DNA from: Roseobacter sp. MED193
GTDB lineage: Bacteria > Pseudomonadota > Alphaproteobacteria > Rhodobacterales > Rhodobacteraceae
Length of the DNA: 64,000 bases
Direction of reading: 5' to 3'
NCBI RefSeq assembly: GCF_000152965.1
Contig: NZ_CH902583.1
Span: forward strand, 3,229,694 to 3,293,693
The notes under the pieces were generated by a model that was not told the origin of the DNA, did not search any database, and saw only the letters and a program-made list of their open reading frames with translations. A program made the translations under genes and the position numbers. This document shows, piece by piece, positions 1 to 64,000 of the stretch (positions are counted from its first letter, which is position 1; each line of letters opens with the position of its first letter).

Positions 1-525
1 TCGAGCCTCATTCGCGGGTTAGCCTCTGAGTTGTCATTGGATATTGCGTCGCTGGATATAGGGCGCGCGACGTTGACGGATGGTGATCTGCGTGAGGCGA
101 TGACGTGTGCCCCCAAGGGGTCGCTGATCATAATCGAGGATGTGGACGCCGTGTTTACGCAGCGCGAAGGTGGCGAGAAACGTTCGGGCGTCAGCTTTTC
201 AGGTTTGCTCAATGCCATCGATGGCGTCGCGGCTCAGGAAGGGCGTGCGCTGGTTATGACAACGAACCGCAAGGAAAGATCGGACCCAGCCCTGGTTCGA
301 CCCGGTCGTGCCGATGTGCACACCGCACTTGGATTGGTAAGCGCAGCAACGGCCCGTCGACTGACCGAAGTTTTGCAACTGAAATCAGGTGACCTGATTT
401 GGCACGAAGATGGCGTTTTTTGTCTTCGCTTTGCCGAAGTGCGGGCGACGGCTCAGACCGTGCTGTATGCCCCAGAGAGCAACGCTAGCGTCCTGGATGG
501 GCAGGAGAGCCCGACTCGCCCTTAA
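1..525 (+). CDS. BCS1-like AAA ATPase, C-terminal part (5' end outside window)
   Basis: The reading frame is open from base 1, so the gene starts upstream of the window. What remains is the second half of an AAA module: a Walker B strand (IIIEDVDAVF), then SFSGLLNAIDGV, a sensor-like MTTN, and the second region of homology ending in the arginine-rich DPALVRPGRAD. The SGLLNAIDGV and DPALVRPGRAD wording is typical of the BCS1 branch, whose mitochondrial member translocates folded proteins. Bacterial homologues have no settled role. Walker A must lie upstream and cannot be checked. The C-terminal ~60 residues are short and unremarkable, and the gene ends at a TAA. Family call is good; function is unknown. 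Confidence 0.75.
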   Translation, partial: SSLIRGLASELSLDIASLDIGRATLTDGDLREAMTCAPKGSLIIIEDVDAVFTQREGGEKRSGVSFSGLLNAIDGVAAQEGRALVMTTNRKERSDPALVRPGRADVHTALGLVSAATARRLTEVLQLKSGDLIWHEDGVFCLRFAEVRATAQTVLYAPESNASVLDGQESPTRP

Positions 526-689
526 TCACCTACGGGCCACTCTGGAGCACTCTGGGGCTGTTAGAGCCGTGCCCGGCTTTCAGCGATTGACTGCGCCTGA
601 GAAGATCCCAGTCCGGGACCAGGGCAGAGAGTACCTTCATCAACGGAGCAAGGAGCTTCGGCCCGGTGGGTTCAAGTCGGTGTGGTAAG

Positions 690-1320
690 GGGGCACTGTG
701 GTGTGGCTGATGGCGCTGGTGCATCTCCTTGACCAGCACGGCATGTACCGGGTGACGCTGGATGCTGGGTGAGAGGTCCGGAAGCATGTGGAAGGCTGTC
801 AGGTCACCCAGCAGACTTTCAGACAGATCGTAGGGATCGCCGCTGAGTTCAACGCCCGCCTCCAGGCTCAACAACGAAACATGCATCCCGAGAAAGTCGA
901 CCTCGACCACTGTAGTGTCGTTGATGAAGATCCTGGAGCGCCAGTCGCTGTTCAGGCTCTGTACCAGCCCCCATAGAACCTACCATTCAAGCCCCAGTCA
1001 GAGCGGCTAAAGTCCCGGCGGGTCGCGAGGTCCGGCAGGTCAGCCACATCAAGGGCAGGGATGATCGGGATGATCTTCTTGGAAATGTGAAGAGCGTTGT
1101 ATCGGGAGGACGTATTCCAGTAGTTCGAGGACATCGACACGCCGATGCACAGCTCAGGATCTTCCAACCAAGCCACGTAGAGATCCAGGATCAGTACTCG
1201 AAGCTGGTGTCTGAACGCGGTCTTTGGCTTCGGCCCCGATGTCTTATCACTCGGAAGCTACTCGTCCCAGATGCGATCGCACAGGGTCGCGACCTCAGGG
1301 TGATCTGACCAGCGGTGGAC
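690..1320 (-). pseudogene. Decayed conserved hypothetical gene (in-frame stop plus frameshift)
   Basis: Read on the minus strand, bases 1320 to about 1261 encode a peptide ending CDRIWDE. An in-frame TAG follows at 1260-1258, and the same frame then resumes to RFYGGW near 972. There the frame shifts, and the next frame continues with VQSLNSDWRSRIFIND and VEVDFLGMHVSLL, then GDPYDL. The order RFYGGW, then an acidic VEVD strand, then GDPY fits a family of proteobacterial hypothetical proteins I recall from plasmids and islands, but I cannot name it. Similarity fades below about 800. One stop and one frameshift in a protein-like stretch point to a dead gene rather than chance frames. The 1321-1493 stretch holds nothing I recognise. 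Confidence 0.5.
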
Positions 1321-1493
1321 ATCTATGGGGCGGGAGTGTCAGGGGGTCGCTATGTCCCCCATTGTTTCCCTTTCTTCTGGTAAGGGAGGAAGAACCTGGG
1401 GGCTTTCCCCCCGCCTTATAGCTGTCGTTGGTGTTGACCGCAGGTGCAATGACGGGCTCTCGGCTAACTTGTGCGCCGAAATCAAGTGAGCAT

Positions 1494-4400
1494 CTAAACG
1501 GCAAGCAAAGGCGTAAGGTCGCGCCGTTTCAGGCTACGCCGCGCCAGCTCACCATAGACCTGGCTCACCTGGCTACGGCCTTGTGCACCGGCCAGTCCGA
1601 ATACCTTGGTCAGTTCTGGGAACAGCTCAAACAATTCCTGCATGCCTTTCCCTGACAATCCTCGTATTGCCTCAGGACCTGGCCAAAACGTTTCTGAGGC
1701 TATGCCCTCGGCAAAAACTACTTCATGGTGCTCCGTCATAAGGTGGACATAGGTGATCTCCTGATGAGGAAAGATCACCTGCCTGCTGCTTTCATCAATC
1801 TCTGCTAGCATCTTGGCTGAGATAAAGCTCTCACTGAACGGGGTTTCCCGATCAAAATGCTTGCGATTCACCAAGAGACGATGTTGCGGCGACAGTAACA
1901 TAGGGCGTTCCGGTGCCAGTATCCCGCCAGGGGTAATGCAGTAGGGTCTCAGGTGGGGCTTTTGACTGAGCTCAGAGGGGGCGAGGGTCCGTTTCCCAAC
2001 CCAAATCACGGGTTGGAATCCGTTATCAGCGGTTTGCAAAAGATCTCCTACCTGGATTTGACCCGCTGGCACAGCGCCGCGTTTTGTGGCCAGCGCAACG
2101 TCCGGCGTGAAACAGGGAATACCGGCGGAATGCAGCTGCGCATGGCTGGAGATTTGGGCAGGGGCCACACCTTGCAGCACCAGTTGCTCACCGCCAGGGA
2201 ATGTCAGCAATGCGTTGCCAAACCCGTCGTCGCTTACAGACACATCCTGGGTGCGTACTGCGCCACCGGATCCGGTACCACCTATCAGCCCAGAGACATC
2301 CAGCTGATCGTTGTAGAATCCATCACTGTCATCATCAGAGATATTGAAGTCTGTAACCGTGTCGATACCACCCGAGGTGGTCAGGACCAACTCGTCGTAA
2401 CCGTCTCCCAAGGTAATGCTGTCATCGCCGCTGCCCATGGTGATGGTGTCATCACCAGCCCCTGCATCAATGGACAGCCCGCCGCCATCTGCTGAGCCAT
2501 CCACCACATCCGCCTGACCGCTCAGAATCAGTCTCTCGATCTCAGAGAACGTGACGGTATCGGTACCGTCCGTAACTGTTCCGGCTTCGTTGCCGGTATA
2601 GGTCACAGACAGGCCATTGCTAAGGCTGGAGAAATCTACGGTATCAAAGTCAACCCCGGCCTCACCGCCAGTCAAAGTGTCATTGCCAAAACTGTCTTCC
2701 ATCAGGAAGGTATCGGAATCGGCCTCACCATGCATCACATCGTCGCCAGTGCCGCCGGCAAGGAGGTCGTTGTCGTTGCCACCATACATGGTATCGGCGC
2801 CGCTGCCACCTTCCAGCGTGTCATTGCCATCGGTCGCCACGATGCTGTCGTTGCCCACGCCGCCAACCAGGCTATCATCCCCTGCAGAGTTTCTCAGGGT
2901 ATCGTCGCCTTCACCACCAATCAAAGTATCATTGCCAAGCCCAGTGGTCAGACTGTCATTGCCGAGGCCACCTTCGATGTAGTCATCGCCATCGCCACCA
3001 GAAATGGTATCTCCGCCGTCACCGCCAATCAGCGTATCGGAACCGGCCCCACCATCCAGAACATCGGCGCCATCGCCGCCGTCCAGACTGTCGTTGTCGT
3101 TGCCGCCAAACATCGTGTCGTCACCGATGCCGCCTTCCAGCGTGTCATTGCCATCCGTGGCCACGATACTGTCGTTGCCCACGCCACCAACCAGGCTGTC
3201 ATCCCCAGCCGAGTTATGCAGCGTGTCGTTTCCCTCGCCACCGACCAGGGTGTCATTGCCGATACCGGTAGACAGAAAGTCATCGCCTTCTCCGCCATCA
3301 ATATAGTCGTCGCCTTCTCCACCGGACAGGGTGTCGCCACCGGCACCCCCCATCAGCGTGTCTGCGCCGACACCGCCATCCATGACGTCGTCGCCCTCGC
3401 CGCCATCAAGGCTATCGTCGCCTTCTTCGCCCATCAGGGAGTCATTGCCGCCTTGACCGTAGACAACGTCGTCACCCTCTCCGGCCATGACTGTGTCAGA
3501 TCCTTGTTCAATCGGCGTCAACACGGGGTCGTCGATCACATCTCCAGAGAGGGTAAACCCGGAGTAACCATCGCGTGTTTGCAAGGTAAATTCGATCGAG
3601 GAGCGATCTTCGAACTCAGCAGAAAACCAGGCGTCTTGATCGGTGTAATTGTTCATCTCCGATCCGGTTGCGGTCACCATATTTCCGTCGGTTTGAGTGG
3701 TCAGGGAGGAGTCTGAGGAAAGACCATAGGACGTAAAACTATTGCCATCGATGATGATGGCTTCGGCATCGCCCGCACCGCTGTTGTCATCTACGTCGTT
3801 GAAGGTGGCGGTTGAGTTCAAAACAACCGGTTCACCCGTTGCAGGGTCAAAGAATTCCAGCCTGAAGGTGGCGCGATCACCAGGTGTGTCACCATCCAGC
3901 AGGACTTCAGCGCCTTCTGTGTAGCCGAATTCCACCCACATATCGGGGTTGGTCTTTTCCACCAGAACCAGCTTGCCCCAGACCTTGCTACCGTCCTCCA
4001 GGGTCGCGATATCTCTAAAGATTGCATAGTCCCCGGCCGAGCCAAGATGGCCGTCATGGGAGACGCTGTCCATATTGGCAAGTTCGAGCTTCAGCGGGCT
4101 GGCGTCAGCGCCCTGCTCGAAGCCTTCACCCATGTCGCCATAGATAACATCACTGCCCGCACCCCCATCGATGATGTCGTGGCCTTCTTCCCCGGCGACC
4201 GTATCGCTGCCGCCACCGGCATCGATATAGTCATCACTGGTGCTGCCCCCCATCTGGTCATCATCTTCGGAGCCATAACTCGCGGCCTCCGCCGCTGCTT
4301 CCTCTGCCTCTTCCGCCTTCTCCTCGGCCTTCTCGGCAGCTTTCTCAGCTTCCTGTTCAGCCTTTTCAGCATCCTCGGCCGTTTCCTCGGCCAGCTTTTC

Positions 4401-4760
4401 GGCGTCCTTGGCTGCGTCTTCTGCGACCTTTGCCGCGTCCGTTGCGATTTGTTCTAGTTCTTCAGCTTCTTCCTGCAACTGCACAGCTGCCGCTTTTTCA
4501 GCGTCACTTGCAGTGTCATCATTCTGTATATCGTTGGCGGCGTCCTTTGCTTCTTTGGCCACCTCTGTCGCCTCAGCGGCAGTATTTGCAGCGACCTCAG
4601 CTGCCTGTTGCTTCTCATCAAAATCGGCCGCGGCCTCTGCGGCCGATTTTGCGGCCTCTTCGGCTGCCTTGGCCAGTAACTCGGCCTCTTTAGTTGCCTC
4701 CAGAGAGTCCGCTAGAGCAATCTGAGCCTTCTCGATAGCTTTCTGCTGGTGGTCACTCAT
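1494..4760 (-). CDS. RTX-type calcium-binding protein with N-terminal Ala/Glu-rich coiled coil and C-terminal Hint domain
   Basis: A 1088-residue acidic protein. Residues ~1-165 are almost entirely Ala, Glu, Lys and Asp in heptad-like order, so a long helix or coiled coil. From ~170 there are glycine/aspartate nonapeptide RTX repeats (GGxGxDxLx), interrupted by a ~200-residue non-repeat domain (~220-420), and then a long RTX block to ~690. From ~880 to the end is a Hint (Hedgehog/intein-like) domain beginning GIPCFTPDVALAT, with LLSPQHRLLV and a late HHEVVF block. This C-terminal domain is common in roseobacter RTX proteins. There is no Sec signal peptide; such proteins normally leave by type I secretion with calcium-dependent folding outside. 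No ABC/HlyD genes are adjacent. The coiled-coil N-terminus is unusual for the class. Start chosen at the ATG followed by the helical region. Confidence 0.85.
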   Translation of the reverse strand: MSDHQQKAIEKAQIALADSLEATKEAELLAKAAEEAAKSAAEAAADFDEKQQAAEVAANTAAEATEVAKEAKDAANDIQNDDTASDAEKAAAVQLQEEAEELEQIATDAAKVAEDAAKDAEKLAEETAEDAEKAEQEAEKAAEKAEEKAEEAEEAAAEAASYGSEDDDQMGGSTSDDYIDAGGGSDTVAGEEGHDIIDGGAGSDVIYGDMGEGFEQGADASPLKLELANMDSVSHDGHLGSAGDYAIFRDIATLEDGSKVWGKLVLVEKTNPDMWVEFGYTEGAEVLLDGDTPGDRATFRLEFFDPATGEPVVLNSTATFNDVDDNSGAGDAEAIIIDGNSFTSYGLSSDSSLTTQTDGNMVTATGSEMNNYTDQDAWFSAEFEDRSSIEFTLQTRDGYSGFTLSGDVIDDPVLTPIEQGSDTVMAGEGDDVVYGQGGNDSLMGEEGDDSLDGGEGDDVMDGGVGADTLMGGAGGDTLSGGEGDDYIDGGEGDDFLSTGIGNDTLVGGEGNDTLHNSAGDDSLVGGVGNDSIVATDGNDTLEGGIGDDTMFGGNDNDSLDGGDGADVLDGGAGSDTLIGGDGGDTISGGDGDDYIEGGLGNDSLTTGLGNDTLIGGEGDDTLRNSAGDDSLVGGVGNDSIVATDGNDTLEGGSGADTMYGGNDNDLLAGGTGDDVMHGEADSDTFLMEDSFGNDTLTGGEAGVDFDTVDFSSLSNGLSVTYTGNEAGTVTDGTDTVTFSEIERLILSGQADVVDGSADGGGLSIDAGAGDDTITMGSGDDSITLGDGYDELVLTTSGGIDTVTDFNISDDDSDGFYNDQLDVSGLIGGTGSGGAVRTQDVSVSDDGFGNALLTFPGGEQLVLQGVAPAQISSHAQLHSAGIPCFTPDVALATKRGAVPAGQIQVGDLLQTADNGFQPVIWVGKRTLAPSELSQKPHLRPYCITPGGILAPERPMLLSPQHRLLVNRKHFDRETPFSESFISAKMLAEIDESSRQVIFPHQEITYVHLMTEHHEVVFAEGIASETFWPGPEAIRGLSGKGMQELFELFPELTKVFGLAGAQGRSQVSQVYGELARRSLKRRDLTPLLAV
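2706..3353 (-). repeat. Tandem internal duplication of an RTX block, ~324-bp period
   Basis: Two consecutive segments of the RTX gene repeat each other. For example TTCCAGCGTGTCATTGCCAT occurs at 2811 and again at 3135, 324 bases apart, and the flanking codons match with scattered substitutions. The encoded 108-residue blocks share NSAGDDSLVGGVGND and NDSIVATDGNDTLEGG. The period is a whole number of codons, so the frame is kept. This is a recent in-frame duplication of about 12 nonapeptide units; exact ends are approximate. Confidence 0.8.
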
Positions 4761-5189
4761 GGTTCAGCTCATTTCGCGTTAGTATTGATGATCTGGAGCG
4801 AAACTAGAGAGTGGATCATAAGTTGTAGTTAATAATGAAGATCTTAGCTACTTTTGAAGACTGGGATGCATCAGGGGCTTTTGGCGCCACAGGCTGCTTA
4901 AACCACAAGAGGGTTTGGCTCATTGAATAGGTTAACATTCTGCCGCGTGTCGGCGGTGAAGCAAAACCCGCGCAACAACGGGCTTTGCCTTTGAGCCAAG
5001 AGGACATGCGCCGGATAACCTTCAAATCTGTAGGGCATGACGAAGACAACGCCGCATGGCGCTATCAGGGCGGTCTCGTATGACTTTGCGTTTCGCTGCA
5101 ACCGAGTTTCAGCCGCTGCATAGGGTTATGCCACTTGTCCTAGAGGGCCAGTTCTACCGGGCCTAGATACGACGGAGCCTCTTGGGCGT
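4761..5189. other. Intergenic region upstream of the RTX gene
   Basis: About 430 bases between the start of the RTX gene and the end of the DadA-like gene. The part next to 4761 is AT-rich and probably carries the RTX promoter. Short open frames on the minus strand between 4816 and 5101 overlap one another and resemble no family I know. No RNA gene or insertion sequence end was seen. Confidence 0.4.
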
Positions 5190-6440
5190 CTAAAAACGAT
5201 CTAAGGCGAAGGTCTCCAAGTTTATGTTTTGCCGTTCGTTGCACAGAGCACGGGCCAGTTTCTCGCCCGAGCTCGGAGCCATCATCAGCCCGTAATGAGA
5301 ATGCCCGAAGTTAACGAAGAGTCCGGGCTGTCCGGCCACGGGTCCCAGAGCTGGCAAGCTATCGGGAAAGGAGGGGCGACGCCCCATCCAGAACCGGTTG
5401 TGTTGCAGCTCCATTCCAGGGAAAAGCGCCGTCGCAAGATCGATCAGTTGCTTTTCCCGTCTTTTGGTTGGTGGCGCATCAATCGGCGCAAATTCGGCCT
5501 GTCCTGCGATGCGTAGACCGCCCTCCATGCTGCTGGCCACCACCTTCGCATCCACATCCATGACCGAGTGATTGATTTCGATGCCGGGCTCCGGGAACTC
5601 CACATGATAGCCGCGCTCCGCCATGAGCGGGACCGAGAGACCAAGATTTTCCAATATGGCGCGGCTCCAAACGCCGAGGCAAATGATGACCCGCTCCGCT
5701 GCTAGGGTCTCCCCATCGCATTCAACCCTCCAGCCGCTTTCTGTTTTGCAGATCTCCCTAATCGAGGTCCGCTTGAAGGTTGCCCCCATTTTGCGCGCCT
5801 TGTCCGCGAGGATGGTGCTCAGCCTGCCAGGGGAAAGCACCCGGGCCTGGCCCTTGATCAGGATCGCAGCCGCAAATTCGGGGCTCAGCTCGGGTTCGTA
5901 AGACCGCAGGTGGTCGCTACCGACCAATTCCAGGTCCGCTCCCATTTGCGCACGTATACGGTAATCGATGGCGTCCAGGTTTGCGCGGGTGCCATCGCGA
6001 AAGGCGTGGATATACATGCTATCGCGCAGAAGGGTTTCGTGCCCGGTGCCCTTGAGATGCCTTTGATACAGTTCAATCGATGGGCCGCACAAATGCGACA
6101 TTGCTTCGGCTGTTGCCTGCAGTTTATCCAGTCGGCCCTGTAGCAGGAAGCGGATGCCCCAGGGCAGCATTTTCCACATGACACGCGGGTCAATGGACAG
6201 GGGGCGTCCAGGGCCGAGCAAGAGCTTGGGAATGGTCTTCCATGTTCCGGGCAGGGATTGAGGGATGATTGACCATGGCGATACCACCCCCGCGTTGCCC
6301 AGAGAGGTCTCCTGGCCTGGTTCCCCCTGGTCGATTACGGTTACTGGCACGCCGCGCTCTAGAAGGGATAGCGCAGTGCAAATGCCAATAATTCCTGCAC
6401 CCAGAATTGTGACTGGCTTTTGGTGGTCAGGCGAGAGCAT
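5190..6440 (-). CDS. FAD-dependent D-amino-acid dehydrogenase-like oxidoreductase
   Basis: A 416-residue protein of the DAO/DadA family. An N-terminal dinucleotide-binding motif ILGAGIIGICTALSL (~12-26) leads to the acidic end of strand 2 (VTVIDQGEPG) and SLGNAGVVSPWS, typical of DadA-like enzymes that oxidatively deaminate D- or secondary amino acids. A C-terminal FAD-contacting segment, NFGHSHYGLMMAPSSG, is present. It is the last gene of the TAXI-TRAP operon and its start overlaps the permease stop by 14 bases, so the two are translationally coupled. That coupling suggests the transporter imports the enzyme's substrate, perhaps a D-amino acid or hydroxyproline-like compound. Substrate is inference. 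Confidence 0.8.
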   Translation of the reverse strand: MLSPDHQKPVTILGAGIIGICTALSLLERGVPVTVIDQGEPGQETSLGNAGVVSPWSIIPQSLPGTWKTIPKLLLGPGRPLSIDPRVMWKMLPWGIRFLLQGRLDKLQATAEAMSHLCGPSIELYQRHLKGTGHETLLRDSMYIHAFRDGTRANLDAIDYRIRAQMGADLELVGSDHLRSYEPELSPEFAAAILIKGQARVLSPGRLSTILADKARKMGATFKRTSIREICKTESGWRVECDGETLAAERVIICLGVWSRAILENLGLSVPLMAERGYHVEFPEPGIEINHSVMDVDAKVVASSMEGGLRIAGQAEFAPIDAPPTKRREKQLIDLATALFPGMELQHNRFWMGRRPSFPDSLPALGPVAGQPGLFVNFGHSHYGLMMAPSSGEKLARALCNERQNINLETFALDRF

Positions 6441-8640
6441 CTGCGCCTCGCCGCGTCATGATCTGGCTGATGATAGCAGGAGCCGCGATTACAAGTGCCA
6501 CCAGATCCGCTTCAAGCGAGGGGGCGATAAAGACCAACCCTGCCACAGCCATCAGGATGCGCAAGAGGGTTCCCATTGGGGCCAGCCAGTAGCCAACGAC
6601 TGCTGCTGACAGGGCAATGACGCCTGCGATGCAGCTTGCGGCAGTATATGTAAACTCCCATAGGTCAAAGCCTGTGGAGGAGACAAACAATAGGACCGGC
6701 GCATAGACAAAGGCCATTGGGGCGACGACCTTTCCCAGTCCAAGCGAGAAGGCGCTGATGCCGGTTCGGAAAGGATTGGAGTTCGCAATCGCCGCCGCCG
6801 CATAGGCTGAGGTGCACACTGGCGGGGTAATCTCGGCCACCACGCCATAATAGAGCACGAACATATGGGACGCGATCGGCGGGATGCCCAGCTGTGCCAG
6901 AGCGGGCTGAGCCACAGAGACAAGCATGATGTAAAGAGCGGTCGTGGGAACACCAGCCCCCATCAAAATACAGGCCAAAGCGATGAACACGAGGCTGATA
7001 AAGAGTGTCAGATCCTCAACCGTATAGAGCTGGAAGGTGCCGAACTGGAACATCCAAACCAGATCATTGCCAAGATTGGAGGCGGCCTGCGTGACCATAA
7101 AGCCAATGCGAAAGCCAACACCGGTGGTATTGATTACCCCAATGACGATCCCAACTGCCGCAGAAGCAGCACCGACAGCCAGAGCATATTTTACCCCGGT
7201 CTCAAATGTGTCGGCCATTTCCCGCAGGGTCACTTGTCGTTGGGGGTTCAAAGTGGCCAGAACGGCGCCGCTGACCAGAATAGCGGACATTGCCAGATCA
7301 AAGCCGCCGCCCATATATTTCCAGATCACGAACCCGATGAAAGCCAGAGCGTAGATCAAGGTGACTGGCGCTCTCATTCGGCTCATGCCTGCAATGATCG
7401 CAAGTGAAATACCACAAAATGCAGACATATAAGGCGTATAGCCTGAAAACAGCACCACCAGCAGGCCGATCAAAGGAACAATGTTTGCCCAACCATCGGA
7501 CCAGACCGCGCGAAGCTTTGGCAGTGCCTCTTTCGACATCCCCTTAAGGCCAAGCCGACGGGCCATCAGATGGACAACTGCAAAAACCCCAACGTAATGC
7601 AACAAGGCTGGAAAGATCGCTGCAATCACGATCGTTGTGTAGGGCATCTCCAGGAACTCAGCCATGATAAAGGCTGCCGCCCCCATGATCGGCGGGGTGA
7701 TCTGTCCGCCAGCGGAAGCTGCGGCCTCTACCCCGCCTGCAAAGTGGCCGGGATATCCTAACCGTTTCATGTTGGGGATCGTCAGTGCGCCAGTTGAAAC
7801 CGTATTGGCGACAGAGGACCCTGAGATCGTCCCGAAGAACGCCGATGATACCACTGAAACTTTGGCAGGTCCGCCGGTATAACGGCCGGCAAGGATGGTG
7901 GCATTGTCGATGAACAGCTGCCCCAACCCGGTGCGCTGCGCAATTACGCCAAACAGCACGAAGTGGAAGACGATGGTTGAAACAACCCAGAGCGTCACGC
8001 CAAAAATACCTTCCTGCGGAAAATACATTGACGACACGAAGGTGTTGAATTTGACGCCTGGATGCTTGAGCAGCCCCGGAAAATAGGGGCCAAACAGGGC
8101 ATAACAGATAAAAATACTGATGATCAGGGGCAGGATCCAACCGAGTGTCCGGCGTGCGATATCAAGTACCAGAACGATCAATATACATCCAAACAGGATA
8201 TCCCAGCGGTTGGGGTTCCCCATGCGGAAGGTCATTTCTTCGACGCCCATCCACTCAATTCCGCGCCAGGCCAGGCCGAGATATAGCGCGGCCATTACTC
8301 CGAGGATCATCAGCGCAATATCCAGATAGGGCACGCCTGCGAACCTCAGTCGACCGGTCCTGAGATCGAATGCAGTCTTAGTTTTGAATATTGGATAGAA
8401 TGAATAGGTCAGGATGAAGAGCCCTGACAGGTGCCAGCCCATGTGCCAGTAGTCAGGCGGCAGGGCAAAGCCCGCAGTGAGATAGTGATAAACTGCAAAG
8501 CTCAGCGCGACATATCGCAGGAACTTTCCAAATGCTGGTGTGACAGCGCGTGTCGCGGCCCCTTCGTCATATTTTTCCTCGATGGCGGCCAGCTCTTGTT
8601 CTGAAAGCTCGCGCAGGTCTTCTACTCGCTGATCGCTCAT
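6427..8640 (-). CDS. TRAP transporter fused 4TM/12TM permease (TAXI type)
   Basis: A 737-residue, highly hydrophobic inner-membrane protein. The first ~200 residues contain about four membrane helices (DctQ-like part). The remainder is DctM-like, with the conserved region FFGTISGSSVANTVSTGAL and GVEAAASAGGQITPPIMG, and near the C-terminal half GVPTTALYIMLVSVAQPAL followed by VAEITPPVCTSAYAAA. Such fused permeases work with TAXI binding proteins and use an ion gradient to import small carboxylates or amino acids. It lies 80 bases downstream of the TAXI gene, with a strong hairpin between, and overlaps the DadA-like gene. Confidence 0.9.
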   Translation of the reverse strand: MSDQRVEDLRELSEQELAAIEEKYDEGAATRAVTPAFGKFLRYVALSFAVYHYLTAGFALPPDYWHMGWHLSGLFILTYSFYPIFKTKTAFDLRTGRLRFAGVPYLDIALMILGVMAALYLGLAWRGIEWMGVEEMTFRMGNPNRWDILFGCILIVLVLDIARRTLGWILPLIISIFICYALFGPYFPGLLKHPGVKFNTFVSSMYFPQEGIFGVTLWVVSTIVFHFVLFGVIAQRTGLGQLFIDNATILAGRYTGGPAKVSVVSSAFFGTISGSSVANTVSTGALTIPNMKRLGYPGHFAGGVEAAASAGGQITPPIMGAAAFIMAEFLEMPYTTIVIAAIFPALLHYVGVFAVVHLMARRLGLKGMSKEALPKLRAVWSDGWANIVPLIGLLVVLFSGYTPYMSAFCGISLAIIAGMSRMRAPVTLIYALAFIGFVIWKYMGGGFDLAMSAILVSGAVLATLNPQRQVTLREMADTFETGVKYALAVGAASAAVGIVIGVINTTGVGFRIGFMVTQAASNLGNDLVWMFQFGTFQLYTVEDLTLFISLVFIALACILMGAGVPTTALYIMLVSVAQPALAQLGIPPIASHMFVLYYGVVAEITPPVCTSAYAAAAIANSNPFRTGISAFSLGLGKVVAPMAFVYAPVLLFVSSTGFDLWEFTYTAASCIAGVIALSAAVVGYWLAPMGTLLRILMAVAGLVFIAPSLEADLVALVIAAPAIISQIMTRRGADALA

Positions 8641-8676
8641 CGCGTCCCTCGTTGCCGTAGTAGTTCAGTAGGAAGA

Positions 8677-8708
8677 TGTTCAGGCGGCATCAGGAAACCG
8701 CCTGAACA
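8677..8708 (-). terminator. Strong hairpin between TAXI binding-protein gene and permease gene
   Basis: TGTTCAGGCGG (8677-8687) and CCGCCTGAACA (8698-8708) form a perfect 11-bp stem with a 10-base loop, starting 12 bases after the binding-protein stop. No U-run follows in the minus-strand direction, so it is more likely an mRNA 3'-end stabiliser or partial attenuator than a full terminator. This arrangement would give more binding protein than permease. Confidence 0.6.
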
Positions 8709-8720
8709 AAGGAAGCCGAC

Positions 8721-9731
8721 TTATTCCAGAAGACCGGCTTCTTGGTAGAACTTTTGGGCCCCAGGATGCAGGGGCACACCAAGCGCAGAAATACCGTTAA
8801 GGGCTGTTTCTGCCGTGATCTGTTTGCCCTTGGCATGGCCACTGTCCAGCAACCTGCGTGTATTGTCGTTCCAGAGCGCTGAGGTGATCCCGTAGACAAG
8901 CTCATCCGACAAATCCGAAGACACAACCAGGAGCGCCGACACAGCTGGTGTCTTTACGTCATAAGAAATGCCATCATAAACGCCCGCGGGGATTTTGGAC
9001 GGGATATAGGCCGGGATCAATTCGTTGATCTTGGCGAGATCTTCATCGGTGAAGCTATGTAGCTCCATGCCCTTGGTCGTGGCCAACTGCACCATGGCAG
9101 AGACGGGCCAACCCGCAGCATAGAAATACGCATCAAGCTGTCCATCTGCCAGGCGTTCGGCTGACTGCGAGTTGTTCAGCTCTGCCTCGTCCATGTTATC
9201 ACGCGTGACACCCCATTCTGCGAGCATCATTTCGACGGCAACCTGTGTGCCTGAACCAGCTTGGGCGATACCTACGCGTTTTTCCGCAAGATCCGACAGG
9301 CTGGTCACGCTTTGGCCCTTTGGCAAGACAAGGTGCAGATCCTCAGGGTAGAGGTTGGCGACGATCCGAAGTTTTTCATGCGGTTTGCCGTCAAACTTTC
9401 CCTCGCCCAGGAACATAGAGCGGGTCACATCGGCCGCAGCCATGCCTGCTTCCAGCTCTCCATTTTGAACAGCCGTGTTGTTGAACACCGATGCGGTTGT
9501 GGATTGCGCGATCGCGATCAACCCTGGCACACCGCATTGCCCCCCCTGATCACAGGGCCGTGCGCCCGGAGGCGCGGAGATGCCATTGGCGATGGTGCCG
9601 CCGATTGGAAAATATGTCCCCCCAGCGCTGCCAGTGCCGATCCGGAAAAACGTCGGATCTTGTGCAAATGCCGCTCCTGCCGACAGGGTCGCCGCAGCGG
9701 CCAGAGCCAATAATTTTGTAGCTAAATTCAT
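8721..9731 (-). CDS. TAXI family TRAP transporter solute-binding protein
   Basis: A 336-residue periplasmic protein with a clear Sec signal peptide (cleavage probably after AGAAFA, residue ~23). The mature protein begins with FFRIGTGSAGGTYFPIGG, the hallmark of TAXI proteins, and carries later VGIAQAGSGTQ. It captures the ligand in the periplasm and hands it to the fused permease. A GGGGAG ribosome-binding site precedes the start. It is the first gene of a minus-strand operon and is transcribed divergently from the LysR gene, whose candidate operator lies between them. Confidence 0.9.
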   Translation of the reverse strand: MNLATKLLALAAAATLSAGAAFAQDPTFFRIGTGSAGGTYFPIGGTIANGISAPPGARPCDQGGQCGVPGLIAIAQSTTASVFNNTAVQNGELEAGMAAADVTRSMFLGEGKFDGKPHEKLRIVANLYPEDLHLVLPKGQSVTSLSDLAEKRVGIAQAGSGTQVAVEMMLAEWGVTRDNMDEAELNNSQSAERLADGQLDAYFYAAGWPVSAMVQLATTKGMELHSFTDEDLAKINELIPAYIPSKIPAGVYDGISYDVKTPAVSALLVVSSDLSDELVYGITSALWNDNTRRLLDSGHAKGKQITAETALNGISALGVPLHPGAQKFYQEAGLLE

Positions 9732-9822
9732 CCCAAACTCCCCGTGATTGTTTTTGGTGATTCATGTCAGTGAGCGTAGACAAGTAAAAAAATAAAAACC
9801 AATTTGAATATTCTACATATCC

Positions 9823-9837
9823 ATAAATCCTGTTTAT
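9823..9837. promoter_or_regulatory. Candidate LysR-type operator (T-N11-A dyad)
   Basis: ATAAATCCTGTTTAT is a perfect 5-bp inverted repeat around a 5-base centre and fits the LysR-type T-N11-A rule (T 9824, A 9836). It lies 9 bases upstream of the LysR ATG in the divergent region with the TAXI gene, in a local AT-rich stretch. Its position would suit autorepression and control of the transporter operon. Binding is inferred. Confidence 0.45.
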
Positions 9838-9846
9838 ATATTGCGC

Positions 9847-10800
9847 ATGAACCTTATCCAGATGTTGACCTTCGAAACCGTCATGACCTCTGCATCGCTG
9901 TCGGATGCGGCGAAGAAACTTGGCCGAACGCAGCCTGCCGTCAGCGCCTCTATCAAAGCGCTGGAGGACCAGCTTGGGTTGCAACTCTTTGAAAGGAGAG
10001 GGAGAAAATTGATCCCTGTGCCGGAGGCGCAGTATCTTCTGACCGAGTCCAAGGCTATTCTCTCTCAGGTCAATCAGGTGCGACAGACAATGCGCAGCCT
10101 GTCGGGGGGGCAAAGTGGCACGCTCAAGGTGGCCGCGATGCCAGGGCCGGTCTCCCTCATTTTTCCAAAGTTCATTGCCTCAAAAATTAGCGGTTCGGAT
10201 GATATTTCGATCTCCATACAGGCGCGAACCTCTAACCAGATCGCAGAACTGACCCGGGCACAGTCGATCGATTTTGGGTTTGCAGACGCGCCTGAACAGG
10301 AAATCGCAGAGAATCTCTATCAAACGGTGGCGATCTCTGCCGATTGTCCGGTTGCCTTGCCAAAAGATCACCCGCTCGCGCGCAAGGCTGAAATCAGTTT
10401 CGCCGATCTGGATGGTCAGCCCCTGGGCACATTGCCCATTGCGCACCGCCAATCTGTCGAACTGGCACACCAATTCGCAGCACGGGACCTAACGTTCAGG
10501 CCGACTATCGAAAGTCAGACCTTTCTGCCGATCCTGCATTTTGTTGCTGCCGGTCAATGTTGTACGGTAATTGATCCACTCTCGATTTTCTTGGCCAGCG
10601 CAGAGGCCCCGATGGTGCCTGGCATCGTGATCAGGCCAATGGTTGAGCCGATACGATATAACTATGCAATCTATTCGCCGAGCTACCGACCAACCTCTGT
10701 CATTGCGCGAAAACTCCTGGAGGCCTGGCAGGACGAGGTCATACTGCTTTTGGGAAATGCAGGTTATAACCCCCGGTTCGAAGACCAGGTCATTGCATGA
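9847..10800 (+). CDS. LysR family transcriptional regulator (TRAP-linked)
   Basis: A 317-residue LysR-type regulator. The N-terminal winged helix-turn-helix is evident (LSDAAKKLGRTQPAVSASI, then LEDQLGLQLFERRGRK), followed by the linker helix and a periplasmic-binding-protein-like effector domain to the end. I chose the ATG at 9847; a TTG two codons upstream is also in frame. The gene is divergent from the TAXI/permease/DadA operon, so it most likely regulates uptake and oxidation of the same compound, and the ligand is probably that compound or its product. Confidence 0.85.
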   Translation: MNLIQMLTFETVMTSASLSDAAKKLGRTQPAVSASIKALEDQLGLQLFERRGRKLIPVPEAQYLLTESKAILSQVNQVRQTMRSLSGGQSGTLKVAAMPGPVSLIFPKFIASKISGSDDISISIQARTSNQIAELTRAQSIDFGFADAPEQEIAENLYQTVAISADCPVALPKDHPLARKAEISFADLDGQPLGTLPIAHRQSVELAHQFAARDLTFRPTIESQTFLPILHFVAAGQCCTVIDPLSIFLASAEAPMVPGIVIRPMVEPIRYNYAIYSPSYRPTSVIARKLLEAWQDEVILLLGNAGYNPRFEDQVIA

Positions 10801-11022
10801 CCGGGCCCAGCACAGGCACGGGCCGCTCTTAACCGCTGAAAGGGGGCAAAGGAGGGTGCAGGGCACCTGCAGACCGTCCGGTGGCATGATCCAGGACGGG
10901 AAGCGGGCTGTTTGGGACTTGATGATCGGTTGCACGGATCCGCGCGGATAGTGCTCTTAAAGGATTTGGAAGAGTTTCTATGTAAAACGGCGGGAGGTTT
11001 GTCATGCAAATGGAACGTTAAA

Positions 11023-12240
11023 GTGACTATAAACGATCGTCGTCTAAATGTTCGGCCAGCGCAGGGTGAAGCTCCCTTTGGTCTGCACGAAGTGTTTATC
11101 TCGCGGACAGATGAGCGCGGCGTTATCAAAGCCGCGAATTACGTGTTCAAACGGGTTGCTCATTACGACTGGGAAGAGCTTCTTGGTGCCCCCCATCGGA
11201 TCATCCGCCATCCTGATATGCCCAAAGGCGTCTTTCACCTGTTCTGGGAAACGCTGAACCGAGGCGAGTGCATCGGCGCCTATGTCAAAAATCGCACAAA
11301 AGATGGCCTGTACTACTGGGTGTTTGCGGTTGCCGTTCCCTGTCCTGGTGGATTTCTTTCTGCGCGTATTCGCCCAAGTAGTGCAAAGTTTGACGAGGTG
11401 AAGAAGGCCTATGCAGAGTTGTTGCAGGCCGAAAAGGAGGATGAGCTGTCTCCTGCGGAAAGCGCGGAAGTGATGCAAGAATGGATCAAGTCAAAGGGAT
11501 ACGAAAGCTACCATCAGTTTTGCACCGCTGCGCTCAGCGAAGAGCTCCTTTCCCGCAGCGCCGGTCTCGGTATCGACCCAGATCAAAAGATCTTGCAGTT
11601 GCAACAAACTATCTCTGATGCGGATGCCCTTGTCGCTGAAACCGAAAGCCTGATTGGGGAGTTTGATGCCATGCGGACCATCCCCCACAATCTAAGAGTA
11701 ATTGCGTCTCGCATCGAGCCTGCTGGTGGTCCTGTCACGGTTCTATCGCAAAATTATGGCAGCATGTCCGCTGAAATGTCGAACTGGTTCGAGAACAACG
11801 TCATGGGAGAGAATAGCAATTTCAACAAGATCAAAGGCGCGGCAACAAATCGTCTGTTTGTTGAGGGCATGACGCGCATTCTTCAAGAATGCGATACACT
11901 TCTCTCCAAAGAGCGTCGGGCGTTGGGGACGGCAGATATTGCCAGTGAGCGTGAAATCCTGGCGCAACTCATAAAACGAGAGCGGGACCTGGCCAACGAA
12001 GGTGGCGAGCAGGTCAATTTTGAGGCCGACAGAATTCAACATGCGTGCAATGTCATGCACCGTCAATTTTTGGGCTTAAGCACCACAAGAGTTCTGTGCA
12101 AAATCGAAGCGGCGCGGTTGCCGCAAGGCGGAGAAACCCTAGATGACATTATCGACCAGCTGGGCAGTTTTCAAAGAAGTATTGCACAACGTTTGACCAA
12201 TATTGCCAAACTCAGCAATCAAGTCCGCGCCATCGAATAA
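11023..12240 (+). CDS. PAS domain protein (aerotaxis-receptor-like, no MCP signalling tip)
   Basis: About 405 residues from the GTG at 11023; the frame is open back to a TTG at 10912, but the protein-like region starts near the GTG, with GGAA 7-11 bases upstream. Residues ~15-120 form an Aer-like PAS domain: ISRTDERGVIKAANYVF, then LLGAPHRIIRHPDMP and TKDGLYYWVFA. Aer PAS domains bind FAD and report redox state. The rest is helical, with LRVIASRIEPAGGPVTVLSQ resembling the start of an MCP-type helix bundle, but the conserved glutamate-rich hairpin tip that binds CheW/CheA was not seen. No transmembrane segments. It may be a soluble redox sensor or a divergent receptor. Confidence 0.7.
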   Translation: MTINDRRLNVRPAQGEAPFGLHEVFISRTDERGVIKAANYVFKRVAHYDWEELLGAPHRIIRHPDMPKGVFHLFWETLNRGECIGAYVKNRTKDGLYYWVFAVAVPCPGGFLSARIRPSSAKFDEVKKAYAELLQAEKEDELSPAESAEVMQEWIKSKGYESYHQFCTAALSEELLSRSAGLGIDPDQKILQLQQTISDADALVAETESLIGEFDAMRTIPHNLRVIASRIEPAGGPVTVLSQNYGSMSAEMSNWFENNVMGENSNFNKIKGAATNRLFVEGMTRILQECDTLLSKERRALGTADIASEREILAQLIKRERDLANEGGEQVNFEADRIQHACNVMHRQFLGLSTTRVLCKIEAARLPQGGETLDDIIDQLGSFQRSIAQRLTNIAKLSNQVRAIE

Positions 12241-12348
12241 CCCGTCGAGGCAGCAAGCTTTGACCTATCTTTGAGCATGGCTTGGGCCTGCATAGTGCTA
12301 TGCATCCAACCTCCAGAAAGACTTCTTAGGTTTGTTGATACGCGGGGG

Positions 12349-14016
12349 TTAGTCACCAGCGAGGATCCAGCTTGAGGCTTTTTCGGCAATCATGATTGTG
12401 GGCGAATTGGTATTGCCGCTGGTGATTTCCGGCATCACCGAGGCATCTACCACGCGCAAGGCTTTGATGCCTTTGACGCGCAGATGTGGGTCAAGCACAG
12501 CAGAAGGATCGTCCGCGCGCCCCATTTTGACCGTGCCCACCGGATGGAAGATCGTGCTGGCGATGTCACCGGCCAGTCGCGCCAGATCCGCGTCGCTTTG
12601 GTATTGCACACCGGGTTTAAATTCTTCGGGTGCATAGGGCTGCATTGCCGGTTGCCCCATGATTTCGCGCACCTGACGCAGACTATCTGCCGCCACTCTG
12701 CGGTCATCCTCAGTGTCCAGGTAATTGGGCGAAATCAACGGCGCATCGCGGAAATTGGCCGAGGCTATCCGAACATGGCCGCGGCTGGTGGGGTTCAGGT
12801 TACAAACGCTGACCGTCATGGCTGGGAAATCATGCAAATCCTCACCAAAGGCTTCCAGGCTGAGCGGTTGTACATGGTATTCCAGGTTGGCATGTGTTCG
12901 GCTTGGATCCGAGCGTGTAAAAGCGCCCAACTGGCTTGGCGACATGCTCATCGGGCCCGAGCGTTTAAACAGGTACTCCAGCCCGATCTTGGCCTTGCCA
13001 ATCATGGAATTAGCCATTGTATTCAGTGTACTGGTACCTTTTACCTTGAACACGGCGCGGATCTGCAAATGGTCTTGCAGGTTTTCCCCTACATAGGGCT
13101 GGTCCATAAGGACCTCGATACCATGCTCTTTCAGCAGGGACGCCGGACCAATCCCGGACAACTGCAGGATCTGTGGTGAGTTCAGCGCCCCGGCAGAGAG
13201 CACAACTTCGCGACTTGCACGCACCTCTACGAGGTCGCCCGCACGGCTGACCCTGGCGCCGATACAGCGCAGAGCACCGTCGTTGTCTTTCTCAAAAGAA
13301 AGCTTCTCGACTTGAGCTTCGGTCCAAATGGTCAGATTCTTGCGCTTCTTGGCCGGACGCAGAAAGGCCTTTGAGGTGTTCCACCGCCAGCCAGAGCGCT
13401 GGTTCACGTCGAAATAACCAACACCGGCGTTGTCACCACTGTTGAAATCGTCGGTCTTCTGGATGCCGGTTTCAACAGCTGCATCGGCAAAGCTGTCCAG
13501 TACATCCCAGCTTAGCCGCTGTTTTTCGATCCGCCATTCGCCGCCATGCCCGTGCATGTCGGAAAACCGGCTGTTGTTGCCGGTGACCGGATCGGCGCCA
13601 TCGTCCATCTTGTAGTGGTTCTCATGCGCCTTGAAATCCGCGAGGGAGTTTTCCCAGTTCCAGGCCTCTTCACCGGTCACTTTGGCCCAGTTGTCATAGT
13701 CGCGGGCCTGACCGCGCATGTAGATCATCCCGTTGATCGAGGAACAGCCACCCAGCGCTTTGCCGCGGGGGTAGAGCAGGCTGCGCCCGTTTAATCCCTT
13801 GTCAGGCTGGGTCTTGTACATCCAGTCTGCTCGCGGGTTGCCGATACAATATAGATAGCCCACGGGGACATGGATCCACGGATAGGTGTCTGGCTTGCCG
13901 GCTTCCAGTAGCAATACATGATTGGTGGGGTCCGCACTGAGCCGATTGGCCAGCAAGCACCCTGCAGAACCTGCGCCGACGACGATATAGTCAAACCCTT
14001 TGAAACCATCAGACAT
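12349..14016 (-). CDS. GMC family FAD-dependent oxidoreductase (choline/alcohol dehydrogenase-like)
   Basis: A 555-residue enzyme from the ATG at 14016, where GGTGG lies just upstream. The frame is open a further 62 codons, but that extension is not conserved-looking. Residues ~8-25 are the FAD dinucleotide fold (DYIVVGAGSAGCLLANRL). GMC signature 1 appears in PRGKALGGCSSINGMIY and signature 2 in GALNSPQILQLSGIGP. Near the C-terminus HPVGTVKMG supplies the catalytic histidine and GNTNSPTIMIAEKA closes the FAD site. It oxidises alcohols such as choline or long-chain or aromatic alcohols. No betaine aldehyde dehydrogenase is adjacent, so betA is not assigned. It is divergent from a LysR gene. 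Confidence 0.85.
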   Translation of the reverse strand: MSDGFKGFDYIVVGAGSAGCLLANRLSADPTNHVLLLEAGKPDTYPWIHVPVGYLYCIGNPRADWMYKTQPDKGLNGRSLLYPRGKALGGCSSINGMIYMRGQARDYDNWAKVTGEEAWNWENSLADFKAHENHYKMDDGADPVTGNNSRFSDMHGHGGEWRIEKQRLSWDVLDSFADAAVETGIQKTDDFNSGDNAGVGYFDVNQRSGWRWNTSKAFLRPAKKRKNLTIWTEAQVEKLSFEKDNDGALRCIGARVSRAGDLVEVRASREVVLSAGALNSPQILQLSGIGPASLLKEHGIEVLMDQPYVGENLQDHLQIRAVFKVKGTSTLNTMANSMIGKAKIGLEYLFKRSGPMSMSPSQLGAFTRSDPSRTHANLEYHVQPLSLEAFGEDLHDFPAMTVSVCNLNPTSRGHVRIASANFRDAPLISPNYLDTEDDRRVAADSLRQVREIMGQPAMQPYAPEEFKPGVQYQSDADLARLAGDIASTIFHPVGTVKMGRADDPSAVLDPHLRVKGIKALRVVDASVMPEITSGNTNSPTIMIAEKASSWILAGD

Positions 14017-14223
14017 ATTTGCCACCCACTTTAAGCCGTTTTCCGTTGGTTTCGTGCTGAGAGGACGGGTGAACGCTTTGGTTTCAGGCGCGATTTTCTG
14101 GGCCAAAGAAAACAAGCTGTTCAGGTCAGGTTGCCTCCCAGAACGCGATTTCAAAGATCTGTGACGTACAATGAGCAAGAAACCTAATGACAAATGCCAC
14201 AAGGTATTATTACAAAAATTTAT

Positions 14224-15171
14224 ATGGACCGATACAATAACATTAACAGCATCTTGGCTTTTGTAACCGTCGCGCGCGAAGGCAGCGTTTCACGTGCGGC
14301 AGAAGTGCTGAACCTGACCCAGCCAGCCATCAGTCACCAAATTAAGCGGCTCAGCACAGAAACAGGGATCACGCTGTTCACAAGAACAGCCAGCGGGTTA
14401 CAGATCAGCCACGATGGGGCTGCAGTGTTGTCAAAGGCCCAACAGGTCCTGGATGCCATGGCTGATTTTCAGCGGACTGCTCGACTGCGATCGGGCCAAA
14501 TCAGCGGCAAATTGACGATAGGGACCATCGTCGATCCAGAATTCATCCGCCTGGGGCAGATGCTCGCCCGCTTGCGTAGTGAGCATCCGGGGATCGAGAC
14601 GGAGCTGGTCCATGGGGTCAGCGGCGATATCGTGGCATGGCTCAAGCGTGGTCGGATTGATGCCGGGTTTTATCTATGCGGTCCTGATGATCTGCCCCAG
14701 ATGGAGGCCGAGGGCGAAGATGCAATCGATGCTATTCGGCTGGCGGATTTTCACTACCGCGTCATTGGACCAACTGGCTGGCAGAACAAAATCCAAGATG
14801 CCAGTTGGTCACAACTGGCGAGCCTGCCCTGGATTGGAACGCCAGAGGCATCTGTCCACCATCGCCTGCTCAACAGAGTGTACGAAGACCAGAGCAATCG
14901 TTTAAACGTCGTTGCCCTCGTCGATCAAGAAGCGTCCATGCTTGAAATGGTCAGATCCGGAATAGGCCTGAGTCTATGTCGTGAATCCATCGCACTGCAC
15001 CAAAAGCAATCATTCGGGCTGGCTGTGGGCAATGCCGTCTCCGTGCCAGCCTGTCTTTGTTTTGTCGCTTTGCAACGGCGCCGGGAAAACCCAATACTCG
15101 CTGAGGTTTTCGAGCTTCTGGAAAACTCCTGGTCGCTAGCCGACAGCCGCCGCAGTATCGAACACAGCTAA
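14224..15171 (+). CDS. LysR family transcriptional regulator (GMC-linked)
   Basis: A 315-residue regulator from the ATG at 14224; an in-frame ATG at 14194 would add 10 residues, but the LysR helix-turn-helix normally begins within 5-10 residues of the start, as here. The N-terminal wHTH reads VSRAAEVLNLTQPAISHQI then LSTETGITLFTRT. The effector-binding domain fills the rest. Divergent from the GMC oxidoreductase across ~200 bases, so it probably controls that gene. No clear operator was picked out. Confidence 0.85.
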   Translation: MDRYNNINSILAFVTVAREGSVSRAAEVLNLTQPAISHQIKRLSTETGITLFTRTASGLQISHDGAAVLSKAQQVLDAMADFQRTARLRSGQISGKLTIGTIVDPEFIRLGQMLARLRSEHPGIETELVHGVSGDIVAWLKRGRIDAGFYLCGPDDLPQMEAEGEDAIDAIRLADFHYRVIGPTGWQNKIQDASWSQLASLPWIGTPEASVHHRLLNRVYEDQSNRLNVVALVDQEASMLEMVRSGIGLSLCRESIALHQKQSFGLAVGNAVSVPACLCFVALQRRRENPILAEVFELLENSWSLADSRRSIEHS

Positions 15172-15254
15172 TCAGAGCCCCCATTCCTCCTGAACATGCG
15201 CTCGAGCCATTGGCAGTGAAAGCACTTGACCGACCGCAATGCAGCGTTCTAAAC

Positions 15255-15425
15255 GGCAAGAGTCGGTTTTCTAGGAAATTAATAGGGAATTCGTGGCGAC
15301 AAACCTGTAGCTAAGCGAAACTGCCCCCGCAACTGTATGCGATACGCCGCATTTCGAGATCCACTGGGCTGAAGGGCCTGGGAAGGTGAAATGAGGCTTA
15401 AGTCGTTAGTCAGGAGACCTGCCGA
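15255..15425 (+). promoter_or_regulatory. Cobalamin (B12) riboswitch
   Basis: The region has the order expected of an adenosylcobalamin/cobalamin aptamer: a GGGAA segment near 15285, then CTGCCCCCGCAACTGTA (15321-15337), a CACTGGGCT segment, a GGGAAGGTGAAATGAGGC arm, and the B12 box AGTCAGGAGACCTGCC at 15408-15423. It lies ~125 bases upstream of the first gene of an ABC uptake operon. Known switches of this class lower expression when cobalamin is bound. The expression platform between 15426 and 15550 was not resolved. Confidence 0.92.
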
Positions 15426-15550
15426 CATGACACTGGAACCGGACGGGGATGTCTGGGGTGGATCGCGTCGCCCTAGCCGGTTTGTGCTACCGGTGCCATT
15501 GCGTTCAATCCCAAATGTCTTGTCCAATATTGGCGAAGGAGCCAAGAAGT

Positions 15551-16567
15551 ATGAAAAACGGCCTAATTGCGTCCGGGGTGTTGACGCTGGTATTGATGTC
15601 CTCAGTGGTGAATGCACAGCAAACTGAATACCCCCTGACAGTTTCAAATTGCGGATTCGATCAAACCTTTGACGCGGCGCCAAACGCCACTGTCACGGTC
15701 GGTCAGTCCACGACTGAACTGCTCTACCTGCTGGGTTTGGGTGAAAAAGTGGCGGGCACGTCGGTTTGGTTCAATCCGGTGCTTCCTCAATTTGCAGGGC
15801 TGAACGCAGGCATTGAACGTCTGGCAGACAACGACCCAAGCTTTGAGAGCGTGGTGAACAAAAAACCCGATCTCGTAACAGTCATGTATGAATGGCATGT
15901 GGGCGCCGAGGGTATCGTGGCCACACGCAATATGTTCCATGATGTGGGCGTGCCCACCTATGTGATGCCAACAGATTGCGAAAGCAAAGACAACCTGGTT
16001 GGTGGCGACGGCACGCGCTCTGAGTTGTTTTCCACCGAACAGCTCTACAAAGCCATCTCACAACTCTCCTTGATCTATGATGTACAATCCAATGGGGTTG
16101 AACTCATTGAGAGCCTTAAGGCCAGTGAGGCTGACGCGATTGCACAGGCCCAAGCGCTTAACCTGCCAACAGGCACTTCCGCACTCTTTTGGTTCTCCTC
16201 GGCGGACATGGAGGCAGATCCCTATGTTGCAGGTCGACAGGGGGTCCCTGCTTACATGATGGACAAACTGGGCGTAGACAACGTGGTGACCTCTGATGAG
16301 GAATGGCCATTGGTGGGCTGGGAAACGCTGGCTAAAGCTGATCCGTCTTTCATCGTCATTGCTGAAATGAACCGTCGCCGCTTTCCTGCTGATGACGTCG
16401 AAATGAAGCGACAATTCCTGATGAACGACCCCGTAGCATCCGAAATGACGGCCGTCAAAGAAGGTCGGATCATCACCATCGGCGCACATGCCATGAGCCC
16501 AACTGTACGGGCCATCTATGCGTTGGGGCAGGTTGCTGAGGCGCTTGAAGGTTACAACCTAAAATGA
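15551..16567 (+). CDS. btuF: Cobalamin ABC transporter substrate-binding protein (BtuF-like)
   Basis: A 338-residue periplasmic protein from the ATG at 15551, with AAGGAG about a dozen bases upstream. Residues 1-22 form a signal peptide ending VVNA. The mature protein has the class III binding-protein fold of FepB/BtuF proteins: NCGFDQTFDAAP, TVGQSTTELLYLLGLGEKV, and late PTVRAIYALGQVAEAL. Family members carry cobalamin, haem or ferric siderophores; the upstream B12 riboswitch is the reason to prefer cobalamin. It overlaps the permease gene by ATGA (16564-16567), so translation is coupled. The symbol is by function, not by close sequence match. Confidence 0.8.
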   Translation: MKNGLIASGVLTLVLMSSVVNAQQTEYPLTVSNCGFDQTFDAAPNATVTVGQSTTELLYLLGLGEKVAGTSVWFNPVLPQFAGLNAGIERLADNDPSFESVVNKKPDLVTVMYEWHVGAEGIVATRNMFHDVGVPTYVMPTDCESKDNLVGGDGTRSELFSTEQLYKAISQLSLIYDVQSNGVELIESLKASEADAIAQAQALNLPTGTSALFWFSSADMEADPYVAGRQGVPAYMMDKLGVDNVVTSDEEWPLVGWETLAKADPSFIVIAEMNRRRFPADDVEMKRQFLMNDPVASEMTAVKEGRIITIGAHAMSPTVRAIYALGQVAEALEGYNLK

Positions 16568-17625
16568 TCACGACTGACCGGAAATCGAGCCGGTCGGCTT
16601 ATCGAAACCTTTGGAAGTGGGCGGTCATAGCGCCGCCCCTTCTATTCTTCGCGTTGGTGGCTGGCACGGCTATGGGGGAAACCAGTATCCCAATGGATGT
16701 GGTCCTAAAAGTGTTGGCCAACAAGATTTTTGGTGCAGCCTATCCGGTTGATCGCATCGACGCTGGTATCATTTGGAGCTACCGGCTTGCCCGAGCGGTT
16801 GTGGCCGCCTGTTGCGGGGCCGGGTTGGCCTTATCTGGTGTCGTGCTCCAGGCGCTCTTGCGAAACAGCCTGGCTGACCCCTATTTGTTGGGGATCTCAG
16901 CGGGGGCCTCCACGGGTGCAGTTGCTGTTGCGATCATTGGTCTTGGCGGCGGGCTGATCTCCATGTCTGCGGGTGCCTTTGTTGGCGCCCTCTTGGCCTT
17001 TGCCTTTGTCGCGATGCTTGCGTCTTTGGCGGGGGGAGGTACGGGACTTCGCGCGGCGGGTGTGATTGTACTGGCAGGGATCGCCGGATCTCAGCTGTTT
17101 AATGCCTTGACCGCCTTTCTGATTGCAAAATCTGCCAATGCAGAACAGGCCCGCGGGATCATGTTCTGGTTAATGGGCAACCTCAGCGGCGTGCGATGGG
17201 CTGATACTATTACCGTTGTGCCTGCCGCCCTTTTTGGTTTGCTGGTCTGTATTTTCAATATTCGCGCTCTGGACGCCTTTACCTTCGGTTCTGACAGCGC
17301 TGCCTCTCTTGGTATTGCGGTAAAACGCGTGCAGTTTGGTCTGATCGCCGTTGCCGCGCTTATGACGGCTGCGATGGTCTCTATCACCGGTTCGATTGGT
17401 TTTGTGGGCTTGGTCATTCCGCATGCCATGCGCCTGGTCGTAGGGACGCGCCACCGCGCGCTTCTTCCGGCTTCTGCTTTGGCTGGGGCGATCTTTCTCA
17501 TTATGGCAGATATCATTGCACGCATTGTAATCCCTGGTCAGGTTTTGCCCATTGGGGTTGTGACAGCCCTGGTTGGTGCCCCTGTGTTTGCGCTGATTTT
17601 GATCGGACGGAGAGCTGCTGTATGA
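16564..17625 (+). CDS. btuC: Cobalamin ABC transporter permease (FecCD/BtuC family)
   Basis: A 353-residue inner-membrane protein with about ten hydrophobic segments. Typical FecCD features are RLARAVVAACCGAGLALSGV, LLRNSLADPYLLGISAGAS, and near the C-terminus GSIGFVGLVIPHAMRLVVG, followed by a helix with RIVIPGQVLPIGVVTALVG. It forms the translocation path for the ligand delivered by the binding protein and pairs with the downstream ATPase, which it overlaps by 4 bases. Specificity for cobalamin rests on the riboswitch. Confidence 0.88.
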   Translation: MITTDRKSSRSAYRNLWKWAVIAPPLLFFALVAGTAMGETSIPMDVVLKVLANKIFGAAYPVDRIDAGIIWSYRLARAVVAACCGAGLALSGVVLQALLRNSLADPYLLGISAGASTGAVAVAIIGLGGGLISMSAGAFVGALLAFAFVAMLASLAGGGTGLRAAGVIVLAGIAGSQLFNALTAFLIAKSANAEQARGIMFWLMGNLSGVRWADTITVVPAALFGLLVCIFNIRALDAFTFGSDSAASLGIAVKRVQFGLIAVAALMTAAMVSITGSIGFVGLVIPHAMRLVVGTRHRALLPASALAGAIFLIMADIIARIVIPGQVLPIGVVTALVGAPVFALILIGRRAAV

Positions 17626-18395
17626 TCCTTAGGTGTGAAAATCTCGGCTGGCGGGTCCGCCGCAAAGAGATCGTTTCAAACGCGTCGCTGACGTTGAATG
17701 AGGGTGAAATGCTGGGGTTGATTGGCCCCAATGGGTCGGGCAAGTCGACCTTGTTGCGGATGTTGGCAGGGGTTCGCTATCCCAGCACCGGGCGTGTCTA
17801 CCTAGGGGGGACTCCTATGCCGGAGCTGCGCCAGAGGGAGATCGCGCAGACATTGGCCCTGGTCGAGCAGCACGCTGATACGGAAGAGCGGATCACCGTT
17901 AGAGAAGCGGTTGAACTTGGGCGTACACCGTTCCTTTCGGTGCTGCAGCCCTGGAGCCAGGACGACGAAGCCATTGTCGTGGATGCGATTGCGGCAGTAG
18001 ATCTGCATGGATTTGAAAACCGGAACTGGCACACGCTTTCGGGCGGCGAACGCCAACGCGTCCAGATTGCGCGGGCCCTGGCGCAACAGCCGCAGGTGTT
18101 GTTGCTCGACGAGCCAACCAATCATCTGGATATCAAACACCAGTTGGCCATATTGCAATTGGTGAAAGAGTTGCCAATAACCAAAGTGGTTGCTTTGCAC
18201 GATTTGAACCAAGCTATGATCTGTGACCGAATTTGTGTGATGCATGCTGGGCGGATTGAGGCTTTGGGGGTGCCCGCAGAAATCCTTACAGAAACACGTC
18301 TGATGAACACATTCGGTGTCTGCGGCCATTTTATGACCGACCCCTTTGATGGCTCGCCTGTCATTCGCTTTCACCGGGCTCACAGAATGGACTGA
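17622..18395 (+). CDS. btuD: Cobalamin ABC transporter ATP-binding protein (BtuD/FecE-like)
   Basis: A 257-residue ABC ATPase. Walker A GPNGSGKST (~37-45), Q-loop region near VEQHADT, signature LSGGERQRVQIARALA, Walker B VLLLDEPTNHLD and the switch histidine in VVALHDLN are all intact. It energises the BtuC-like permease. Third gene of the riboswitch-controlled operon, 4-base overlap with btuC, and followed after 3 bases by the pseudoazurin gene. Confidence 0.88.
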   Translation: MILRCENLGWRVRRKEIVSNASLTLNEGEMLGLIGPNGSGKSTLLRMLAGVRYPSTGRVYLGGTPMPELRQREIAQTLALVEQHADTEERITVREAVELGRTPFLSVLQPWSQDDEAIVVDAIAAVDLHGFENRNWHTLSGGERQRVQIARALAQQPQVLLLDEPTNHLDIKHQLAILQLVKELPITKVVALHDLNQAMICDRICVMHAGRIEALGVPAEILTETRLMNTFGVCGHFMTDPFDGSPVIRFHRAHRMD

Positions 18396-18398
18396 CAA

Positions 18399-18821
18399 AT
18401 GCGACCACTACTGACTTTCTTGTTTCTCGTCATCCCGACCCTCGCTTTGGCTGAAACCTATGAGGTGCAGATGTTGAACCGAAACGCCAACGGTTCAATG
18501 GTCTACGATCCCCCCTACCTAAACATCCAGGCCGGCGACCGCGTCAAATTTGTCGCTACACGACCGGGGCATAACGCTGTCAGTATTCAGGGCATGATCC
18601 CAGACGGTGCTATGGCCATCAAAGGCAGGCTCAATGAGGAACTCACGGTAACCTTAGATGTTGAGGGCCTGTATGGTATCAAATGTACTCCGCATTTTGC
18701 CATGGGTATGGTCATGGTGATTGAGGTGGGTGCACAAAAGGCAAAGGTCGATGACATTCCTGTGGGCTTGCCAGAACGTGCTGCCGCACGACTGCAAGAC
18801 TACCTTGCGCATCGAAATTAA
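18399..18821 (+). CDS. Pseudoazurin (type 1 copper electron carrier)
   Basis: A 140-residue periplasmic cupredoxin with an 18-residue signal peptide (ending LALA). After cleavage the copper ligands fall at His40 (PGHNA), Cys78, His81 and Met86 (CTPHFAMGM), the canonical pseudoazurin numbering. YGIKCTPHF marks the C-terminal copper loop. Pseudoazurins give electrons to nitrite reductase, nitrous oxide reductase or cytochrome peroxidases. None of these enzymes is nearby; instead the gene starts 3 bases after the B12 transporter ATPase, so it may be read from the riboswitch-controlled transcript. That would be an unusual link and deserves checking. Confidence 0.9.
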   Translation: MRPLLTFLFLVIPTLALAETYEVQMLNRNANGSMVYDPPYLNIQAGDRVKFVATRPGHNAVSIQGMIPDGAMAIKGRLNEELTVTLDVEGLYGIKCTPHFAMGMVMVIEVGAQKAKVDDIPVGLPERAAARLQDYLAHRN

Positions 18822-19024
18822 AGCTCGGCGTGGTCCGTACGCGCCTTTGCAAACAAAAGGTTTGATGGAAGGTCCTGTTTTGGGCCTGTATCTGATGATG
18901 CTCCCTCGCCATGTCTTGGCTGTTGATTGCCTGACGCCGACCATGAGACGGGGAGCAGTAAAGGAAATTTCAATTCTGCTGCGATAGTCTTTGGGGAACC
19001 TGCGGTTTCAGACAGAAGGCTGAC

Positions 19025-19798
19025 ATGAGCAAAACCCGCCTGGCATTGGTGCCTATTACCTATATCGCTTTTGTGCTTGGCTTGGCGCCAAGTCGCGCTG
19101 CTGAGCAGTTCTCAATCGTGAACGAAAGCTTCTTTGGTCAGGGAAACTCCGCGGTGCAGCCGGTATTGGCCCGTCATTCCCCGCCTTCGGTTTTGACCCC
19201 AGATCGTGCCCCAGAGGGGCTAGAGGCGGAGATGGAGGCGGTGCAAGCTAATCTGGCCAGCCTGTTTGCGGATCGCCGCGGAACCAGCATGTTCCGCGCC
19301 TTGCCAAAGGGGGTCGCAAAAGGGGCGGTGGCAAAGTTGATGCAGCTGATCGCCAGCGCAGAGGCGGGCAGCGCGCAATATGATGCTGTTCAGCATGCAG
19401 CCACCGTGAAGCCGCGCAAACCTCCCACCGAAATGACAGTCGGAGAGATCTACGACTGGATCGCCCGCACCCCGGGCCAACAGCACGCTATTGGTCGCTA
19501 CCAGTTCATTCCTGCGACCCTGAAACGGCTCGTACGTCATGTCGACGCCAAACGTACCGATGTGTTTTCGCCAAAGCTGCAGGATCGTTTGGCACATCAG
19601 TTGCTAGAGGAAGCAGGGTTGAGCGCCATGATGGCCAAAGACATGAGCCGGACCGATTTCATGAACAACTTGGCCAAGATCTGGGCCGGGCTACCGACCT
19701 CCAGTGGCAAGAGCTACTATCATGGGTATGCAGGGAATCGCGCCACTATGACCTGGGCCCACTTTGACACCGAAATGGCCCGAATTTTCCCAGGTTGA
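19025..19798 (+). CDS. Secreted muramidase/lysozyme-like protein
   Basis: A 257-residue protein with an N-terminal signal segment (cleavage probably after PSRA, residue ~26). Residues ~105-255 look like a phage-type lysozyme/transglycosylase domain known from roseobacter exported proteins: LMQLIASAEAGSAQYDAVQH with a candidate catalytic Glu, then EIYDWIARTPGQQHAIGRYQF, QDRLAHQLLEEAG, and YYHGYAGNRATMTW. It probably acts on peptidoglycan in the periplasm. The residue assignment is inferred from family resemblance. A GAAGG ribosome-binding site lies before the ATG. It converges on the BASS transporter gene 6 bases away. Confidence 0.65.
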   Translation: MSKTRLALVPITYIAFVLGLAPSRAAEQFSIVNESFFGQGNSAVQPVLARHSPPSVLTPDRAPEGLEAEMEAVQANLASLFADRRGTSMFRALPKGVAKGAVAKLMQLIASAEAGSAQYDAVQHAATVKPRKPPTEMTVGEIYDWIARTPGQQHAIGRYQFIPATLKRLVRHVDAKRTDVFSPKLQDRLAHQLLEEAGLSAMMAKDMSRTDFMNNLAKIWAGLPTSSGKSYYHGYAGNRATMTWAHFDTEMARIFPG

Positions 19799-19804
19799 AG
19801 GCGA

Positions 19805-20749
19805 TCAGGTTGGCATCTCCTGCGCAAGGGCGCGGGCGTAGAGGCGGCGCATCACCAGCGCGGTCAGATACATCGGGACTTGGTAACAGCCCAGAAAAAT
19901 CAACAAGGGATCTGTGGTGCTGGCGGGCAGGGCAATCAGGAACAGTGCAAAGTTGCGGTTCCCAGCCACCACCGATGTCGGCACCGCGATGTCGGCCGCG
20001 CCGCGCCACATGAGCCAACGAAAACACAGGTACTGCAGTCCGAAGTTGGCCAAACAGACGAGTCCAAGCCATTTGGCCACCTCAAAAGGCGCGCGGTAAA
20101 GCGCCGGTCCAAGGGCCGCCATCAAGCCGATTACAATCACTGCCAGCGCCAGAATGGTGACACCATCCACCGCCCGGGCAGAGCGTTCAGCCAGGTCGGG
20201 GGCAAAGAGCTGGCGGCAGGTAAAGGCCAGCGCAACGGTCACAGCAATGGTTGCCGTTAGACGCAGCGAGGCGCTGAGCACGTTCCACAGGCTGCCCAGT
20301 TCGGGCGAAAGCAGAAATACGGGGATCACGGTGAGGGGCATCAACGCGGTGCCAAGGATCAGCAAACGAAAGGCGGGCTCCGGTGCATGGCCCAGGAGCA
20401 ATGTGATATTAGGACTGCCCGTGACCGAAGGCGCTGATAGCATCAGTACCAGCGCCACGGCCAAAGGCGTGGCAGCGATGCCCAGAGCCCAGAACAGGAT
20501 CACAGCCAGAAGCGGCATCAGCATCTGTAGGAACAGAACCGATTTGAGGCTGGATAGCCCGTCCTTTAATCCACCAAAGGCACGTGGTGCCCCGATGCGA
20601 AAGGCGGTGAGAAACAAAAGCCCGGCCACCATTTCTGGCAGCCAGGGTTTGAGGGCGCTGGCCAGATCCTTGAGCAGGAAACCTGCCAGCAGCCCCAGTA
20701 TCATTGCCACCTGCCCGTGGCGGGCGACAATGGTCAGGAGCTTGATCAT
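19805..20749 (-). CDS. Bile acid:sodium symporter (BASS/SBF) family transporter
   Basis: A 314-residue membrane protein with 8-10 hydrophobic segments. The APSVTGSPNITLLLGHAPE loop and the late VAGNRNFALFLIALP are typical of the BASS/SBF superfamily, where the NRN-type loop lies at the helix crossover. These proteins exchange or symport organic acids, bile acids, pantothenate-like or sulfur compounds; the ligand here cannot be read from sequence. It follows the TRAP permease by only 4 bases, so it belongs to the TRAP operon and may handle the same or a derived compound. Confidence 0.75.
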   Translation of the reverse strand: MIKLLTIVARHGQVAMILGLLAGFLLKDLASALKPWLPEMVAGLLFLTAFRIGAPRAFGGLKDGLSSLKSVLFLQMLMPLLAVILFWALGIAATPLAVALVLMLSAPSVTGSPNITLLLGHAPEPAFRLLILGTALMPLTVIPVFLLSPELGSLWNVLSASLRLTATIAVTVALAFTCRQLFAPDLAERSARAVDGVTILALAVIVIGLMAALGPALYRAPFEVAKWLGLVCLANFGLQYLCFRWLMWRGAADIAVPTSVVAGNRNFALFLIALPASTTDPLLIFLGCYQVPMYLTALVMRRLYARALAQEMPT

Positions 20750-20753
20750 CCTG

Positions 20754-22070
20754 TTATCCGCCAGCGGGTCCGCTGCGCAGGTTGTTAGGCAACCAGGTGG
20801 CCAGTTCCGGCCAGGCCACTAGGATCACCACCATGACCAGCATTAGGCCGACCATGGGAATGGCGGTTTTTGCAATGTAAGAGATCTCGTGGCGGGTCAT
20901 GCTTTGCAGCACAAAGAGGTTGAAGCCGATTGGTGGTGTGACCTGGGCCATCTCGACCACCACCACGATGAAGATGCCGAACCAGATCACATCAATGCCG
21001 GCCTGGCGGATCATCGGCTCAACGATGGCCATTGTCAGCACCACAGACGAGATCCCGTCCAGGAACATACCGAGCACCACATAAAAGAGTGTCAGGGCCA
21101 CGATCAGCACCAGGGGGGACAGGTTCATCTGGTCAATCCAAGCGGCCAATGCGCGGGGCAATCCGGTGAACCCCATGGCCAAGGACAAAAACGACGCCCC
21201 CATCAGGATCAGCGCAATCATGGCAGAGGTGCGCGTCGCCCCCATCAGGGACTCGGTAAAGGTGGACCAGCTGAGCGAGCCTTGGAACAGCGCCAGTGTC
21301 AATGCCCCCAGAACGCCAACGGCGGCGGCCTCGGTGGCGGTGGCAAGCCCGAGGTACATCGAGCCGATCACCACGGTAACCAGCATCAGCACCGGGATCA
21401 GAAAACGGCTTTCAGCAAGCATTTCACCAAAGGACATGGCAGGCTCGGGGGCAGGGCGCTGATCTTTGGCAAAGAAATGCCAGCCCATGATGTAGGCCAT
21501 GAAGAGGCTCGCCAGCACCAGGCCGGGGAAGATGCCGGCCATGAAGAGTTTGGTGATCGATTCATTGATCGAAACCCCATAGACGATCAGCGTCAGCGAA
21601 GGCGGGATCATCAATCCCAGCGTAGCGGCACCGGCCAGGGTGCCGACGATCATGTACTCTGGATAGCCGCGCTTACGCAGCTCTGGGATCGACATTTTGC
21701 CAACAGTGGTAAGAGTCGCAGCCGAGGAGCCAGAGACAGCGGCAAAAATGGTACAGCCCGCGATGTTTGTGTGAAGCAGTCCACCAGGTAGCCAGCGCAT
21801 CCACGGCGCCAACCCGCGAAACATGTCCTGCGACAGCCGGGTGCGATACAGGATCTCTCCCATCCAGATGAACAGGGGCAGCGCAGTCAGGGTCCAGCTA
21901 GAGGCACCTGTCCAGATGGTGGTGATCATTGCGTCGCCTGCGGGGCGGGTGGTGAACAGCTCCATCCCGACCCAAGCGACGCCCATCAGTGCCAGGCCAA
22001 TCCAGACTGAACTGCCCAGAAGCGCAAAGAGCACAAAGACAAAGATGAGGGTTGTGTAAATCTCGCCCAT
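20754..22070 (-). CDS. dctM: TRAP transporter large permease (DctM)
   Basis: A 438-residue protein of about twelve membrane helices from the ATG at 22070, which overlaps the dctQ stop (TAATG). A frame extension to 22286 only overlies dctQ and is not real. Typical DctM features: GCTIFAAVSGSSAATLTTVG, GAATLGLMIPPSLTLIVYG, the TEAAAVGV segment and VVVVEMAQVTPPIGFNLFV. It forms the ion-coupled channel with dctQ and accepts ligand from the dctP product. Confidence 0.92.
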   Translation of the reverse strand: MGEIYTTLIFVFVLFALLGSSVWIGLALMGVAWVGMELFTTRPAGDAMITTIWTGASSWTLTALPLFIWMGEILYRTRLSQDMFRGLAPWMRWLPGGLLHTNIAGCTIFAAVSGSSAATLTTVGKMSIPELRKRGYPEYMIVGTLAGAATLGLMIPPSLTLIVYGVSINESITKLFMAGIFPGLVLASLFMAYIMGWHFFAKDQRPAPEPAMSFGEMLAESRFLIPVLMLVTVVIGSMYLGLATATEAAAVGVLGALTLALFQGSLSWSTFTESLMGATRTSAMIALILMGASFLSLAMGFTGLPRALAAWIDQMNLSPLVLIVALTLFYVVLGMFLDGISSVVLTMAIVEPMIRQAGIDVIWFGIFIVVVVEMAQVTPPIGFNLFVLQSMTRHEISYIAKTAIPMVGLMLVMVVILVAWPELATWLPNNLRSGPAGG

Positions 22071-22807
22071 TATTCCACGGCCTCCGAATTGATGCTGGCC
22101 CGGCGGGTGATCAGCAGACGGCAAAGATAGTCCCAAAGTGCCAGCGCCAGCAGCACTGTGCCGATCGACATGGGCAGTTGTGGCAACCAGACCGGTGTGT
22201 AGACCCAGTCGGACCCAGTTTGTGCCCAAAGCGCCCCCCAATCCGAGGGGGCGGTGACAAATATCTTCAGGGCCGAAAGCAGCCATTCCGGGGTGAAGTC
22301 CTGCCCCTGGGTGCGGTCATTCAACATCTCAGACATGATGTTGGTTTTGATGGCATAACGGGCGAAATAGGTGGCGGTAATGGCAGCAATCCACATGGCA
22401 AAAGCATCTAGCCACAGACCAAAGTGATGTCCCATATTGAGCAGGATTGAGACCCGGATATGGGCCCCCCGTGTCAACGCGTGGGCGAGGGCAAAAAAAG
22501 ACGTCGCGGCCATTGCGTAGCCCGCATATTCGGTGGAGCCGGGGAAGGTCATGTTGCTCCAGCGGGCCACCATTTGCGCCACGATAAGCAAAAGGATCGT
22601 GACCATACAGACCGAGGCGAGCACGCCAGACCATAGATACAGTCGATCCAGAAGCGCCTGCAGTGGCCTCAGGGCACGGCCCATCGGAGCCGGAGCAGTC
22701 AGACAGGCCAGTGCCAGAAGAGTTGGAATAACAAAAAGCCAAACCCAGAGCGGCAGGCCCAGAAACGGTTGCCAATCACGCATGCCCATCCCCCAAAGTG
22801 CTGTCAT
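22070..22807 (-). CDS. dctQ: TRAP transporter small permease (DctQ)
   Basis: A 245-residue protein. The N-terminal ~50 residues add one extra hydrophobic segment before the usual four-helix DctQ body, which contains WSNMTFPGSTEYAGYAMAA and THALTRGAHIRVSILL-like wording (ALTRGAHIRVSILL). DctQ stabilises the DctM subunit. The gene starts just after the hairpin that follows dctP and ends in a one-base overlap with dctM. Confidence 0.88.
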   Translation of the reverse strand: MTALWGMGMRDWQPFLGLPLWVWLFVIPTLLALACLTAPAPMGRALRPLQALLDRLYLWSGVLASVCMVTILLLIVAQMVARWSNMTFPGSTEYAGYAMAATSFFALAHALTRGAHIRVSILLNMGHHFGLWLDAFAMWIAAITATYFARYAIKTNIMSEMLNDRTQGQDFTPEWLLSALKIFVTAPSDWGALWAQTGSDWVYTPVWLPQLPMSIGTVLLALALWDYLCRLLITRRASINSEAVE

Positions 22808-22812
22808 AAAAC

Positions 22813-22843
22813 ACGGCCCCTACCCGTCAAGAGCAGGGGCCGT
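22813..22843 (-). terminator. Hairpin with U-run between dctP and dctQ (partial terminator)
   Basis: On the minus strand ACGGCCCCT and AGGGGCCGT form a perfect 9-bp GC-rich stem with a 13-base loop, followed by GTTTTATG. This looks like an intrinsic terminator placed immediately before the dctQ start. In TRAP and ABC operons such elements let most transcripts end after the binding-protein gene. It should lower permease expression relative to dctP. Confidence 0.7.
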
Positions 22844-22859
22844 CAGGTGAGTGGTGGAG

Positions 22860-23840
22860 TTAGTTGGCGTTATAAGCGTCCAGAATGGCCTGGCCATCGT
22901 CACCGGCAGCAGCCAGCCAATCAGCCGTCATCGTGGCACCGATTTCCTGCAGTTCTCCCAGGAATTCTGGCCCGGCATCGGTTACCGCCATGCCATTGCC
23001 AGAGAGCTGCTCAAAATACCAGTTTGCCAGCTCTTCAGACTTGGCAGAACAGGCGGCACCGGTTTCATCGGCAGCCTTTTGCACCTGGCCCTGGGTCTCG
23101 GCGCTCAGGCCCTCCCAGACCTGTTTGTTGACCATGACGTAGTTGCGTGGCAGCCAGGCGTTGACCTTGTAGTAATGGCTCAGGTGCTCCCATACTTTGC
23201 GGTCATAACCTGTCGAGCCCGAAGAGATAAAGGCCTCTGCCACACCGGTGGCCAGAGCCTGGCTCAATTCGGCAGCTTCGACCTGAACCGGGATCATGCC
23301 GAGTTTTTCGGCAAAGGTCGCAGTGGCCGTGTTGTAGCTACGGAACTTGATCCCCTGGGTATCGCCAGAAGAGGTGACTTCCTTATTGAAGTAGAAGCCC
23401 TGACCGGGCCAAGGGCAGGTATAAAGCGCCACGAGATTGAGATCGGACAGCTGGCCGTTTACTTTATCCTTTGCCGCTTGCCAGAGTTTTTCATTGTCAG
23501 CATAGGTGGTGGCAATGAAGGGCAGGTTGTCCCAACCCAGAAGCGGGGCTTCGTTGGCGTGGGCGGACATGAAACGTTCCCCAATAGGGGCCTGGCCGGT
23601 CTGCACCGCGCGCTTGATCTCACCACCTTTGAAGAGTGAGCCACCAGGGTGAACAGTGATGTCGATATCACCGCCGGTGTAGTCACGCACCTTGTCTGCG
23701 AAAACGACGCCCATCTCAGAGTGGAAATTGGTTGCGGCATAGGCCATTGGCATATCCCAGTTTTCCGCTGAAGCGCCCGAAGCGGCGAGCGCAAGCGCAG
23801 AGGCGGTTAGGGTCATTTTGATAGAGGTCTTCGAAGTCAT
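22860..23840 (-). CDS. dctP: TRAP transporter solute-binding protein (DctP)
   Basis: A 326-residue periplasmic protein with a Sec signal peptide (cleavage after SGASA, ~residue 25). The DctP/DctP-like fold is supported by FHSEMGVVFADKVRDYTGG, VHPGGSLFKGGE, the central ligand-arginine strand GIKFRSYN, and VNKQVWEGLSAETQ. The conserved arginine in KFRSYN is the usual carboxylate ligand contact, so an organic acid or amino acid substrate is likely. It is followed by the attenuator hairpin and then dctQ and dctM. Confidence 0.9.
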   Translation of the reverse strand: MTSKTSIKMTLTASALALAASGASAENWDMPMAYAATNFHSEMGVVFADKVRDYTGGDIDITVHPGGSLFKGGEIKRAVQTGQAPIGERFMSAHANEAPLLGWDNLPFIATTYADNEKLWQAAKDKVNGQLSDLNLVALYTCPWPGQGFYFNKEVTSSGDTQGIKFRSYNTATATFAEKLGMIPVQVEAAELSQALATGVAEAFISSGSTGYDRKVWEHLSHYYKVNAWLPRNYVMVNKQVWEGLSAETQGQVQKAADETGAACSAKSEELANWYFEQLSGNGMAVTDAGPEFLGELQEIGATMTADWLAAAGDDGQAILDAYNAN

Positions 23841-23907
23841 TGTAGTCTCCCTGGAGGTTGGTTTGTGCTGGTTTCCAGCTTGTTTTTTATTGGTGTTTCA
23901 AGGATCG

Positions 23908-25149
23908 CTATGCAAAACGATCTGGTTCAAATGGGCGCATGTCAAGGTTCATAGGTTGGCCCGCAATCAGACTGGCCACCATGCGCCCAGTTTTTGCGCC
24001 ACCGGTGAGACCAATGTGTTGATGGCCAAAGGCGGTGAAGACGCCTGATTGGGCGACTTCCCCAATCAGTGGCAGGCTGTCTGTTGGCGCCGGCCGAAAG
24101 CCGAGCCACTCTTCCTCTTCAGCGGCCTGCAGGTGCGGGAAAGTTTCAGCCACGGTGCGGCGTAGCAGGGCCAAAGGCGCCTTGGACGGAGTTTCATCTA
24201 GGCCACCAAATTCAACGACCCCGGCGCAGCGTAGCCCCTGATCCATAGGGGTAGCGACAAATTTTCCGGCTGCAACCATCATTGGGTACCGGGGGGTGAT
24301 GTTGGGAGATTTGAACAGGATGTGATAGCCGCGTTCAGCCTCCATCGGCACCCTAAGGCCCAGTTTTTGCATTAAGGGTTTGGACCAAATTCCGGCAGAG
24401 ATCACCACTTTATCACAGGCAAAGCGCCCCTGATCTGTGTCCACGGCTGAAATTTGGCCGCCGCTGAGGTCAAAATCCTTCACTTCAGCCTGGAGGAATG
24501 TGCCGCCCATCTCGACCAGGAGCTTGACCAGATCTTTAACGTAGTTGCCAGGGTTCAGAATGAAACCATGGTTCTTGTTCACGGCCAACAGATTGGTGTT
24601 CTTACCCAGGATCGGCTCGTGTTCCTGGACCGCTGCACCTTCGATGATCTCTGGGACGAACCCCGCCTCCCGGCGGAGCTCCCAGACATAGGTATCTTCT
24701 TCAAAGGCTGCGCGGTCTTTGTAGGCGAAATTATAGTCTGTCTCTTTGATCCATTTTGCTGCTGGGGTGCCAGCGGTCAGGGCTTGATGCTGTTCGACAC
24801 TATCGCCCACAATATGGGTTAGCGATTTGGCAATGCGTCGGGTGTCGCTATCATTGGCATGGGAGAGGTATTTCATCAGCCATGGCAATAGTTTGGGCGT
24901 ATAGCCCCAGCGCAGGAATAGCGGAAACTTTGGATCTAGAAGGTATTTGGGCCCCTTGGAGATCAACCCGGGCGTTGTCACGGGCACCATTGCGCAGCTG
25001 GCTAGCAGGCATCCATTGCCATAGGAGGCGCCCATGCCGGGTTCTCCCTTGTCAATCAAAGTGACCTCATGCCCAGCCCGTTTCAGCCAAAGCGCGGTCG
25101 CGGCCCCCACGATACCAGCGCCAACGATGATGATATGTTCTGTTTTCAT
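23908..25149 (-). CDS. FAD-dependent D-amino-acid dehydrogenase-like oxidoreductase (second copy type)
   Basis: A 413-residue DadA-type flavoprotein: IIIVGAGIVGAATALWL at the N-terminus, VTLIDKGEPGMGASYGNG, and the C-terminal GHQHIGLTGGAKTGRMVA. It resembles the oxidase in the first TRAP operon in architecture but is clearly diverged. It lies 67 bases upstream of dctP in the same orientation and is probably the first gene of the operon. The linkage to a TRAP importer again implies oxidation of an imported amine or D-amino acid. The predicted protein lacks a signal peptide, so it faces the cytoplasm. Confidence 0.82.
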   Translation of the reverse strand: MKTEHIIIVGAGIVGAATALWLKRAGHEVTLIDKGEPGMGASYGNGCLLASCAMVPVTTPGLISKGPKYLLDPKFPLFLRWGYTPKLLPWLMKYLSHANDSDTRRIAKSLTHIVGDSVEQHQALTAGTPAAKWIKETDYNFAYKDRAAFEEDTYVWELRREAGFVPEIIEGAAVQEHEPILGKNTNLLAVNKNHGFILNPGNYVKDLVKLLVEMGGTFLQAEVKDFDLSGGQISAVDTDQGRFACDKVVISAGIWSKPLMQKLGLRVPMEAERGYHILFKSPNITPRYPMMVAAGKFVATPMDQGLRCAGVVEFGGLDETPSKAPLALLRRTVAETFPHLQAAEEEEWLGFRPAPTDSLPLIGEVAQSGVFTAFGHQHIGLTGGAKTGRMVASLIAGQPMNLDMRPFEPDRFA

Positions 25150-25324
25150 TTTGGTCGCTTTATTTGTCGGTTTGCTGCAGGGCGGGTCTCGGGCAGGTGT
25201 TTGAAATCAGGGCTGCCAGACCTTGAGCTGCTGCATCAGTCTTTCCCTGACCATGCCCAGACAATCTCATCAGTTCAAATATAAATTTCGATGCGGTCCA
25301 TAATAAAAAATGATATATGGGGGC

Positions 25325-26221
25325 ATGAATTTACGTTTTAGACAGCTGCAGGCTTTTCATTCGGTGATCGAGACCGGCACCGTGACCGGGGCGGCTTCGC
25401 TTTTGGGAATTTCGCAACCTGCGGTCTCGAATCTTCTGTATCAGTTGGAGCGCCAGACCAGGTTCAAATTGTTTGAGCGCGATCGTGGCCGACTAAGAGC
25501 GACCCCCGAGGCCAACCTGTTGTTTCGTGAGATCGATACGGTGGTGCGCGGCTTTGATCATGTGACCCAAGCGGTGATTGATCTTCAGAATAAACAAGCG
25601 GGCCAGTTGCAGGTTGCCTCGCAGCATTCGATGTCATTTGGGTTTATGCCGCGATTGATTGCCGAATTCGCCCGAGATCGGCCTGATATGTCGATCTCGT
25701 TCCAGTCGCAATACTCGTCCAAGATCCAGGAATGGGTCATTTCGGGCTTGTTTGAAATTGGCATTTGTGAAACGCCGCTTCTCCATGATGGTCTGGAGGC
25801 CTTTCCAATTCGGGTTGAAACATCCGTGGCTCTTCCTGAAGCAAGCCCCTTGGCTGACCATGAGGTTCTGACGCCGGAATTGTTGGAGGGTGCACCGTTT
25901 TTGGTTATGGGGCCCGATCACATGACCCATCGACGCATTCGAGAGGCATTTGTGCAGGCAGGGGTGCCGCTAAAGACACGTGTGCATGCGCAGCTGTTCA
26001 AAAACCTGCTCAGTTTTGTCAAAGAGGGAATGGGCGTGGCTTTGCTGGATCCATTTGTGCTGAATTTTGATCGGGAGGGTGGATTTGTCTCGCGTCCCTT
26101 TCGTCCGCAAATCCTGATGGAAATGGCGGTTATTACCTCTGCCACGCGGCCACTATCTTCCATTGGACAAGAGTTTTTGGCGCTATTGAAGGCTGAGTTG
26201 GAGAGATATTCGGTGGCCTAA
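25325..26221 (+). CDS. LysR family transcriptional regulator (second TRAP cluster)
   Basis: A 298-residue LysR regulator from the ATG at 25325, preceded by GGGGG; an in-frame ATG five codons upstream is less likely. The helix-turn-helix is TGAASLLGISQPAVSNLLYQL followed by FKLFERDRGRL (each within the first 60 residues). The effector domain contains FEIGICETPL and VKEGMGVALLDPF. Divergent from the DadA-like/dctPQM/BASS operon, which it probably controls. Confidence 0.87.
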   Translation: MNLRFRQLQAFHSVIETGTVTGAASLLGISQPAVSNLLYQLERQTRFKLFERDRGRLRATPEANLLFREIDTVVRGFDHVTQAVIDLQNKQAGQLQVASQHSMSFGFMPRLIAEFARDRPDMSISFQSQYSSKIQEWVISGLFEIGICETPLLHDGLEAFPIRVETSVALPEASPLADHEVLTPELLEGAPFLVMGPDHMTHRRIREAFVQAGVPLKTRVHAQLFKNLLSFVKEGMGVALLDPFVLNFDREGGFVSRPFRPQILMEMAVITSATRPLSSIGQEFLALLKAELERYSVA

Positions 26222-26534
26222 CCGCTGTCGGCCAGAGGGCGGGCTCCCGCGCGGATCAAGGCAATTTGCGATTGCCTCTCCCCCCTTGGGCCTAGCGCCA
26301 CGCAAGAGGCGCGGCGCGGTTGGCGAGGGCGGATAGGGCTGCTGGGAACGGAGCTTAGAACGCGGCGCCTAGCTTTTCAGTCGGCGCCGGGCCAGAGTTC
26401 TCTATGCGCTGGGAGCGCGTGTGGGCCTCAATGCGCCCAGTGAGCCCCCTGGGCTCTTTGATTTTCCGTTGGGGACCTTGAGGCCCGGCCGTGTGGTCCC
26501 GACATACCCTGCGAGAGCCATTCCGTGACGCGTT
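26222..26534. other. Intergenic region between converging LysR and ThDP-enzyme genes
   Basis: About 310 bases, GC-rich, with several short inverted GGCGCC-type stretches but no stem followed by a U-run. Open frames here are short and lack protein-like composition. No RNA gene or repeat was recognised. Confidence 0.4.
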
Positions 26535-28226
26535 TCACCCCATCCAGCGCCGCACTGGGGCATTGCTTTCCTCGAGGGACTGACAGACGATATCCACCAG
26601 AGTGGGGCCATCGTGATTGACCGCGGCCTGCATCACCTGTTCCAGATCTTCCGGGTTTTCCACGCGCCAGCTTTTGACGCCATAGGCCGCGGCAATGGCG
26701 GCGTGATCTGTGCGATTGAAATCAACATTGTAGTAGCGGGCGGCTTTGTCGGCAAACTGGCTGGCTTTGATCCAGCCAAAGTTCGCATTGGAAAACACCA
26801 CGAATGTGATGGGGGCCCGTGCCCGGCACACCGTTTCCAACTCCCCCACAGTGAAGCCAAAGGAGCCATCGCCCATGAGAGCGACAGTTTTGGAGGCGGG
26901 CCTTGCGAACCAGGCTCCCAGCGAGGCAGACAGCGCGTAGCCAAGCGCGCCATGGGCGCGGTTGGTGATGAAATAGCGACCCGGTTTTTGCAATTGATAA
27001 TAGGCGGAAAAATAGGGGCAGCTGGTACCAGGATCGGACACTACAGTTGCATCTGGCGGCAGAACTTTCATCAGTGTATCAATCACGCGTTCAGGGCGGA
27101 TTGGTGCCTGCGTGCTTTGGGCCAACTGGTGGAATGTTGCAAATTTTCGCGCCTTGATCTGGGCGATGGCTTTAGCCCCGCCAAATGTTGAGGCGCCTTG
27201 ATCTCGGCGGTCCAACAGCGCGTTAACGGCTGCGAGGGACAGTCGCAAATCGCCTACCACGCCGACCTCTGTGCGGTAGTTGGCACCTATCACCATGGGG
27301 TCATTATCAAAATGCACGATCCGGGTGCCTGGTGCAGGTGCCTCCCAACGCGAGGTGGTGGTGGACCCGGCGCGGCAACCCATGAAGACCACCAGATCGG
27401 CCGCCTCCATCATTTCCCAGGTTTCATCAGTGCCGCCGTTAGACCCAACCACTCCAAGACAATTTGCATGCGTTTCAGCCAGGGAACCCTGGCCAGAGAT
27501 CGAGGTGGCGACAGGAATATCAAGTCGGGTGGCGAGGCGGGCGAGCTCCTCCATGGCGCCGGAAATGACAATGCCACCTCCACAGATAATGAGGGGGTAT
27601 TTTGCCGATAGGATTGCGTCAATGGCAGCCTCTGCGGCAGCTGGCTCTGGGGACTGCGGGTAGGACGGGTAACTCTGATGCTTGGGGTCCGCCCAGATGT
27701 CGGCCGGATCCACCGGGTCGTATTGCACATCATAGGGCAGCCCGAGATGGGCCGCGCCGGAGCGCCCGGTCGTCATGGCCCTAAAAGCGGAGCGCACCAT
27801 CCTGGGAATATGCTGGGCCTGTTTGATCACCGTATTCCACTTGGTCAGTGGCCGCATCAGGGCTTCCTGATCAACCTCCGTTAGCGGGTACTTCCCATAA
27901 GACGCGACTGAGATATCGGTGGTGATGCCAAGAACCGCATAGGAGCTTTCGGTGGCTTCTATGAGACCTGGAAGAAGATAGGTGGCTCCCCCCCCTGAGG
28001 GGCCTTCGGCCACGCCGGCGCGGCCGCTAACGCGGGAATAGGCATCGGCCATATAGGTGGCGCTGCGCTCATCCCGGGTGAGCACATGGGTGATGTCGTG
28101 CTGCAACTGATGCATCGCATCATAAAAGGGCAGGGTGGTATCGCCACAGAGGCCGAAGATATGGCGCACGCCATGGGCTTCGAGCATACGTACCATGGCT
28201 TCGGCACCGTTCATTGAATTGGTCAT
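26535..28226 (-). CDS. Thiamine diphosphate-dependent enzyme (acetolactate synthase-like)
   Basis: A 563-residue protein from the ATG at 28226, where AGGGAGAG lies upstream. The three ThDP-enzyme domains are in order: N-terminal PYR domain with the activating glutamate Glu53 in TRDERSATYMADAYSR; a central domain with LIICGGGIVISGA; and a C-terminal PP domain with the cofactor motif GDGSF (~450) ending near SNANFGW (~476). Similar enzymes include acetolactate synthase, oxalyl-CoA decarboxylase, sulfoacetaldehyde acetyltransferase and benzoylformate decarboxylase; no specific residue set was recognised. It is divergent from the GntR gene with an operator between, and probably acts in the same catabolic route as the downstream racemase-like gene. 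Confidence 0.78.
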   Translation of the reverse strand: MTNSMNGAEAMVRMLEAHGVRHIFGLCGDTTLPFYDAMHQLQHDITHVLTRDERSATYMADAYSRVSGRAGVAEGPSGGGATYLLPGLIEATESSYAVLGITTDISVASYGKYPLTEVDQEALMRPLTKWNTVIKQAQHIPRMVRSAFRAMTTGRSGAAHLGLPYDVQYDPVDPADIWADPKHQSYPSYPQSPEPAAAEAAIDAILSAKYPLIICGGGIVISGAMEELARLATRLDIPVATSISGQGSLAETHANCLGVVGSNGGTDETWEMMEAADLVVFMGCRAGSTTTSRWEAPAPGTRIVHFDNDPMVIGANYRTEVGVVGDLRLSLAAVNALLDRRDQGASTFGGAKAIAQIKARKFATFHQLAQSTQAPIRPERVIDTLMKVLPPDATVVSDPGTSCPYFSAYYQLQKPGRYFITNRAHGALGYALSASLGAWFARPASKTVALMGDGSFGFTVGELETVCRARAPITFVVFSNANFGWIKASQFADKAARYYNVDFNRTDHAAIAAAYGVKSWRVENPEDLEQVMQAAVNHDGPTLVDIVCQSLEESNAPVRRWMG

Positions 28227-28302
28227 TTGGCTCTCCCTATCTTGTGTGTCCTGTTTTGGTTTCCTGTCGCAATCGTTGTGAGGCTTCGGGAATCGGCTTT
28301 CT

Positions 28303-28332
28303 GAATTCAAAATTGTATACAGTTTGGAATTC
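28303..28332. promoter_or_regulatory. 30-bp near-perfect palindrome, candidate GntR operator
   Basis: The left half GAATTCAAAATTGTA (28303-28317) and the right half TACAGTTTGGAATTC (28318-28332) are complementary at 13 of 15 positions, with TGTATACA exactly at the centre. FCD-type GntR regulators bind short dyads such as this. It lies between the divergent ThDP-enzyme (start 28226) and GntR (start 28406) genes, so it can control both promoters. Confidence 0.7.
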
Positions 28333-28405
28333 AATATTGCGAAGGAGTCAAGCCTGCTCTAGCTTGGCCCCCAATCGGCAGAGTGCGCGAAGAGGGTGAG
28401 GCGAA

Positions 28406-29101
28406 ATGGCCAAACGGGAAAGCAATGTTGATCGGGTTTACGAGGCGCTGCGCCGTATGGCGGCGGATTTTGCCTTTAAGCCTGACCAGCGGCTGAATGA
28501 AAGCGCTCTTTCAGAGGTGCTGGGAGCCAGCCGCACACCGTTGCGTGAGGCTCTGAATCGATTGGTAGCTGAGGGTTTCTTGACCTTTCAGATCAACCGA
28601 GGCTTCTTTTGTCGGCCACTAACACCGAGCTATATCCTCGATCTTTATGAGGCACGTGTAGCCATCGAATGCGAGGCGCTGCGAATTGCCTGTCAGCGGG
28701 CGCCGGAGGCGGATATCACGGCCTTTTCGGCCTATTTAGACCGGATGGAGCCCGAATATGAGAGTGCCACAGAGTTGGAAGAGCTTTTGACGTTGGATGA
28801 GAGCTTTCACAACCGATTGGTGCAACTGTCGGGCAATAGCGAGTTGCAAAGGATGTTGAAGAACCTCAACGGTCGGATCCGTTATATCCGCCTGATTGAC
28901 TTGAAACGGATGCGCGATCAGGCAGAGGGGCGTGCACCAGGCGATGTTTCGGCGCACCGTCTGGTGTTGCAAGGGCTTGTGGCCCGTGATGTAGAAGTTG
29001 CGACCAGGGCGCTACGTAATCACATTGAAAAACGTCGGGAGGAGGCAACTGAGGCGGTGCGCATCGCCTTTTCGCAACTCTACGTACCCGACGAAGACTA
29101 G
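28406..29101 (+). CDS. GntR family transcriptional regulator, FCD (FadR) subfamily
   Basis: A 231-residue regulator. Residues ~5-75 are the GntR winged helix: LNESALSEVLGASRTPLREAL, then LVAEGFLTFQINRGFFCRPL. From ~80 an all-helical FCD ligand domain follows, with the metal-site residues expected in DLYEARVAIECEALRIA, the DESFHNRL histidine and AHRLVLQGL. FCD regulators sense organic acids and usually repress until ligand binds. The 28303-28332 palindrome upstream is its probable site. The racemase-like gene lies 35 bases downstream in the same direction. Confidence 0.88.
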   Translation: MAKRESNVDRVYEALRRMAADFAFKPDQRLNESALSEVLGASRTPLREALNRLVAEGFLTFQINRGFFCRPLTPSYILDLYEARVAIECEALRIACQRAPEADITAFSAYLDRMEPEYESATELEELLTLDESFHNRLVQLSGNSELQRMLKNLNGRIRYIRLIDLKRMRDQAEGRAPGDVSAHRLVLQGLVARDVEVATRALRNHIEKRREEATEAVRIAFSQLYVPDED

Positions 29102-29136
29102 GCGCTCGGTGGGGCAGGAAACAAAAGGAAGATGGG

Positions 29137-29871
29137 ATGCAACAGGGTGGCAAGACGGTCTATGGGGCGGCAGTGGGGATCCTCATGCTGGAGACGCAGT
29201 TCCCTCGTATTCACGGGGATATGGGCAACGCCCTGACCTGGGATTTCCCGGTGCACTACCGCGTTGTGCGTGGTGCCACACCGGATCTGGTGGTCCGCAA
29301 GGACCCGACCCGGTTGGTCGACCTCTTTATTGAAGCGGGCCGTGATCTGGTGGCCATGGGGTGTGACGGCATCACCACAAATTGTGGCTTTCTGGCGCTG
29401 ATCCAGGAGCAGGTGAAGGCGGCGCTGGGCGTTCCGGTTGCAACCTCCGCTTTGATGCAGGTGCCCATGGTGCAGGCACTGCTCCCGCCGGGCAAGCGGG
29501 TGGGTGTCTTGACCATTTCCAAAGAGACTCTGACGCCTGCCCATCTGCGTGCTGCTGGCGCGCCGGAGGATACGCCAATCGGTGGTACCGATGGGCTGCG
29601 GTGCTTTACGCGCGATATTCTTGGCGATGCCCCAACGATTGATTTTGAGGCCTGTCGTCTGGACATGATTGACGGTGCCCGCGCATTGGTTGCTGACAAT
29701 CCTGACTTGGGCGCAATTGTGTTGGAGTGTACCAATATGGTGCCCTATGCGCAGGACCTACGCCGTGTGACGGGCCTGCCAGTCTTTTCGATCCGGAGTT
29801 TTGTCACCTGGTTTCAGGCGGGATTGATGCCGCGCCGCTACGAGCTGAAACTGGATGATCCGCGTTGCTAG
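29137..29871 (+). CDS. Asp/Glu racemase family protein
   Basis: A 244-residue protein of the Asp/Glu/hydantoin racemase superfamily. The two catalytic cysteines expected for proton-shuttle racemases are present: Cys83 in TTNCGF and Cys198 in LECTNM. GVLTISKETLTPAHL begins the second half-domain. Related members include aspartate racemase, maleate isomerase and arylmalonate decarboxylase; two cysteines favour a racemase or isomerase. Lying just after the FCD regulator and near the ThDP enzyme and an AEC exporter/importer, it probably belongs to an organic-acid or amino-acid catabolic cluster. Confidence 0.8.
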   Translation: MQQGGKTVYGAAVGILMLETQFPRIHGDMGNALTWDFPVHYRVVRGATPDLVVRKDPTRLVDLFIEAGRDLVAMGCDGITTNCGFLALIQEQVKAALGVPVATSALMQVPMVQALLPPGKRVGVLTISKETLTPAHLRAAGAPEDTPIGGTDGLRCFTRDILGDAPTIDFEACRLDMIDGARALVADNPDLGAIVLECTNMVPYAQDLRRVTGLPVFSIRSFVTWFQAGLMPRRYELKLDDPRC

Positions 29872-29895
29872 CAGGGACCGTGAGGCTGCAGGGCA

Positions 29896-30828
29896 TCAGC
29901 TGAGTACTAGCAGCCAGAACCAGACCGTGAGCACCGACGCGGCGGTGGCAATTAGTACCGAAGAGGCGGCGACCCGTTTGGCGCGCCCGTACATATTGGC
30001 AAAAATATAGGCATTGAACCCCGGTGCCATGGCGGCGTTCAACACCCCTGAGCGGAACAGGTCCTGTTTTAGCCCCAAGCTGCCGCCCAGCAGCCAGACA
30101 ATGCTGGGGTGCACCATCAATGCAGTGACACAGACAAAGCCAATTGTACGCAGATCCCCTTCGGGGCGGTATTGAACCAGCACACCACCCAGGGCAAACA
30201 GCGCTGTTGGAAGGGCGGCCCGGATCACCAATTGCAGTGATTCATCAACTGCTGTCGGGATGGTTATGCCTGCGAGGTTGAAAGCAAAGCCTAGCGCAAT
30301 GGCGAGGATAAGTACGTTCTTGAACATCGCAGTCAACACAGATGACAGCGTCTTTACCCCGCCTGCGCCGCGATTGCGTACCACTTCCATGGCGGTGATG
30401 CCCAGCCCGTAGCAAAAGGGGGAATGAAAGGCGATGATCGCGTAGTTGCCGGTTAGGTTTTCGGGACCAAAGGCCCGTTCAGTAATAGGCAGGCCCAGCA
30501 ATACGGAATTGGAGAACAGGCAACAGAACCCGATGGCCACACAGTCTTCCCAGTCGCGTTTGAACAGCAGGCGGGCCCCGGTCAAGCCGATGAAGAAACA
30601 GATCGCGGCCCCGGAGTAAAAACTGATCAGGAGGGTGGGGTCAAAGCTGTTGGAGAGATCCAAGTTTACCATGGCCCGAAACAGCAGGCAGGGAATAGCG
30701 AATCCCTGGGTGAATTTCATCAGCCCATCAATATGCGAGGCTGTAAACAGGCCTTTCTGGGTGGCAAAGTACCCGGCGGCCACCACAAGAAAGACCGGCA
30801 GAATGACATCAATCAGGCTTTGCAACAT
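29896..30828 (-). CDS. AEC (auxin efflux carrier) family transporter
   Basis: A 310-residue membrane protein from the ATG at 30828 preceded by AAGGAAAA; an in-frame ATG eight codons upstream is poorer. About ten hydrophobic helices, with GYFATQKGLFTASHIDGL and CLLFRAMVNLDL at the N-terminal half and VLNAAMAPGFNAYIFANMYG at the C-terminal half, typical of AEC permeases (bacterial MdcF, MleP relatives) that carry malonate, malate or similar acids. It converges on the racemase gene and may transport the substrate of that cluster. Confidence 0.8.
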   Translation of the reverse strand: MLQSLIDVILPVFLVVAAGYFATQKGLFTASHIDGLMKFTQGFAIPCLLFRAMVNLDLSNSFDPTLLISFYSGAAICFFIGLTGARLLFKRDWEDCVAIGFCCLFSNSVLLGLPITERAFGPENLTGNYAIIAFHSPFCYGLGITAMEVVRNRGAGGVKTLSSVLTAMFKNVLILAIALGFAFNLAGITIPTAVDESLQLVIRAALPTALFALGGVLVQYRPEGDLRTIGFVCVTALMVHPSIVWLLGGSLGLKQDLFRSGVLNAAMAPGFNAYIFANMYGRAKRVAASSVLIATAASVLTVWFWLLVLS

Positions 30829-30964
30829 CACGTTTTCCTTTAGGGGTGCCACTCTGGTCTTTGAAAATATGCGTCAAAAGGCAATGGGGGCGGGGTCGTC
30901 CTTGCAAAAAAGATAGTGGCGCTGCCATCAAATAGGCTGCAGTTCCAGTGGGCTATTATGCGCC

Positions 30965-31762
30965 CTAAAGAGGGCAGCGAATGACCATGCCATCGTAGGC
31001 AGGGGTGATATGATCGGCAGTCTCGGCCTCTAGCGTGGCGTAGTCGAGATCAATATGCATATTGGTCAGCACTGCGCGTTTTGGCTGCATCCGCGCTATC
31101 CAGGCCAGGGCCTGGTCAAGATTGAAATGCGTGGGATGTGGGCTGCGGCGCAGGGAATCCAGCACCCAACAGTCCAGCCCTTCTAGTGCCTGTGTGGCAT
31201 CCTCGGCTATTTCGACTACATCCGGCAGATAGGCGAGATTGCCAATGCGGAATCCCAGCGCATCCATAGCCCCGTGATTGACCTCAAATGGCAGGAAAGG
31301 GATCTCCCCGCCGGGGCCGTCGATCGTAAATGCGCCATCAATAGTTCGCAGGTCCAGGATCGGCGGATAGGGAGAGCCATTTGGTTGCACAAAAGCGTAG
31401 CCAAAGCGGGAGAGCAGCGCGTTCTGTGTGTCGCCATCAGCATAGACCGGCACGCGGGCGCGCATGTTGAAGACGATCATGCGCAGATCATCAATGCCAT
31501 GCACATGATCCGCATGGGAATGCGTATAGACCACCCCATCCAGACGTCCGACATTGGCGTCCAGCAATTGGCTGCGCATGTCAGGGGAGGTGTCGATCAG
31601 CACCGTGGTGGTACCATCCGGCCCGTCACGCTCGACCAGCATCGAGCAGCGACGGCGGCGATTGCGTGGGTTCGTGGGATCACAGTCCCCCCAGTGACCG
31701 CCCAGGCGCGGCACCCCACCGGATGAGCCGCAGCCAAGGATTGTATAGCGCAGCTCGTTCAT
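30965..31762 (-). CDS. MBL-fold metallo-hydrolase (PhnP-like)
   Basis: A 265-residue metallo-beta-lactamase-fold protein. TILGCGSSGGVPRLGG at the N-terminus and RRRCSMLVE are typical of the PhnP/phosphoribosyl cyclic phosphodiesterase branch. The metal motif THSHADHVHGIDDL is intact, and NHGAMDALGFRI supplies a later histidine. No phosphonate genes are nearby, so phnP itself is not assigned. Last gene of the dacA-tmk-holB-tatD operon; its start overlaps the tatD stop by one base, a layout common in Rhodobacteraceae. Confidence 0.85.
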   Translation of the reverse strand: MNELRYTILGCGSSGGVPRLGGHWGDCDPTNPRNRRRRCSMLVERDGPDGTTTVLIDTSPDMRSQLLDANVGRLDGVVYTHSHADHVHGIDDLRMIVFNMRARVPVYADGDTQNALLSRFGYAFVQPNGSPYPPILDLRTIDGAFTIDGPGGEIPFLPFEVNHGAMDALGFRIGNLAYLPDVVEIAEDATQALEGLDCWVLDSLRRSPHPTHFNLDQALAWIARMQPKRAVLTNMHIDLDYATLEAETADHITPAYDGMVIRCPL

Positions 31763-32571
31763 CAGGCAGCAGCCTCGACCTTGGCAGCCTTCCAGAACAA
31801 GCGGTCAAAATTGGCCTGGGTTTGGGCCGCAAAATCTGCGTAATCCATCTCAAAGACCTTAGCCCCTACCTGAGCAGTCAGGGCTGAATAGGCGGGCTCA
31901 TTGCGTTTGCCGCGATGGGGCGGCGGGGCCAGATAGGGCGCGTCGGTCTCTACCAGAATACGGTCCAGCGGCGCCTCGGCAAAAATATCGCGTAGGTCCT
32001 GGCTTTTTGGGAAGGCGGCAATACCGGACATCGACAGGTAGAACCCAAGATCGAGAGCCGCGCGGCCCAGTTCGATTGAGGACGAGAAACAGTGCATTAC
32101 GCAGTCAAAGGCACCGTTTTGCATCTCTTCTCGCAGGATTCGCGCCATATCGTCATCGGCGGCGCGGGCGTGAATGATCAGTGGCAGTTTGGTGTCGCGC
32201 GCGGCTGCAATATGAATACGCAAAGACTGCTGCTGAATATCTGCGCTTTCGGCTGTATAGTGATAGTCCAGACCGGTCTCGCCAATGCCGACAAACTTGG
32301 CGTGGTCCGCCAGGGCAACCAACTCATCATAGCTGGCCATAGGCTCAGAGGCGACGCTCATCGGATGGGTGCCTGCGGCGTAGAACACAGGCGCATGGGC
32401 CTCGGCGATGGCGCGTACGGTTGGCTCGTTCTTGAGCTTGGTGCAGATGGTTACCATGCGGGTCACACCCGCAGCCGCGGCGCGGGCAATCACCGCGTCC
32501 AGTTCGCCATCGAAATCTGGAAAATCCAGATGGCAATGGCTGTCGGTGATTTCGGGTGTCGTGTTGCTCAT
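31762..32571 (-). CDS. TatD family hydrolase (YcfH-like DNase)
   Basis: A 269-residue TIM-barrel metallohydrolase. The metal ligands are visible: DSHCHLDF near the N-terminus, the GETGLDYHY strand, HARAADDD, HCFSSSIE and the terminal ETDAPYLAPPPHRG. TatD proteins act as 3'-5' exonucleases on DNA and RNA or as D-aminoacyl hydrolases. In the usual bacterial arrangement it follows holB, as here (51 bases apart). Confidence 0.9.
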   Translation of the reverse strand: MSNTTPEITDSHCHLDFPDFDGELDAVIARAAAAGVTRMVTICTKLKNEPTVRAIAEAHAPVFYAAGTHPMSVASEPMASYDELVALADHAKFVGIGETGLDYHYTAESADIQQQSLRIHIAAARDTKLPLIIHARAADDDMARILREEMQNGAFDCVMHCFSSSIELGRAALDLGFYLSMSGIAAFPKSQDLRDIFAEAPLDRILVETDAPYLAPPPHRGKRNEPAYSALTAQVGAKVFEMDYADFAAQTQANFDRLFWKAAKVEAAA

Positions 32572-32622
32572 GCCTGCCTCGTCGTGTCTTGGGCCGCATT
32601 GGAGCGTTGCCCTGCTTTCAGG

Positions 32623-33759
32623 TCACCGGGACGCGGTCTCCTGCATCTTAAAAACCGTATCTAGGACAAGTGAAGCGGGGTCAAGGTTCACCGCCTGACC
32701 ATGACGTGCACGCGCCGTGGCCTCTGCCGAGAGATCGGCCCAGGCGCGCCCCCGTAGAGGGGTGGCAGCCAGTCGGGTCAGCATCGCTGCCTCGCCAGTT
32801 GCGGCTTCGGGGAGGGGCGGTAGCCCGGTTGCGCCAGTACGGGCAAGCCGCGACAGGGCTATCTCAATCAGGGTCAGCAGCAGTTCAAACTTTTCCGCAG
32901 CACCGCGTTGCGCTGCGGCCTCAGCCAAAGCCATAGCGCGTTGACGGTCCAGCCGGGGCAAGGTGTCAAGGGTTTGCACCAGCTCGGCGTATATCTTGAG
33001 CCCATTCAGGTTAAGCAATCGCAATGCTGCGCCAACTGAGCCCGCTGCAAGTGCCGCAAGATGCGAGGTGTTTTCAGGCAGATCGGCCCCGGCTTGTACC
33101 AAGGCGGACTGCATGTCCTCCGCATCAAGCGGTCCCAAACGCAGCGTGCGGCAGCGCGAACGGATCGTCGGCAGCAGCCGGGAGGGCTGATGGGAGATCA
33201 ACAAAAGCGTGGTCCGGGCAGGAGGTTCTTCGAGCATTTTTAGGAGGGCGTTGGCGGCACTGGTGTTCATATCATCTGCAGCATCCACAATGACCACGCG
33301 GCGCCCGCCATCGGTAGAGGACAGCCCAAAGAACCGATTCAGTTTTCGGATGTCATCGACCACGATCTGATCACGCAATTTGCCCTTGTCGTTGTAACTG
33401 CGACTAATGGCGGCCAGACCCGGCTCGGCCAGGGCTTGAATACGGTGAGAAACCGGATGCTCTGGGTCAATCAACAACGAGGTTGCCGGGGGAGGAGCGC
33501 CAAACAGACCCTCTTCGGCCGCTGGCGGGGCGAGCAGAAACCGGGCAATGCGCCAGGCCAGGGTTGCTTTACCGATACCCTGCGGTCCGGTGAGCAACCA
33601 TCCGTGATGCAGACGATTGGAGTTAAAGGCAGTGAGGAAATCCTGCTCTGCCTGGTCCTGGCCAAAGAGTTTTAAGGTCTCACGTGGATGCGGGGCGCCT
33701 GGGGCTTGATCTGCGCGGGGCAGGTCTTCCTCCGCTTTGGCCTTCGGTGCGCGGCTCAT
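32623..33759 (-). CDS. holB: DNA polymerase III subunit delta'
   Basis: A 378-residue AAA+ clamp-loader subunit. GWLLTGPQGIGKATLAWRI gives a P-loop; DAADDMNTSAANALLKMLEE and PPARTTLLLISHQPSRLLPTI carry the Walker B-adjacent and sensor regions, with RSRCRTLRLGPL after them. The delta' subunit joins gamma/tau and delta to load the beta clamp. Alphaproteobacterial versions are longer than E. coli HolB, consistent with this length. The start overlaps the tmk stop by 4 bases. Confidence 0.92.
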   Translation of the reverse strand: MSRAPKAKAEEDLPRADQAPGAPHPRETLKLFGQDQAEQDFLTAFNSNRLHHGWLLTGPQGIGKATLAWRIARFLLAPPAAEEGLFGAPPPATSLLIDPEHPVSHRIQALAEPGLAAISRSYNDKGKLRDQIVVDDIRKLNRFFGLSSTDGGRRVVIVDAADDMNTSAANALLKMLEEPPARTTLLLISHQPSRLLPTIRSRCRTLRLGPLDAEDMQSALVQAGADLPENTSHLAALAAGSVGAALRLLNLNGLKIYAELVQTLDTLPRLDRQRAMALAEAAAQRGAAEKFELLLTLIEIALSRLARTGATGLPPLPEAATGEAAMLTRLAATPLRGRAWADLSAEATARARHGQAVNLDPASLVLDTVFKMQETASR

Positions 33760-34424
33760 TCCTGAGATGCCCCGGTGCGGGACGCCAGCGCCAGCTTGGT
33801 GTGGCGCAACACATCTGCGGCGACTGTGTCGATATCTTGTGCACCATCAACGACCCTGAAACGGGTAGAGAATTCTTCTGCCAGGGACAAAAAACCAGCC
33901 CGCATTTTTTCCTGCAACCCGAGGCCAAAATCCTCGAACCGTTCCTCGGTGCCCTGACGTCCCTTCGCACGGGATAGGCCGGTTGCGGGATCCATATCAA
34001 TGAGCAGGGTCAGATCCGGCTCGCGTCCAATCATGAGTGTATGCAGCTGATCTACCGTGGTACGCAGATCGCCGCGCGACAGGCCCTGATACATGCGTGT
34101 GCTATCGGCAAAACGATCGCAGATCACCACCTTACCTGCAGCCAGAGCGGGCAAGATGGTGCGTTCCAGATGATCACGTCGCGCGGCTGTGAATAACAGG
34201 ATCTCGGTTTCGGCAGACCATTTGTCGGGATCCCCCTCCAGCACCATCCTGCGGATCTCTTCGGCCCCCTCCGAGCCGCCAGGCTCGCGGGTGAGAACCA
34301 CATCGTACCCGGCTAGGCGCAGAGTTTCGGCCAGGCGTTTGCATTGGGTTGATTTACCCGAACCATCAATACCTTCGAAGGTCAGGAACAGGCCGGTTGG
34401 CGTCTGCTTCATGTTCTGGGTCAC
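33756..34424 (-). CDS. tmk: Thymidylate kinase
   Basis: A 222-residue dTMP kinase that makes dTDP for DNA synthesis. The P-loop GIDGSGKST is at 18-26, the DR(F/Y) substrate motif is CDRFADSTRMYQG, LTREPGG is the characteristic dTMP-site strand, and the lid region lies near RAKGRQGTEERFED. It overlaps holB and dacA by ATGA at each end, so the three genes are translationally coupled. Confidence 0.95.
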   Translation of the reverse strand: MTQNMKQTPTGLFLTFEGIDGSGKSTQCKRLAETLRLAGYDVVLTREPGGSEGAEEIRRMVLEGDPDKWSAETEILLFTAARRDHLERTILPALAAGKVVICDRFADSTRMYQGLSRGDLRTTVDQLHTLMIGREPDLTLLIDMDPATGLSRAKGRQGTEERFEDFGLGLQEKMRAGFLSLAEEFSTRFRVVDGAQDIDTVAADVLRHTKLALASRTGASQE

Positions 34425-35605
34425 TGTTCTTGTGCCTCGGGGCCATCAAGCAGCCGCCGGAACAGAACCTGAGCCGCCGTTTGGACCCGCAAAAAGAAAC
34501 CAGCAGTGGCGACGTCCTGTTCCGCTACCAGGGGCAGGCGTATTTCGGGCAGCCCCTCCGGTTGGACAACCAGCTCGGCCAGTCTTTGTCCTTTGGTGAC
34601 TGGCGCGTCGATTGGGCCGGAATAGACGACCTCGGCCTCTATTTCAGACCCTGCAAGGGCGGGCAGCAGAATTTCCAGATCTGTCTCAGGCATCAGACCT
34701 ACCGATCGTTCAGCTCCACGCCAGATCTCTGCGCTGGCAACCGAGACACCGGCTTTGGCAACTGTCTTTTTGGCAAATTGGCGAAACGACCAATTAACAA
34801 TGGCCTCAGCCTCCTCTGCGCGGGCCTTGTTGCTCTCCAATCCAGTAACCACAAAGATCACCCGGCGATCCCCCTGCACCGCAGAGCCAACCAAGCCATA
34901 GCCTGCTTCGGAGGTGTGGCCGGTTTTTAGGCCATCCGCGCCAATGCCCAGCCCCAACAGGGGGTTGCGGTTGCGGGTATTCGAGGGCGCGCGGCCGTCA
35001 AAGGCAAAGCTTTTCTCTGAAAACAGCGGGTAATACTGTGGGAAGTCTTCGATCAGATGTTCGGCAAGTACGCCAAGATCGCGCATAGACATACGATGCC
35101 CTATGGCTGGCCAACCGTTGGAATTGGCAAAGCTTGCATTCATCATGCCCAGCTCGTGCGCTCGTTTGGTCATGTAACGGGCAAAGCCTGCTTCGGTTCC
35201 ATCAGGGCTGAGGGCCTCTGCAATAACGGCGCAGGCATCATTGCCTGAGAGCACGATAATACCGCGCAGCAGATCTTCGACCCGGACCCGGTCCGTGGTG
35301 TCCAGAAACATCGTGGAGCCGCCATAGCTCATGGCATGGGCGCTGACAGGCAGGCGTTCGTCCAGGGACAACCGACCATCGCGCAGCGCTTCAAAGGCGA
35401 CATAGAGGGTCATCAGTTTGGACATCGAAGCCGGCGGCAGTGGCACTTCGGCGTTTTTAGACAAGAGCACGGTATCCGTGCCCTGGTCCAGCACAAAGGC
35501 CGCCCGTGCCCGAGTGTCATAAGCCGCAAGAGGGAGGGCCGTCAGGCAAAGCCCAAAGCCCCCGATGAGGGCAAGTTTGGCAAAGGGGCTGACCATTGAT
35601 TTCAC
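34421..35605 (-). CDS. dacA: D-alanyl-D-alanine carboxypeptidase (penicillin-binding protein 5/6 family)
   Basis: A 394-residue serine peptidase S11. The active-site triad motifs are all present: SMSK at 60-63 with nucleophile Ser60, SGN at 120-122, and KTG at 227-229. The N-terminus has a signal peptide (cleavage near LPLAAYDTRA). The C-terminal ~100 residues form the PBP5-type beta domain and end in an amphipathic stretch. It trims the terminal D-Ala from peptidoglycan pentapeptides in the periplasm. Start at the ATG at 35605; Met4 is an alternative. Confidence 0.92.
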   Translation of the reverse strand: MKSMVSPFAKLALIGGFGLCLTALPLAAYDTRARAAFVLDQGTDTVLLSKNAEVPLPPASMSKLMTLYVAFEALRDGRLSLDERLPVSAHAMSYGGSTMFLDTTDRVRVEDLLRGIIVLSGNDACAVIAEALSPDGTEAGFARYMTKRAHELGMMNASFANSNGWPAIGHRMSMRDLGVLAEHLIEDFPQYYPLFSEKSFAFDGRAPSNTRNRNPLLGLGIGADGLKTGHTSEAGYGLVGSAVQGDRRVIFVVTGLESNKARAEEAEAIVNWSFRQFAKKTVAKAGVSVASAEIWRGAERSVGLMPETDLEILLPALAGSEIEAEVVYSGPIDAPVTKGQRLAELVVQPEGLPEIRLPLVAEQDVATAGFFLRVQTAAQVLFRRLLDGPEAQEQ

Positions 35606-35656
35606 GCCTGTGGCCTCCTTAGAGATGGGCTGAAGAAAGTGCGGGCAGGGGCGGTG

Positions 35657-36538
35657 CTAGTTGGTGACAGCATAGGCATCAGTAAAGCCTGTTTCCTTGA
35701 TCTTCTTCAGCAGTTGACTGCGCTCGCTCTTGGATTGGGCGGGGCCTACAACAACGCGCCAGAACGGTTTTCCATTCCCGGTTTGGGCAAGTACCGTGGG
35801 GATCAGACCCGCATTGCGCATCTGTGCTGCGGTGTTCTTTGCATTGCTTTCAACGCTGAAGATGCCGATCTGAATGAAGGGCTTGTCCAGCGACGAGACA
35901 CGTGGTGCCGGGGCTACGGGCGCCTGCGGACTGGGCGCTGGCGCGGCCTCGATTGCGGCTGCGGCCCCTGCAATTGGATCCAGCGGCGTGGCTTCGATTT
36001 CAGTCGCGCCCAGGGCTCCAGTGGCCGCCTCTGCCAAGGGCTCGTTCTCCACAGTTGCGTCAGCCAGTTCTTCTTGGGGTTGATCTTCGGCTTCGCGACG
36101 TAGGGCGGTCACGTTTAGGTCAATTGGCGCGCCTGCCAGCATGCCAAGGGCCGCCGCCGCATCAGAGGAGATCTGCAATCGGGGACCTGGGATTTCACGC
36201 TCGCGACGGAACAGGGCCCCAATGACGAATTTGCCATTAGCAGTATTGCGGATAATCACACGTTCTGGGTCCTTGGCATCTGGATGTGCGACCCAAACAC
36301 CACCCAGCGAGGGCCGCCCATCCCAGAGCCCGGCTTCGCTGACCTGAAACACATCAGGGGCTTCCACATCGCGTTCTACCAACTGTGTCCTGCTGGAGTT
36401 CGCTACTGCGGTCTCTGCTGGTTTGGGTTTGAGAAAACCAAGATTGGCACCCTCTTCACAGGCCGATAGAACCAGCACGGAAAGCAGCACGGCGGCAACG
36501 CCAGGCCCTGGTGTCCGTTTCGGCATAGGTGGTGTCAT
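35657..36538 (-). CDS. SPOR domain lipoprotein
   Basis: A 293-residue protein from the ATG at 36538, which has AAGGAAA 6 bases upstream; the frame is open to 36598 but those codons lack support. A lipobox VLVLSAC (Cys ~26) predicts an outer- or inner-membrane lipoprotein. The mid part is low-complexity Ala/Pro/Glu, and the last ~70 residues are a SPOR domain (FIQIGIFSVESNAKNTAAQM, then GKPFWRVVVGPAQSKSE), which binds denuded septal peptidoglycan. The region before the linker resembles the RlpA double-psi barrel (DVFQVSEAGLWDGRPSLGG). Upstream neighbour of dacA, so a cell-wall role is consistent. Confidence 0.8.
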   Translation of the reverse strand: MTPPMPKRTPGPGVAAVLLSVLVLSACEEGANLGFLKPKPAETAVANSSRTQLVERDVEAPDVFQVSEAGLWDGRPSLGGVWVAHPDAKDPERVIIRNTANGKFVIGALFRREREIPGPRLQISSDAAAALGMLAGAPIDLNVTALRREAEDQPQEELADATVENEPLAEAATGALGATEIEATPLDPIAGAAAAIEAAPAPSPQAPVAPAPRVSSLDKPFIQIGIFSVESNAKNTAAQMRNAGLIPTVLAQTGNGKPFWRVVVGPAQSKSERSQLLKKIKETGFTDAYAVTN

Positions 36539-36806
36539 GTTTGTTTCCTTGCCTGTGCTCATAGCGTCAAAGCGCACCCTGCCGGATTTCCCGGTCATCG
36601 TTATGATTTGGCGAATGATAGCCTGCGGCGGCAGTCATGAAAACCCTATGTCCTGGCATGGCGCGTAAAAGCTCAGTCTTGGGCATTTTCTTGCGTAGTT
36701 CATGCCAAATTGAAGCTTCAAATCAGGGAGTGTTTGGGCGTCGGTACCTAGGGTGAAACTTTCCTCTTGCGTGTCGTCCAATCGCGCCTTAAACCGCCAA
36801 AAGACC

Positions 36807-36896
36807 GGGGAGGTGGCAGAGTGGTCGAATGCGGCGGTCTTGAAAACCGTTGAACGTGAGAGCGTTCCCAGGGTTCGAATCCCTGTCTCCCCGCCA
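36807..36896 (+). tRNA. tRNA-Ser (anticodon TGA)
   Basis: Acceptor GGGGAGG pairs with TCTCCCC, with discriminator G and encoded CCA at 36894-36896. The anticodon stem GCGGT/ACCGT encloses loop CTTGAAA, placing anticodon TGA at 36841-36843. A long variable arm follows, as expected for a class II tRNA, and the T arm GGGTTCGAATCCC is intact. It reads UCA codons. Accessory genes start directly 3' of it, and tRNA 3' ends are common integration sites. Confidence 0.95.
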
Positions 36897-37529
36897 CTTA
36901 CCCTTGAGAAACGTTTCTCCCCATCCGGCTGCGGTCGAGTTTTTCCGTTGTTTTCGAGGGTTATGAGGGAAGGGCTGAGCACTGGCGCTGGCGCAAGGAG
37001 GCCCAAAGGCGTTCTCTTGGGGCCCATATTCTCTGGGCCTAATGACTGCGGCGATTTGGTGTTCAGGTTGTAAGCCTCTGATACAAAATGGTTTACTGTA
37101 AAGTACGGCCAAGCACTTCGACTTCGGTCTCTACCCTATTAATGCGACCCGGTTCCAACCCGCCCGTTGTGGCGATTTCAAAATTCGAGCAAAATCGACG
37201 TTGCGGTCAGGCCGCCGACAATATCCGCAAACATAGGAGGACAACAAAGATCTACCTACTATTTTCTTCGGATTCTGCTGCCGCCCACATTCCGATTTCT
37301 TGGAAACATAACCGAACTCCGGAAAGCTATTTTCATAGGCTGGGCCAAAGCAAATCTGTGATGCTACGGGAACGTCGTGAAGGGGGTAGTTTCTTGGTTG
37401 ATGTTGCATCCGGCTCTTGACCTTCCCTATCTTGCGGCCGACGATATTTTCGCGGGAATGCAGGAACCTGTGTACCGGCGCTTGTCTCCGGTGCGCCAAA
37501 CTTCGATATTTTCGAGGAGATGAAACCAA
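36897..37529. other. Junction region between tRNA-Ser and the defence genes
   Basis: About 630 bases without a convincing gene. It has a small hairpin (GGCCCA/TGGGCC near 37021-37039) with no U-run. An 11-base direct repeat CGATATTTTCG at 37442-37452 and 37504-37514 sits just upstream of the AIPR start and could be a regulatory site. No integrase remnant was recognised. Base composition is lower in GC than the neighbouring operons. Confidence 0.45.
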
Positions 37530-39644
37530 TTGGATGAACTGGTCGAATTCAACAATTCATTGCTTGAGGAAGTCGCAGCAGAAGCATCAGTAAGCGGTAT
37601 TTCACAGGCTGACGCCTTTTTTGAGCGGATGGCGGCCCTTCTGGAGACAGAAGGTGAAATTGCAACGTCTGACCGCGTTAATTTTCTCGCCAACAGTCAC
37701 GGCAAGACCGTTAGGATTGATGGTATCGGCGGCGACCCTCGTGAGTCCGACGGTATACTTAGCGTCATTGTCTGCGATTTTCACGATGGAAATGCGGCGG
37801 TCAAGATCAATGCCAGCGATGCCAAGAAGGCGTTTGGCCACCTGATCAACTTTGTCGCCGCCGCGCGTCGAGCTGCCTTCCGGGAAGACCTGATCGAAGG
37901 GAGCGCTGAAGCGGGTGCCGCTTCGATTATTACTTCGGCGTGGTCATCTATCACAAAGATCAAACTCATTCTTATGACCAATGCGACCTACAGTGCTAGG
38001 ACAGACGCAGTTCTTGCGGGCAAGATTGATGGCATTCCTGTTACCTACAACATCTGGGATCTTACACGTTTTCACCGCTATGAGACGTCCGGACATGCTC
38101 GGGAAAAGATCATCGTCAATTTCCAAGAAGATTTTGGCGGCAGCATCCCAGCGCTGGCTGCATCGAGCAGCGGCGAACACCTCGACAGTTATCTTGTTGT
38201 GATCAGTGGTCATCAATTGGCTGAAATTTATGAGAAATGGGGGGCGCGGCTTTTGGAGTCTAACGTTCGAAGCTTCCTTCAGGCCCGCGGCGCTGTGAAC
38301 CGGGGCATCCGGGACACCATCAAAGATGAACCGGCAATGTTCTTCAGCTATAATAACGGTCTGTCGGTAACGGCCGACAGCGTCGAGGTAGAGAAGACAT
38401 CGGACGGTCTCAGGATCGTGTCCGCGGCCAACCTGCAGGTCGTAAATGGCGGTCAAACCACGGCCTCTCTCCACGCAGCTCGGAAAATCTCGCCAGAAAC
38501 GCTCGAACAAGTCCACGTGCAGATGAAGTTGACAGTTGTTCCGTCGGATACTTCGGAAGAGGTCGTTCCGTTCATCTCGAAATACGCCAACAGCCAGAAC
38601 AAGGTCAGCGCGGCGGATTTCTTCTCGAACCACCCATTCCATATGAGGATGGAAGAATACTCGAGACGAGTATTGGCTCCGGCCGTCGAGGGTACAAACC
38701 GAGAGACCAAATGGTTCTACGAGCGCGCAAGGGGGCAGTACCTTGTCGAGCGCGCCAAGAAAACCCAGGCCGGACGTCGGCGTTTTGATCTAGAAAACCC
38801 TAAACCACAGTACTTCGTCAAAACTGACCTTGCGAAGGTCGAGATGAGTTTCCGCATGCACCCTGACACGGTCAGCAAAGGCGCCCAGAAAAACTTTGGC
38901 GAGTTTGCCCAGACAATCGGGGCGGAATGGAACCGCAGTGACAAGAAGTTCGACGAAACATGGTATCGGCGCCTGATTTCAAAACTGATAATCTTCCGGC
39001 ACCTCGAAAAGACAATTCCGAAACAGCCTTGGTACCCGGGCGGATACCGCGCGAATATTGTGACCTATTCTATATCCAAATTGGTGTCGGACGCGGATGA
39101 ACGGGATCATGTTGTTGATCTTGATGCCGTATGGCGGCGTCAATCGGTATCGCGAGATCTTGGTGATGTATTATTGATTGCGGCGGAAGCGGCAGTAGAA
39201 GTAATAACCCACCCCGAAGCGGGAGTGAACAATATAACAGAATGGGGAAAGAAACAGGCTTGCTGGGCGACCTTGCAGCGGGTTGATATCGACTACGGGC
39301 CTGAATTCATGAACTGCCTCGTTGAGCCAGAGCAGGCCCGTGCTGTTCAAAGAGATGGCCGCCGCGAAGAAGCGGTGATTTCTGGCATCGAGGCGCAGAC
39401 TTCGGTGATTGAGGCCGGAGGCGATTTCTGGAATCGGCTTAGGGAGTGGGGCGGAGCCAAGAGGATATTCAGCCCAAAAGAGGATGGCATACTAAAGGCT
39501 TGCGGCCTTTTTCCGTCCAAGTTGCCGTCGGAAAAACAAGCGGTCATCGCACTCGATCTTCTGGAGCGAGCCCGAGAGGAAGGCTACTCGGACAAGGGCG
39601 AATCTCCGAGGATTCGGATATCCTCCTTGTCACGACAGCACTAG
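37530..39644 (+). CDS. AIPR family (abortive infection/phage resistance) protein
   Basis: A 704-residue protein of the AIPR family. The diagnostic core is present: AVNRGIRDTIKDEPAMFFSYNNGLSV-type wording with FFSYNNG near residue 270 and NLQVVNGGQTTASL near 303, then SKYANSQNKVSAADFFSNHP. AIPR genes were first noted as phage-resistance factors and are often found inside restriction islands, but their biochemistry is unsettled. Start is the TTG at 37530: GAGGAG lies ~10 bases upstream and an in-frame stop lies two codons upstream, so no earlier start is possible. It converges on the methylase operon, with 16 bases between stops. Confidence 0.8.
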   Translation: MDELVEFNNSLLEEVAAEASVSGISQADAFFERMAALLETEGEIATSDRVNFLANSHGKTVRIDGIGGDPRESDGILSVIVCDFHDGNAAVKINASDAKKAFGHLINFVAAARRAAFREDLIEGSAEAGAASIITSAWSSITKIKLILMTNATYSARTDAVLAGKIDGIPVTYNIWDLTRFHRYETSGHAREKIIVNFQEDFGGSIPALAASSSGEHLDSYLVVISGHQLAEIYEKWGARLLESNVRSFLQARGAVNRGIRDTIKDEPAMFFSYNNGLSVTADSVEVEKTSDGLRIVSAANLQVVNGGQTTASLHAARKISPETLEQVHVQMKLTVVPSDTSEEVVPFISKYANSQNKVSAADFFSNHPFHMRMEEYSRRVLAPAVEGTNRETKWFYERARGQYLVERAKKTQAGRRRFDLENPKPQYFVKTDLAKVEMSFRMHPDTVSKGAQKNFGEFAQTIGAEWNRSDKKFDETWYRRLISKLIIFRHLEKTIPKQPWYPGGYRANIVTYSISKLVSDADERDHVVDLDAVWRRQSVSRDLGDVLLIAAEAAVEVITHPEAGVNNITEWGKKQACWATLQRVDIDYGPEFMNCLVEPEQARAVQRDGRREEAVISGIEAQTSVIEAGGDFWNRLREWGGAKRIFSPKEDGILKACGLFPSKLPSEKQAVIALDLLERAREEGYSDKGESPRIRISSLSRQH

Positions 39645-39660
39645 GACAGGATTGTTGGCA

Positions 39661-40092
39661 TCAATGGACCCGCCGCCAGCTGGTCAAACGGATGCGAACG
39701 CCTTGATCAGGGTCAGGCTCTTCAGCGTCTTTCGGTCTGATCCCGATCGAATACTGGTTGCCGAAGCTAACTCGTGATATTTCGAATTCGTCACCTTCTC
39801 GAGCGCCAACGTCCCGAAACCAACTCGTCATGTGTGTAATCCGGTACTCGTTTCTGGTGCCGCCTGGATCGTGAAGGCGGTTGTTGTAATAGACGAAACG
39901 GAATTTCAACGTGTGTCCGGTTTCGTCGGTGCACTCGATCCAAGCGTCAGGGTTCTTTACCTCCGGGTCAAGAGCCGGCAGCATTGCGAGAAGTTCCTTC
40001 TCGCCTTTGGGGATCAAGACGCCGCCTTGGTGTCCACCCGTTGTTCCAACATCATTGGCACTCAGTCGTTTTCGGAATTTCTCACTGCTCAT
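39661..40092 (-). CDS. Stand-alone EcoRII N-terminal-like (B3-fold) DNA-recognition protein
   Basis: A 143-residue protein that matches the N-terminal effector-binding domain of the EcoRII restriction enzyme as I remember it: KRLSANDVGTTGGHQ (8-22), VYYNNRL (67-73) and GTRNEYRIT (78-86) align with the EcoRII blocks KRLSANDTGATGGHQ, IYYNSR and KTRNEKRIT. His21, Arg80, Glu82 and Arg84 fall on residues I recall as contacting CCWGG DNA in EcoRII (His36, Arg94, Glu96, Arg98). The EcoRII catalytic C-terminal domain is absent, so it can recognise but not cut. It is the last gene of the Dcm-Vsr operon and overlaps the SNF2 gene by 4 bases. Likely the specificity subunit. Confidence 0.75.
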   Translation of the reverse strand: MSSEKFRKRLSANDVGTTGGHQGGVLIPKGEKELLAMLPALDPEVKNPDAWIECTDETGHTLKFRFVYYNNRLHDPGGTRNEYRITHMTSWFRDVGAREGDEFEISRVSFGNQYSIGIRPKDAEEPDPDQGVRIRLTSWRRVH

Positions 40093-41900
40093 GACTTCAC
40101 CGGCATTATTTCGAGGGCACGTTTGAGATCATAGGCGTCACGGGTCGACACTGGTACGGTCTCGTTCGCGAGGTCGTTCTTCCAAGCGGACCGATCGATC
40201 ATTACTTCCTCCACGGTATCCAAATAGAAAAGCCGATAGACTGTGACCGGTTCTGTTTGCCCTCTGCGATGTGCCCGTGCACTCGCTTGGGCTTCAAGCG
40301 CGGGATTCCATACCGGCGTGAAATGGATCACAACGGTTGCCGCGGTGATGTTCAGACCCGCACCCGCTGCTTTCGGGTTGAGGACCAAGCAGGCCGACCC
40401 TTCATGGGCAGCGAACAAATCGATGATGGTTTGCCTGTCCTCCTGGGGAGTTGAGCCATTGATCGCTCCCCAATGCGTATCAGGCAAATGGGAACACGCC
40501 TGCTTGAGCAGATCACCGATCCGATTGAAAAGAGCGAAAACAATGACCTTTCTACCATTGGCAAACGCCTCGCGAAGCAGGTCGACTGCCCGCTCCATCT
40601 TGGGTGTGACAAGAGGCATGTCTGCGGCTGGGACTAAAGCTGCACATTCTTCGTTTTCCCCCGAGTTGCGTAACCAGGGATGGGCACAAACGAGCTGCAA
40701 CTGGAGAGTCGCAACAAGAGCGCCCGCGACCGGATATTTCTCCATTGTGGCGTCACGTACATCGCGATAGTGGTCGATCAGCCGGTCGTCGAGTTCGAGC
40801 GGAACATCCACGTCAATCCTTTCCGGTAGATCGCTGGCTACATCCGCGACCCGACGTTTTAGGATAATCGGATCGGTGAGGTGCTTCAGTTGTTGGCCTG
40901 AGTCGAGACTATCAGGAAAACTGCCTTCGAACTCTGATAGATTGCCCAAAAGCCCTGGAATGGCGAAATCCGTCAAAGACCAAAGGTCGACCAAGCTATT
41001 TTCGACCGGAGTCCCGGTCATTGGAATGGCGCGTTTTCGGGGGATGGTTGCGATTGCTTGGCGACGGTTCGATTGCGGGTTCTTGATTGCCTGTGCTTCA
41101 TCGCAAATTACCCAAGACCATTCGAGGCTCGAAAAAATGGCGATATCATTTACCATGGTATCATAGGTTGTGATCAGCACTTGGGACACTTTTAGCCCTG
41201 CAACCACCCCAGTCCTGTGCGCTCCTCTATGAACAGCTACATCCAAGGTCGGCGCGAACCTAGTAATCTCACGCACCCAGTTGGCAATTAGACTGGTGGG
41301 GCAGACAATCAATGCCGGTGCCTGGGGCCCGGGCGGATCGATCATGAGCAGCGCGATGATTTGGAGTGTCTTGCCGAGGCCCATTTCATCTGCGAGGATC
41401 AGGCCGCCAGTTCGGGAGATCGTGTCCCACATCCATTGGACGCCTCTCGCCTGATAGGGAAATAGCTCCGCCTCCAAGCCCGCGATACCGATCGTATCGC
41501 TTTTTAGTTCTGCAGCCTCCTTGCCCGGCTTCATGATCGCTTCCGACGGCGCGGTGGTGATGCCATCCTCATTCGACCTCATGAGTCGGATCGCAGTGCT
41601 GAATGAAATATCAGTGGGATCGACACCGCCGATTTTTTGCACGAGCACCTGCGTCGCATCACGCGGGAGGGGGCGAATTATCGTACCATCGACCACCCAG
41701 CAATGGCGATTGGTTGGGGCTATAAACTCATGTCGCACGCCCCGTACTATTCTGACGCCGCCCAATCGCGCGACGATACGGTTCTCCTCACGCTCAAGGC
41801 GGACAATTGGTTCCAGAAGTCTTTCTGAAATAGTATGACCACCGGGAGGAGCCTCTTTCAGGTCGCCAAAAGACTCGGGGAGTTTCGTGTAGTCAACCAA
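40089..41900 (-). CDS. SNF2-family DNA translocase/helicase
   Basis: A 603-residue SF2 ATPase of the SWI2/SNF2 type. DEMGLGKT (171-178) is the SNF2-style Walker A, DEAQ (267-270) is motif II, MTGTPVENSLVDLWSL is motif III and after, and the C-terminal RecA lobe has ALFNRIGDLL, INGSTPQEDRQ and SARAHRRGQ (arginine finger, motif VI). The N-terminal ~140 residues are unique. Such motors pump DNA in restriction systems (DISARM, type I-like) and remodel DNA-bound proteins. Its start overlaps the HNH gene by 8 bases. Confidence 0.88.
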   Translation of the reverse strand: MVDYTKLPESFGDLKEAPPGGHTISERLLEPIVRLEREENRIVARLGGVRIVRGVRHEFIAPTNRHCWVVDGTIIRPLPRDATQVLVQKIGGVDPTDISFSTAIRLMRSNEDGITTAPSEAIMKPGKEAAELKSDTIGIAGLEAELFPYQARGVQWMWDTISRTGGLILADEMGLGKTLQIIALLMIDPPGPQAPALIVCPTSLIANWVREITRFAPTLDVAVHRGAHRTGVVAGLKVSQVLITTYDTMVNDIAIFSSLEWSWVICDEAQAIKNPQSNRRQAIATIPRKRAIPMTGTPVENSLVDLWSLTDFAIPGLLGNLSEFEGSFPDSLDSGQQLKHLTDPIILKRRVADVASDLPERIDVDVPLELDDRLIDHYRDVRDATMEKYPVAGALVATLQLQLVCAHPWLRNSGENEECAALVPAADMPLVTPKMERAVDLLREAFANGRKVIVFALFNRIGDLLKQACSHLPDTHWGAINGSTPQEDRQTIIDLFAAHEGSACLVLNPKAAGAGLNITAATVVIHFTPVWNPALEAQASARAHRRGQTEPVTVYRLFYLDTVEEVMIDRSAWKNDLANETVPVSTRDAYDLKRALEIMPVKS

Positions 41901-42720
41901 GATGTTCCTCCAGCATGCGCCTAATGTACTCGATATCCCAAGGCACCGGTCGCCGCGTGTGGGCCGCCCGATGACAAGATGGACATAGTGGTAACAGGTC
42001 GGTTGCGGGGTCGTAGGGTTTGGGAGCCGCGATATTTGCTAGTGGCTCCAGATGGTGCACTTCAATTATGCCGCCAGCATCGTCGCCGTAGCGTCGACGT
42101 GGTTCGAGACCACAAGCTGCGCAGGTCTCACCGTGCAAGCGGATGCAGAGAAGCCGGTTGCGAGGGTTGCGCTCACGGCGATTGACGAGAGAAGGCTTTA
42201 TTGCTCCTTCGAATGCTGGCTCATCGCAGATCACGTCATCTTCGACCACGTCGTACCCGATGAGTTCGGCCATCGCCGCCATCATGGGCACGATCACTTC
42301 GCGGCAGGTATGGGAAACTGCTTCATCCGAGTCGGGTCGAACGTCGTGCCGTATTGTTGCAGCCATACGGAAAGAGCCATCGTTTACAGTCCAGTCATCG
42401 AGCGCCTGTGCCGAAATGGAAAGGCTCGCGGCTTGATCAATGGATGCGACCAGTGCCATGGCCAGCTGTCGATCCTCGGCCGACGCCTGACGAATCTGGC
42501 GAATAACGGCACCGGAGAAATTTCCGAATGCCAAGTTGACGCGATGTGCTTTGAGACCGTGGGGTCTAATTTCCGCGACGGGACCGTGCTGCTGGTCAAG
42601 GTCATCGAACCATATTTTCATGCCAGAGCGCAGCCCGCCATTGTCTATGGCGACTGCAATGACGGCACCAGTGCCTTCCTCCAGTTCACGAACGATGAGT
42701 TCCTGTTTCGCTGCCAGCAT
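41893..42720 (-). CDS. HNH endonuclease
   Basis: A 275-residue protein. The C-terminal ~80 residues form a Cys4-type HNH nuclease: Cys200-x2-Cys203, EVHHLEPL (220-227) with His222/His223, and DLLPLCPSCHRAAH (241-254) with Cys246, Cys249 and the last His254. The pattern is complete, so it is probably active. Residues 1-180 are an unassigned domain with alternating strands at the start and helices later. Similar architecture is seen in McrA-like restriction nucleases. One-base overlap with the GHKL gene and 8 with the SNF2 gene. It is the only obvious double-strand nuclease in the operon besides Vsr. Confidence 0.85.
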   Translation of the reverse strand: MLAAKQELIVRELEEGTGAVIAVAIDNGGLRSGMKIWFDDLDQQHGPVAEIRPHGLKAHRVNLAFGNFSGAVIRQIRQASAEDRQLAMALVASIDQAASLSISAQALDDWTVNDGSFRMAATIRHDVRPDSDEAVSHTCREVIVPMMAAMAELIGYDVVEDDVICDEPAFEGAIKPSLVNRRERNPRNRLLCIRLHGETCAACGLEPRRRYGDDAGGIIEVHHLEPLANIAAPKPYDPATDLLPLCPSCHRAAHTRRPVPWDIEYIRRMLEEHLG

Positions 42721-44351
42721 CAGTCGTCATCATCTTCTGCCAGTTCGCCTGGTTCAGGATCAGGTAAGTTCCGCAGAAGTTTACGTAGGTTGTTTGATAT
42801 CTCGGTGCGGATATCTTCGAAAATGGGTTCGAGTTCGTCATTTGTATTGTTCTGTTCGGCCGCTGCGAATGCCCACAGCAAAAGGTCCATTCCTTCCACT
42901 GCATATCCGTTTGCAGCGGCTCGCTGATAAATTTTCTGGTAATAGTCGTGGTGTTTATTCAAAAGAACGGACGGCACATGCCCGTCGTTTCCGGTGCTCC
43001 GGAAAGCTGGTTGCCAGAGTTCCCCACTATTGATCGATTCAACCGCTTCAACATGCACGTAATCGGGGCTGACATTGTTCTGGATCGGTGACTTGATCCG
43101 GATCTTCGGGCCCATGTTGTTGGATATCTCCGCAGACTGGCCTTCTGGATCCACGGACGTCACCTGTGCCTTCGTGGCATTCGTCGTCGCCGCGATGTTC
43201 TTATTGGAACTACCGTGATCCACTTTGTTTTTCGCATTGGCCTGCGCTCTGCTCTGCCTCCGATAGCGGTTCCCTGCCTCACGGTATATTGGCTGTAGAA
43301 GCGTTCGGAGGCCGTCCTCGAGATCAGGGTGGAAAAGAATGCGAGATTTTTTCACATCGATTCTGAAAGCGTCGTCCAGTTCATGTCCAAAATCAAACTC
43401 GATCCTCAAAAGGGAAGTGTGAGGTTCGGGCGCGCCGAAGACATCCATCCAGCCGCCATCTTGGATTAACCGTCCCTCGCGGAATACGTAGAAGCCTTGA
43501 GCCCGGTTCGAGATACGGGCGTATTCACGTTCCTCATCCTTTGTCATGTCGCGACGGTGTGGAAGAATCCATGCGTGGATCGTGGCACGTTCCTCCGAGC
43601 CATCCGGCATCTCAACCAATAGTGTCTGCTTTTTTAGTGGAAGAACCTGTTCTGACCTTTTGGGGTAGAAAGGATTCCACGGCACAACTGGGCTGCTGTT
43701 AATGAAAATTTCTATATCCCGCTCGCGCTTATCGGATTTGTCGGTAAAGCGGTGGTAAACTAATGAGAGATGTTTGCTGAGGGTGTCAGCCAGCCGCTTG
43801 ATTGCAGCTTGTTCCTTGGTCCCCCCCGCTTCGTATTCTTTGGACAAGATCCGGTCACACTTTTCCCAAATTACGAGGGTTCCCGTGTCGCCGCAGAGTT
43901 CTTCGAACATTTCTTCTTCATCAGACGATACCGGCTCGCGCAGCATTTCCCACCTGCCGCGTTCCTTCACATGATCGAGATCCCATGCAAGTTTTACCAA
44001 AGGCTGCTCTGTGGTAGCCCGCGAAACGATGGTGAATTTCAAGCAGACCGAACTTGAAGCCGTCTTGAGCCCGAGCCCGAATTTTCCCAGGCTTTCAGGG
44101 TTCTCGCGTACAGGCGCGCCGTAGCGCATAGCGCGATGGATCGTTTCTTCATCCATCCCGACACCGTTGTCGCCAAAATAGACCAGTTTTCTTCCGTCTT
44201 CGTGAAGGACAATCTCGACATTGATGTGGTCGGCTTTGGCAGCAATCGAATTGTCAATAATATCGGCAGCGGCGGTCTTTACATTGTAACCAGTGTCGCG
44301 CAGACCGAATATCAGGCGCGGGGCATCCGGTTCATTTATCAGGTCATTCAT
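42720..44351 (-). CDS. GHKL ATPase (MORC/MutL/Hsp90-like)
   Basis: A 543-residue protein from the ATG at 44351, preceded by GAGGAAGAGCAGG; an open extension to 44399 is unlikely. The Bergerat ATP fold is clear: N-box DIIDNS (30-35), G1 DNGVGM (61-66) and G2 GKFGLGLKTAS (89-99). The S5-like second domain follows (~190-330). The C-terminal part is unassigned and ends very acidic (EPGELAEDDDD). MORC/MutL-type ATPases close like clamps on DNA, and bacterial ones have been noted in operons with cytosine methylases and Vsr. It may signal between recognition and cleavage. Confidence 0.85.
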   Translation of the reverse strand: MNDLINEPDAPRLIFGLRDTGYNVKTAAADIIDNSIAAKADHINVEIVLHEDGRKLVYFGDNGVGMDEETIHRAMRYGAPVRENPESLGKFGLGLKTASSSVCLKFTIVSRATTEQPLVKLAWDLDHVKERGRWEMLREPVSSDEEEMFEELCGDTGTLVIWEKCDRILSKEYEAGGTKEQAAIKRLADTLSKHLSLVYHRFTDKSDKRERDIEIFINSSPVVPWNPFYPKRSEQVLPLKKQTLLVEMPDGSEERATIHAWILPHRRDMTKDEEREYARISNRAQGFYVFREGRLIQDGGWMDVFGAPEPHTSLLRIEFDFGHELDDAFRIDVKKSRILFHPDLEDGLRTLLQPIYREAGNRYRRQSRAQANAKNKVDHGSSNKNIAATTNATKAQVTSVDPEGQSAEISNNMGPKIRIKSPIQNNVSPDYVHVEAVESINSGELWQPAFRSTGNDGHVPSVLLNKHHDYYQKIYQRAAANGYAVEGMDLLLWAFAAAEQNNTNDELEPIFEDIRTEISNNLRKLLRNLPDPEPGELAEDDDD

Positions 44352-44411
44352 CCTGCTCTTCCTCTCTCCAGCGTCGTTCCGACAATCTGGATTTATCAAT
44401 CAAAAAATTTC

Positions 44412-44858
44412 TCACCTATTTGGTATTTCGCCGAAAACCTCTTTTCCGCGCAACCAAGCTGCGATCTTGCCTATGAGATCTTCTAGGGATAAGCGCTTCG
44501 TCGCACATTCCCAAACTGTCAGTACGCGCCACCCTGATGCGGTAAGCGTTTGTGCAGTTTTCTGATCACGTTCGACATTTTTTTCCAACTTTTCTCGCCA
44601 AAATTCAGTTCGGGTTTTTGGCAATCTAAAATATGAGCAACCGTTGTGCGCGTGCCAGAAGCAACCGTGAACGAAAAGTGCTGCACGGTATTTCGGCAAC
44701 ACGAGATCGGGCTTGCCTACAAGATGGCGGCTGTGGAGACGGTACCTGAACCCGAGACCATGCAATCCCTTGCGGACAATCATCTCGGGCTTTGTATCTT
44801 TTGGTCTAATCCCAGCCATCATTTCCGATCTGGACATCGGTGATCGTTTCTCAGGCAC
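44412..44858 (-). CDS. vsr: Very short patch repair endonuclease
   Basis: A 148-residue Vsr protein. Asp51 (GKPDLVLP), His64 and His69 ([11 protein letters not shown]) match the catalytic residues of E. coli Vsr at the same numbers; the zinc ligands near His71 and Cys66/Cys74 are also present, and the mismatch-binding [13 protein letters not shown] is conserved. Vsr nicks next to T in T:G mismatches formed by deamination of 5-methylcytosine at methylase sites. It overlaps the Dcm-like gene by 8 bases, so it protects that enzyme's sites. Confidence 0.95.
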
Positions 44859-45924
44859 TTTGGTTTCTCCGCGGCCTCAATGCGACAGTATTTTCAATCC
44901 ATGGGGCCATGGCTTCGGCGATCGCTATTGCGACCGGTGCCGCAACCGCATTGCCGAATTGACGGTACGCCTGTGCGTCGGAAACCGGGATGTTCCATGG
45001 GCGGTTGGAGCCGGGACGGTCGAAACCCATGAGACGGGCGCATTCGCGTGGCGTCAGTCGCCGAGGGTTCTTCCCGGGTTGCGCGATCAGGATTTCTGAC
45101 CCGTCCTTGTAATACCTTGCGCTTAGTGTCCGGGCGACGCTTTCGGGAGTGCATAGGCCGAAGCCGAAGCCGTTACCGGCTGCTTTATGTTTTGCGGCGT
45201 AATTTTGGAGGTAGGCCCAAAGCTTGTCAGACAGTGTGTACTTGTCGGCAATACGCGCTAGGTGACCTTCTGTATAGGGCGGCTCGGCGATCTCGGACCC
45301 GTTCTCGGGATGAAGAATGTCCGAAAGCCGTGGGTTCGGTCCCGGAGGGATCACCACATCGTCGAGGCAGAAACGCGTGGGAACATCGCGACGGAAGCCC
45401 GAGATAAATATGCGCTCACGGTGCTGTGGCACCCAAGAGCGTGCGTCTATCACTTTGTGATCCACCTCGTAACCGAGTTCGTCAAGCGCATGTAGGATGA
45501 CCCTCATGGTGTTACCCTTGTCATGGGACAGCAGATTCTTGACGTTTTCCAGAAGGAAGGCGCGCGGGCGATGATGGGCAATGATTCTCACGACATCAAA
45601 AAAGAGCGTTCCTTGGGTCTCATCTAGAAAGCCGTGAGCACGGCCCAGTGAGTTCTTTTTGCTTACTCCGGCGATGCTGAAAGGCTGGCATGGGAAGCCA
45701 GCAAGCAAGACATCGTGAGCTGGAATTTCCGCTTCTGAAATTTCCGTGATGTCACCACTGAGCGGGTGTTCGTCCCCGAAATTCGCAGAGTAGGTTTCCT
45801 GCGAGAAGCGGTTCCACTCGCTAGTGAAAACACAGGTTCCGCCGGCAGCTTCGAAACCAACGCGTAAACCTCCGATACCGGCAAAAAGATCGATGAAACT
45901 AAAACTACTCGGCGATTTGTGCAT
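44851..45924 (-). CDS. dcm: Dcm-like DNA (cytosine-5) methyltransferase
   Basis: A 357-residue 5mC methyltransferase from the ATG at 45924, with GAGAGGG six bases upstream; the open extension to 46050 is not conserved-looking. Motif I FAGIGG (14-19), motif IV GFPCQPF with nucleophile Cys79, ENV (126-128), QHRER (167-171), and C-terminal motif IX/X with RQFGN (321-325). Long blocks match E. coli Dcm, including [25 protein letters not shown], and in the target-recognition region [11 protein letters not shown]. This strongly suggests CCWGG methylation. First gene of the defence operon. Confidence 0.9.
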
Positions 45925-46187
45925 GTACTGACCCTCTCTGATGGTACCATATCTAGCTTTCAATCCAGATGGAATAACAAGAGTTGCGGAATAAAGCATG
46001 AACATCTGGGTGGTCCAAGAATCCCTTCCGCCACGGACAGACTCGAACATCAGTCGTTTTGGCGGTCGCCTTGCAGAAATTCGGTGAACACGCGGGTTGA
46101 CTTGGAGTTGTACTGAAATGCAGCTGCGCTCACCTTTGAAAAATTGCAGAGCGTCACGAATGCAATCGCGGCCTCTAGATTAGTCCG

Positions 46188-46571
46188 CTAGCCAAAGCGT
46201 TCCAGCTGTTGTCGCCAATCCATCGGTAATGGCTCCAGAAGCCACGCCAGCGTCAGATCCGGTCCCTGCGTCCCGTCGAGAACCACTTCGACGATATCCG
46301 GCGCGAGCAGTGTCAGGCGTAGGACACGGGTCATGTAGGACGGCGCGATTCCTTCGCTATCCGCGAGCTCGGCGATGGTCGTGAACTCGCCGGATTTCAA
46401 CATCCTTTTCCATCGAAACGCTCGCGCCAGCGCCTTGACCAGCGTGCCGTCTGTTTTCTGTTGGCGCGGAGCGTCAGGGGGTAGCTGCATTTCTTTACGG
46501 CCACCACGTTTCACGATTCGGAACGGGATGTGCACTGTCACCGTTTCCGAGACTGGTTTCGCGCGGGTCAT
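46188..46571 (-). CDS. Small helix-turn-helix protein of the recombinase cassette
   Basis: A 127-residue protein. Residues ~65-95 (TIAELADSEGIAPSYMTRVL) form a helix-turn-helix similar to that in ParB/KorB-like proteins. This family regularly follows the DUF2924 and serine-recombinase genes in alphaproteobacterial prophages and islands. It overlaps the recombinase stop by 4 bases. Probably an accessory DNA-binding factor for recombination or its control; no experimental role is known to me. Confidence 0.7.
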   Translation of the reverse strand: MTRAKPVSETVTVHIPFRIVKRGGRKEMQLPPDAPRQQKTDGTLVKALARAFRWKRMLKSGEFTTIAELADSEGIAPSYMTRVLRLTLLAPDIVEVVLDGTQGPDLTLAWLLEPLPMDWRQQLERFG

Positions 46572-47875
46572 GCCGCCGCTCCGAGATCAGCCATCATTTC
46601 GTGCGCCAATCCGGTCAGACCATCCATTCGGAGGCGCACATCAAGGCCATCAACACCTATATCGATCCGCTCGATCAGCAGCGCTGCGATGCGCGCCTGT
46701 TCGGCGGGGAAAAGTTCATCCCACAGTGGGTCCAGTTGTTGCAGCGCCACACGTGCGTCGCCCTCGGTGACCTCGCCGTCCTGCGCGCGCGCCTCTTTCC
46801 ATGTACCCGCCACGATTTCGGGTTGGCGGAACACGGAGCGGAGCTGGTTGATGACGGCGGCTTCTATCTCGCCAGCGGGAACACGTCCGATCTCGCAGGT
46901 TCCCGCACCGTGTTTCAGAATGGTCTGGCTGACATAGTAGCGATAGAGTTTGCCACCCTTGCGCGTGTGTGTCGGGGAGAAGGCTGCACCGTCAGGACCA
47001 TATAGCAGCCCTTTCAGCAGCGCAGGTGTGTCCGCACGGGTGCGGGCGGCGCGCTTGCGGGGGCTTTCTTTCAGAACCGCATGAACCTTGTCCCATATAT
47101 CGCGGTCAATGATGGCATCATGCTCGCCGGGATAGCTGTCTCCTTTATGGACCGCTTCTCCGAGATAGGCACGGTTGTTCAGCATGCGATAGATGAATTT
47201 CTTGTCCATCGCGTTGCCTTTCGGGGTACGAATGCCTTTTGCCGCAAGTTCGCGCGCCAAAACAGTACCAGAACCAATACGAATGAAACGCTCAAAAGCC
47301 CAGCGGACGATGCTGGAGCGTTCTTCATCCACCACCAGTTTTCTGTTTTCAACGCGGTATCCGAAAGGCGGCACCCCGCCCATCCACATGCCCTTCATCC
47401 GGCTGGCGCGGAATTTGTCACGGATGCGTTCGGCCGTGACCTCGCGTTCGAATTGGGCAAAACTGAGCAAGATGTTCAGGGTCAGCCGCCCCATGGAGGT
47501 GGTGGTGTTGAATGACTGGGTGACGGATACAAAGGTCACGTCGTTACGGTCGAATACCTCGACCAGCTTGGAAAAATCCATCAGCGCCCGTGACAGGCGG
47601 TCGATCTTGTAGACGACGACAACATCCACCAATCCATCTTCGACGTCGGCGAGCAGCTGTTTCAGGCCCGCCCGCTCCAGCGTGCCGCCGGAGATGCCGC
47701 CGTCATCATATTGATCGCGCACCAGCACCCAGCCCTCGGACCGCTGGCTGGCGATGTACGCCTCGCAGGCCTCGCGTTGGGCGTGCAGGCTGTTGAATTC
47801 CTGCTCCAGCCCTTCCTCCGAGGATTTGCGGGTGTAGATGGCGCAGCGCAGTTTGCGGATGATCGGTTTGCTCAT
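46568..47875 (-). CDS. Serine recombinase (site-specific integrase)
   Basis: A 435-residue recombinase. The resolvase catalytic domain starts AIYTRKSSEEGLEQEFNSL; the nucleophile is a serine in RKSS. KIDRLSRALMDF, LLSFAQFEREVTAERIRDK and the recombinase domain (PPFGYRVENRKL, GKRTPKGN-like IRTPKGNAMDKKFIYRML) follow. The zinc-ribbon region (~300-330) lacks the usual cysteines. It is shorter than phage phiC31-type integrases. It probably integrates the element reading right from here, and is the mobility gene of the window. It overlaps DUF2924 and HTH genes by 4 bases each. Confidence 0.9.
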   Translation of the reverse strand: MSKPIIRKLRCAIYTRKSSEEGLEQEFNSLHAQREACEAYIASQRSEGWVLVRDQYDDGGISGGTLERAGLKQLLADVEDGLVDVVVVYKIDRLSRALMDFSKLVEVFDRNDVTFVSVTQSFNTTTSMGRLTLNILLSFAQFEREVTAERIRDKFRASRMKGMWMGGVPPFGYRVENRKLVVDEERSSIVRWAFERFIRIGSGTVLARELAAKGIRTPKGNAMDKKFIYRMLNNRAYLGEAVHKGDSYPGEHDAIIDRDIWDKVHAVLKESPRKRAARTRADTPALLKGLLYGPDGAAFSPTHTRKGGKLYRYYVSQTILKHGAGTCEIGRVPAGEIEAAVINQLRSVFRQPEIVAGTWKEARAQDGEVTEGDARVALQQLDPLWDELFPAEQARIAALLIERIDIGVDGLDVRLRMDGLTGLAHEMMADLGAAA

Positions 47876-48324
47876 GTTGATCTCCGATGGTTTTTCAACC
47901 CGAAGAACACCCAGCCATTCCAGCGCGTGCCGGTTATCGCGCGGGCAATGGCCGAGAGCGACTTGTACGGTCGCCCCTGCCAGTCGAAGCCGTCAGCGGT
48001 GACGGTGACGAGATGTTCGACGCCTTGCCATTCACGGATCAGGCGCGTGCCGACGATGGGCATCAGATCCGCACGGATGCGGCTTTTCTTGCGATCACCG
48101 CCGTCCAGCTGTTCGCCAAGAACTTCAAGCCGCTTGACCGTTTGCGGCTTCAACCCGCCATAGGCGAGTTCCTGAATTCGATAGGCCAACCGGCTTTCCA
48201 GATAGCGGCGGTTGAACGGCGGCGGCTCGCTGTCAAACAGCTCGCGCCATTGCTGTTTCAGGTCCGGTGTCGAAGTGGATTTCAGCGCCGCCAGGCGCGC
48301 GGGGATGGGATCGGGTTTGGTCAT
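47872..48324 (-). CDS. DUF2924 domain protein
   Basis: A 150-residue protein of the DUF2924 family, recognised by PPPFNRRYLESRLAYRIQE and RIRADLMPIVGTRLIREWQG-type wording followed by YKSLSAIARAITGTRWNGW. The last part resembles the DNA-binding domain attached to some recombinases. In alphaproteobacterial mobile elements it is nearly always next to a serine recombinase, as here. Likely a recombination directionality or accessory factor; this role is inferred. Confidence 0.8.
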   Translation of the reverse strand: MTKPDPIPARLAALKSTSTPDLKQQWRELFDSEPPPFNRRYLESRLAYRIQELAYGGLKPQTVKRLEVLGEQLDGGDRKKSRIRADLMPIVGTRLIREWQGVEHLVTVTADGFDWQGRPYKSLSAIARAITGTRWNGWVFFGLKNHRRST

Positions 48325-48524
48325 GCGGGTCTCCGTTTGGTTGGAGTTGCACTACCGCTCTGGTCGACCGAGTTGTGTAGCGGAAATTCTCCATTTGTTG
48401 CAGAGATTTGCGGAATGTCTCGTGACCGCAAACGAACGAGACCAGCCGCCAGTAGACCACAAAGTTCGGCCCGGCGTCCGGTGGGTGTCATCAGTTCAGG
48501 CGGTAGGGCGTTTGGGCGTTTCAT
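48321..48524 (-). CDS. Small conserved protein upstream of DUF2924
   Basis: A 67-residue protein with RAELCGLLAAGLVRLRSRD near residue 20-36, followed by a polar tail. Small proteins of this type precede DUF2924 genes in related recombinase cassettes. It overlaps DUF2924 by 4 bases. No function is known; it appears to be the first gene of the four-gene minus-strand cassette. Confidence 0.55.
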   Translation of the reverse strand: MKRPNALPPELMTPTGRRAELCGLLAAGLVRLRSRDIPQISATNGEFPLHNSVDQSGSATPTKRRPA

Positions 48525-48715
48525 GTGGGCCTCACTTTTGTGTGCTCACATGGGAAAAGCCTGTTTGTTGCGGGTTTCGGGACATTGCCCCCCGAAACCT
48601 GTGCAGCGTTGGGCTACCGGGCATTCAGGGATGAAGTGACACGCAACAGTTGTGCGCCGTGTCGGCAACCAATAGGCTGCGGAAAAACAAAAACTGATTT
48701 TTCCGAGGTATTCGA

Positions 48716-50890
48716 ATGGCGAGCAAGAATTCCAAAACCGGCCCTTTGCTGCACAGTCTTGTCGAGGATGCTCCGAGCAATCTTGTCCGTGAGCTCGTTT
48801 CATTGCCGCGAGGGGAAAACGAAATTGAAATCGTTTTGCCGTTAGAAGAAACGGGGGACGAGGAATTCCGCCAGAAATTATTGGAAACGTTATCTGAATT
48901 TGATCACGATGATTTGCGGCCGTTGGAGCATAGATGCCGGCGGATTCATTTGCTTGCTGAGGGAAAAGGCGTTTCATCTCTCGAAACAATTGTCGATCAG
49001 AGATTGGATGACGAACAACATGGGCAATACTCAAGCCAGCAAGATCCGATTTGCAGAAGTGTCTGGATCTTTCTGAATCATCGCCAAGCATTCCAGGATG
49101 CGGAGAGCTTCCATTATGCTCGTCAATTCCGTGATCATGGCAAATTATATGACGCCTTTGAGGTTGAATTGGAAAATGCCGTAAGTATCGATGCGGCCGC
49201 AATCGACGAACCTGCGTTGGCGTCGAAAATCACCGAGGTCCTCGAACTCAAAACGGCTTGCACCGTCAAGGCGCTTGATTTGCCGGCAACGGACCCACAT
49301 CCCGCGTCGATCATGCTGATTGTTCGGCACGGCGGTCCATTGTCGAGCGTTCACGATCATCGTGACGATGGACGGCGCGGAACGATCTATTTCCGGCCAC
49401 CGAACGAGGCGACATTGATCTATACCCCGTCGAAGCGGCAGATCGAAATCTGTGCCGACAGCCCGGTCGTCCGGCAGAAGGTGGGTGATGCCTTTGCCGA
49501 AGTGACACTTGAACACGACATTTCTCAGAAACCGTTGACCTGGAAGCGCTACAACCTCGGTCGATTTCGATCGTCCCTGACACTTCCAATCCCGGAGATC
49601 GACGGCTTCGAGATCCAGGTGGCGCGGGTTCTGGAGGTGGAAGTCCGCCTGGGCCATTGGAGCCGAAAGCTGGCTCTCAAGGTTGCTATAGGTGATGATA
49701 TCCAGGACGTCGCAACCAAATACCTTGGCAGGGGTAACATCTTCAGGCGCGCTGACAGCTTCAGCCGCATCGGTATCGCGGTCAAATACAACCAATCTGG
49801 CGATGACAAGGAGCGGTCCCTTAATATCACTGTGTCGGGGGCCAAAAGCTGCAATCTCCAGAGCAACAAAGATCCGGACGAGCGCAACTTTGGATTCGCA
49901 CTGTTACACGAATGGGGAATCCTGAGTGCATTCCGTCAGGTCGACAATGGCGATTTGCGCTCCATGTTGCCGCAACTGGTGGATCTGTATGATCGCGAGG
50001 AAGACGAGGTTTCCGGCGGCTATCTCGCCGAAATCGGTCTCGATCCCGGACGACTGATAGAAGGCGGTCTGCTTGAACGGCGTGATAGGCAAGACGTCGT
50101 CCTCATCGACGAAGACGACATCAATGGCGAGGTTGCGCTGAAACCCTCATCGACCCCTGGCCAGGTTCAGGCAACAGGTCCGTTCGGCGAGGATGCAGGG
50201 AGGCGCCCGGTTGCAGACCTGGAACGTTACCAGATCAATCGCGAATGGCTGCAAGAAACCGTGGTAAAACTCGTGCGACCGCTGCTTACGAGCAAGGGGA
50301 CGCAGGTCATCGATCAGGATCTGATTCTGTTGGGGAACATGGGCACCGATGGAGCCAGCACCCCGGTCTATTTCGCGCGGCGGCTGGGCGATCCGGTGAT
50401 CATCAACAAACTGGACCAGCTTCTGAGGGCTCGGAATATGTCCGGGATCGGTGTTGTCCTGTCGTCCAGCCCAGAGACCCTGACATGTCTGGGCCCCAAC
50501 GTCGTGGTTCCATTGCTCTCACATCTTGAAGGGGAAGGAACCGAACAAGCGTTGTCCCGGGATGCGGTTATGCAAACCTTTGATACCGGGCGGAACTTTG
50601 CATTGGGCGGCAGCACGGTGGCAGTTAACAAATCCGGAACCCAATCCGCATCATTGTGCATTCCCGGAAAAGCACCACTGGCCATTCTTGGAGCAAATCA
50701 GATCCGGATCTTCGAAAAACTGGTTGCAGCCCATCTGGCTGGAAGCCCGGACGTGAAAACGGCGGAGCTTATTGAGGACACCGGGGTCAAAAGCCCACAG
50801 CAGGCATTCAAGAAGCCGATGTGGGATAGCATTCTCGACGTCTACATCGCCAAGGGACCAACGCGCGGTTACTGGCGTCTCGCAGGCTAG
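48716..50890 (+). CDS. Large protein of unknown function in the prophage region
   Basis: A 724-residue soluble protein that I do not recognise. It is acidic overall, with no membrane segments, P-loop or nuclease motif that I can see. Residues ~210-330 are strand-rich, with RGTIYFRPPNEATLIYTP and WKRYNLGRFRSSLTLPIPE. A long helical segment and a C-terminal part near 540-724 could be a winged-helix-rich module (QIRIFEKLVAAHLAG). GAGG lies ~8 bases before the ATG. It sits alone between the recombinase cassette (opposite strand) and the replication genes, a place where accessory defence or regulator genes are often carried. Confidence 0.75.
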   Translation: MASKNSKTGPLLHSLVEDAPSNLVRELVSLPRGENEIEIVLPLEETGDEEFRQKLLETLSEFDHDDLRPLEHRCRRIHLLAEGKGVSSLETIVDQRLDDEQHGQYSSQQDPICRSVWIFLNHRQAFQDAESFHYARQFRDHGKLYDAFEVELENAVSIDAAAIDEPALASKITEVLELKTACTVKALDLPATDPHPASIMLIVRHGGPLSSVHDHRDDGRRGTIYFRPPNEATLIYTPSKRQIEICADSPVVRQKVGDAFAEVTLEHDISQKPLTWKRYNLGRFRSSLTLPIPEIDGFEIQVARVLEVEVRLGHWSRKLALKVAIGDDIQDVATKYLGRGNIFRRADSFSRIGIAVKYNQSGDDKERSLNITVSGAKSCNLQSNKDPDERNFGFALLHEWGILSAFRQVDNGDLRSMLPQLVDLYDREEDEVSGGYLAEIGLDPGRLIEGGLLERRDRQDVVLIDEDDINGEVALKPSSTPGQVQATGPFGEDAGRRPVADLERYQINREWLQETVVKLVRPLLTSKGTQVIDQDLILLGNMGTDGASTPVYFARRLGDPVIINKLDQLLRARNMSGIGVVLSSSPETLTCLGPNVVVPLLSHLEGEGTEQALSRDAVMQTFDTGRNFALGGSTVAVNKSGTQSASLCIPGKAPLAILGANQIRIFEKLVAAHLAGSPDVKTAELIEDTGVKSPQQAFKKPMWDSILDVYIAKGPTRGYWRLAG

Positions 50891-50988
50891 GCGCAAAGCT
50901 TCCTTAGACGCTGGTCTAACAAATTGGCGGGGACGGTCTAAAAAACCGCTGCTTATTGGAAAGGCTCACTCAACAGAGGAGCATTTCC

Positions 50989-51237
50989 ATGCCGACTCCC
51001 GATCACCATCGCCGTCCAGCGCGACAGACCGGTTCCACACCCCGCCAGGGCGGGCCGACCAACACCCCAACAAATGACTGGCGCTGCACGCGCTGTGACA
51101 AGCTGCTCGGAGTTTTCCGGGACGGCGGCATGCACCTGCGTTTTGCCCGGGGGCACGAGTATTTTGTCGGCTTTCCCGTCGTGGCCACCTGCCGCGGTTG
51201 CGGGACGTTGAACCAGACGACGGCTCCGATGCGCTAA
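50989..51237 (+). CDS. Com-like zinc-finger protein
   Basis: An 82-residue protein from the ATG at 50989 (GAGGAG eight bases upstream). The core WRCTRCDKLLG, then HEYFVGFPVVATCRGCGTLN gives a CxxC...CxxC zinc ribbon, similar to Com of phage Mu. Mu Com activates translation of the DNA-modification gene mom. No mom-like gene is visible here. The N-terminal ~35 residues are a disordered polar tail. Regulator of RNA or DNA binding; target unknown. Confidence 0.65.
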   Translation: MPTPDHHRRPARQTGSTPRQGGPTNTPTNDWRCTRCDKLLGVFRDGGMHLRFARGHEYFVGFPVVATCRGCGTLNQTTAPMR

Positions 51238-51334
51238 GGCGCACTCTCTAAATCCCATGAAATCAAAGAGACGCGCGACGTCCTGACCTGGCCACGACAA
51301 GGCGCTGGACGCCTGGCCGCAAGGCAGGCGTCCA

Positions 51335-52057
51335 ATGTCCTTCGCATGGCACGAAATCCGTGATCATCTCATGAAATCCTCTTCTACGCTGGGCTTCCAG
51401 CATAGCTTCGAAGCAATCAGGCGTGCGGGTCACCCCGTCGCTCAATACCGCGATCCGACCGCGTTGTTGGACTGTCTTCATCAAGGCTCCGACGGCGCGG
51501 ATCACAAGAACCTGATCCTCGCGGCATTGGTCCGGGAAGCACAATCAAACGGTCCCGGTGGCGATTGCGCCCTGACGTTGATGTTGCTGTCACTCTGGCC
51601 TGGGTTGGACGCCGTCCGGCGCCGGTCGCTTTGGCGCAAGATAGGAACCCCTGATGAGGTTGCCTCGGAAATCCTCGCCCGAACCACAGAGGCGATCCGC
51701 GGCCTTGATCTGCGGCGGGTCACCCGGATTGCAGCCACCATCCTGCGAAACGTCGAGCGAGACATCATCCGAATGCGTCAGCGCGAGGACAGGCACCAGA
51801 ACCTGCGCAGTGAGATCGACCCCGACGAAGTCCCGATCGATGCTGGCGTATCAAATCCTTCCGCCAGCCAGAATCTGCTGCACAGCGATCTCGCCCGCAT
51901 CACCGGGAAGGATGCCGGTCTGGTGATCCGAGTGGCCATCGACGGCTTCTCCCAGGCCGAAGTCGCGACCGAATTGGGGCTGTCTGAAGCCGCAACGCGC
52001 AAACGCTATCAGCGGGCGACCCGGCGATTGCGGACTGGTTTGCAAGAAATCGGCTGA
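51335..52057 (+). CDS. Sigma-70-like regulator
   Basis: A 240-residue protein with sigma-factor-like order: a helical region 2-like segment with RKIGTPDEVASEIL and ERDIIRMRQREDR, and a C-terminal region 4-type helix-turn-helix ending FSQAEVATELGLSEAATRKRYQRATRRL. The N-terminal ~60 residues are not sigma-like. It could direct prophage gene transcription. Promoters it might read, such as the repeats near 62603-62641, are speculative. Confidence 0.6.
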   Translation: MSFAWHEIRDHLMKSSSTLGFQHSFEAIRRAGHPVAQYRDPTALLDCLHQGSDGADHKNLILAALVREAQSNGPGGDCALTLMLLSLWPGLDAVRRRSLWRKIGTPDEVASEILARTTEAIRGLDLRRVTRIAATILRNVERDIIRMRQREDRHQNLRSEIDPDEVPIDAGVSNPSASQNLLHSDLARITGKDAGLVIRVAIDGFSQAEVATELGLSEAATRKRYQRATRRLRTGLQEIG

Positions 52058-52139
52058 CCCGATGTCCCGATCTCTGCGGCGTGGTGGCTTTTCCCATTCA
52101 GACGCCACCGCGCTCACCCCAAACCGAAAGCTGACGAGC

Positions 52140-52385
52140 ATGATCAGAAACACCGATCCAATGTCCGAAGATCTCAAACGCATCCCAGGACTCTACCGTC
52201 GCTGGGAATTGCCGGAGATCCTGAAAAACCACCGCACTTACCGCATCGAGAAGGCTGGCACCCATCAGGATGGGACCCCGCTTGTCGCCATCTATGCCGA
52301 CGGCGCCAACAACGAAACTGCCTCTCCCGACGACACCGACCCGCCCATGGTTCTGCTTGGGACGAGTTCGTCTGGGCGAGGCTAG
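52140..52385 (+). CDS. Small hypothetical prophage protein
   Basis: About 81 residues from the ATG at 52140 (MIRNTDPMSED); the frame is open from 52062 and a later ATG at 52161 is possible. It is polar and acidic at the end, with RRWELPEILKNHRTYRIEKA and GTPLVAIYAD. No family recognised. It lies in the tandem gene row that starts with the Com-like gene. Confidence 0.5.
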   Translation: MIRNTDPMSEDLKRIPGLYRRWELPEILKNHRTYRIEKAGTHQDGTPLVAIYADGANNETASPDDTDPPMVLLGTSSSGRG

Positions 52386-52403
52386 AGGCCTGAAGAGGAG
52401 ACC

Positions 52404-52757
52404 ATGTTCATGGATATCACACCCATCGTCACGGTTCGCGCCAGCCGACCGCTTACCGAAATCGAGTTCTGCGCCTGGGTGGCGCAAGCCGCTCCCGGTG
52501 ACCGGCTGGAGTATCACTGCGGCTTTCTCGTGCTCGACACTTTCGCGCTGTTTTCACGGCTCGACGATCAGGGCCGCGGCGAACTGAGCAAGCTGGCCGG
52601 GCGGGCGTTCTGGGCTGCCGAACAGGGGCTCGTGCATTTGGTGCAGGAGCGGATCGCACCGGACCAGTTCGCTTACGTCGCCATCGCCAGACCAAAGCCG
52701 AACGCGGCCTCTGTCTCGCTATCCGAGCTGTTGCTCGCCGAACAAGAGGCCGCGTGA
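52404..52757 (+). CDS. Hypothetical prophage protein
   Basis: A 117-residue protein, start ATG at 52404 with GAGGAG upstream. It contains LTEIEFCAWVAQAAPGDRLEY and HCGFLVLDTFALFSRLDD, with an amphipathic C-terminal helix. No known domain. Its stop overlaps the next frame, indicating coupled translation in the replication operon. Confidence 0.65.
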   Translation: MFMDITPIVTVRASRPLTEIEFCAWVAQAAPGDRLEYHCGFLVLDTFALFSRLDDQGRGELSKLAGRAFWAAEQGLVHLVQERIAPDQFAYVAIARPKPNAASVSLSELLLAEQEAA

Positions 52758-52801
52758 TGACCGCATTTCAATCCTTTTTCCCCGATCACGGAGACCCTTT
52801 C

Positions 52802-53290
52802 ATGCCTTTCCCCGAGAATACCCCCACACCGGACGATTTGCCGTCCCTCAGCGCAGCCGAAATCGCGGCGCTACCGGTCGAGTTGCTGGCAATCCTGCAG
52901 CGCGAGATCGACGAGCGTCTGAAGCGCGACAAGGCCGCCAAAACACGCTTCGATGCCGGACTGGTTGTCCGCTACGCCACTCGTGCCGCCGAAGAACGGC
53001 AGGTTCAAGCCAAGGACACTGGTACGGTCCGGTTCGATGACGGTGATTTCACCGTGGTCGCCGATCTGCCGAAGCGGGTGGATTGGGATCAGGATCGGCT
53101 GGCCGATATGGTTGCGCGGATCCGCGATGCCGGGGACGATCCCGCCGAATATGTCGATCTCGCTTACAAGGTGCCGGAGCGCAAATACGTCGCCTGGCCC
53201 GAGGCGATCCGTCAGGGCTTCGAGCCCGCACGCACGGTGCGGCCCGGCACGCTGAAGGTCGAGATCCTCGCGCAGGGGGCTGACCAATGA
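52802..53290 (+). CDS. Hypothetical prophage protein
   Basis: A 162-residue protein from the ATG at 52802, which has GGAGA ~8 bases upstream; a GTG at 52754 overlapping the preceding stop would add 16 residues. Residues ~22-60 are helical and charged (LAILQREIDERLKRDKAAK), and the second half has VRFDDGDFTVVADLPKRVDW and a late AWPEAIRQGFEPAR. Not assigned to a family. It overlaps the RecA-like gene by 4 bases, so it probably serves in recombination or replication. Confidence 0.65.
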   Translation: MPFPENTPTPDDLPSLSAAEIAALPVELLAILQREIDERLKRDKAAKTRFDAGLVVRYATRAAEERQVQAKDTGTVRFDDGDFTVVADLPKRVDWDQDRLADMVARIRDAGDDPAEYVDLAYKVPERKYVAWPEAIRQGFEPARTVRPGTLKVEILAQGADQ

Positions 53291-54162
53291 GCCTCCCCAT
53301 CATCAGCGCCGACCAGCGGCTTGCCGAACCGCGCGGCATCAAGGGCTGCATCTTCGGCAAGAGTGGAATCGGCAAAACTTCGTTGCTCTGGACCCTCGAC
53401 ACCGAGCGCACGCTGTTCATGGATCTCGAAGCGGGCGATCTCGCAATCGAGGGCTGGAAAGGCGATAGCATCCGCCCGCGCACATGGGCGGAATGCCGGG
53501 ATTTCGCGGTGTTCATTGGTGGTCCCAACCCGGCGTTGCGCGACGAGCAGCCCTATAGCCCGGCGCATCACAAGGCGGTCTGCGACCGCTTCGGTGATCC
53601 GACAGCGCTCGATCGCTATGACACCATCTTCGTGGACTCAATCACCGTTGCTGGGCGGCTGTGCTTCGGATGGTGCAAGGGCCAGCCGGAGGCGATGTCT
53701 GAGAAGACAGGCAAGCCGGATGTGCGCGGGGCCTACGGGCTCCATGGCCGCGAGATGATCGGCTGGCTCACCCATCTGCAGCACACCCGGGCGAAGAATG
53801 TCTGGTTCGTCGGGATCCTCGACGAGAAGCTCGACGACTTTAATCGCAAAGTGTTTCAGCCGCAGATCGACGGCTCAAAGACCGGCTTAGAGCTGCCGGG
53901 GATCGTCGATGAGGTGATCACCATGGCGGAGCTGAAGGCCGACGGCGGTGATCCGTATCGCGCCTTCGTCTGCCAAACGATCAACCCTTGGGGCTTTCCG
54001 GCCAAGGATCGCTCTGGCCGCCTAGGACAGGTGGAAGAACCCCATCTCGGCCGCCTGATGGCGAAGATCCGGACGGCAGCGACGCCTCCATCCGACCGCC
54101 TGACCTACGCCCCGCCGCCTGCCGATCCGGCCGGTGCCGATCAATCCCAACCGCAATCCTGA
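53287..54162 (+). CDS. RecA-like ATPase (Sak4/AAA_24 type)
   Basis: A 291-residue ATPase. Walker A GKSGIGKT is at 24-31 and a Walker B strand YDTIFVDSIT near 112-121; FQPQIDGSKTGLELPG and late EEPHLGRLMAKIR follow. The compact core fits phage Sak4-type annealing ATPases or the AAA_24 phage group, which help single-strand annealing with an SSB. The next gene is SSB-like, which supports that role. It could instead be a different phage ATPase. Confidence 0.65.
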   Translation: MSLPIISADQRLAEPRGIKGCIFGKSGIGKTSLLWTLDTERTLFMDLEAGDLAIEGWKGDSIRPRTWAECRDFAVFIGGPNPALRDEQPYSPAHHKAVCDRFGDPTALDRYDTIFVDSITVAGRLCFGWCKGQPEAMSEKTGKPDVRGAYGLHGREMIGWLTHLQHTRAKNVWFVGILDEKLDDFNRKVFQPQIDGSKTGLELPGIVDEVITMAELKADGGDPYRAFVCQTINPWGFPAKDRSGRLGQVEEPHLGRLMAKIRTAATPPSDRLTYAPPPADPAGADQSQPQS

Positions 54163-54181
54163 AAATAGAAGGAGGTTCCCC

Positions 54182-54805
54182 ATGGGTTCCTGGAACGATT
54201 TCAACGACGCGCAAAGCAACAGCAATCTCATCCCCAAGGGCACGCTGGCCAAGGTGCGCCTGACCATCCGCCCTGGCGGATTCGACGATGCCTCGCAGGG
54301 CTGGACCGGCGGTTATGCCACGCGCGGCTCGACCGGTGCTGTCTATCTCAACGGCGAGTTCACCGTGACCGAAGGTCCGTATGCCCGGCGCAAGATATTC
54401 ACGCTGATCGGGCTCTTCAGTCCTAAAGGGCCGGACTGGACCAATATGGGCCGCAGCCTCGTGCGCGGCATGCTGAACTCGGCACGCGGGATTTCCGACA
54501 AGGACATGTCGGCCGAGGCGCAGGCCGCGCGGCGGATCAGCGGCTTTGCCGATCTCGACGGGATCGAGTTCATCGCCCGTATCGACATCGGCACCGATGC
54601 CAGCGGTGACGACAAGAACGAGATCCGCAGCGCGGTCACGCCCGATCATCGCGACTATGCGCAGGTCATGGGCACGGCGTCCGTGCAGTTCAGCGGTAAC
54701 GCTGGACCGGGGGACACACCGCAGCAGAGTGCCTCCGCAGCGCCATCGTCCAATCCACTAGCAGCCAACCCCGGTGCTCCCGGGCGGCCGAGCTGGGCGC
54801 AGTAA
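54182..54805 (+). CDS. SSB-like phage protein
   Basis: A 207-residue protein from the ATG at 54182, with AGGAGG upstream; the frame extends to 54134 but overlaps the preceding gene. Strand-rich core with LIPKGTLAKVRLTIRPGG and VYLNGEFTVTEGPYARRKIF, resembling phage single-stranded DNA-binding proteins of an OB-fold type, and then a disordered Ser/Ala/Pro tail. The usual acidic SSB tip is missing (ends PSWAQ). Its place next to a RecA-like ATPase and ahead of a helicase supports ssDNA binding. Confidence 0.55.
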   Translation: MGSWNDFNDAQSNSNLIPKGTLAKVRLTIRPGGFDDASQGWTGGYATRGSTGAVYLNGEFTVTEGPYARRKIFTLIGLFSPKGPDWTNMGRSLVRGMLNSARGISDKDMSAEAQAARRISGFADLDGIEFIARIDIGTDASGDDKNEIRSAVTPDHRDYAQVMGTASVQFSGNAGPGDTPQQSASAAPSSNPLAANPGAPGRPSWAQ

Positions 54806-54817
54806 GGGGGATCGGAC

Positions 54818-56500
54818 ATGCGCCTGCGCCCCCGCCAGAAAACCTTCGTCGAGCGCAGTGTTGCTGCGCTCACGTCCCGCAGCAACACGCTGAGTGTGGC
54901 TCCCACCGGCGCGGGCAAGACCATCATGCTCTCGGCGGTCACCGGCGAGATGATCGGTGACGGTGCCAAGGCCTGCGTTCTGGCCCATCGCGACGAACTC
55001 ACGGCGCAGAACCGCGCCAAGTTCCAACGCGTGGTGCCGGGCGTAGCCACCTCAGTGATCGACGCGACCGAGAAATGCTGGGGCGGCGCTGTCACCTTCG
55101 CCATGGTGCCGACGTTGGCGCGAATGTCGAACCTGGCCGACATGCCGCGCCTTGATCTGCTGGTGATCGATGAGGCGCATCATGCGGTTGCGGACAGCTA
55201 CCGCCGCATCATCGACCGGGTGCGCGATGCAAATCCCGACGCGAGAGTGTTCGGGGTGACGGCAACGCCGACCCGGGGCGACCGCAAGGAACTGCGTGAG
55301 GTCTTCGACAATGTCGCCGACCAGGTGCGTTTAGGCGAGTTGATCGCCTCGGGCCACCTCGTGCCGCCGCGCACCTTCGTCATCGATGTCGGCGTGCAGG
55401 AGGAATTGAAATCCGTCCGCAAGACCAGCGCGGATTTCGACATGACCGAGGTGGCGAACATCATGGACCGCGCGCCCATCACCGACGAAGTGATCCGCCA
55501 CTGGACCGAAAAGGCGGGAGATCGTCAGACCGTCGTGTTCTGCTCCACCGTCGCTCACGCTGAACATGTCACCGAAGCGTTCAAGGCGGCTGGTATTTCC
55601 GCCGCGCTGATCCGTGGCGACTTGGCGGCCGAGGCCCGCAAGGCCATCCTCGCCGACTACGCGTCCGGCAATATCCGCGTGATCGTTAATGTCGCGGTGC
55701 TCACTGAGGGCTGGGATCATCCGCCGACGTCCTGCGTCGTGATGCTGCGCCCCAGTTCCTACAAATCCACCATGATTCAAATGGTCGGGCGGGGGTTGCG
55801 CACGGTCGATCCGGAAGAACATCCGGGGCTGGTCAAGACCGACTGCGTGGTGTTGGACTTCGGAACGTCGAGCCTGATCCACGGCACGTTGGAGCAAGAT
55901 GTCGATCTGGATGGCAAGATCGGCACCGGTGAAGCCCCTACCAAATGCTGTCCGGCCTGCGCGGCGGAAATCCCGCTCGCCGCCACCGAATGCCCGCTCT
56001 GCGGTGAGGTTTTCCTGCAGGACGAAGGCGAGACCGGCGCGGACGCAGTGCCGCTCTCGGGTTTTGTCATGACCGAGATCGATCTGCTGAAACGGTCCAG
56101 TTTCGCATGGGTCGATCTCTTTGGGACGGACGATGCGCTGATGGCCACGGGCTTCACCGCCTGGGGCGGCATCTTCTGGATGGAGGGCGTCTGGTACGCC
56201 ATTGGCGGGGCCAAGGGCGAGCGGCCACGCTTGCTGGGCGTCGGCGAACGCACCGTCTGCCTTGCGCAGGCCGATGACTGGCTGAACACCCACGAGAGCG
56301 ATGAAAGCGCCTTCAAGACGCGAGGATGGCTGCGCCAGCCACCGACCGACAAGCAGCTGAAATACCTGCCGCCCGAGTGTCGCCACGACTTCGGCCTGAC
56401 GCGCTATCGCGCCTCGGCGCTGATGACCTTCGGCTTCAACAAGCGCGCCATCCAGGCAGCGGTAAATGCGGTGGCTGGTCCCGAACGGAGGGCGGCATGA
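54818..56500 (+). CDS. SF2 DEAD/DEAH-box helicase
   Basis: A 560-residue helicase. Motif I APTGAGKT (28-35), DEAH in LVIDEAHHAVADS, TATPTRGD (motif III region), and the C-terminal lobe with VVFCSTVAHAEHV, LTEGWDHPPTSCV and QMVGRGLRTVDP. After it, CCPACAAEIPLAATECPLCG adds a four-cysteine zinc site, then a C-terminal ~140-residue domain with KYLPPECRHDFGLT. Phage helicases of this class open origins or process recombination intermediates. Confidence 0.88.
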   Translation: MRLRPRQKTFVERSVAALTSRSNTLSVAPTGAGKTIMLSAVTGEMIGDGAKACVLAHRDELTAQNRAKFQRVVPGVATSVIDATEKCWGGAVTFAMVPTLARMSNLADMPRLDLLVIDEAHHAVADSYRRIIDRVRDANPDARVFGVTATPTRGDRKELREVFDNVADQVRLGELIASGHLVPPRTFVIDVGVQEELKSVRKTSADFDMTEVANIMDRAPITDEVIRHWTEKAGDRQTVVFCSTVAHAEHVTEAFKAAGISAALIRGDLAAEARKAILADYASGNIRVIVNVAVLTEGWDHPPTSCVVMLRPSSYKSTMIQMVGRGLRTVDPEEHPGLVKTDCVVLDFGTSSLIHGTLEQDVDLDGKIGTGEAPTKCCPACAAEIPLAATECPLCGEVFLQDEGETGADAVPLSGFVMTEIDLLKRSSFAWVDLFGTDDALMATGFTAWGGIFWMEGVWYAIGGAKGERPRLLGVGERTVCLAQADDWLNTHESDESAFKTRGWLRQPPTDKQLKYLPPECRHDFGLTRYRASALMTFGFNKRAIQAAVNAVAGPERRAA

Positions 56501-56503
56501 CCC

Positions 56504-56914
56504 ATGACCTCACCAAGTCCCATCACGGCCGAAGACCGGCGACGTCTCTGGCATCCGCGTGGAAAGCTCTGTGCTGTCTGCCGGCAACCCACGCGTGGTT
56601 TTGGCTGGCGCGATCCGGTCCGGTCGAGGCGGCCCCGGCCATCGGTCTGGTTCTGCTCGATGCCCTGCCAAGGCTTGTGGACGCATTTGGCGCGGGAGCC
56701 TTTTGCCATGGTTGACCTGACAGAAGAAGAGCGCGCCGCCGTCACCGCCACCATGAAACGCATTGCACTGCTGATGGACGAGATCGGCTGGCAGACCGCG
56801 TTCGCGGATCTGAGCGAGGCACAGGTGCGCGCCCTGATCGAGGAGGCTGTCGAAGGTTTCCGCGAGGCCATGTCCGACATCGCCCGTGCCCAGACACCGG
56901 AGGTGCCGTTCTGA
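56504..56914 (+). CDS. DUF6511-like small protein with zinc-binding motif
   Basis: A 136-residue protein. N-terminal half has two CxxC-type elements (LCAVCRQP and WFCSMPC), then the helix MVDLTEEERAAVTATMKRI and WQTAFADLSEAQVRALIEEAV. I recall similar proteins as DUF6511 in alphaproteobacterial prophages. It lies between the helicase and the nuclease gene, which it meets with a one-base stop/start overlap. Confidence 0.6.
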   Translation: MTSPSPITAEDRRRLWHPRGKLCAVCRQPTRGFGWRDPVRSRRPRPSVWFCSMPCQGLWTHLAREPFAMVDLTEEERAAVTATMKRIALLMDEIGWQTAFADLSEAQVRALIEEAVEGFREAMSDIARAQTPEVPF

Positions 56915-57672
56915 TGCTGGACTTCAATCACCGGCCCTCCACGGCCGAGCGGATCAACTCGCTGGTCGATGCCGCAATCATCGCCGAACGCGAGGCCACG
57001 CCGCCCCGGACCTATCTTGGTGCATCCCGCCTTGGGCATGCCTGCGAGCGCGCGCTGCAATTCGAGTTTGCCGGTGCGCCGAAGGATGACGGTGGCGATT
57101 TCAGCGGGCAAACGCTGCGGATCTTCGCGATTGGTCATCAACTCGAGGATCTGGCGATCCGCTGGCTGCGGGCCGCTGGGATCGATCTTGTCACCCAAAA
57201 ACGCGATGGCGGCCAGTTCGGTTTCTCCGTCGCGGGCGGTCGTGTCCGGGGCCATGTCGATGGGATTATCGCCGATGCCCCAGCAGCGCTTGGTATGCGC
57301 GTGCCCGCGCTGTGGGAATGCAAGACCATGAACGCCAAGAACTGGCGGGCCTGTGTCAAGGACGGGGTGACTGTCTCCAAACCCGTCTACGCTGCCCAGA
57401 TCGCGATCTACCAGGCTTACATGGAGCCTTCGGTGCCGGGGATATCGGCAACTCCGGCGCTGTTCACCGCCATCAACAAGGACACAGCCGAACTGCACCA
57501 TGAGCTCGTCCCCTTCGATGCGGATTTGGCGCAGCGTATGTCCGACCGCGCGGTGCGGATCCTGCAAGCCACCGACGCGGGCGAATTGCTGCCGCGCATC
57601 GCCGCCAATCGCGATTTCTTCGGATGCCGGTTCTGCGCCCATGCCGAGCGGTGTTGGGGGCTGGCCACATGA
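56914..57672 (+). CDS. PD-(D/E)XK nuclease with Cas4-like four-cysteine site
   Basis: A 252-residue nuclease. The RecB/Cas4-type core has Asp116 in GHVDGII and Glu135-x-Lys137 in LWECKT, with an earlier GHQLED. Four cysteines, Cys44 (GHACERAL) and Cys238-x2-Cys241-x5-Cys247 at the C-terminus, have the spacing that binds an iron-sulfur cluster in Cas4 and AddB. Phage Cas4-like and RecB-like exonucleases work with annealing ATPases in recombination. No CRISPR array is in the window, so this is a phage enzyme and not an adaptation protein. Confidence 0.78.
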   Translation: MLDFNHRPSTAERINSLVDAAIIAEREATPPRTYLGASRLGHACERALQFEFAGAPKDDGGDFSGQTLRIFAIGHQLEDLAIRWLRAAGIDLVTQKRDGGQFGFSVAGGRVRGHVDGIIADAPAALGMRVPALWECKTMNAKNWRACVKDGVTVSKPVYAAQIAIYQAYMEPSVPGISATPALFTAINKDTAELHHELVPFDADLAQRMSDRAVRILQATDAGELLPRIAANRDFFGCRFCAHAERCWGLAT

Positions 57673-60044
57673 CCGATGAGCCCACCGATCCATCAGATTC
57701 CGAACAGGATACACCCATGCGCGACGAAACAACGCCAGATACGCCCAAGGAAAACATCGTCCATTTCAATCCGTGGCGTGACTTCAACGACGCCGCTCCG
57801 CAAATCGACGTGTTCGGGGACGAGCCGGACCCTGCGCAGATCGCCCAATTCATGCAGGTCGTCTTTGGCTATTGCGACGGCCTGATCCCCGTCCGCAGTT
57901 TCATCGACAAGGGCCAGGGCATTGACGGCCGCCCGCATAACATCTGGCTCGAGGCGGATCAGGCCGCGCCTGAAAAGATGGCGACCTTCGCCACATGGGC
58001 GTCGCGGGAGGGGGCAGCGGTCTATGTGATCCCCGGCACCGTGGCCGCGCCCGGTCAGGCCAAAGCTGCCGAGATTCTGCACATGCAGACCGTGGTCGTC
58101 GATCTGGACACCGGCGACATTGCCGCCAAGCGGGCCCATCTGGAGCGCCATCTTGGTGCGCCGACCATGGTCGTGGAAAGCGGTGGCGTGACGCCGGAGG
58201 GCCAGCGGAAAGCCCATGTCTGGTGGGCGCTGACCGAGCCCGCCGAGGGTGACGACATTCGACGCGTGACCCGTCTGCGCGGTGACATCGCGGCAAAGGT
58301 CGGCGGCGACATGCATTTCCGCTCCGCTCACCAGCCGATCCGGGTGGCAGGCTCAGTTTACTACAAGAACAGCCTGAAAACGCAGGTGCGGATCGTCGAG
58401 CTAAACGCCGACCGCGAACGCGACCTGGCCGAGTTCATGGAGGCCGTGACCGACATGCCGCCCGCGCCGGGCGTGTCCCTGCAACCCGAGTTCAGCCATC
58501 CCGACAAACCGGCGATGGACGATGTGCTGGTCACCCCGGTGCGCGAGGGGGCGCAGGACGATTGGTCCCGCTTCGAGGGCGCATCTGCTGCGATCGGGCA
58601 TTTCATCCGGATGGTCCACGAGGGCCGGATGACAAAGGACGAGGGCTGGGAAGGCATCTGCGGCTACAACGCCGCAATGCTGCGGCCCCAGTGGCGCGTT
58701 GATCGGCTCAAGCGCGAGTCCGAGCGGCTCTGGGAGCGGCATGTCGAAAAATACGGACCGCCCCTGATCCGATTGGATTCCGGCGCACCGGGACCGGCCG
58801 AGATGCCCGCATTCACGCTGGGCGCGCTGCTGGACGACCAGAGTCCGATGCCGGTGGACATCATCGCGCCCCGGGTGCTGACGCCGGGCGGACTGCTGGT
58901 GCTCGGCGGCGCGCCCAAGGTCGGCAAGAGCGATCTGCTGATCTCCTGGCTCGTCCATATGGCCGCAGGTATGCCGTTTCTCGGCTTCACCCCGCCACGG
59001 CCGCTGCGGATTTTCTATCTGCAGGCGGAAATCCAGTATCACTATCTGCGCGAACGCCTGAAGCAGATCGCCCTGCCATCAGAGGTGTTGGCCGCTGCGA
59101 GGGACTCCTTCGTCGCAACGCCGAAACTGAAGATGCTGCTCGACAACGAAGGCAGCGTGCGGGTTGCCCGCGCTGTCCAAACGGCCTTCCCCGATGCGCC
59201 AGTGGACATCATCTGCGTCGATCCGATCCGGAACCTCTTCGACGGCGGACCCGATGGCGGCGGCGAAAACGACAACACCGCCATGATGTTCTTTCTGAAG
59301 GAACGGGTGGAGGTCCTGCGCGATCATATCGACCCCGATTGCGGGGTCATCCTGATCCACCACACCAAGAAGCTCAGCAAGCAGCAGGTCAAGGACGATC
59401 CCTTCCTCGCGCTTTCCGGCGCCAGTGCTCTGCGCGGCTTCTATACCTCTGGCCTGATCCTGCACCGGCCCGACGAGGAATGCTCGCAACGAAAACTGGA
59501 AATCGAGCTGCGCAACGGTCCAGCGCTGCCGCAAAAGGTCATCGACAAGATCGGCGGCCAATGGGTCGAGATCAACCCGATGAACGAGCGGCTGGTGCGC
59601 CAGGACGTCGGCGCAAAGCATGATGCCGAGCGGGACCGCAAGGGCGAGGTGATCTGCGGCCTGCTGTACGAAGAGGCCCTTCAGGGTCGAATGTACACGA
59701 TGACCCATTTCGCGGAGACCTTCGAGAACACCGGGGGTCTTGGCGGGCAATCGATCATCCGCGAACGGCTGAACGTGCTGACCACGAAAGGCTACGTGAA
59801 GTTCGTCCGCGGGGCCGCTGCGACTGCGCTGGATCTGGCGACCGAGCGGAGCAAATATGGCTATCTCTGCGTCGAGACCATGCGTCTTGCAACCAGCAGA
59901 GAGCGTGTCGATTCAGGCACCGGAGAGGTCACACCGGAGCTGATCGATGTCCTGCCCAGCCACTACAAATGCCCACAGACCGGTGCCGTTCTGCCCGTCG
60001 AAAACCCGTCTGTCTGGGTCTATCGCGAGGTGGAGGACGCATGA
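57669..60044 (+). CDS. Phage primase-helicase (RepA/AAA_25-like)
   Basis: A 791-residue protein from the ATG at 57669, which overlaps the preceding stop (ATGA). The N-terminal ~330 residues resemble the primase-like part of phage replication proteins (TVVVDLDTGDI, VESGGVTPEGQRKAHVWW and RSAHQPIRVAGSVYYKNS). The C-terminal ATPase has GGAPKVGKSDLLISWLV as Walker A, DIICVDPIRNLFDGG as Walker B and ILIHHTKKLS, like RepA/DnaB-type AAA_25 helicases. A final ~150 residues include a winged-helix-like part. It probably initiates element replication. Confidence 0.8.
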   Translation: MTDEPTDPSDSEQDTPMRDETTPDTPKENIVHFNPWRDFNDAAPQIDVFGDEPDPAQIAQFMQVVFGYCDGLIPVRSFIDKGQGIDGRPHNIWLEADQAAPEKMATFATWASREGAAVYVIPGTVAAPGQAKAAEILHMQTVVVDLDTGDIAAKRAHLERHLGAPTMVVESGGVTPEGQRKAHVWWALTEPAEGDDIRRVTRLRGDIAAKVGGDMHFRSAHQPIRVAGSVYYKNSLKTQVRIVELNADRERDLAEFMEAVTDMPPAPGVSLQPEFSHPDKPAMDDVLVTPVREGAQDDWSRFEGASAAIGHFIRMVHEGRMTKDEGWEGICGYNAAMLRPQWRVDRLKRESERLWERHVEKYGPPLIRLDSGAPGPAEMPAFTLGALLDDQSPMPVDIIAPRVLTPGGLLVLGGAPKVGKSDLLISWLVHMAAGMPFLGFTPPRPLRIFYLQAEIQYHYLRERLKQIALPSEVLAAARDSFVATPKLKMLLDNEGSVRVARAVQTAFPDAPVDIICVDPIRNLFDGGPDGGGENDNTAMMFFLKERVEVLRDHIDPDCGVILIHHTKKLSKQQVKDDPFLALSGASALRGFYTSGLILHRPDEECSQRKLEIELRNGPALPQKVIDKIGGQWVEINPMNERLVRQDVGAKHDAERDRKGEVICGLLYEEALQGRMYTMTHFAETFENTGGLGGQSIIRERLNVLTTKGYVKFVRGAAATALDLATERSKYGYLCVETMRLATSRERVDSGTGEVTPELIDVLPSHYKCPQTGAVLPVENPSVWVYREVEDA

Positions 60045-60068
60045 TGAAACACGCCGTTTTGCCTTCCG

Positions 60069-60267
60069 AAATCTGGGTGCAAAAGTCTGAAATCTGGCCA
60101 GATTTTGCAAAATCTGAAATCCTGGCGAAATCTGGAATCTGGCTTTTACCATTTGGTTTCAGCGACTTGGAAGGTCCTTTCCAGATTTTGGAAGGGGGTT
60201 TCCGAAATCTGCTCCGAAATCTGGATTTGTCTAAAAAAATTAGGGCACTATGCCAGATTTCAGATTT
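60069..60267. repeat. Cluster of AAATCTG(G) repeats in both orientations (candidate iterons/origin)
   Basis: Within about 200 bases there are at least six direct copies of AAATCTG(G) (60069, 60090, 60110, 60128, 60205, 60217), the partial copies AAATCCTGG (60117) and AATCTGG (60136), and four inverted copies, CCAGATTT at 60098, 60181 and 60253 and CAGATTT at 60261. The copies at 60090 and 60098 join into the perfect 16-bp palindrome AAATCTGGCCAGATTT. Early direct copies are 18-21 bases apart, about two helix turns. Local AT content is raised. The frame from 60041 is open through here and would encode repeated SEIW peptides, but inverted copies and the palindrome favour a DNA signal. Confidence 0.75.
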
Positions 60268-60276
60268 CAGAAAAGT

Positions 60277-60335
60277 CCCCCCTAAAGGGGTAGGTGTCCT
60301 CCCCGCTACAGGCGGGGAGAGCCACCACCTACCCC
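60277..60335 (+). other. Nested stem-loop structure upstream of the RuvC-like gene
   Basis: An outer 10-bp perfect stem, GGGGTAGGTG (60287-60296) with CACCTACCCC (60326-60335), encloses an inner 8-bp stem, CTCCCCGC (60299-60306) with GCGGGGAG (60312-60319), and loop TACAG. A competing hairpin CCCC-TAAA-GGGG (60279-60290) overlaps the outer 5' arm. It could be a regulatory leader or an origin cruciform. Confidence 0.65.
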
Positions 60336-60406
60336 TGGGCACTTTCTCGGGCCGCAGTCTGGCCCGATCCACCCCTCGAGCAGCCAATCACAAAAGGAGA
60401 AAGCCC

Positions 60407-60943
60407 ATGGCGGACCAGACCATGACCAACCCCAATCAGAACGCCGTCCAGAACGTGCCACCTGCGTTTACCAGCCAGCGCACATTGCTGGCGCTCGATC
60501 TCGGCACAACCACGGGCTGGGCGCTGCATGGCGCCGACGGGCTGATCACCAGCGGCACAGCATCGTTCCGCAATGGCCGGTTCGATGGCGGTGGGATGCG
60601 ATACCTGCGCTTCACGAATTGGCTGGGCGAGTTGGAGCGGTTGTCCGGGCCTATCGCTGCCATCTGGTTCGAAGAGGTCCGTCGCCACGCGGGCACGGAT
60701 GCGGCCCACGTCTATGGCGGTCTGATGGCCACGCTGACGGCATGGGCCGAGCTGCGCGGCGTGCCATACGAGGGCGTGCCAGTCGGTACGATCAAGCGCC
60801 ACGCCACCGGCAAGGGCAACGCCAACAAGGACGCCATGATCGCCGCCGCCCGGGCGCGCGGGTTCAGCCCAGTTGATGACAATGAGGCCGATGCCATCGC
60901 GATCCTGCTTTGGGCCATGGAAACCCACGGAGGTGCGCAATGA
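60407..60943 (+). CDS. RuvC-like Holliday junction resolvase
   Basis: A 178-residue protein from the ATG at 60407, which has AAAAGGAG 8 bases upstream. The RNase H-like fold has Asp31 (LLALDLGTTTGWAL), Glu89/Glu90 (IWFEEVRRHAG), and the C-terminal Asp158/Asp162 (VDDNEADAIA), the usual four-carboxylate site of RuvC. GTIKRHATGKGNANKDAM matches the RuvC helix that carries the penultimate motif. The frame is open back to an ATG at 60041, so a 300-residue form is formally possible. Resolves branched phage DNA. Confidence 0.8.
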   Translation: MADQTMTNPNQNAVQNVPPAFTSQRTLLALDLGTTTGWALHGADGLITSGTASFRNGRFDGGGMRYLRFTNWLGELERLSGPIAAIWFEEVRRHAGTDAAHVYGGLMATLTAWAELRGVPYEGVPVGTIKRHATGKGNANKDAMIAAARARGFSPVDDNEADAIAILLWAMETHGGAQ

Positions 60944-61143
60944 CCGGAATGCGCTTCACACCCAGGGGCTATGGCGGCAATCGTCGCCAGCCCGACGAGG
61001 TCAAACGGGACGGCTGGAAGGAACAAGGGCTGCTGGCCGTCGCAATTGACGATGACCGGCTGACCTGGCCTGAGCGCGAATTGGTGCGCCAGCTTGGCGA
61101 GCGCCTGTATGGCAAACTGGAACGGCAGGCGCGCCATGGGTGA
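60940..61143 (+). CDS. Small hypothetical prophage protein
   Basis: A 67-residue basic protein starting at the ATG that overlaps the RuvC-like stop (ATGA). It includes RFTPRGYGGNRRQPDEVKRD and then LTWPERELVRQLGERLYG, which suggests a disordered basic start and a helix. No family known to me. It overlaps the following gene by 8 bases. Confidence 0.6.
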   Translation: MTGMRFTPRGYGGNRRQPDEVKRDGWKEQGLLAVAIDDDRLTWPERELVRQLGERLYGKLERQARHG

Positions 61144-61555
61144 TTGGACAACCACACGGGTGGAGGACCGGCTGGAGAGCGCGGTCGACGTCTTCCGCAA
61201 CTTGCCCGGCGTCATGCCGCAGGGCTTCTTCAACGCTTGGCCCGAGTATTTCCACAGCTTCGCGGACAAGGTTGGTCAGGAGCCGCAGATGCGGCGGCCC
61301 CGACCGGGCCCGCGCCAGATCACCGAGGCCGAGGAGGCGTTGCTCTGGCTGCGCTGGCTGGAACGGGACGATGCCCGGATCGTCTGGCTGCGTGCCGAGC
61401 GCACGCCGTGGAAACCGATATGCTGGGAGATGGGGATCAGCCGGGCGACCGCGAACCGCAGGTGGCAGTACGGAATTGCGGTCATGGTCTGGAGGCTGAA
61501 CGGAAAAAGCGTTCATGAAAAGCTATCGCGCCAACATGTCATTTCTAAAGCTTGA
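61136..61555 (+). CDS. DUF6362-like helix-turn-helix protein
   Basis: A 139-residue protein from the ATG at 61136; an upstream open frame to 61094 only overlies the previous gene. The pattern RVEDRLESAVDVFRNLPG, then LLWLRWLERDDARIVWLRA and WKPICWEMGISRATANRRW fits the DUF6362 group in alphaproteobacterial prophages. The last segment is a clear helix-turn-helix, so it may regulate late genes or packaging. It is the last plus-strand gene before the convergent HNH gene. Confidence 0.7.
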   Translation: MGDWTTTRVEDRLESAVDVFRNLPGVMPQGFFNAWPEYFHSFADKVGQEPQMRRPRPGPRQITEAEEALLWLRWLERDDARIVWLRAERTPWKPICWEMGISRATANRRWQYGIAVMVWRLNGKSVHEKLSRQHVISKA

Positions 61556-61562
61556 AGTGATG

Positions 61563-62483
61563 TCAGCTCGCCTCAAAACGGTTTTCTGCGTGCCATCGCA
61601 GGAAATCCTTGTCTGGAAAATCGGTGGGATTGTCGGGCAAACGAAGCTTCTGCCCATTCAGGCGGCGATATTCGTTTCCGTTGTTGAAAACCGTTCGAAC
61701 CCTGTCGCTGACCACAAAGCGGAAGTCGTCATCAATCATCGCGTAACCGGCATCAAACACGCTGTGAATATCTCGCCTCAAAAGAATACCGTTCGATCGA
61801 GTGTGCTGCCCTCCTTCGGCATAGGGCTTGATATGCGCCGCCTCCAGAGCAGGTAAAACTCTGCCATCTGTCAACGCGCACTGGTGCTTGTAGGCTTCTA
61901 TGACAGAGATCCGGAACGATCCCTGTCCCAGGCGCGGCAAGACCAGATGGGGATCACCGAAACGTTCGGCCGTCTCAGCCATGCCGCTTGCAACCTGATG
62001 AGAAGACAAAAGCTGATCCAGTTTGTTCCAGAGGGCCGCGCCCTCTGGCTCCCCTGTCGAGAACGTCTTGCCGCCAACGATGTTTTTCGACCAGGATAAA
62101 GGAAGCTCTGACCAGTTCCGTTCGTCGAGGAACACCGGTTGCGTCAGAACCCTGCATCCGATCAAGCTTTGCGGGCTGACGCGTTCATCTTTTCGATAGT
62201 TTTGAATGAACGCGACGAAATCGGTCAGGCTTGCAACGCCGTTTGCCTGCCCGAACGCGTCCCAGGCAATCTTGATTGGCAAAATGGTTGCCGTCGATAG
62301 GACGCCGAAGCCCCCGATAATATTTCGCGGTGATTTCAATCGAAAAACAAAGAATTCGCCGGGGGTTATTGCTCGAAAATTTGTAGCGCTTGGCTGCCAG
62401 AAGTTCACTTCGGAATGTGGAGAGCTCCTATACAGAAAATCGAACCATCGGTTATCTGTGTTGGAAATGAAGAGATTGACCAT
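61563..62483 (-). CDS. HNH endonuclease with N-terminal EVE/PUA-like domain
   Basis: A 306-residue protein. Residues ~1-130 have the order VNFWQPSATNFRAITPGEFF, FVFRLKSPRNIIGGFGV and AWDAFGQANG, which resembles the EVE/PUA-like domain of modification-dependent HNH nucleases. C-terminal HNH elements: CALTDGRVLPALEAAHIKPY, then SNGILLRRDIHSVFDAGY. EVE/YTH/SRA-fused HNH enzymes cut DNA with modified cytosine. The gene is on the opposite strand from the replication row and is probably an acquired moron-type gene. Which modification it reads is unknown. Confidence 0.68.
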   Translation of the reverse strand: MVNLFISNTDNRWFDFLYRSSPHSEVNFWQPSATNFRAITPGEFFVFRLKSPRNIIGGFGVLSTATILPIKIAWDAFGQANGVASLTDFVAFIQNYRKDERVSPQSLIGCRVLTQPVFLDERNWSELPLSWSKNIVGGKTFSTGEPEGAALWNKLDQLLSSHQVASGMAETAERFGDPHLVLPRLGQGSFRISVIEAYKHQCALTDGRVLPALEAAHIKPYAEGGQHTRSNGILLRRDIHSVFDAGYAMIDDDFRFVVSDRVRTVFNNGNEYRRLNGQKLRLPDNPTDFPDKDFLRWHAENRFEAS

Positions 62484-62902
62484 GTTTCCCGAAATACCTC
62501 ATGAACCCAAGGGTAAGGCTACGAGCAAGATGCCGATCTGACAAACAGGATTGTTGTCCGTCGGGCCTTGCCAACGCGCATTTGTCAACCCGTTCTGACT
62601 CTGTGAGACATTTTTCGGTGAGACATCGCGAGGCGAGACAAATCCGGCGCTGAGCGGTAAAAGTTCGATATACTCGCGAGAGAAGTGGGTGGCAGGGCGA
62701 TTGTACGGGTCCTTCCTGGCCGTAAACGTATACGGGGGGGCGAGGCGCGACGCTTTCCCAGTGACACCTCACAAAATACCCGTTTCGTTTCGCTTTGACG
62801 AAAACACCAAGAAAACAAGGCCTGCCGGCCTGACAACCTGCGCCTGAAGCGAAACGGGGATCCGACCCTATTTCGCTTTCACGGCATTCCAAGGACATTC
62901 AC
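62484..62902. other. Intergenic region upstream of the ParB-methyltransferase gene
   Basis: About 420 bases. It holds three spaced GTGAGACAT-type repeats (62603-62641) and an imperfect inverted pair CCCGTTTCG...CGAAACGGG (near 62779 and 62849). No convincing coding frame. It probably contains the promoter region for the packaging-side genes. Confidence 0.5.
62603..62641 (+). repeat. Three 9-bp direct repeats at exact 15-bp spacing
   Basis: GTGAGACAT at 62603-62611 and 62618-62626, then GCGAGACAA at 62633-62641. Each unit is separated by six bases, so starts are 15 bases apart. Such phased repeats usually bind a regulator or replication protein. They lie about 260 bases upstream of the ParB-methyltransferase start. 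Confidence 0.7.
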
Positions 62903-64000
62903 ATGGATGTGGTCGACCTGCCGCTCGAGCAGATCATTCCCTATGCGCGCAACCCGCGGAACAACGCCGAGGCTATCGCCACGGTCGCGGCCTCGATCCA
63001 GGAGTTTGGCTGGCGCCAACCCATCGTCGTGGACGAGGCGATGGTCGTTTTGGCCGGCCACACCCGGCTTGAAGCGGCGCGCAAGCTCGGCTTCAAAACA
63101 GCGCCGGTGCATATCGCGACAGGTTTGACTGCCAATCAAGCGCGTGCCTTCCGGATCATGGACAATCGCTCGGGTGAGAACGCTGAGTGGGATGAGGGGC
63201 TGTTAAACCTCGAACTCGCGGATTTGCTAGATGCGGAGTTCGACCTTGGCCTGACGGGCTTCAGCGAGGATGAGTTGAATGCGTTGATGTCCGGCTTGAA
63301 AGACGACGGTGGCCCGCAGGAAGGCGAGGACGATGTACCGGAAACACCGGAGGATCCGGTCAGCCGACCGGGCGATCTCTGGGTGCTGGGCAAGCATCGT
63401 CTGCTTTGTGGGGATGCGACGGTGGCCACAGATGTTGGGCGCGTGCTCGATGGCGTGACACCGCTTTTGATGGTGACCGATCCACCTTACGGTGTGGAAT
63501 ACGATCCCAGTTGGCGCAACGACACTGGCGCCGCTAAAACCAAGCGCACCGGAAAAGTGCTGAATGATGATCGTGCGGACTGGCGCGAGGCCTGGGCCTT
63601 GTTTCCAGGCGATGTGGCCTATGTTTGGCACGGGGCGTTGCATGCCACCACTGTTGCAGACAGCCTTGAAGTCTCCGGCTTCAACATTCGCTCCCAGATC
63701 ATCTGGGCCAAGGACCGGTTGATTTTGAGCCGTGGGGATTATCATTGGCAACACGAGCCATGCCTCTATGCCGTGAAGAAAACCGGCAAGGGCCATTGGG
63801 CGGGCGACCGAAAGCAGACGACGCTCTGGCAGATCGCGAACAAGGATCAAGATGCCGACACGGTCCACGGGACGCAAAAGCCTGTGGAATGCATGCGCCG
63901 GCCGATCTTGAACAATTCAAGCCCGGGTCAGGCGGTTTACGAGCCGTTCATGGGATCGGGCACCACGCTGATTGCGGCCGCGACGACGGGGCGGGTCTGT
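62903..64000 (+). CDS. ParB-like/DNA methyltransferase fusion (3' end outside window)
   Basis: The frame is open to the last base, so at least 366 residues of a longer protein. AAGGA lies 8 bases before the ATG. Residues ~1-100 are a ParB/sulfiredoxin-type domain: LPLEQIIPYARNPRNN, SIQEFGWRQPIVVDE, LAGHTRLEAARKLG. From ~150 a class beta amino-methyltransferase follows, with motif IV DPPYGVEYDP and later motif I EPFMGSGTTLIAAA; EPCLYAVKKTGKG lies between. Such fusions are common in prophages next to the terminase, where they methylate adenine or N4-cytosine. Sequence specificity cannot be read. Confidence 0.88.
   Translation, partial: MDVVDLPLEQIIPYARNPRNNAEAIATVAASIQEFGWRQPIVVDEAMVVLAGHTRLEAARKLGFKTAPVHIATGLTANQARAFRIMDNRSGENAEWDEGLLNLELADLLDAEFDLGLTGFSEDELNALMSGLKDDGGPQEGEDDVPETPEDPVSRPGDLWVLGKHRLLCGDATVATDVGRVLDGVTPLLMVTDPPYGVEYDPSWRNDTGAAKTKRTGKVLNDDRADWREAWALFPGDVAYVWHGALHATTVADSLEVSGFNIRSQIIWAKDRLILSRGDYHWQHEPCLYAVKKTGKGHWAGDRKQTTLWQIANKDQDADTVHGTQKPVECMRRPILNNSSPGQAVYEPFMGSGTTLIAAATTGRVC

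Follow-up and report, generated by a model that had tools for sequence, protein, structure and literature searches.

The window, a stretch of 64,000 nucleotides from Roseobacter sp. MED193, contains a tight minus-strand operon for a Dcm-like methyltransferase, a Vsr endonuclease, a GHKL ATPase, an HNH nuclease, an SNF2 ATPase and an EcoRII-N-like protein, on which an AIPR gene converges. This layout had been read from the sequence in an earlier note (the original prediction) and all seven genes were recovered, with six of the seven products passing their Pfam cut-off and the HNH protein just under it (E 4.6e-4; 20.7 versus 21.4 bits). Overlaps of 1-8 bases had been predicted for all but the vsr/GHKL pair, and from the coordinates we measured 4 bp for EcoRII-N/SNF2, 8 bp for SNF2/HNH, 1 bp for HNH/GHKL and 8 bp for Vsr/Dcm; the GHKL and Vsr genes are spaced by 12 bp with the longest GHKL frame or by 60 bp with the ATG at 44351, and 16 bp lie between the convergent ends of the AIPR and EcoRII-N genes. 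The predicted Dcm start at 45924 gives 357 aa, the same length as in many relatives. The features, in window coordinates, are:

36807..36896, plus strand: tRNA-Ser(UGA), start of the shared block
37530..39644, plus strand: AIPR protein (MzaE-related), exchangeable accessory; 704 aa, longest frame; ends PRIRISSLSRQH
39606..39641, plus strand: AIPR C-terminal tail, 12 residues
39661..40092, minus strand: stand-alone EcoRII-N-like (B3 fold) protein, predicted CCWGG reader; 143 aa
39664..39699, minus strand: C-terminal tail of the EcoRII-N-like protein, 12 residues, VRIRLTSWRRVH
40089..41900, minus strand: SNF2-family ATPase, predicted DNA translocase; 603 aa
41893..42720, minus strand: HNH nuclease with N-terminal domain; 275 aa
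42720..44351, minus strand: GHKL ATPase, prokaryotic MORC family; 543 aa from the ATG at 44351, longest frame to 44399
44412..44858, minus strand: Vsr endonuclease; 148 aa
44851..45924, minus strand: Dcm-like cytosine-5 methyltransferase; 357 aa, longest frame to 46050
46568..48324, minus strand: recombinase (46568-47875) and DUF2924 protein (47872-48324), same transferred block

The Dcm-like protein is recognised by Pfam (5.8e-81), by the PADLOC models for type II methylase (490.9 bits) and DrmMII (438 bits) and by the NCBIfam dcm superfamily (297.9 bits, above 100.65), with PRK10458 at 426.4 bits, below its cut-off of 710. Vsr scores 153.1 bits against NCBIfam vsr (cut-off 97.85) and aligns with Vsr 1cw0 at E 3.8e-34; the family motifs of both proteins are conserved in relatives. 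Family motifs are likewise conserved in the predicted motor and nuclease, the SNF2 protein matching Pfam SNF2-rel_dom (3.8e-54) and Helicase_C (1.4e-16), and the HNH protein having invariant HH, C..C and CP.CHR positions (27 of 34 sequences aligned). The HNH protein model (pLDDT 84.8) gave no fold match at E <= 0.001; the best match for its N-terminal domain was at E 0.09, and weak type III secretion chaperone-like fold matches of this domain are a lead only. The GHKL protein (Pfam HATPase_c_3, 2.1e-24) retains the glycine-rich motifs, and where MORC2 in the alignment has the general-base Glu, the window protein and at least 80% of 32 sequences have Asp, so that ATPase activity is an assumption.

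The original prediction knew of no described system with this exact combination, and this claim is not supported, since Iyer, Abhiman and Aravind (2008; PMC2292703) describe a class of SWI2/SNF2 MORC operons in which Dcm and Vsr are joined by a VP1/RAV (B3) protein and by nucleases of HNH or EcoRII-like type. Their SNF2 group has in common with the window a MORC GHKL-S5 ATPase with the family motif, an SNF2 helicase, an HNH protein, a VP1/RAV-type B3 protein in some members, a cytosine methylase and Vsr. In the window the S5 motif, SNF2, the B3 protein and HNH (20.7 bits, below 21.4) are found; the sequence GFYVFREGRLI fits the S5 motif GhXhhpXXRhl of that paper position by position and is conserved as QGFY..ReGRlI among 32 GHKL sequences. 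The kind of operon is already known. AIPR is explained in the legend to Figure 2 of the same paper, whose accessible text deals with gene neighbourhoods and contains neither a fixed core with a swap-in slot nor the shared tail described below.

Among named systems, Mza resembles the window in that the GHKL ATPase is related to MzaB and AIPR to MzaE, but the scores are far below the NCBIfam cut-offs (181.9 versus 850 bits and 350.6 versus 1050 bits, respectively), SNF2, EcoRII-N and HNH are core members here, and no MzaA sigma-like protein is among the PADLOC matches listed for ten window proteins. DISARM, which methylates CCWGG according to a review (PMC5957327), is similar in that the window Dcm matches DrmMII and the SNF2 protein matches DrmD models; neither DrmA nor DrmB is among the PADLOC matches listed for the ten window proteins (the best 25 of 35 for SNF2 and the best 25 of 62 for Dcm). 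The B3 protein shares the N-terminal domain family of the Type IIE enzyme EcoRII, although in the window it stands alone, has a tail of its own and lacks the EcoRII-C domain. Literature searches on EcoRII-N with SNF2, or on EcoRII-N with CCWGG and N-terminal domain, returned nothing. No named system of this make-up was found in the literature searched, the closest papers being PMC2292703 and PMC9523054, in which a Z1-based system is likened to Mza; the accessible parts of PMC8011034, which reports paraMORC-like histidine kinases near R-M genes, PMC12458937 and PMC12409349 do not describe one.

The same gene order was sought in other genomes, as the original prediction had proposed, and the GHKL-HNH-SNF2-EcoRII-N core is complete, in one order and on one strand, in 31 of 33 related loci, a constancy that is beyond chance; the SNF2 gene is present in all 33. 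In the two other loci, a contig end cuts inside GHKL (L043) or only HNH residues 110-275 are found, 554 bp from a contig end and with no GHKL match at the locus (L056). Dcm is present in 30 of the loci and Vsr in 29, those without Dcm being L036, on a 7.3-kb contig, and L043 and L056, at contig ends. Pairwise distances correlate at 0.84-0.92 among the four core proteins, at 0.82 between Dcm and Vsr and at 0.47-0.73 between the core and Dcm or Vsr. By these sequence comparisons the four-gene core is co-inherited, and it travels with a Dcm-type methylase, usually Vsr, and one of several exchangeable accessories. The contig of L123 begins with HNH pieces repeated in opposing orientations, a probable assembly chimera.

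The slot beside the core holds AIPR in 9 of the 33 loci, f1 (our name for a protein of ~720 aa without a name) in 8, DISARM DrmB-DrmA in 7 and none of these in 9; DrmB and DrmA also adjoin the core in L114. AIPR is ruled out as a fixed part of the system and is an exchangeable accessory; the predicted multi-subunit unit holds for the co-inherited core and not for AIPR. The window AIPR is well recognised by Pfam (AIPR 8.7e-100, AIPR_N 1.1e-31) and by the PADLOC MzaE model (5.5e-78), and no solved structure matched its sequence up to E 1. In genomes of the host family, f1 occurs in 2 of 295, each time beside an EcoRII-N-like gene. Other neighbours include an MzaA-like ankyrin-sigma protein in L030, an EcoRII-C enzyme (Pfam) adjoining L033 and an annotated type II restriction endonuclease adjoining L105-L108.

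The EcoRII-N-like protein, core-linked AIPRs and f1 have one C-terminal tail in common (RIRLTSWRRVH, RIRISSLSRQH and RIMLRGFRRQH, respectively), which is new here and was overlooked in the original prediction. When 2608 C-termini were ranked against the window tail, ranks 1-54 were all EcoRII-N-like, AIPR or f1 ends, with five AIPR or f1 tails placed lower than the best-ranked unrelated C-terminus, and each of the 89 of 4090 C-termini matching the tail pattern was, by inspection and with overlapping loci, the end of a B3 protein, an AIPR, an f1 or an f1 remnant. Of 30 host-family AIPRs, the three linked to a core all have the tail and the 27 others do not. Overall it is found in 15 of 16 core-linked AIPRs (the window, 9 of the 33 related loci, L057, L116 and L120-L123), the exception being L030, where the AIPR is a divergent copy ~3.4 kb away. 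DrmB, DrmA and UvrD-like proteins adjoining the core lack such a tail at their ends, and the B3 protein of the distant variants L105-L108 ends differently. Tails from the same locus are more alike than expected from permutation (24 loci, p 5e-5; 18 representatives, p 1e-4; 17 loci, p 0.0003; kinship among loci ignored), with no significant effect inside AIPR loci (p 0.21, n=15; p 0.25, 10 representatives). An artefact of convergent gene ends is ruled out, since the tail persists in L038 and L057, where AIPR lies upstream and points the same way, and f1 is likewise codirectional. Within the GHKL protein, the tail-like sequence GPKIRIK was dropped as a candidate for its low conservation.

With the core still a restriction-like system, the tail may, instead of docking, signal degradation or bind DNA, or it may be a B3 strand that the neighbours captured without functional need, a reading that we regard as possible but the weaker one. 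The last 13 residues have a mean net charge (+4.1 for EcoRII-N-like, +3.1 for AIPR and +3.7 for f1) that also suits DNA binding, the AlphaFold model of the EcoRII-N-like protein has a short strand at residues 139-142, preceded by low confidence just before the tail, and an ankyrin protein in L030 with a tail-like end suggests that tail capture can happen. Against this, two unrelated families retain the tail at the extreme C-terminus even in divergent loci, the 27 unlinked AIPRs do not have it, and it is not needed for completing the B3 fold, since 102-113 residues suffice in several of the matching B3 structures.

The EcoRII-N-like protein matches Pfam EcoRII-N (3.3e-17) and no EcoRII-C domain was found in it by Pfam. 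The best Foldseek match of its model is 3hqf, EcoRII-N with DNA (E 1.6e-6), and the model also matches B3 domains of plants, including RAV1 (1wid). Within B3 residues 1-87, 18 of the 22 columns invariant in 28 sequences have, by eye, the same residue in EcoRII 3hqf, and this retention makes it plausible that the protein is a CCWGG sensor, with Dcm protecting self DNA. It is also conceivable, though unlikely, that the target DNA is silenced or compacted by a MORC clamp and SNF2 remodelling, or that modified DNA is acted on, and that unmethylated CCWGG is not cut. Indeed, MORC2 is the best solved-structure sequence match of the GHKL protein (E 1.4e-4), and the HNH protein matches a single solved sequence, that of the 5-methylcytosine-specific enzyme 6ghc (E 0.0014), and a single PADLOC model, which is of type IV. 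However, the 6ghc match spans the HNH module only (residues 184-258), the HNH positions are invariant in 27 sequences, and Dcm is present in 30 of the 33 related loci.

The operon is moving horizontally, as judged from sequence identity: a strain of another genus shares ~92% (to ~93%) over 36806-48517 versus ~71-73% in the left flank, the step lying at the tRNA-Ser gene, and related copies occur on plasmids and viral contigs. L024 and L026 contain relatives of the recombinase, named from its sequence alone, and of the DUF2924 protein, named by Pfam, in the same arrangement; no copy of the tRNA 3' end was found elsewhere in the window for words of 15-24 bases. This mobility speaks against housekeeping repair around Vsr and a MutL-like ATPase with no defence role, as do the alternation of DISARM or AIPR genes beside the core and the sporadic occurrence of the short stand-alone EcoRII-N-like frame (7 of 394 host-family genomes); the presence of Vsr and weak MutL matches of the GHKL ATPase fit such a role, which we nevertheless consider very improbable.

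Taken together, we favour, with a probability of roughly 0.6, a mobile, predicted CCWGG-directed restriction-like defence to which the helpers would attach by means of the shared tail. Incoming DNA with unmethylated CCWGG would be recognised by the B3 protein, acted on by the SNF2 motor and MORC clamp and cut by HNH, with Dcm protecting host DNA and Vsr repairing deaminated 5-methylcytosine. AIPR and the unrelated f1 would join the machine via a basic C-terminal tail copying that of the B3 protein, a sharing that the tail statistics support, and both would then bind the same socket, candidates being the HNH N-terminal domain, the MORC protein and the B3 protein itself. That this is a standard-socket restriction machine, in which AIPR and f1, as effectors or regulators, are interchangeable via a copied DNA-reader tail, has in our judgement an even chance; if unrelated helpers carry such a copy, one could be exchanged for another in evolution through capture of the tail.

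In eukaryotes the MORC ATPases are chromatin proteins, and a role in restriction systems was proposed for their bacterial relatives in 2008 (PMC2292703). The MORC restriction proposal would become testable in a compact bacterial system that combines a predicted DNA site with a motor, a clamp and a nuclease. The tail common to unrelated partners, if true, would provide a short deletable handle on accessory recruitment in modular defence, as well as a search key for further members.

All seven genes that the original prediction assigned to a Dcm-centred multi-subunit restriction system were present in the window at the predicted positions, and they belong to the Pfam families AIPR, EcoRII-N, SNF2, HNH (slightly below the Pfam cut-off), GHKL ATPase, Vsr and cytosine-5 methylase. 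PADLOC relates the AIPR to MzaE, the GHKL protein to MzaB and the methylase to both type II methylases and DISARM DrmMII; NCBIfam was consistent with this, with MzaB, MzaE and PRK10458 below cut-off and Vsr and the dcm superfamily above it. Genome-wide (4.67 Mb, 4 contigs), AIPR is matched once and cytosine methylase three times, in two cases over nearly the full length. The exact combination had been proposed to be undescribed, but the accessible text of Iyer 2008 already covers MORC operons in which SWI2/SNF2 helicases occur together with HNH or EcoRII-like nucleases, VP1/RAV proteins, methylases and Vsr, proposing DNA looping for them, and that of Miller 2022 (PMC9523054) presents a Z1-based system that includes AIPR and recalls Mza; on these descriptions the kind of system is already known. 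A fixed core with a swap-in slot, a DISARM linkage and a shared C-terminal tail were not found in the portions of the literature searched. We infer the function of the system throughout.

A contig scan that used the HNH protein as query yielded 33 loci out of 131 pattern stretches, the pattern scan being a lower bound. Their sources are apparently mostly Rhodobacterales, together with Pseudomonas, Burkholderia, Serratia, Dechloromonas, Massilia, Alcanivorax and several metagenome-assembled genomes. The gene order GHKL-HNH-SNF2-EcoRII-N on one strand recurs in 31 of the 33. L043 (L-numbers denote extracted loci) has GHKL only as a fragment at the contig end, and in L056 only HNH residues 110-275 are present, the 554 bp ahead of this piece, up to the contig end, giving no convincing match to any core protein. 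Dcm was found in 30/33 loci (absent from L036, L043 and L056) and Vsr in 29/33 (absent from the same three and L052), both varying in position and direction. Among the four core proteins the correlation of pairwise distances is 0.84-0.92; it is 0.82 between Dcm and Vsr, 0.47-0.73 between core proteins and Dcm or Vsr, and 0.64-0.85 between AIPR (10 sequences) and the other proteins. In distant variants on plasmids the genes run SNF2, EcoRII-N-like, GHKL, HNH, and a gene annotated as a type II restriction endonuclease is present along with Vsr and Dcm. At the contig start of L123 (1-1428) HNH pieces are repeated in opposite directions, probably an assembly chimera.

The system is rare. HNH matches occur in 18/385 genomes of the class, the whole protein being covered in the window's own genome only; EcoRII-N matches occur in 17/394 family genomes, and short stand-alone EcoRII-N frames (148-161 aa) in seven of the 394, the window's among them. 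Four further loci came from family genomes (L114 with DrmB-DrmA, L115 with a remnant of f1, a protein of about 720 aa, L116 with AIPR and L117 with f1), others from plasmids (Pseudomonas putida with AIPR, Fuscovulum ytuae with f1) and four from viral contigs, each of which has a tailed AIPR. The window and its Seohaeicola relative are about 92-93% identical from 36806, the edge of a tRNA-Ser(UGA), to about 48517, and about 71-73% identical in the chromosomal DNA on the left side; in a Sulfitobacter locus this block recurs at 85% identity, again with tRNA-Ser at the edge. The block contains the operon, a small gene without assigned role, a recombinase and DUF2924. In a genome of the window's own genus the tRNA is present and the block absent within the 17 kb compared. 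Since both relatives also match past 51 kb (52043-52888 at 89%, 51076-52560 at 76%), the mobile region may be larger. The 724-aa protein at 48716-50890 matched nothing in Pfam, PADLOC or NCBIfam at E 0.01, and in L026 a relative at 29% is found close to the same block. At the window end, 63368-63999 matches at 76% a stretch flanking the system in viral contig L120, a hint of prophage-related DNA nearby.

The EcoRII-N-like protein, core-linked AIPRs and f1 share a similar basic C-terminal stretch. From 43 loci (window excluded), 2608 open frames of 100 codons or more were ranked by how closely their last 12 residues resemble the window's EcoRII-N-like tail: ranks 1-39 were EcoRII-N-like proteins, ranks 40-54 AIPR or f1 (rank 54 the L115 remnant) and rank 55 the first unrelated frame, while five more AIPR/f1 tails (L117, L052, L027, L116, L041) ranked lower, amid unrelated frames. 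A fixed pattern, composed like all our tail patterns after the tails had been inspected, matched 89/4090 frames of the extracted loci and window, by inspection all EcoRII-N-like, AIPR, f1 or f1 remnant; as loci overlap, these are not 89 independent genes. In the extracted sets it matched 33/34 EcoRII-N-like proteins, 9/9 AIPRs (L030 excluded beforehand) and 5/7 complete f1 proteins, the other two ending LRGFRRTH and LRGFRRVH. The L030 AIPR lacks the tail and is the exception among core loci. At L030:9453-9887 a protein resembles the front of the adjoining ankyrin-sigma protein, and its C-terminus copies the EcoRII-N-like tail except for altered last residues. At L115:2419-2711, pieces of both f1 ends match and the tail is readable.

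PF10592 matched in 53/394 family genomes, and the loci of the best 30 matches, with proteins read stop to stop, served as AIPR control. The tail is present in three (window; L088, by its contig the Seohaeicola strain that also gave L024; L089, the same place as L116), all adjoining an EcoRII-N-like gene, and absent from 27, where some proteins of ~50% identity terminate at its expected start. Among the controls, L093 has an in-frame stop, L104 is short, and L097 has no tail yet adjoins an EcoRII-N match in a 422-aa frame. Among 30 plasmid AIPRs listed from 97 matched records, only the core-locus copy aligned through the last residue. The two tails within a locus are more alike than permuted tail pairs, with p values that ignore kinship among loci: 0.0003 for 17 loci, near-duplicates and later-found loci excluded (f1 0.02, AIPR 0.21), 5e-5 for all 24 loci with both tails (0.011, 0.21) and 1e-4 for 18 representatives (0.020, 0.25). 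Given the AIPR-only values of 0.21-0.25, the contrast between f1 and AIPR loci accounts for much of the overall signal.

AlphaFold models of the HNH (27/34 sequences aligned) and EcoRII-N-like (28/34) proteins had pLDDT of 84.8 and 84.3. The HNH N-terminal domain gave no fold match at E <= 0.001; the EcoRII-N-like model matches DNA-bound EcoRII-N (3hqf) and plant B3 domains. Its residues 127-132 fall below 50 and a short strand lies at 139-142, so the tail either lies outside the B3 core or is attached to it loosely. Of 22 invariant columns in residues 1-87 of 28 sequences, 18 carry the same residue in the 3hqf alignment, by eye, L41, H74, G78 and Y83 differing; the residue at EcoRII position 88 (R88A, entry 1na6) is Arg or Lys in the EcoRII-N-like proteins.

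The slot beside the core holds AIPR in nine of the 33 loci, f1 (defined as a blastp cluster) in eight, DrmB, DrmA and a UvrD-like helicase (names taken from the L044 copies) in seven and none of these in nine, of which L036, L047 and L056 have short flanks, so that a neighbour was possibly missed. L030, counted with AIPR, encodes an MzaA-like ankyrin-sigma protein as well; an EcoRII-C restriction enzyme occurs in L033 and a relative of it in L029. The one f1 copy that was scanned matched nothing in PADLOC and hit sigma-70 region 4 weakly. On a quick tree of 40 core sets, hand-assigned labels (AIPR, f1, DISARM, AIPR with MzaA, other) change at least 7 times, L115 being 'other' because its remnant was recognised only afterwards. 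AIPR loci form more than one clade, and three of them are the sister group of the DISARM-linked loci. L028, L034 and L036 encode a ~130-150-aa protein clustering with the L033 enzyme that by eye looks like a candidate second B3-type reader; for the L036 copy neither Pfam nor PADLOC gave a match. At L029:5066-6019 a weak EcoRII-N match and an HNH_2 nuclease are fused.

CCWGG is the site of EcoRII according to PMC4081073, and DISARM methylates CCWGG according to the review PMC5957327. DrmB, DrmA and a UvrD/GajB-like helicase are convergent with the core in L042, L044, L045, L046, L049, L050, L051 and L114, and with this arrangement one Dcm may serve both the DISARM genes and the MORC core.
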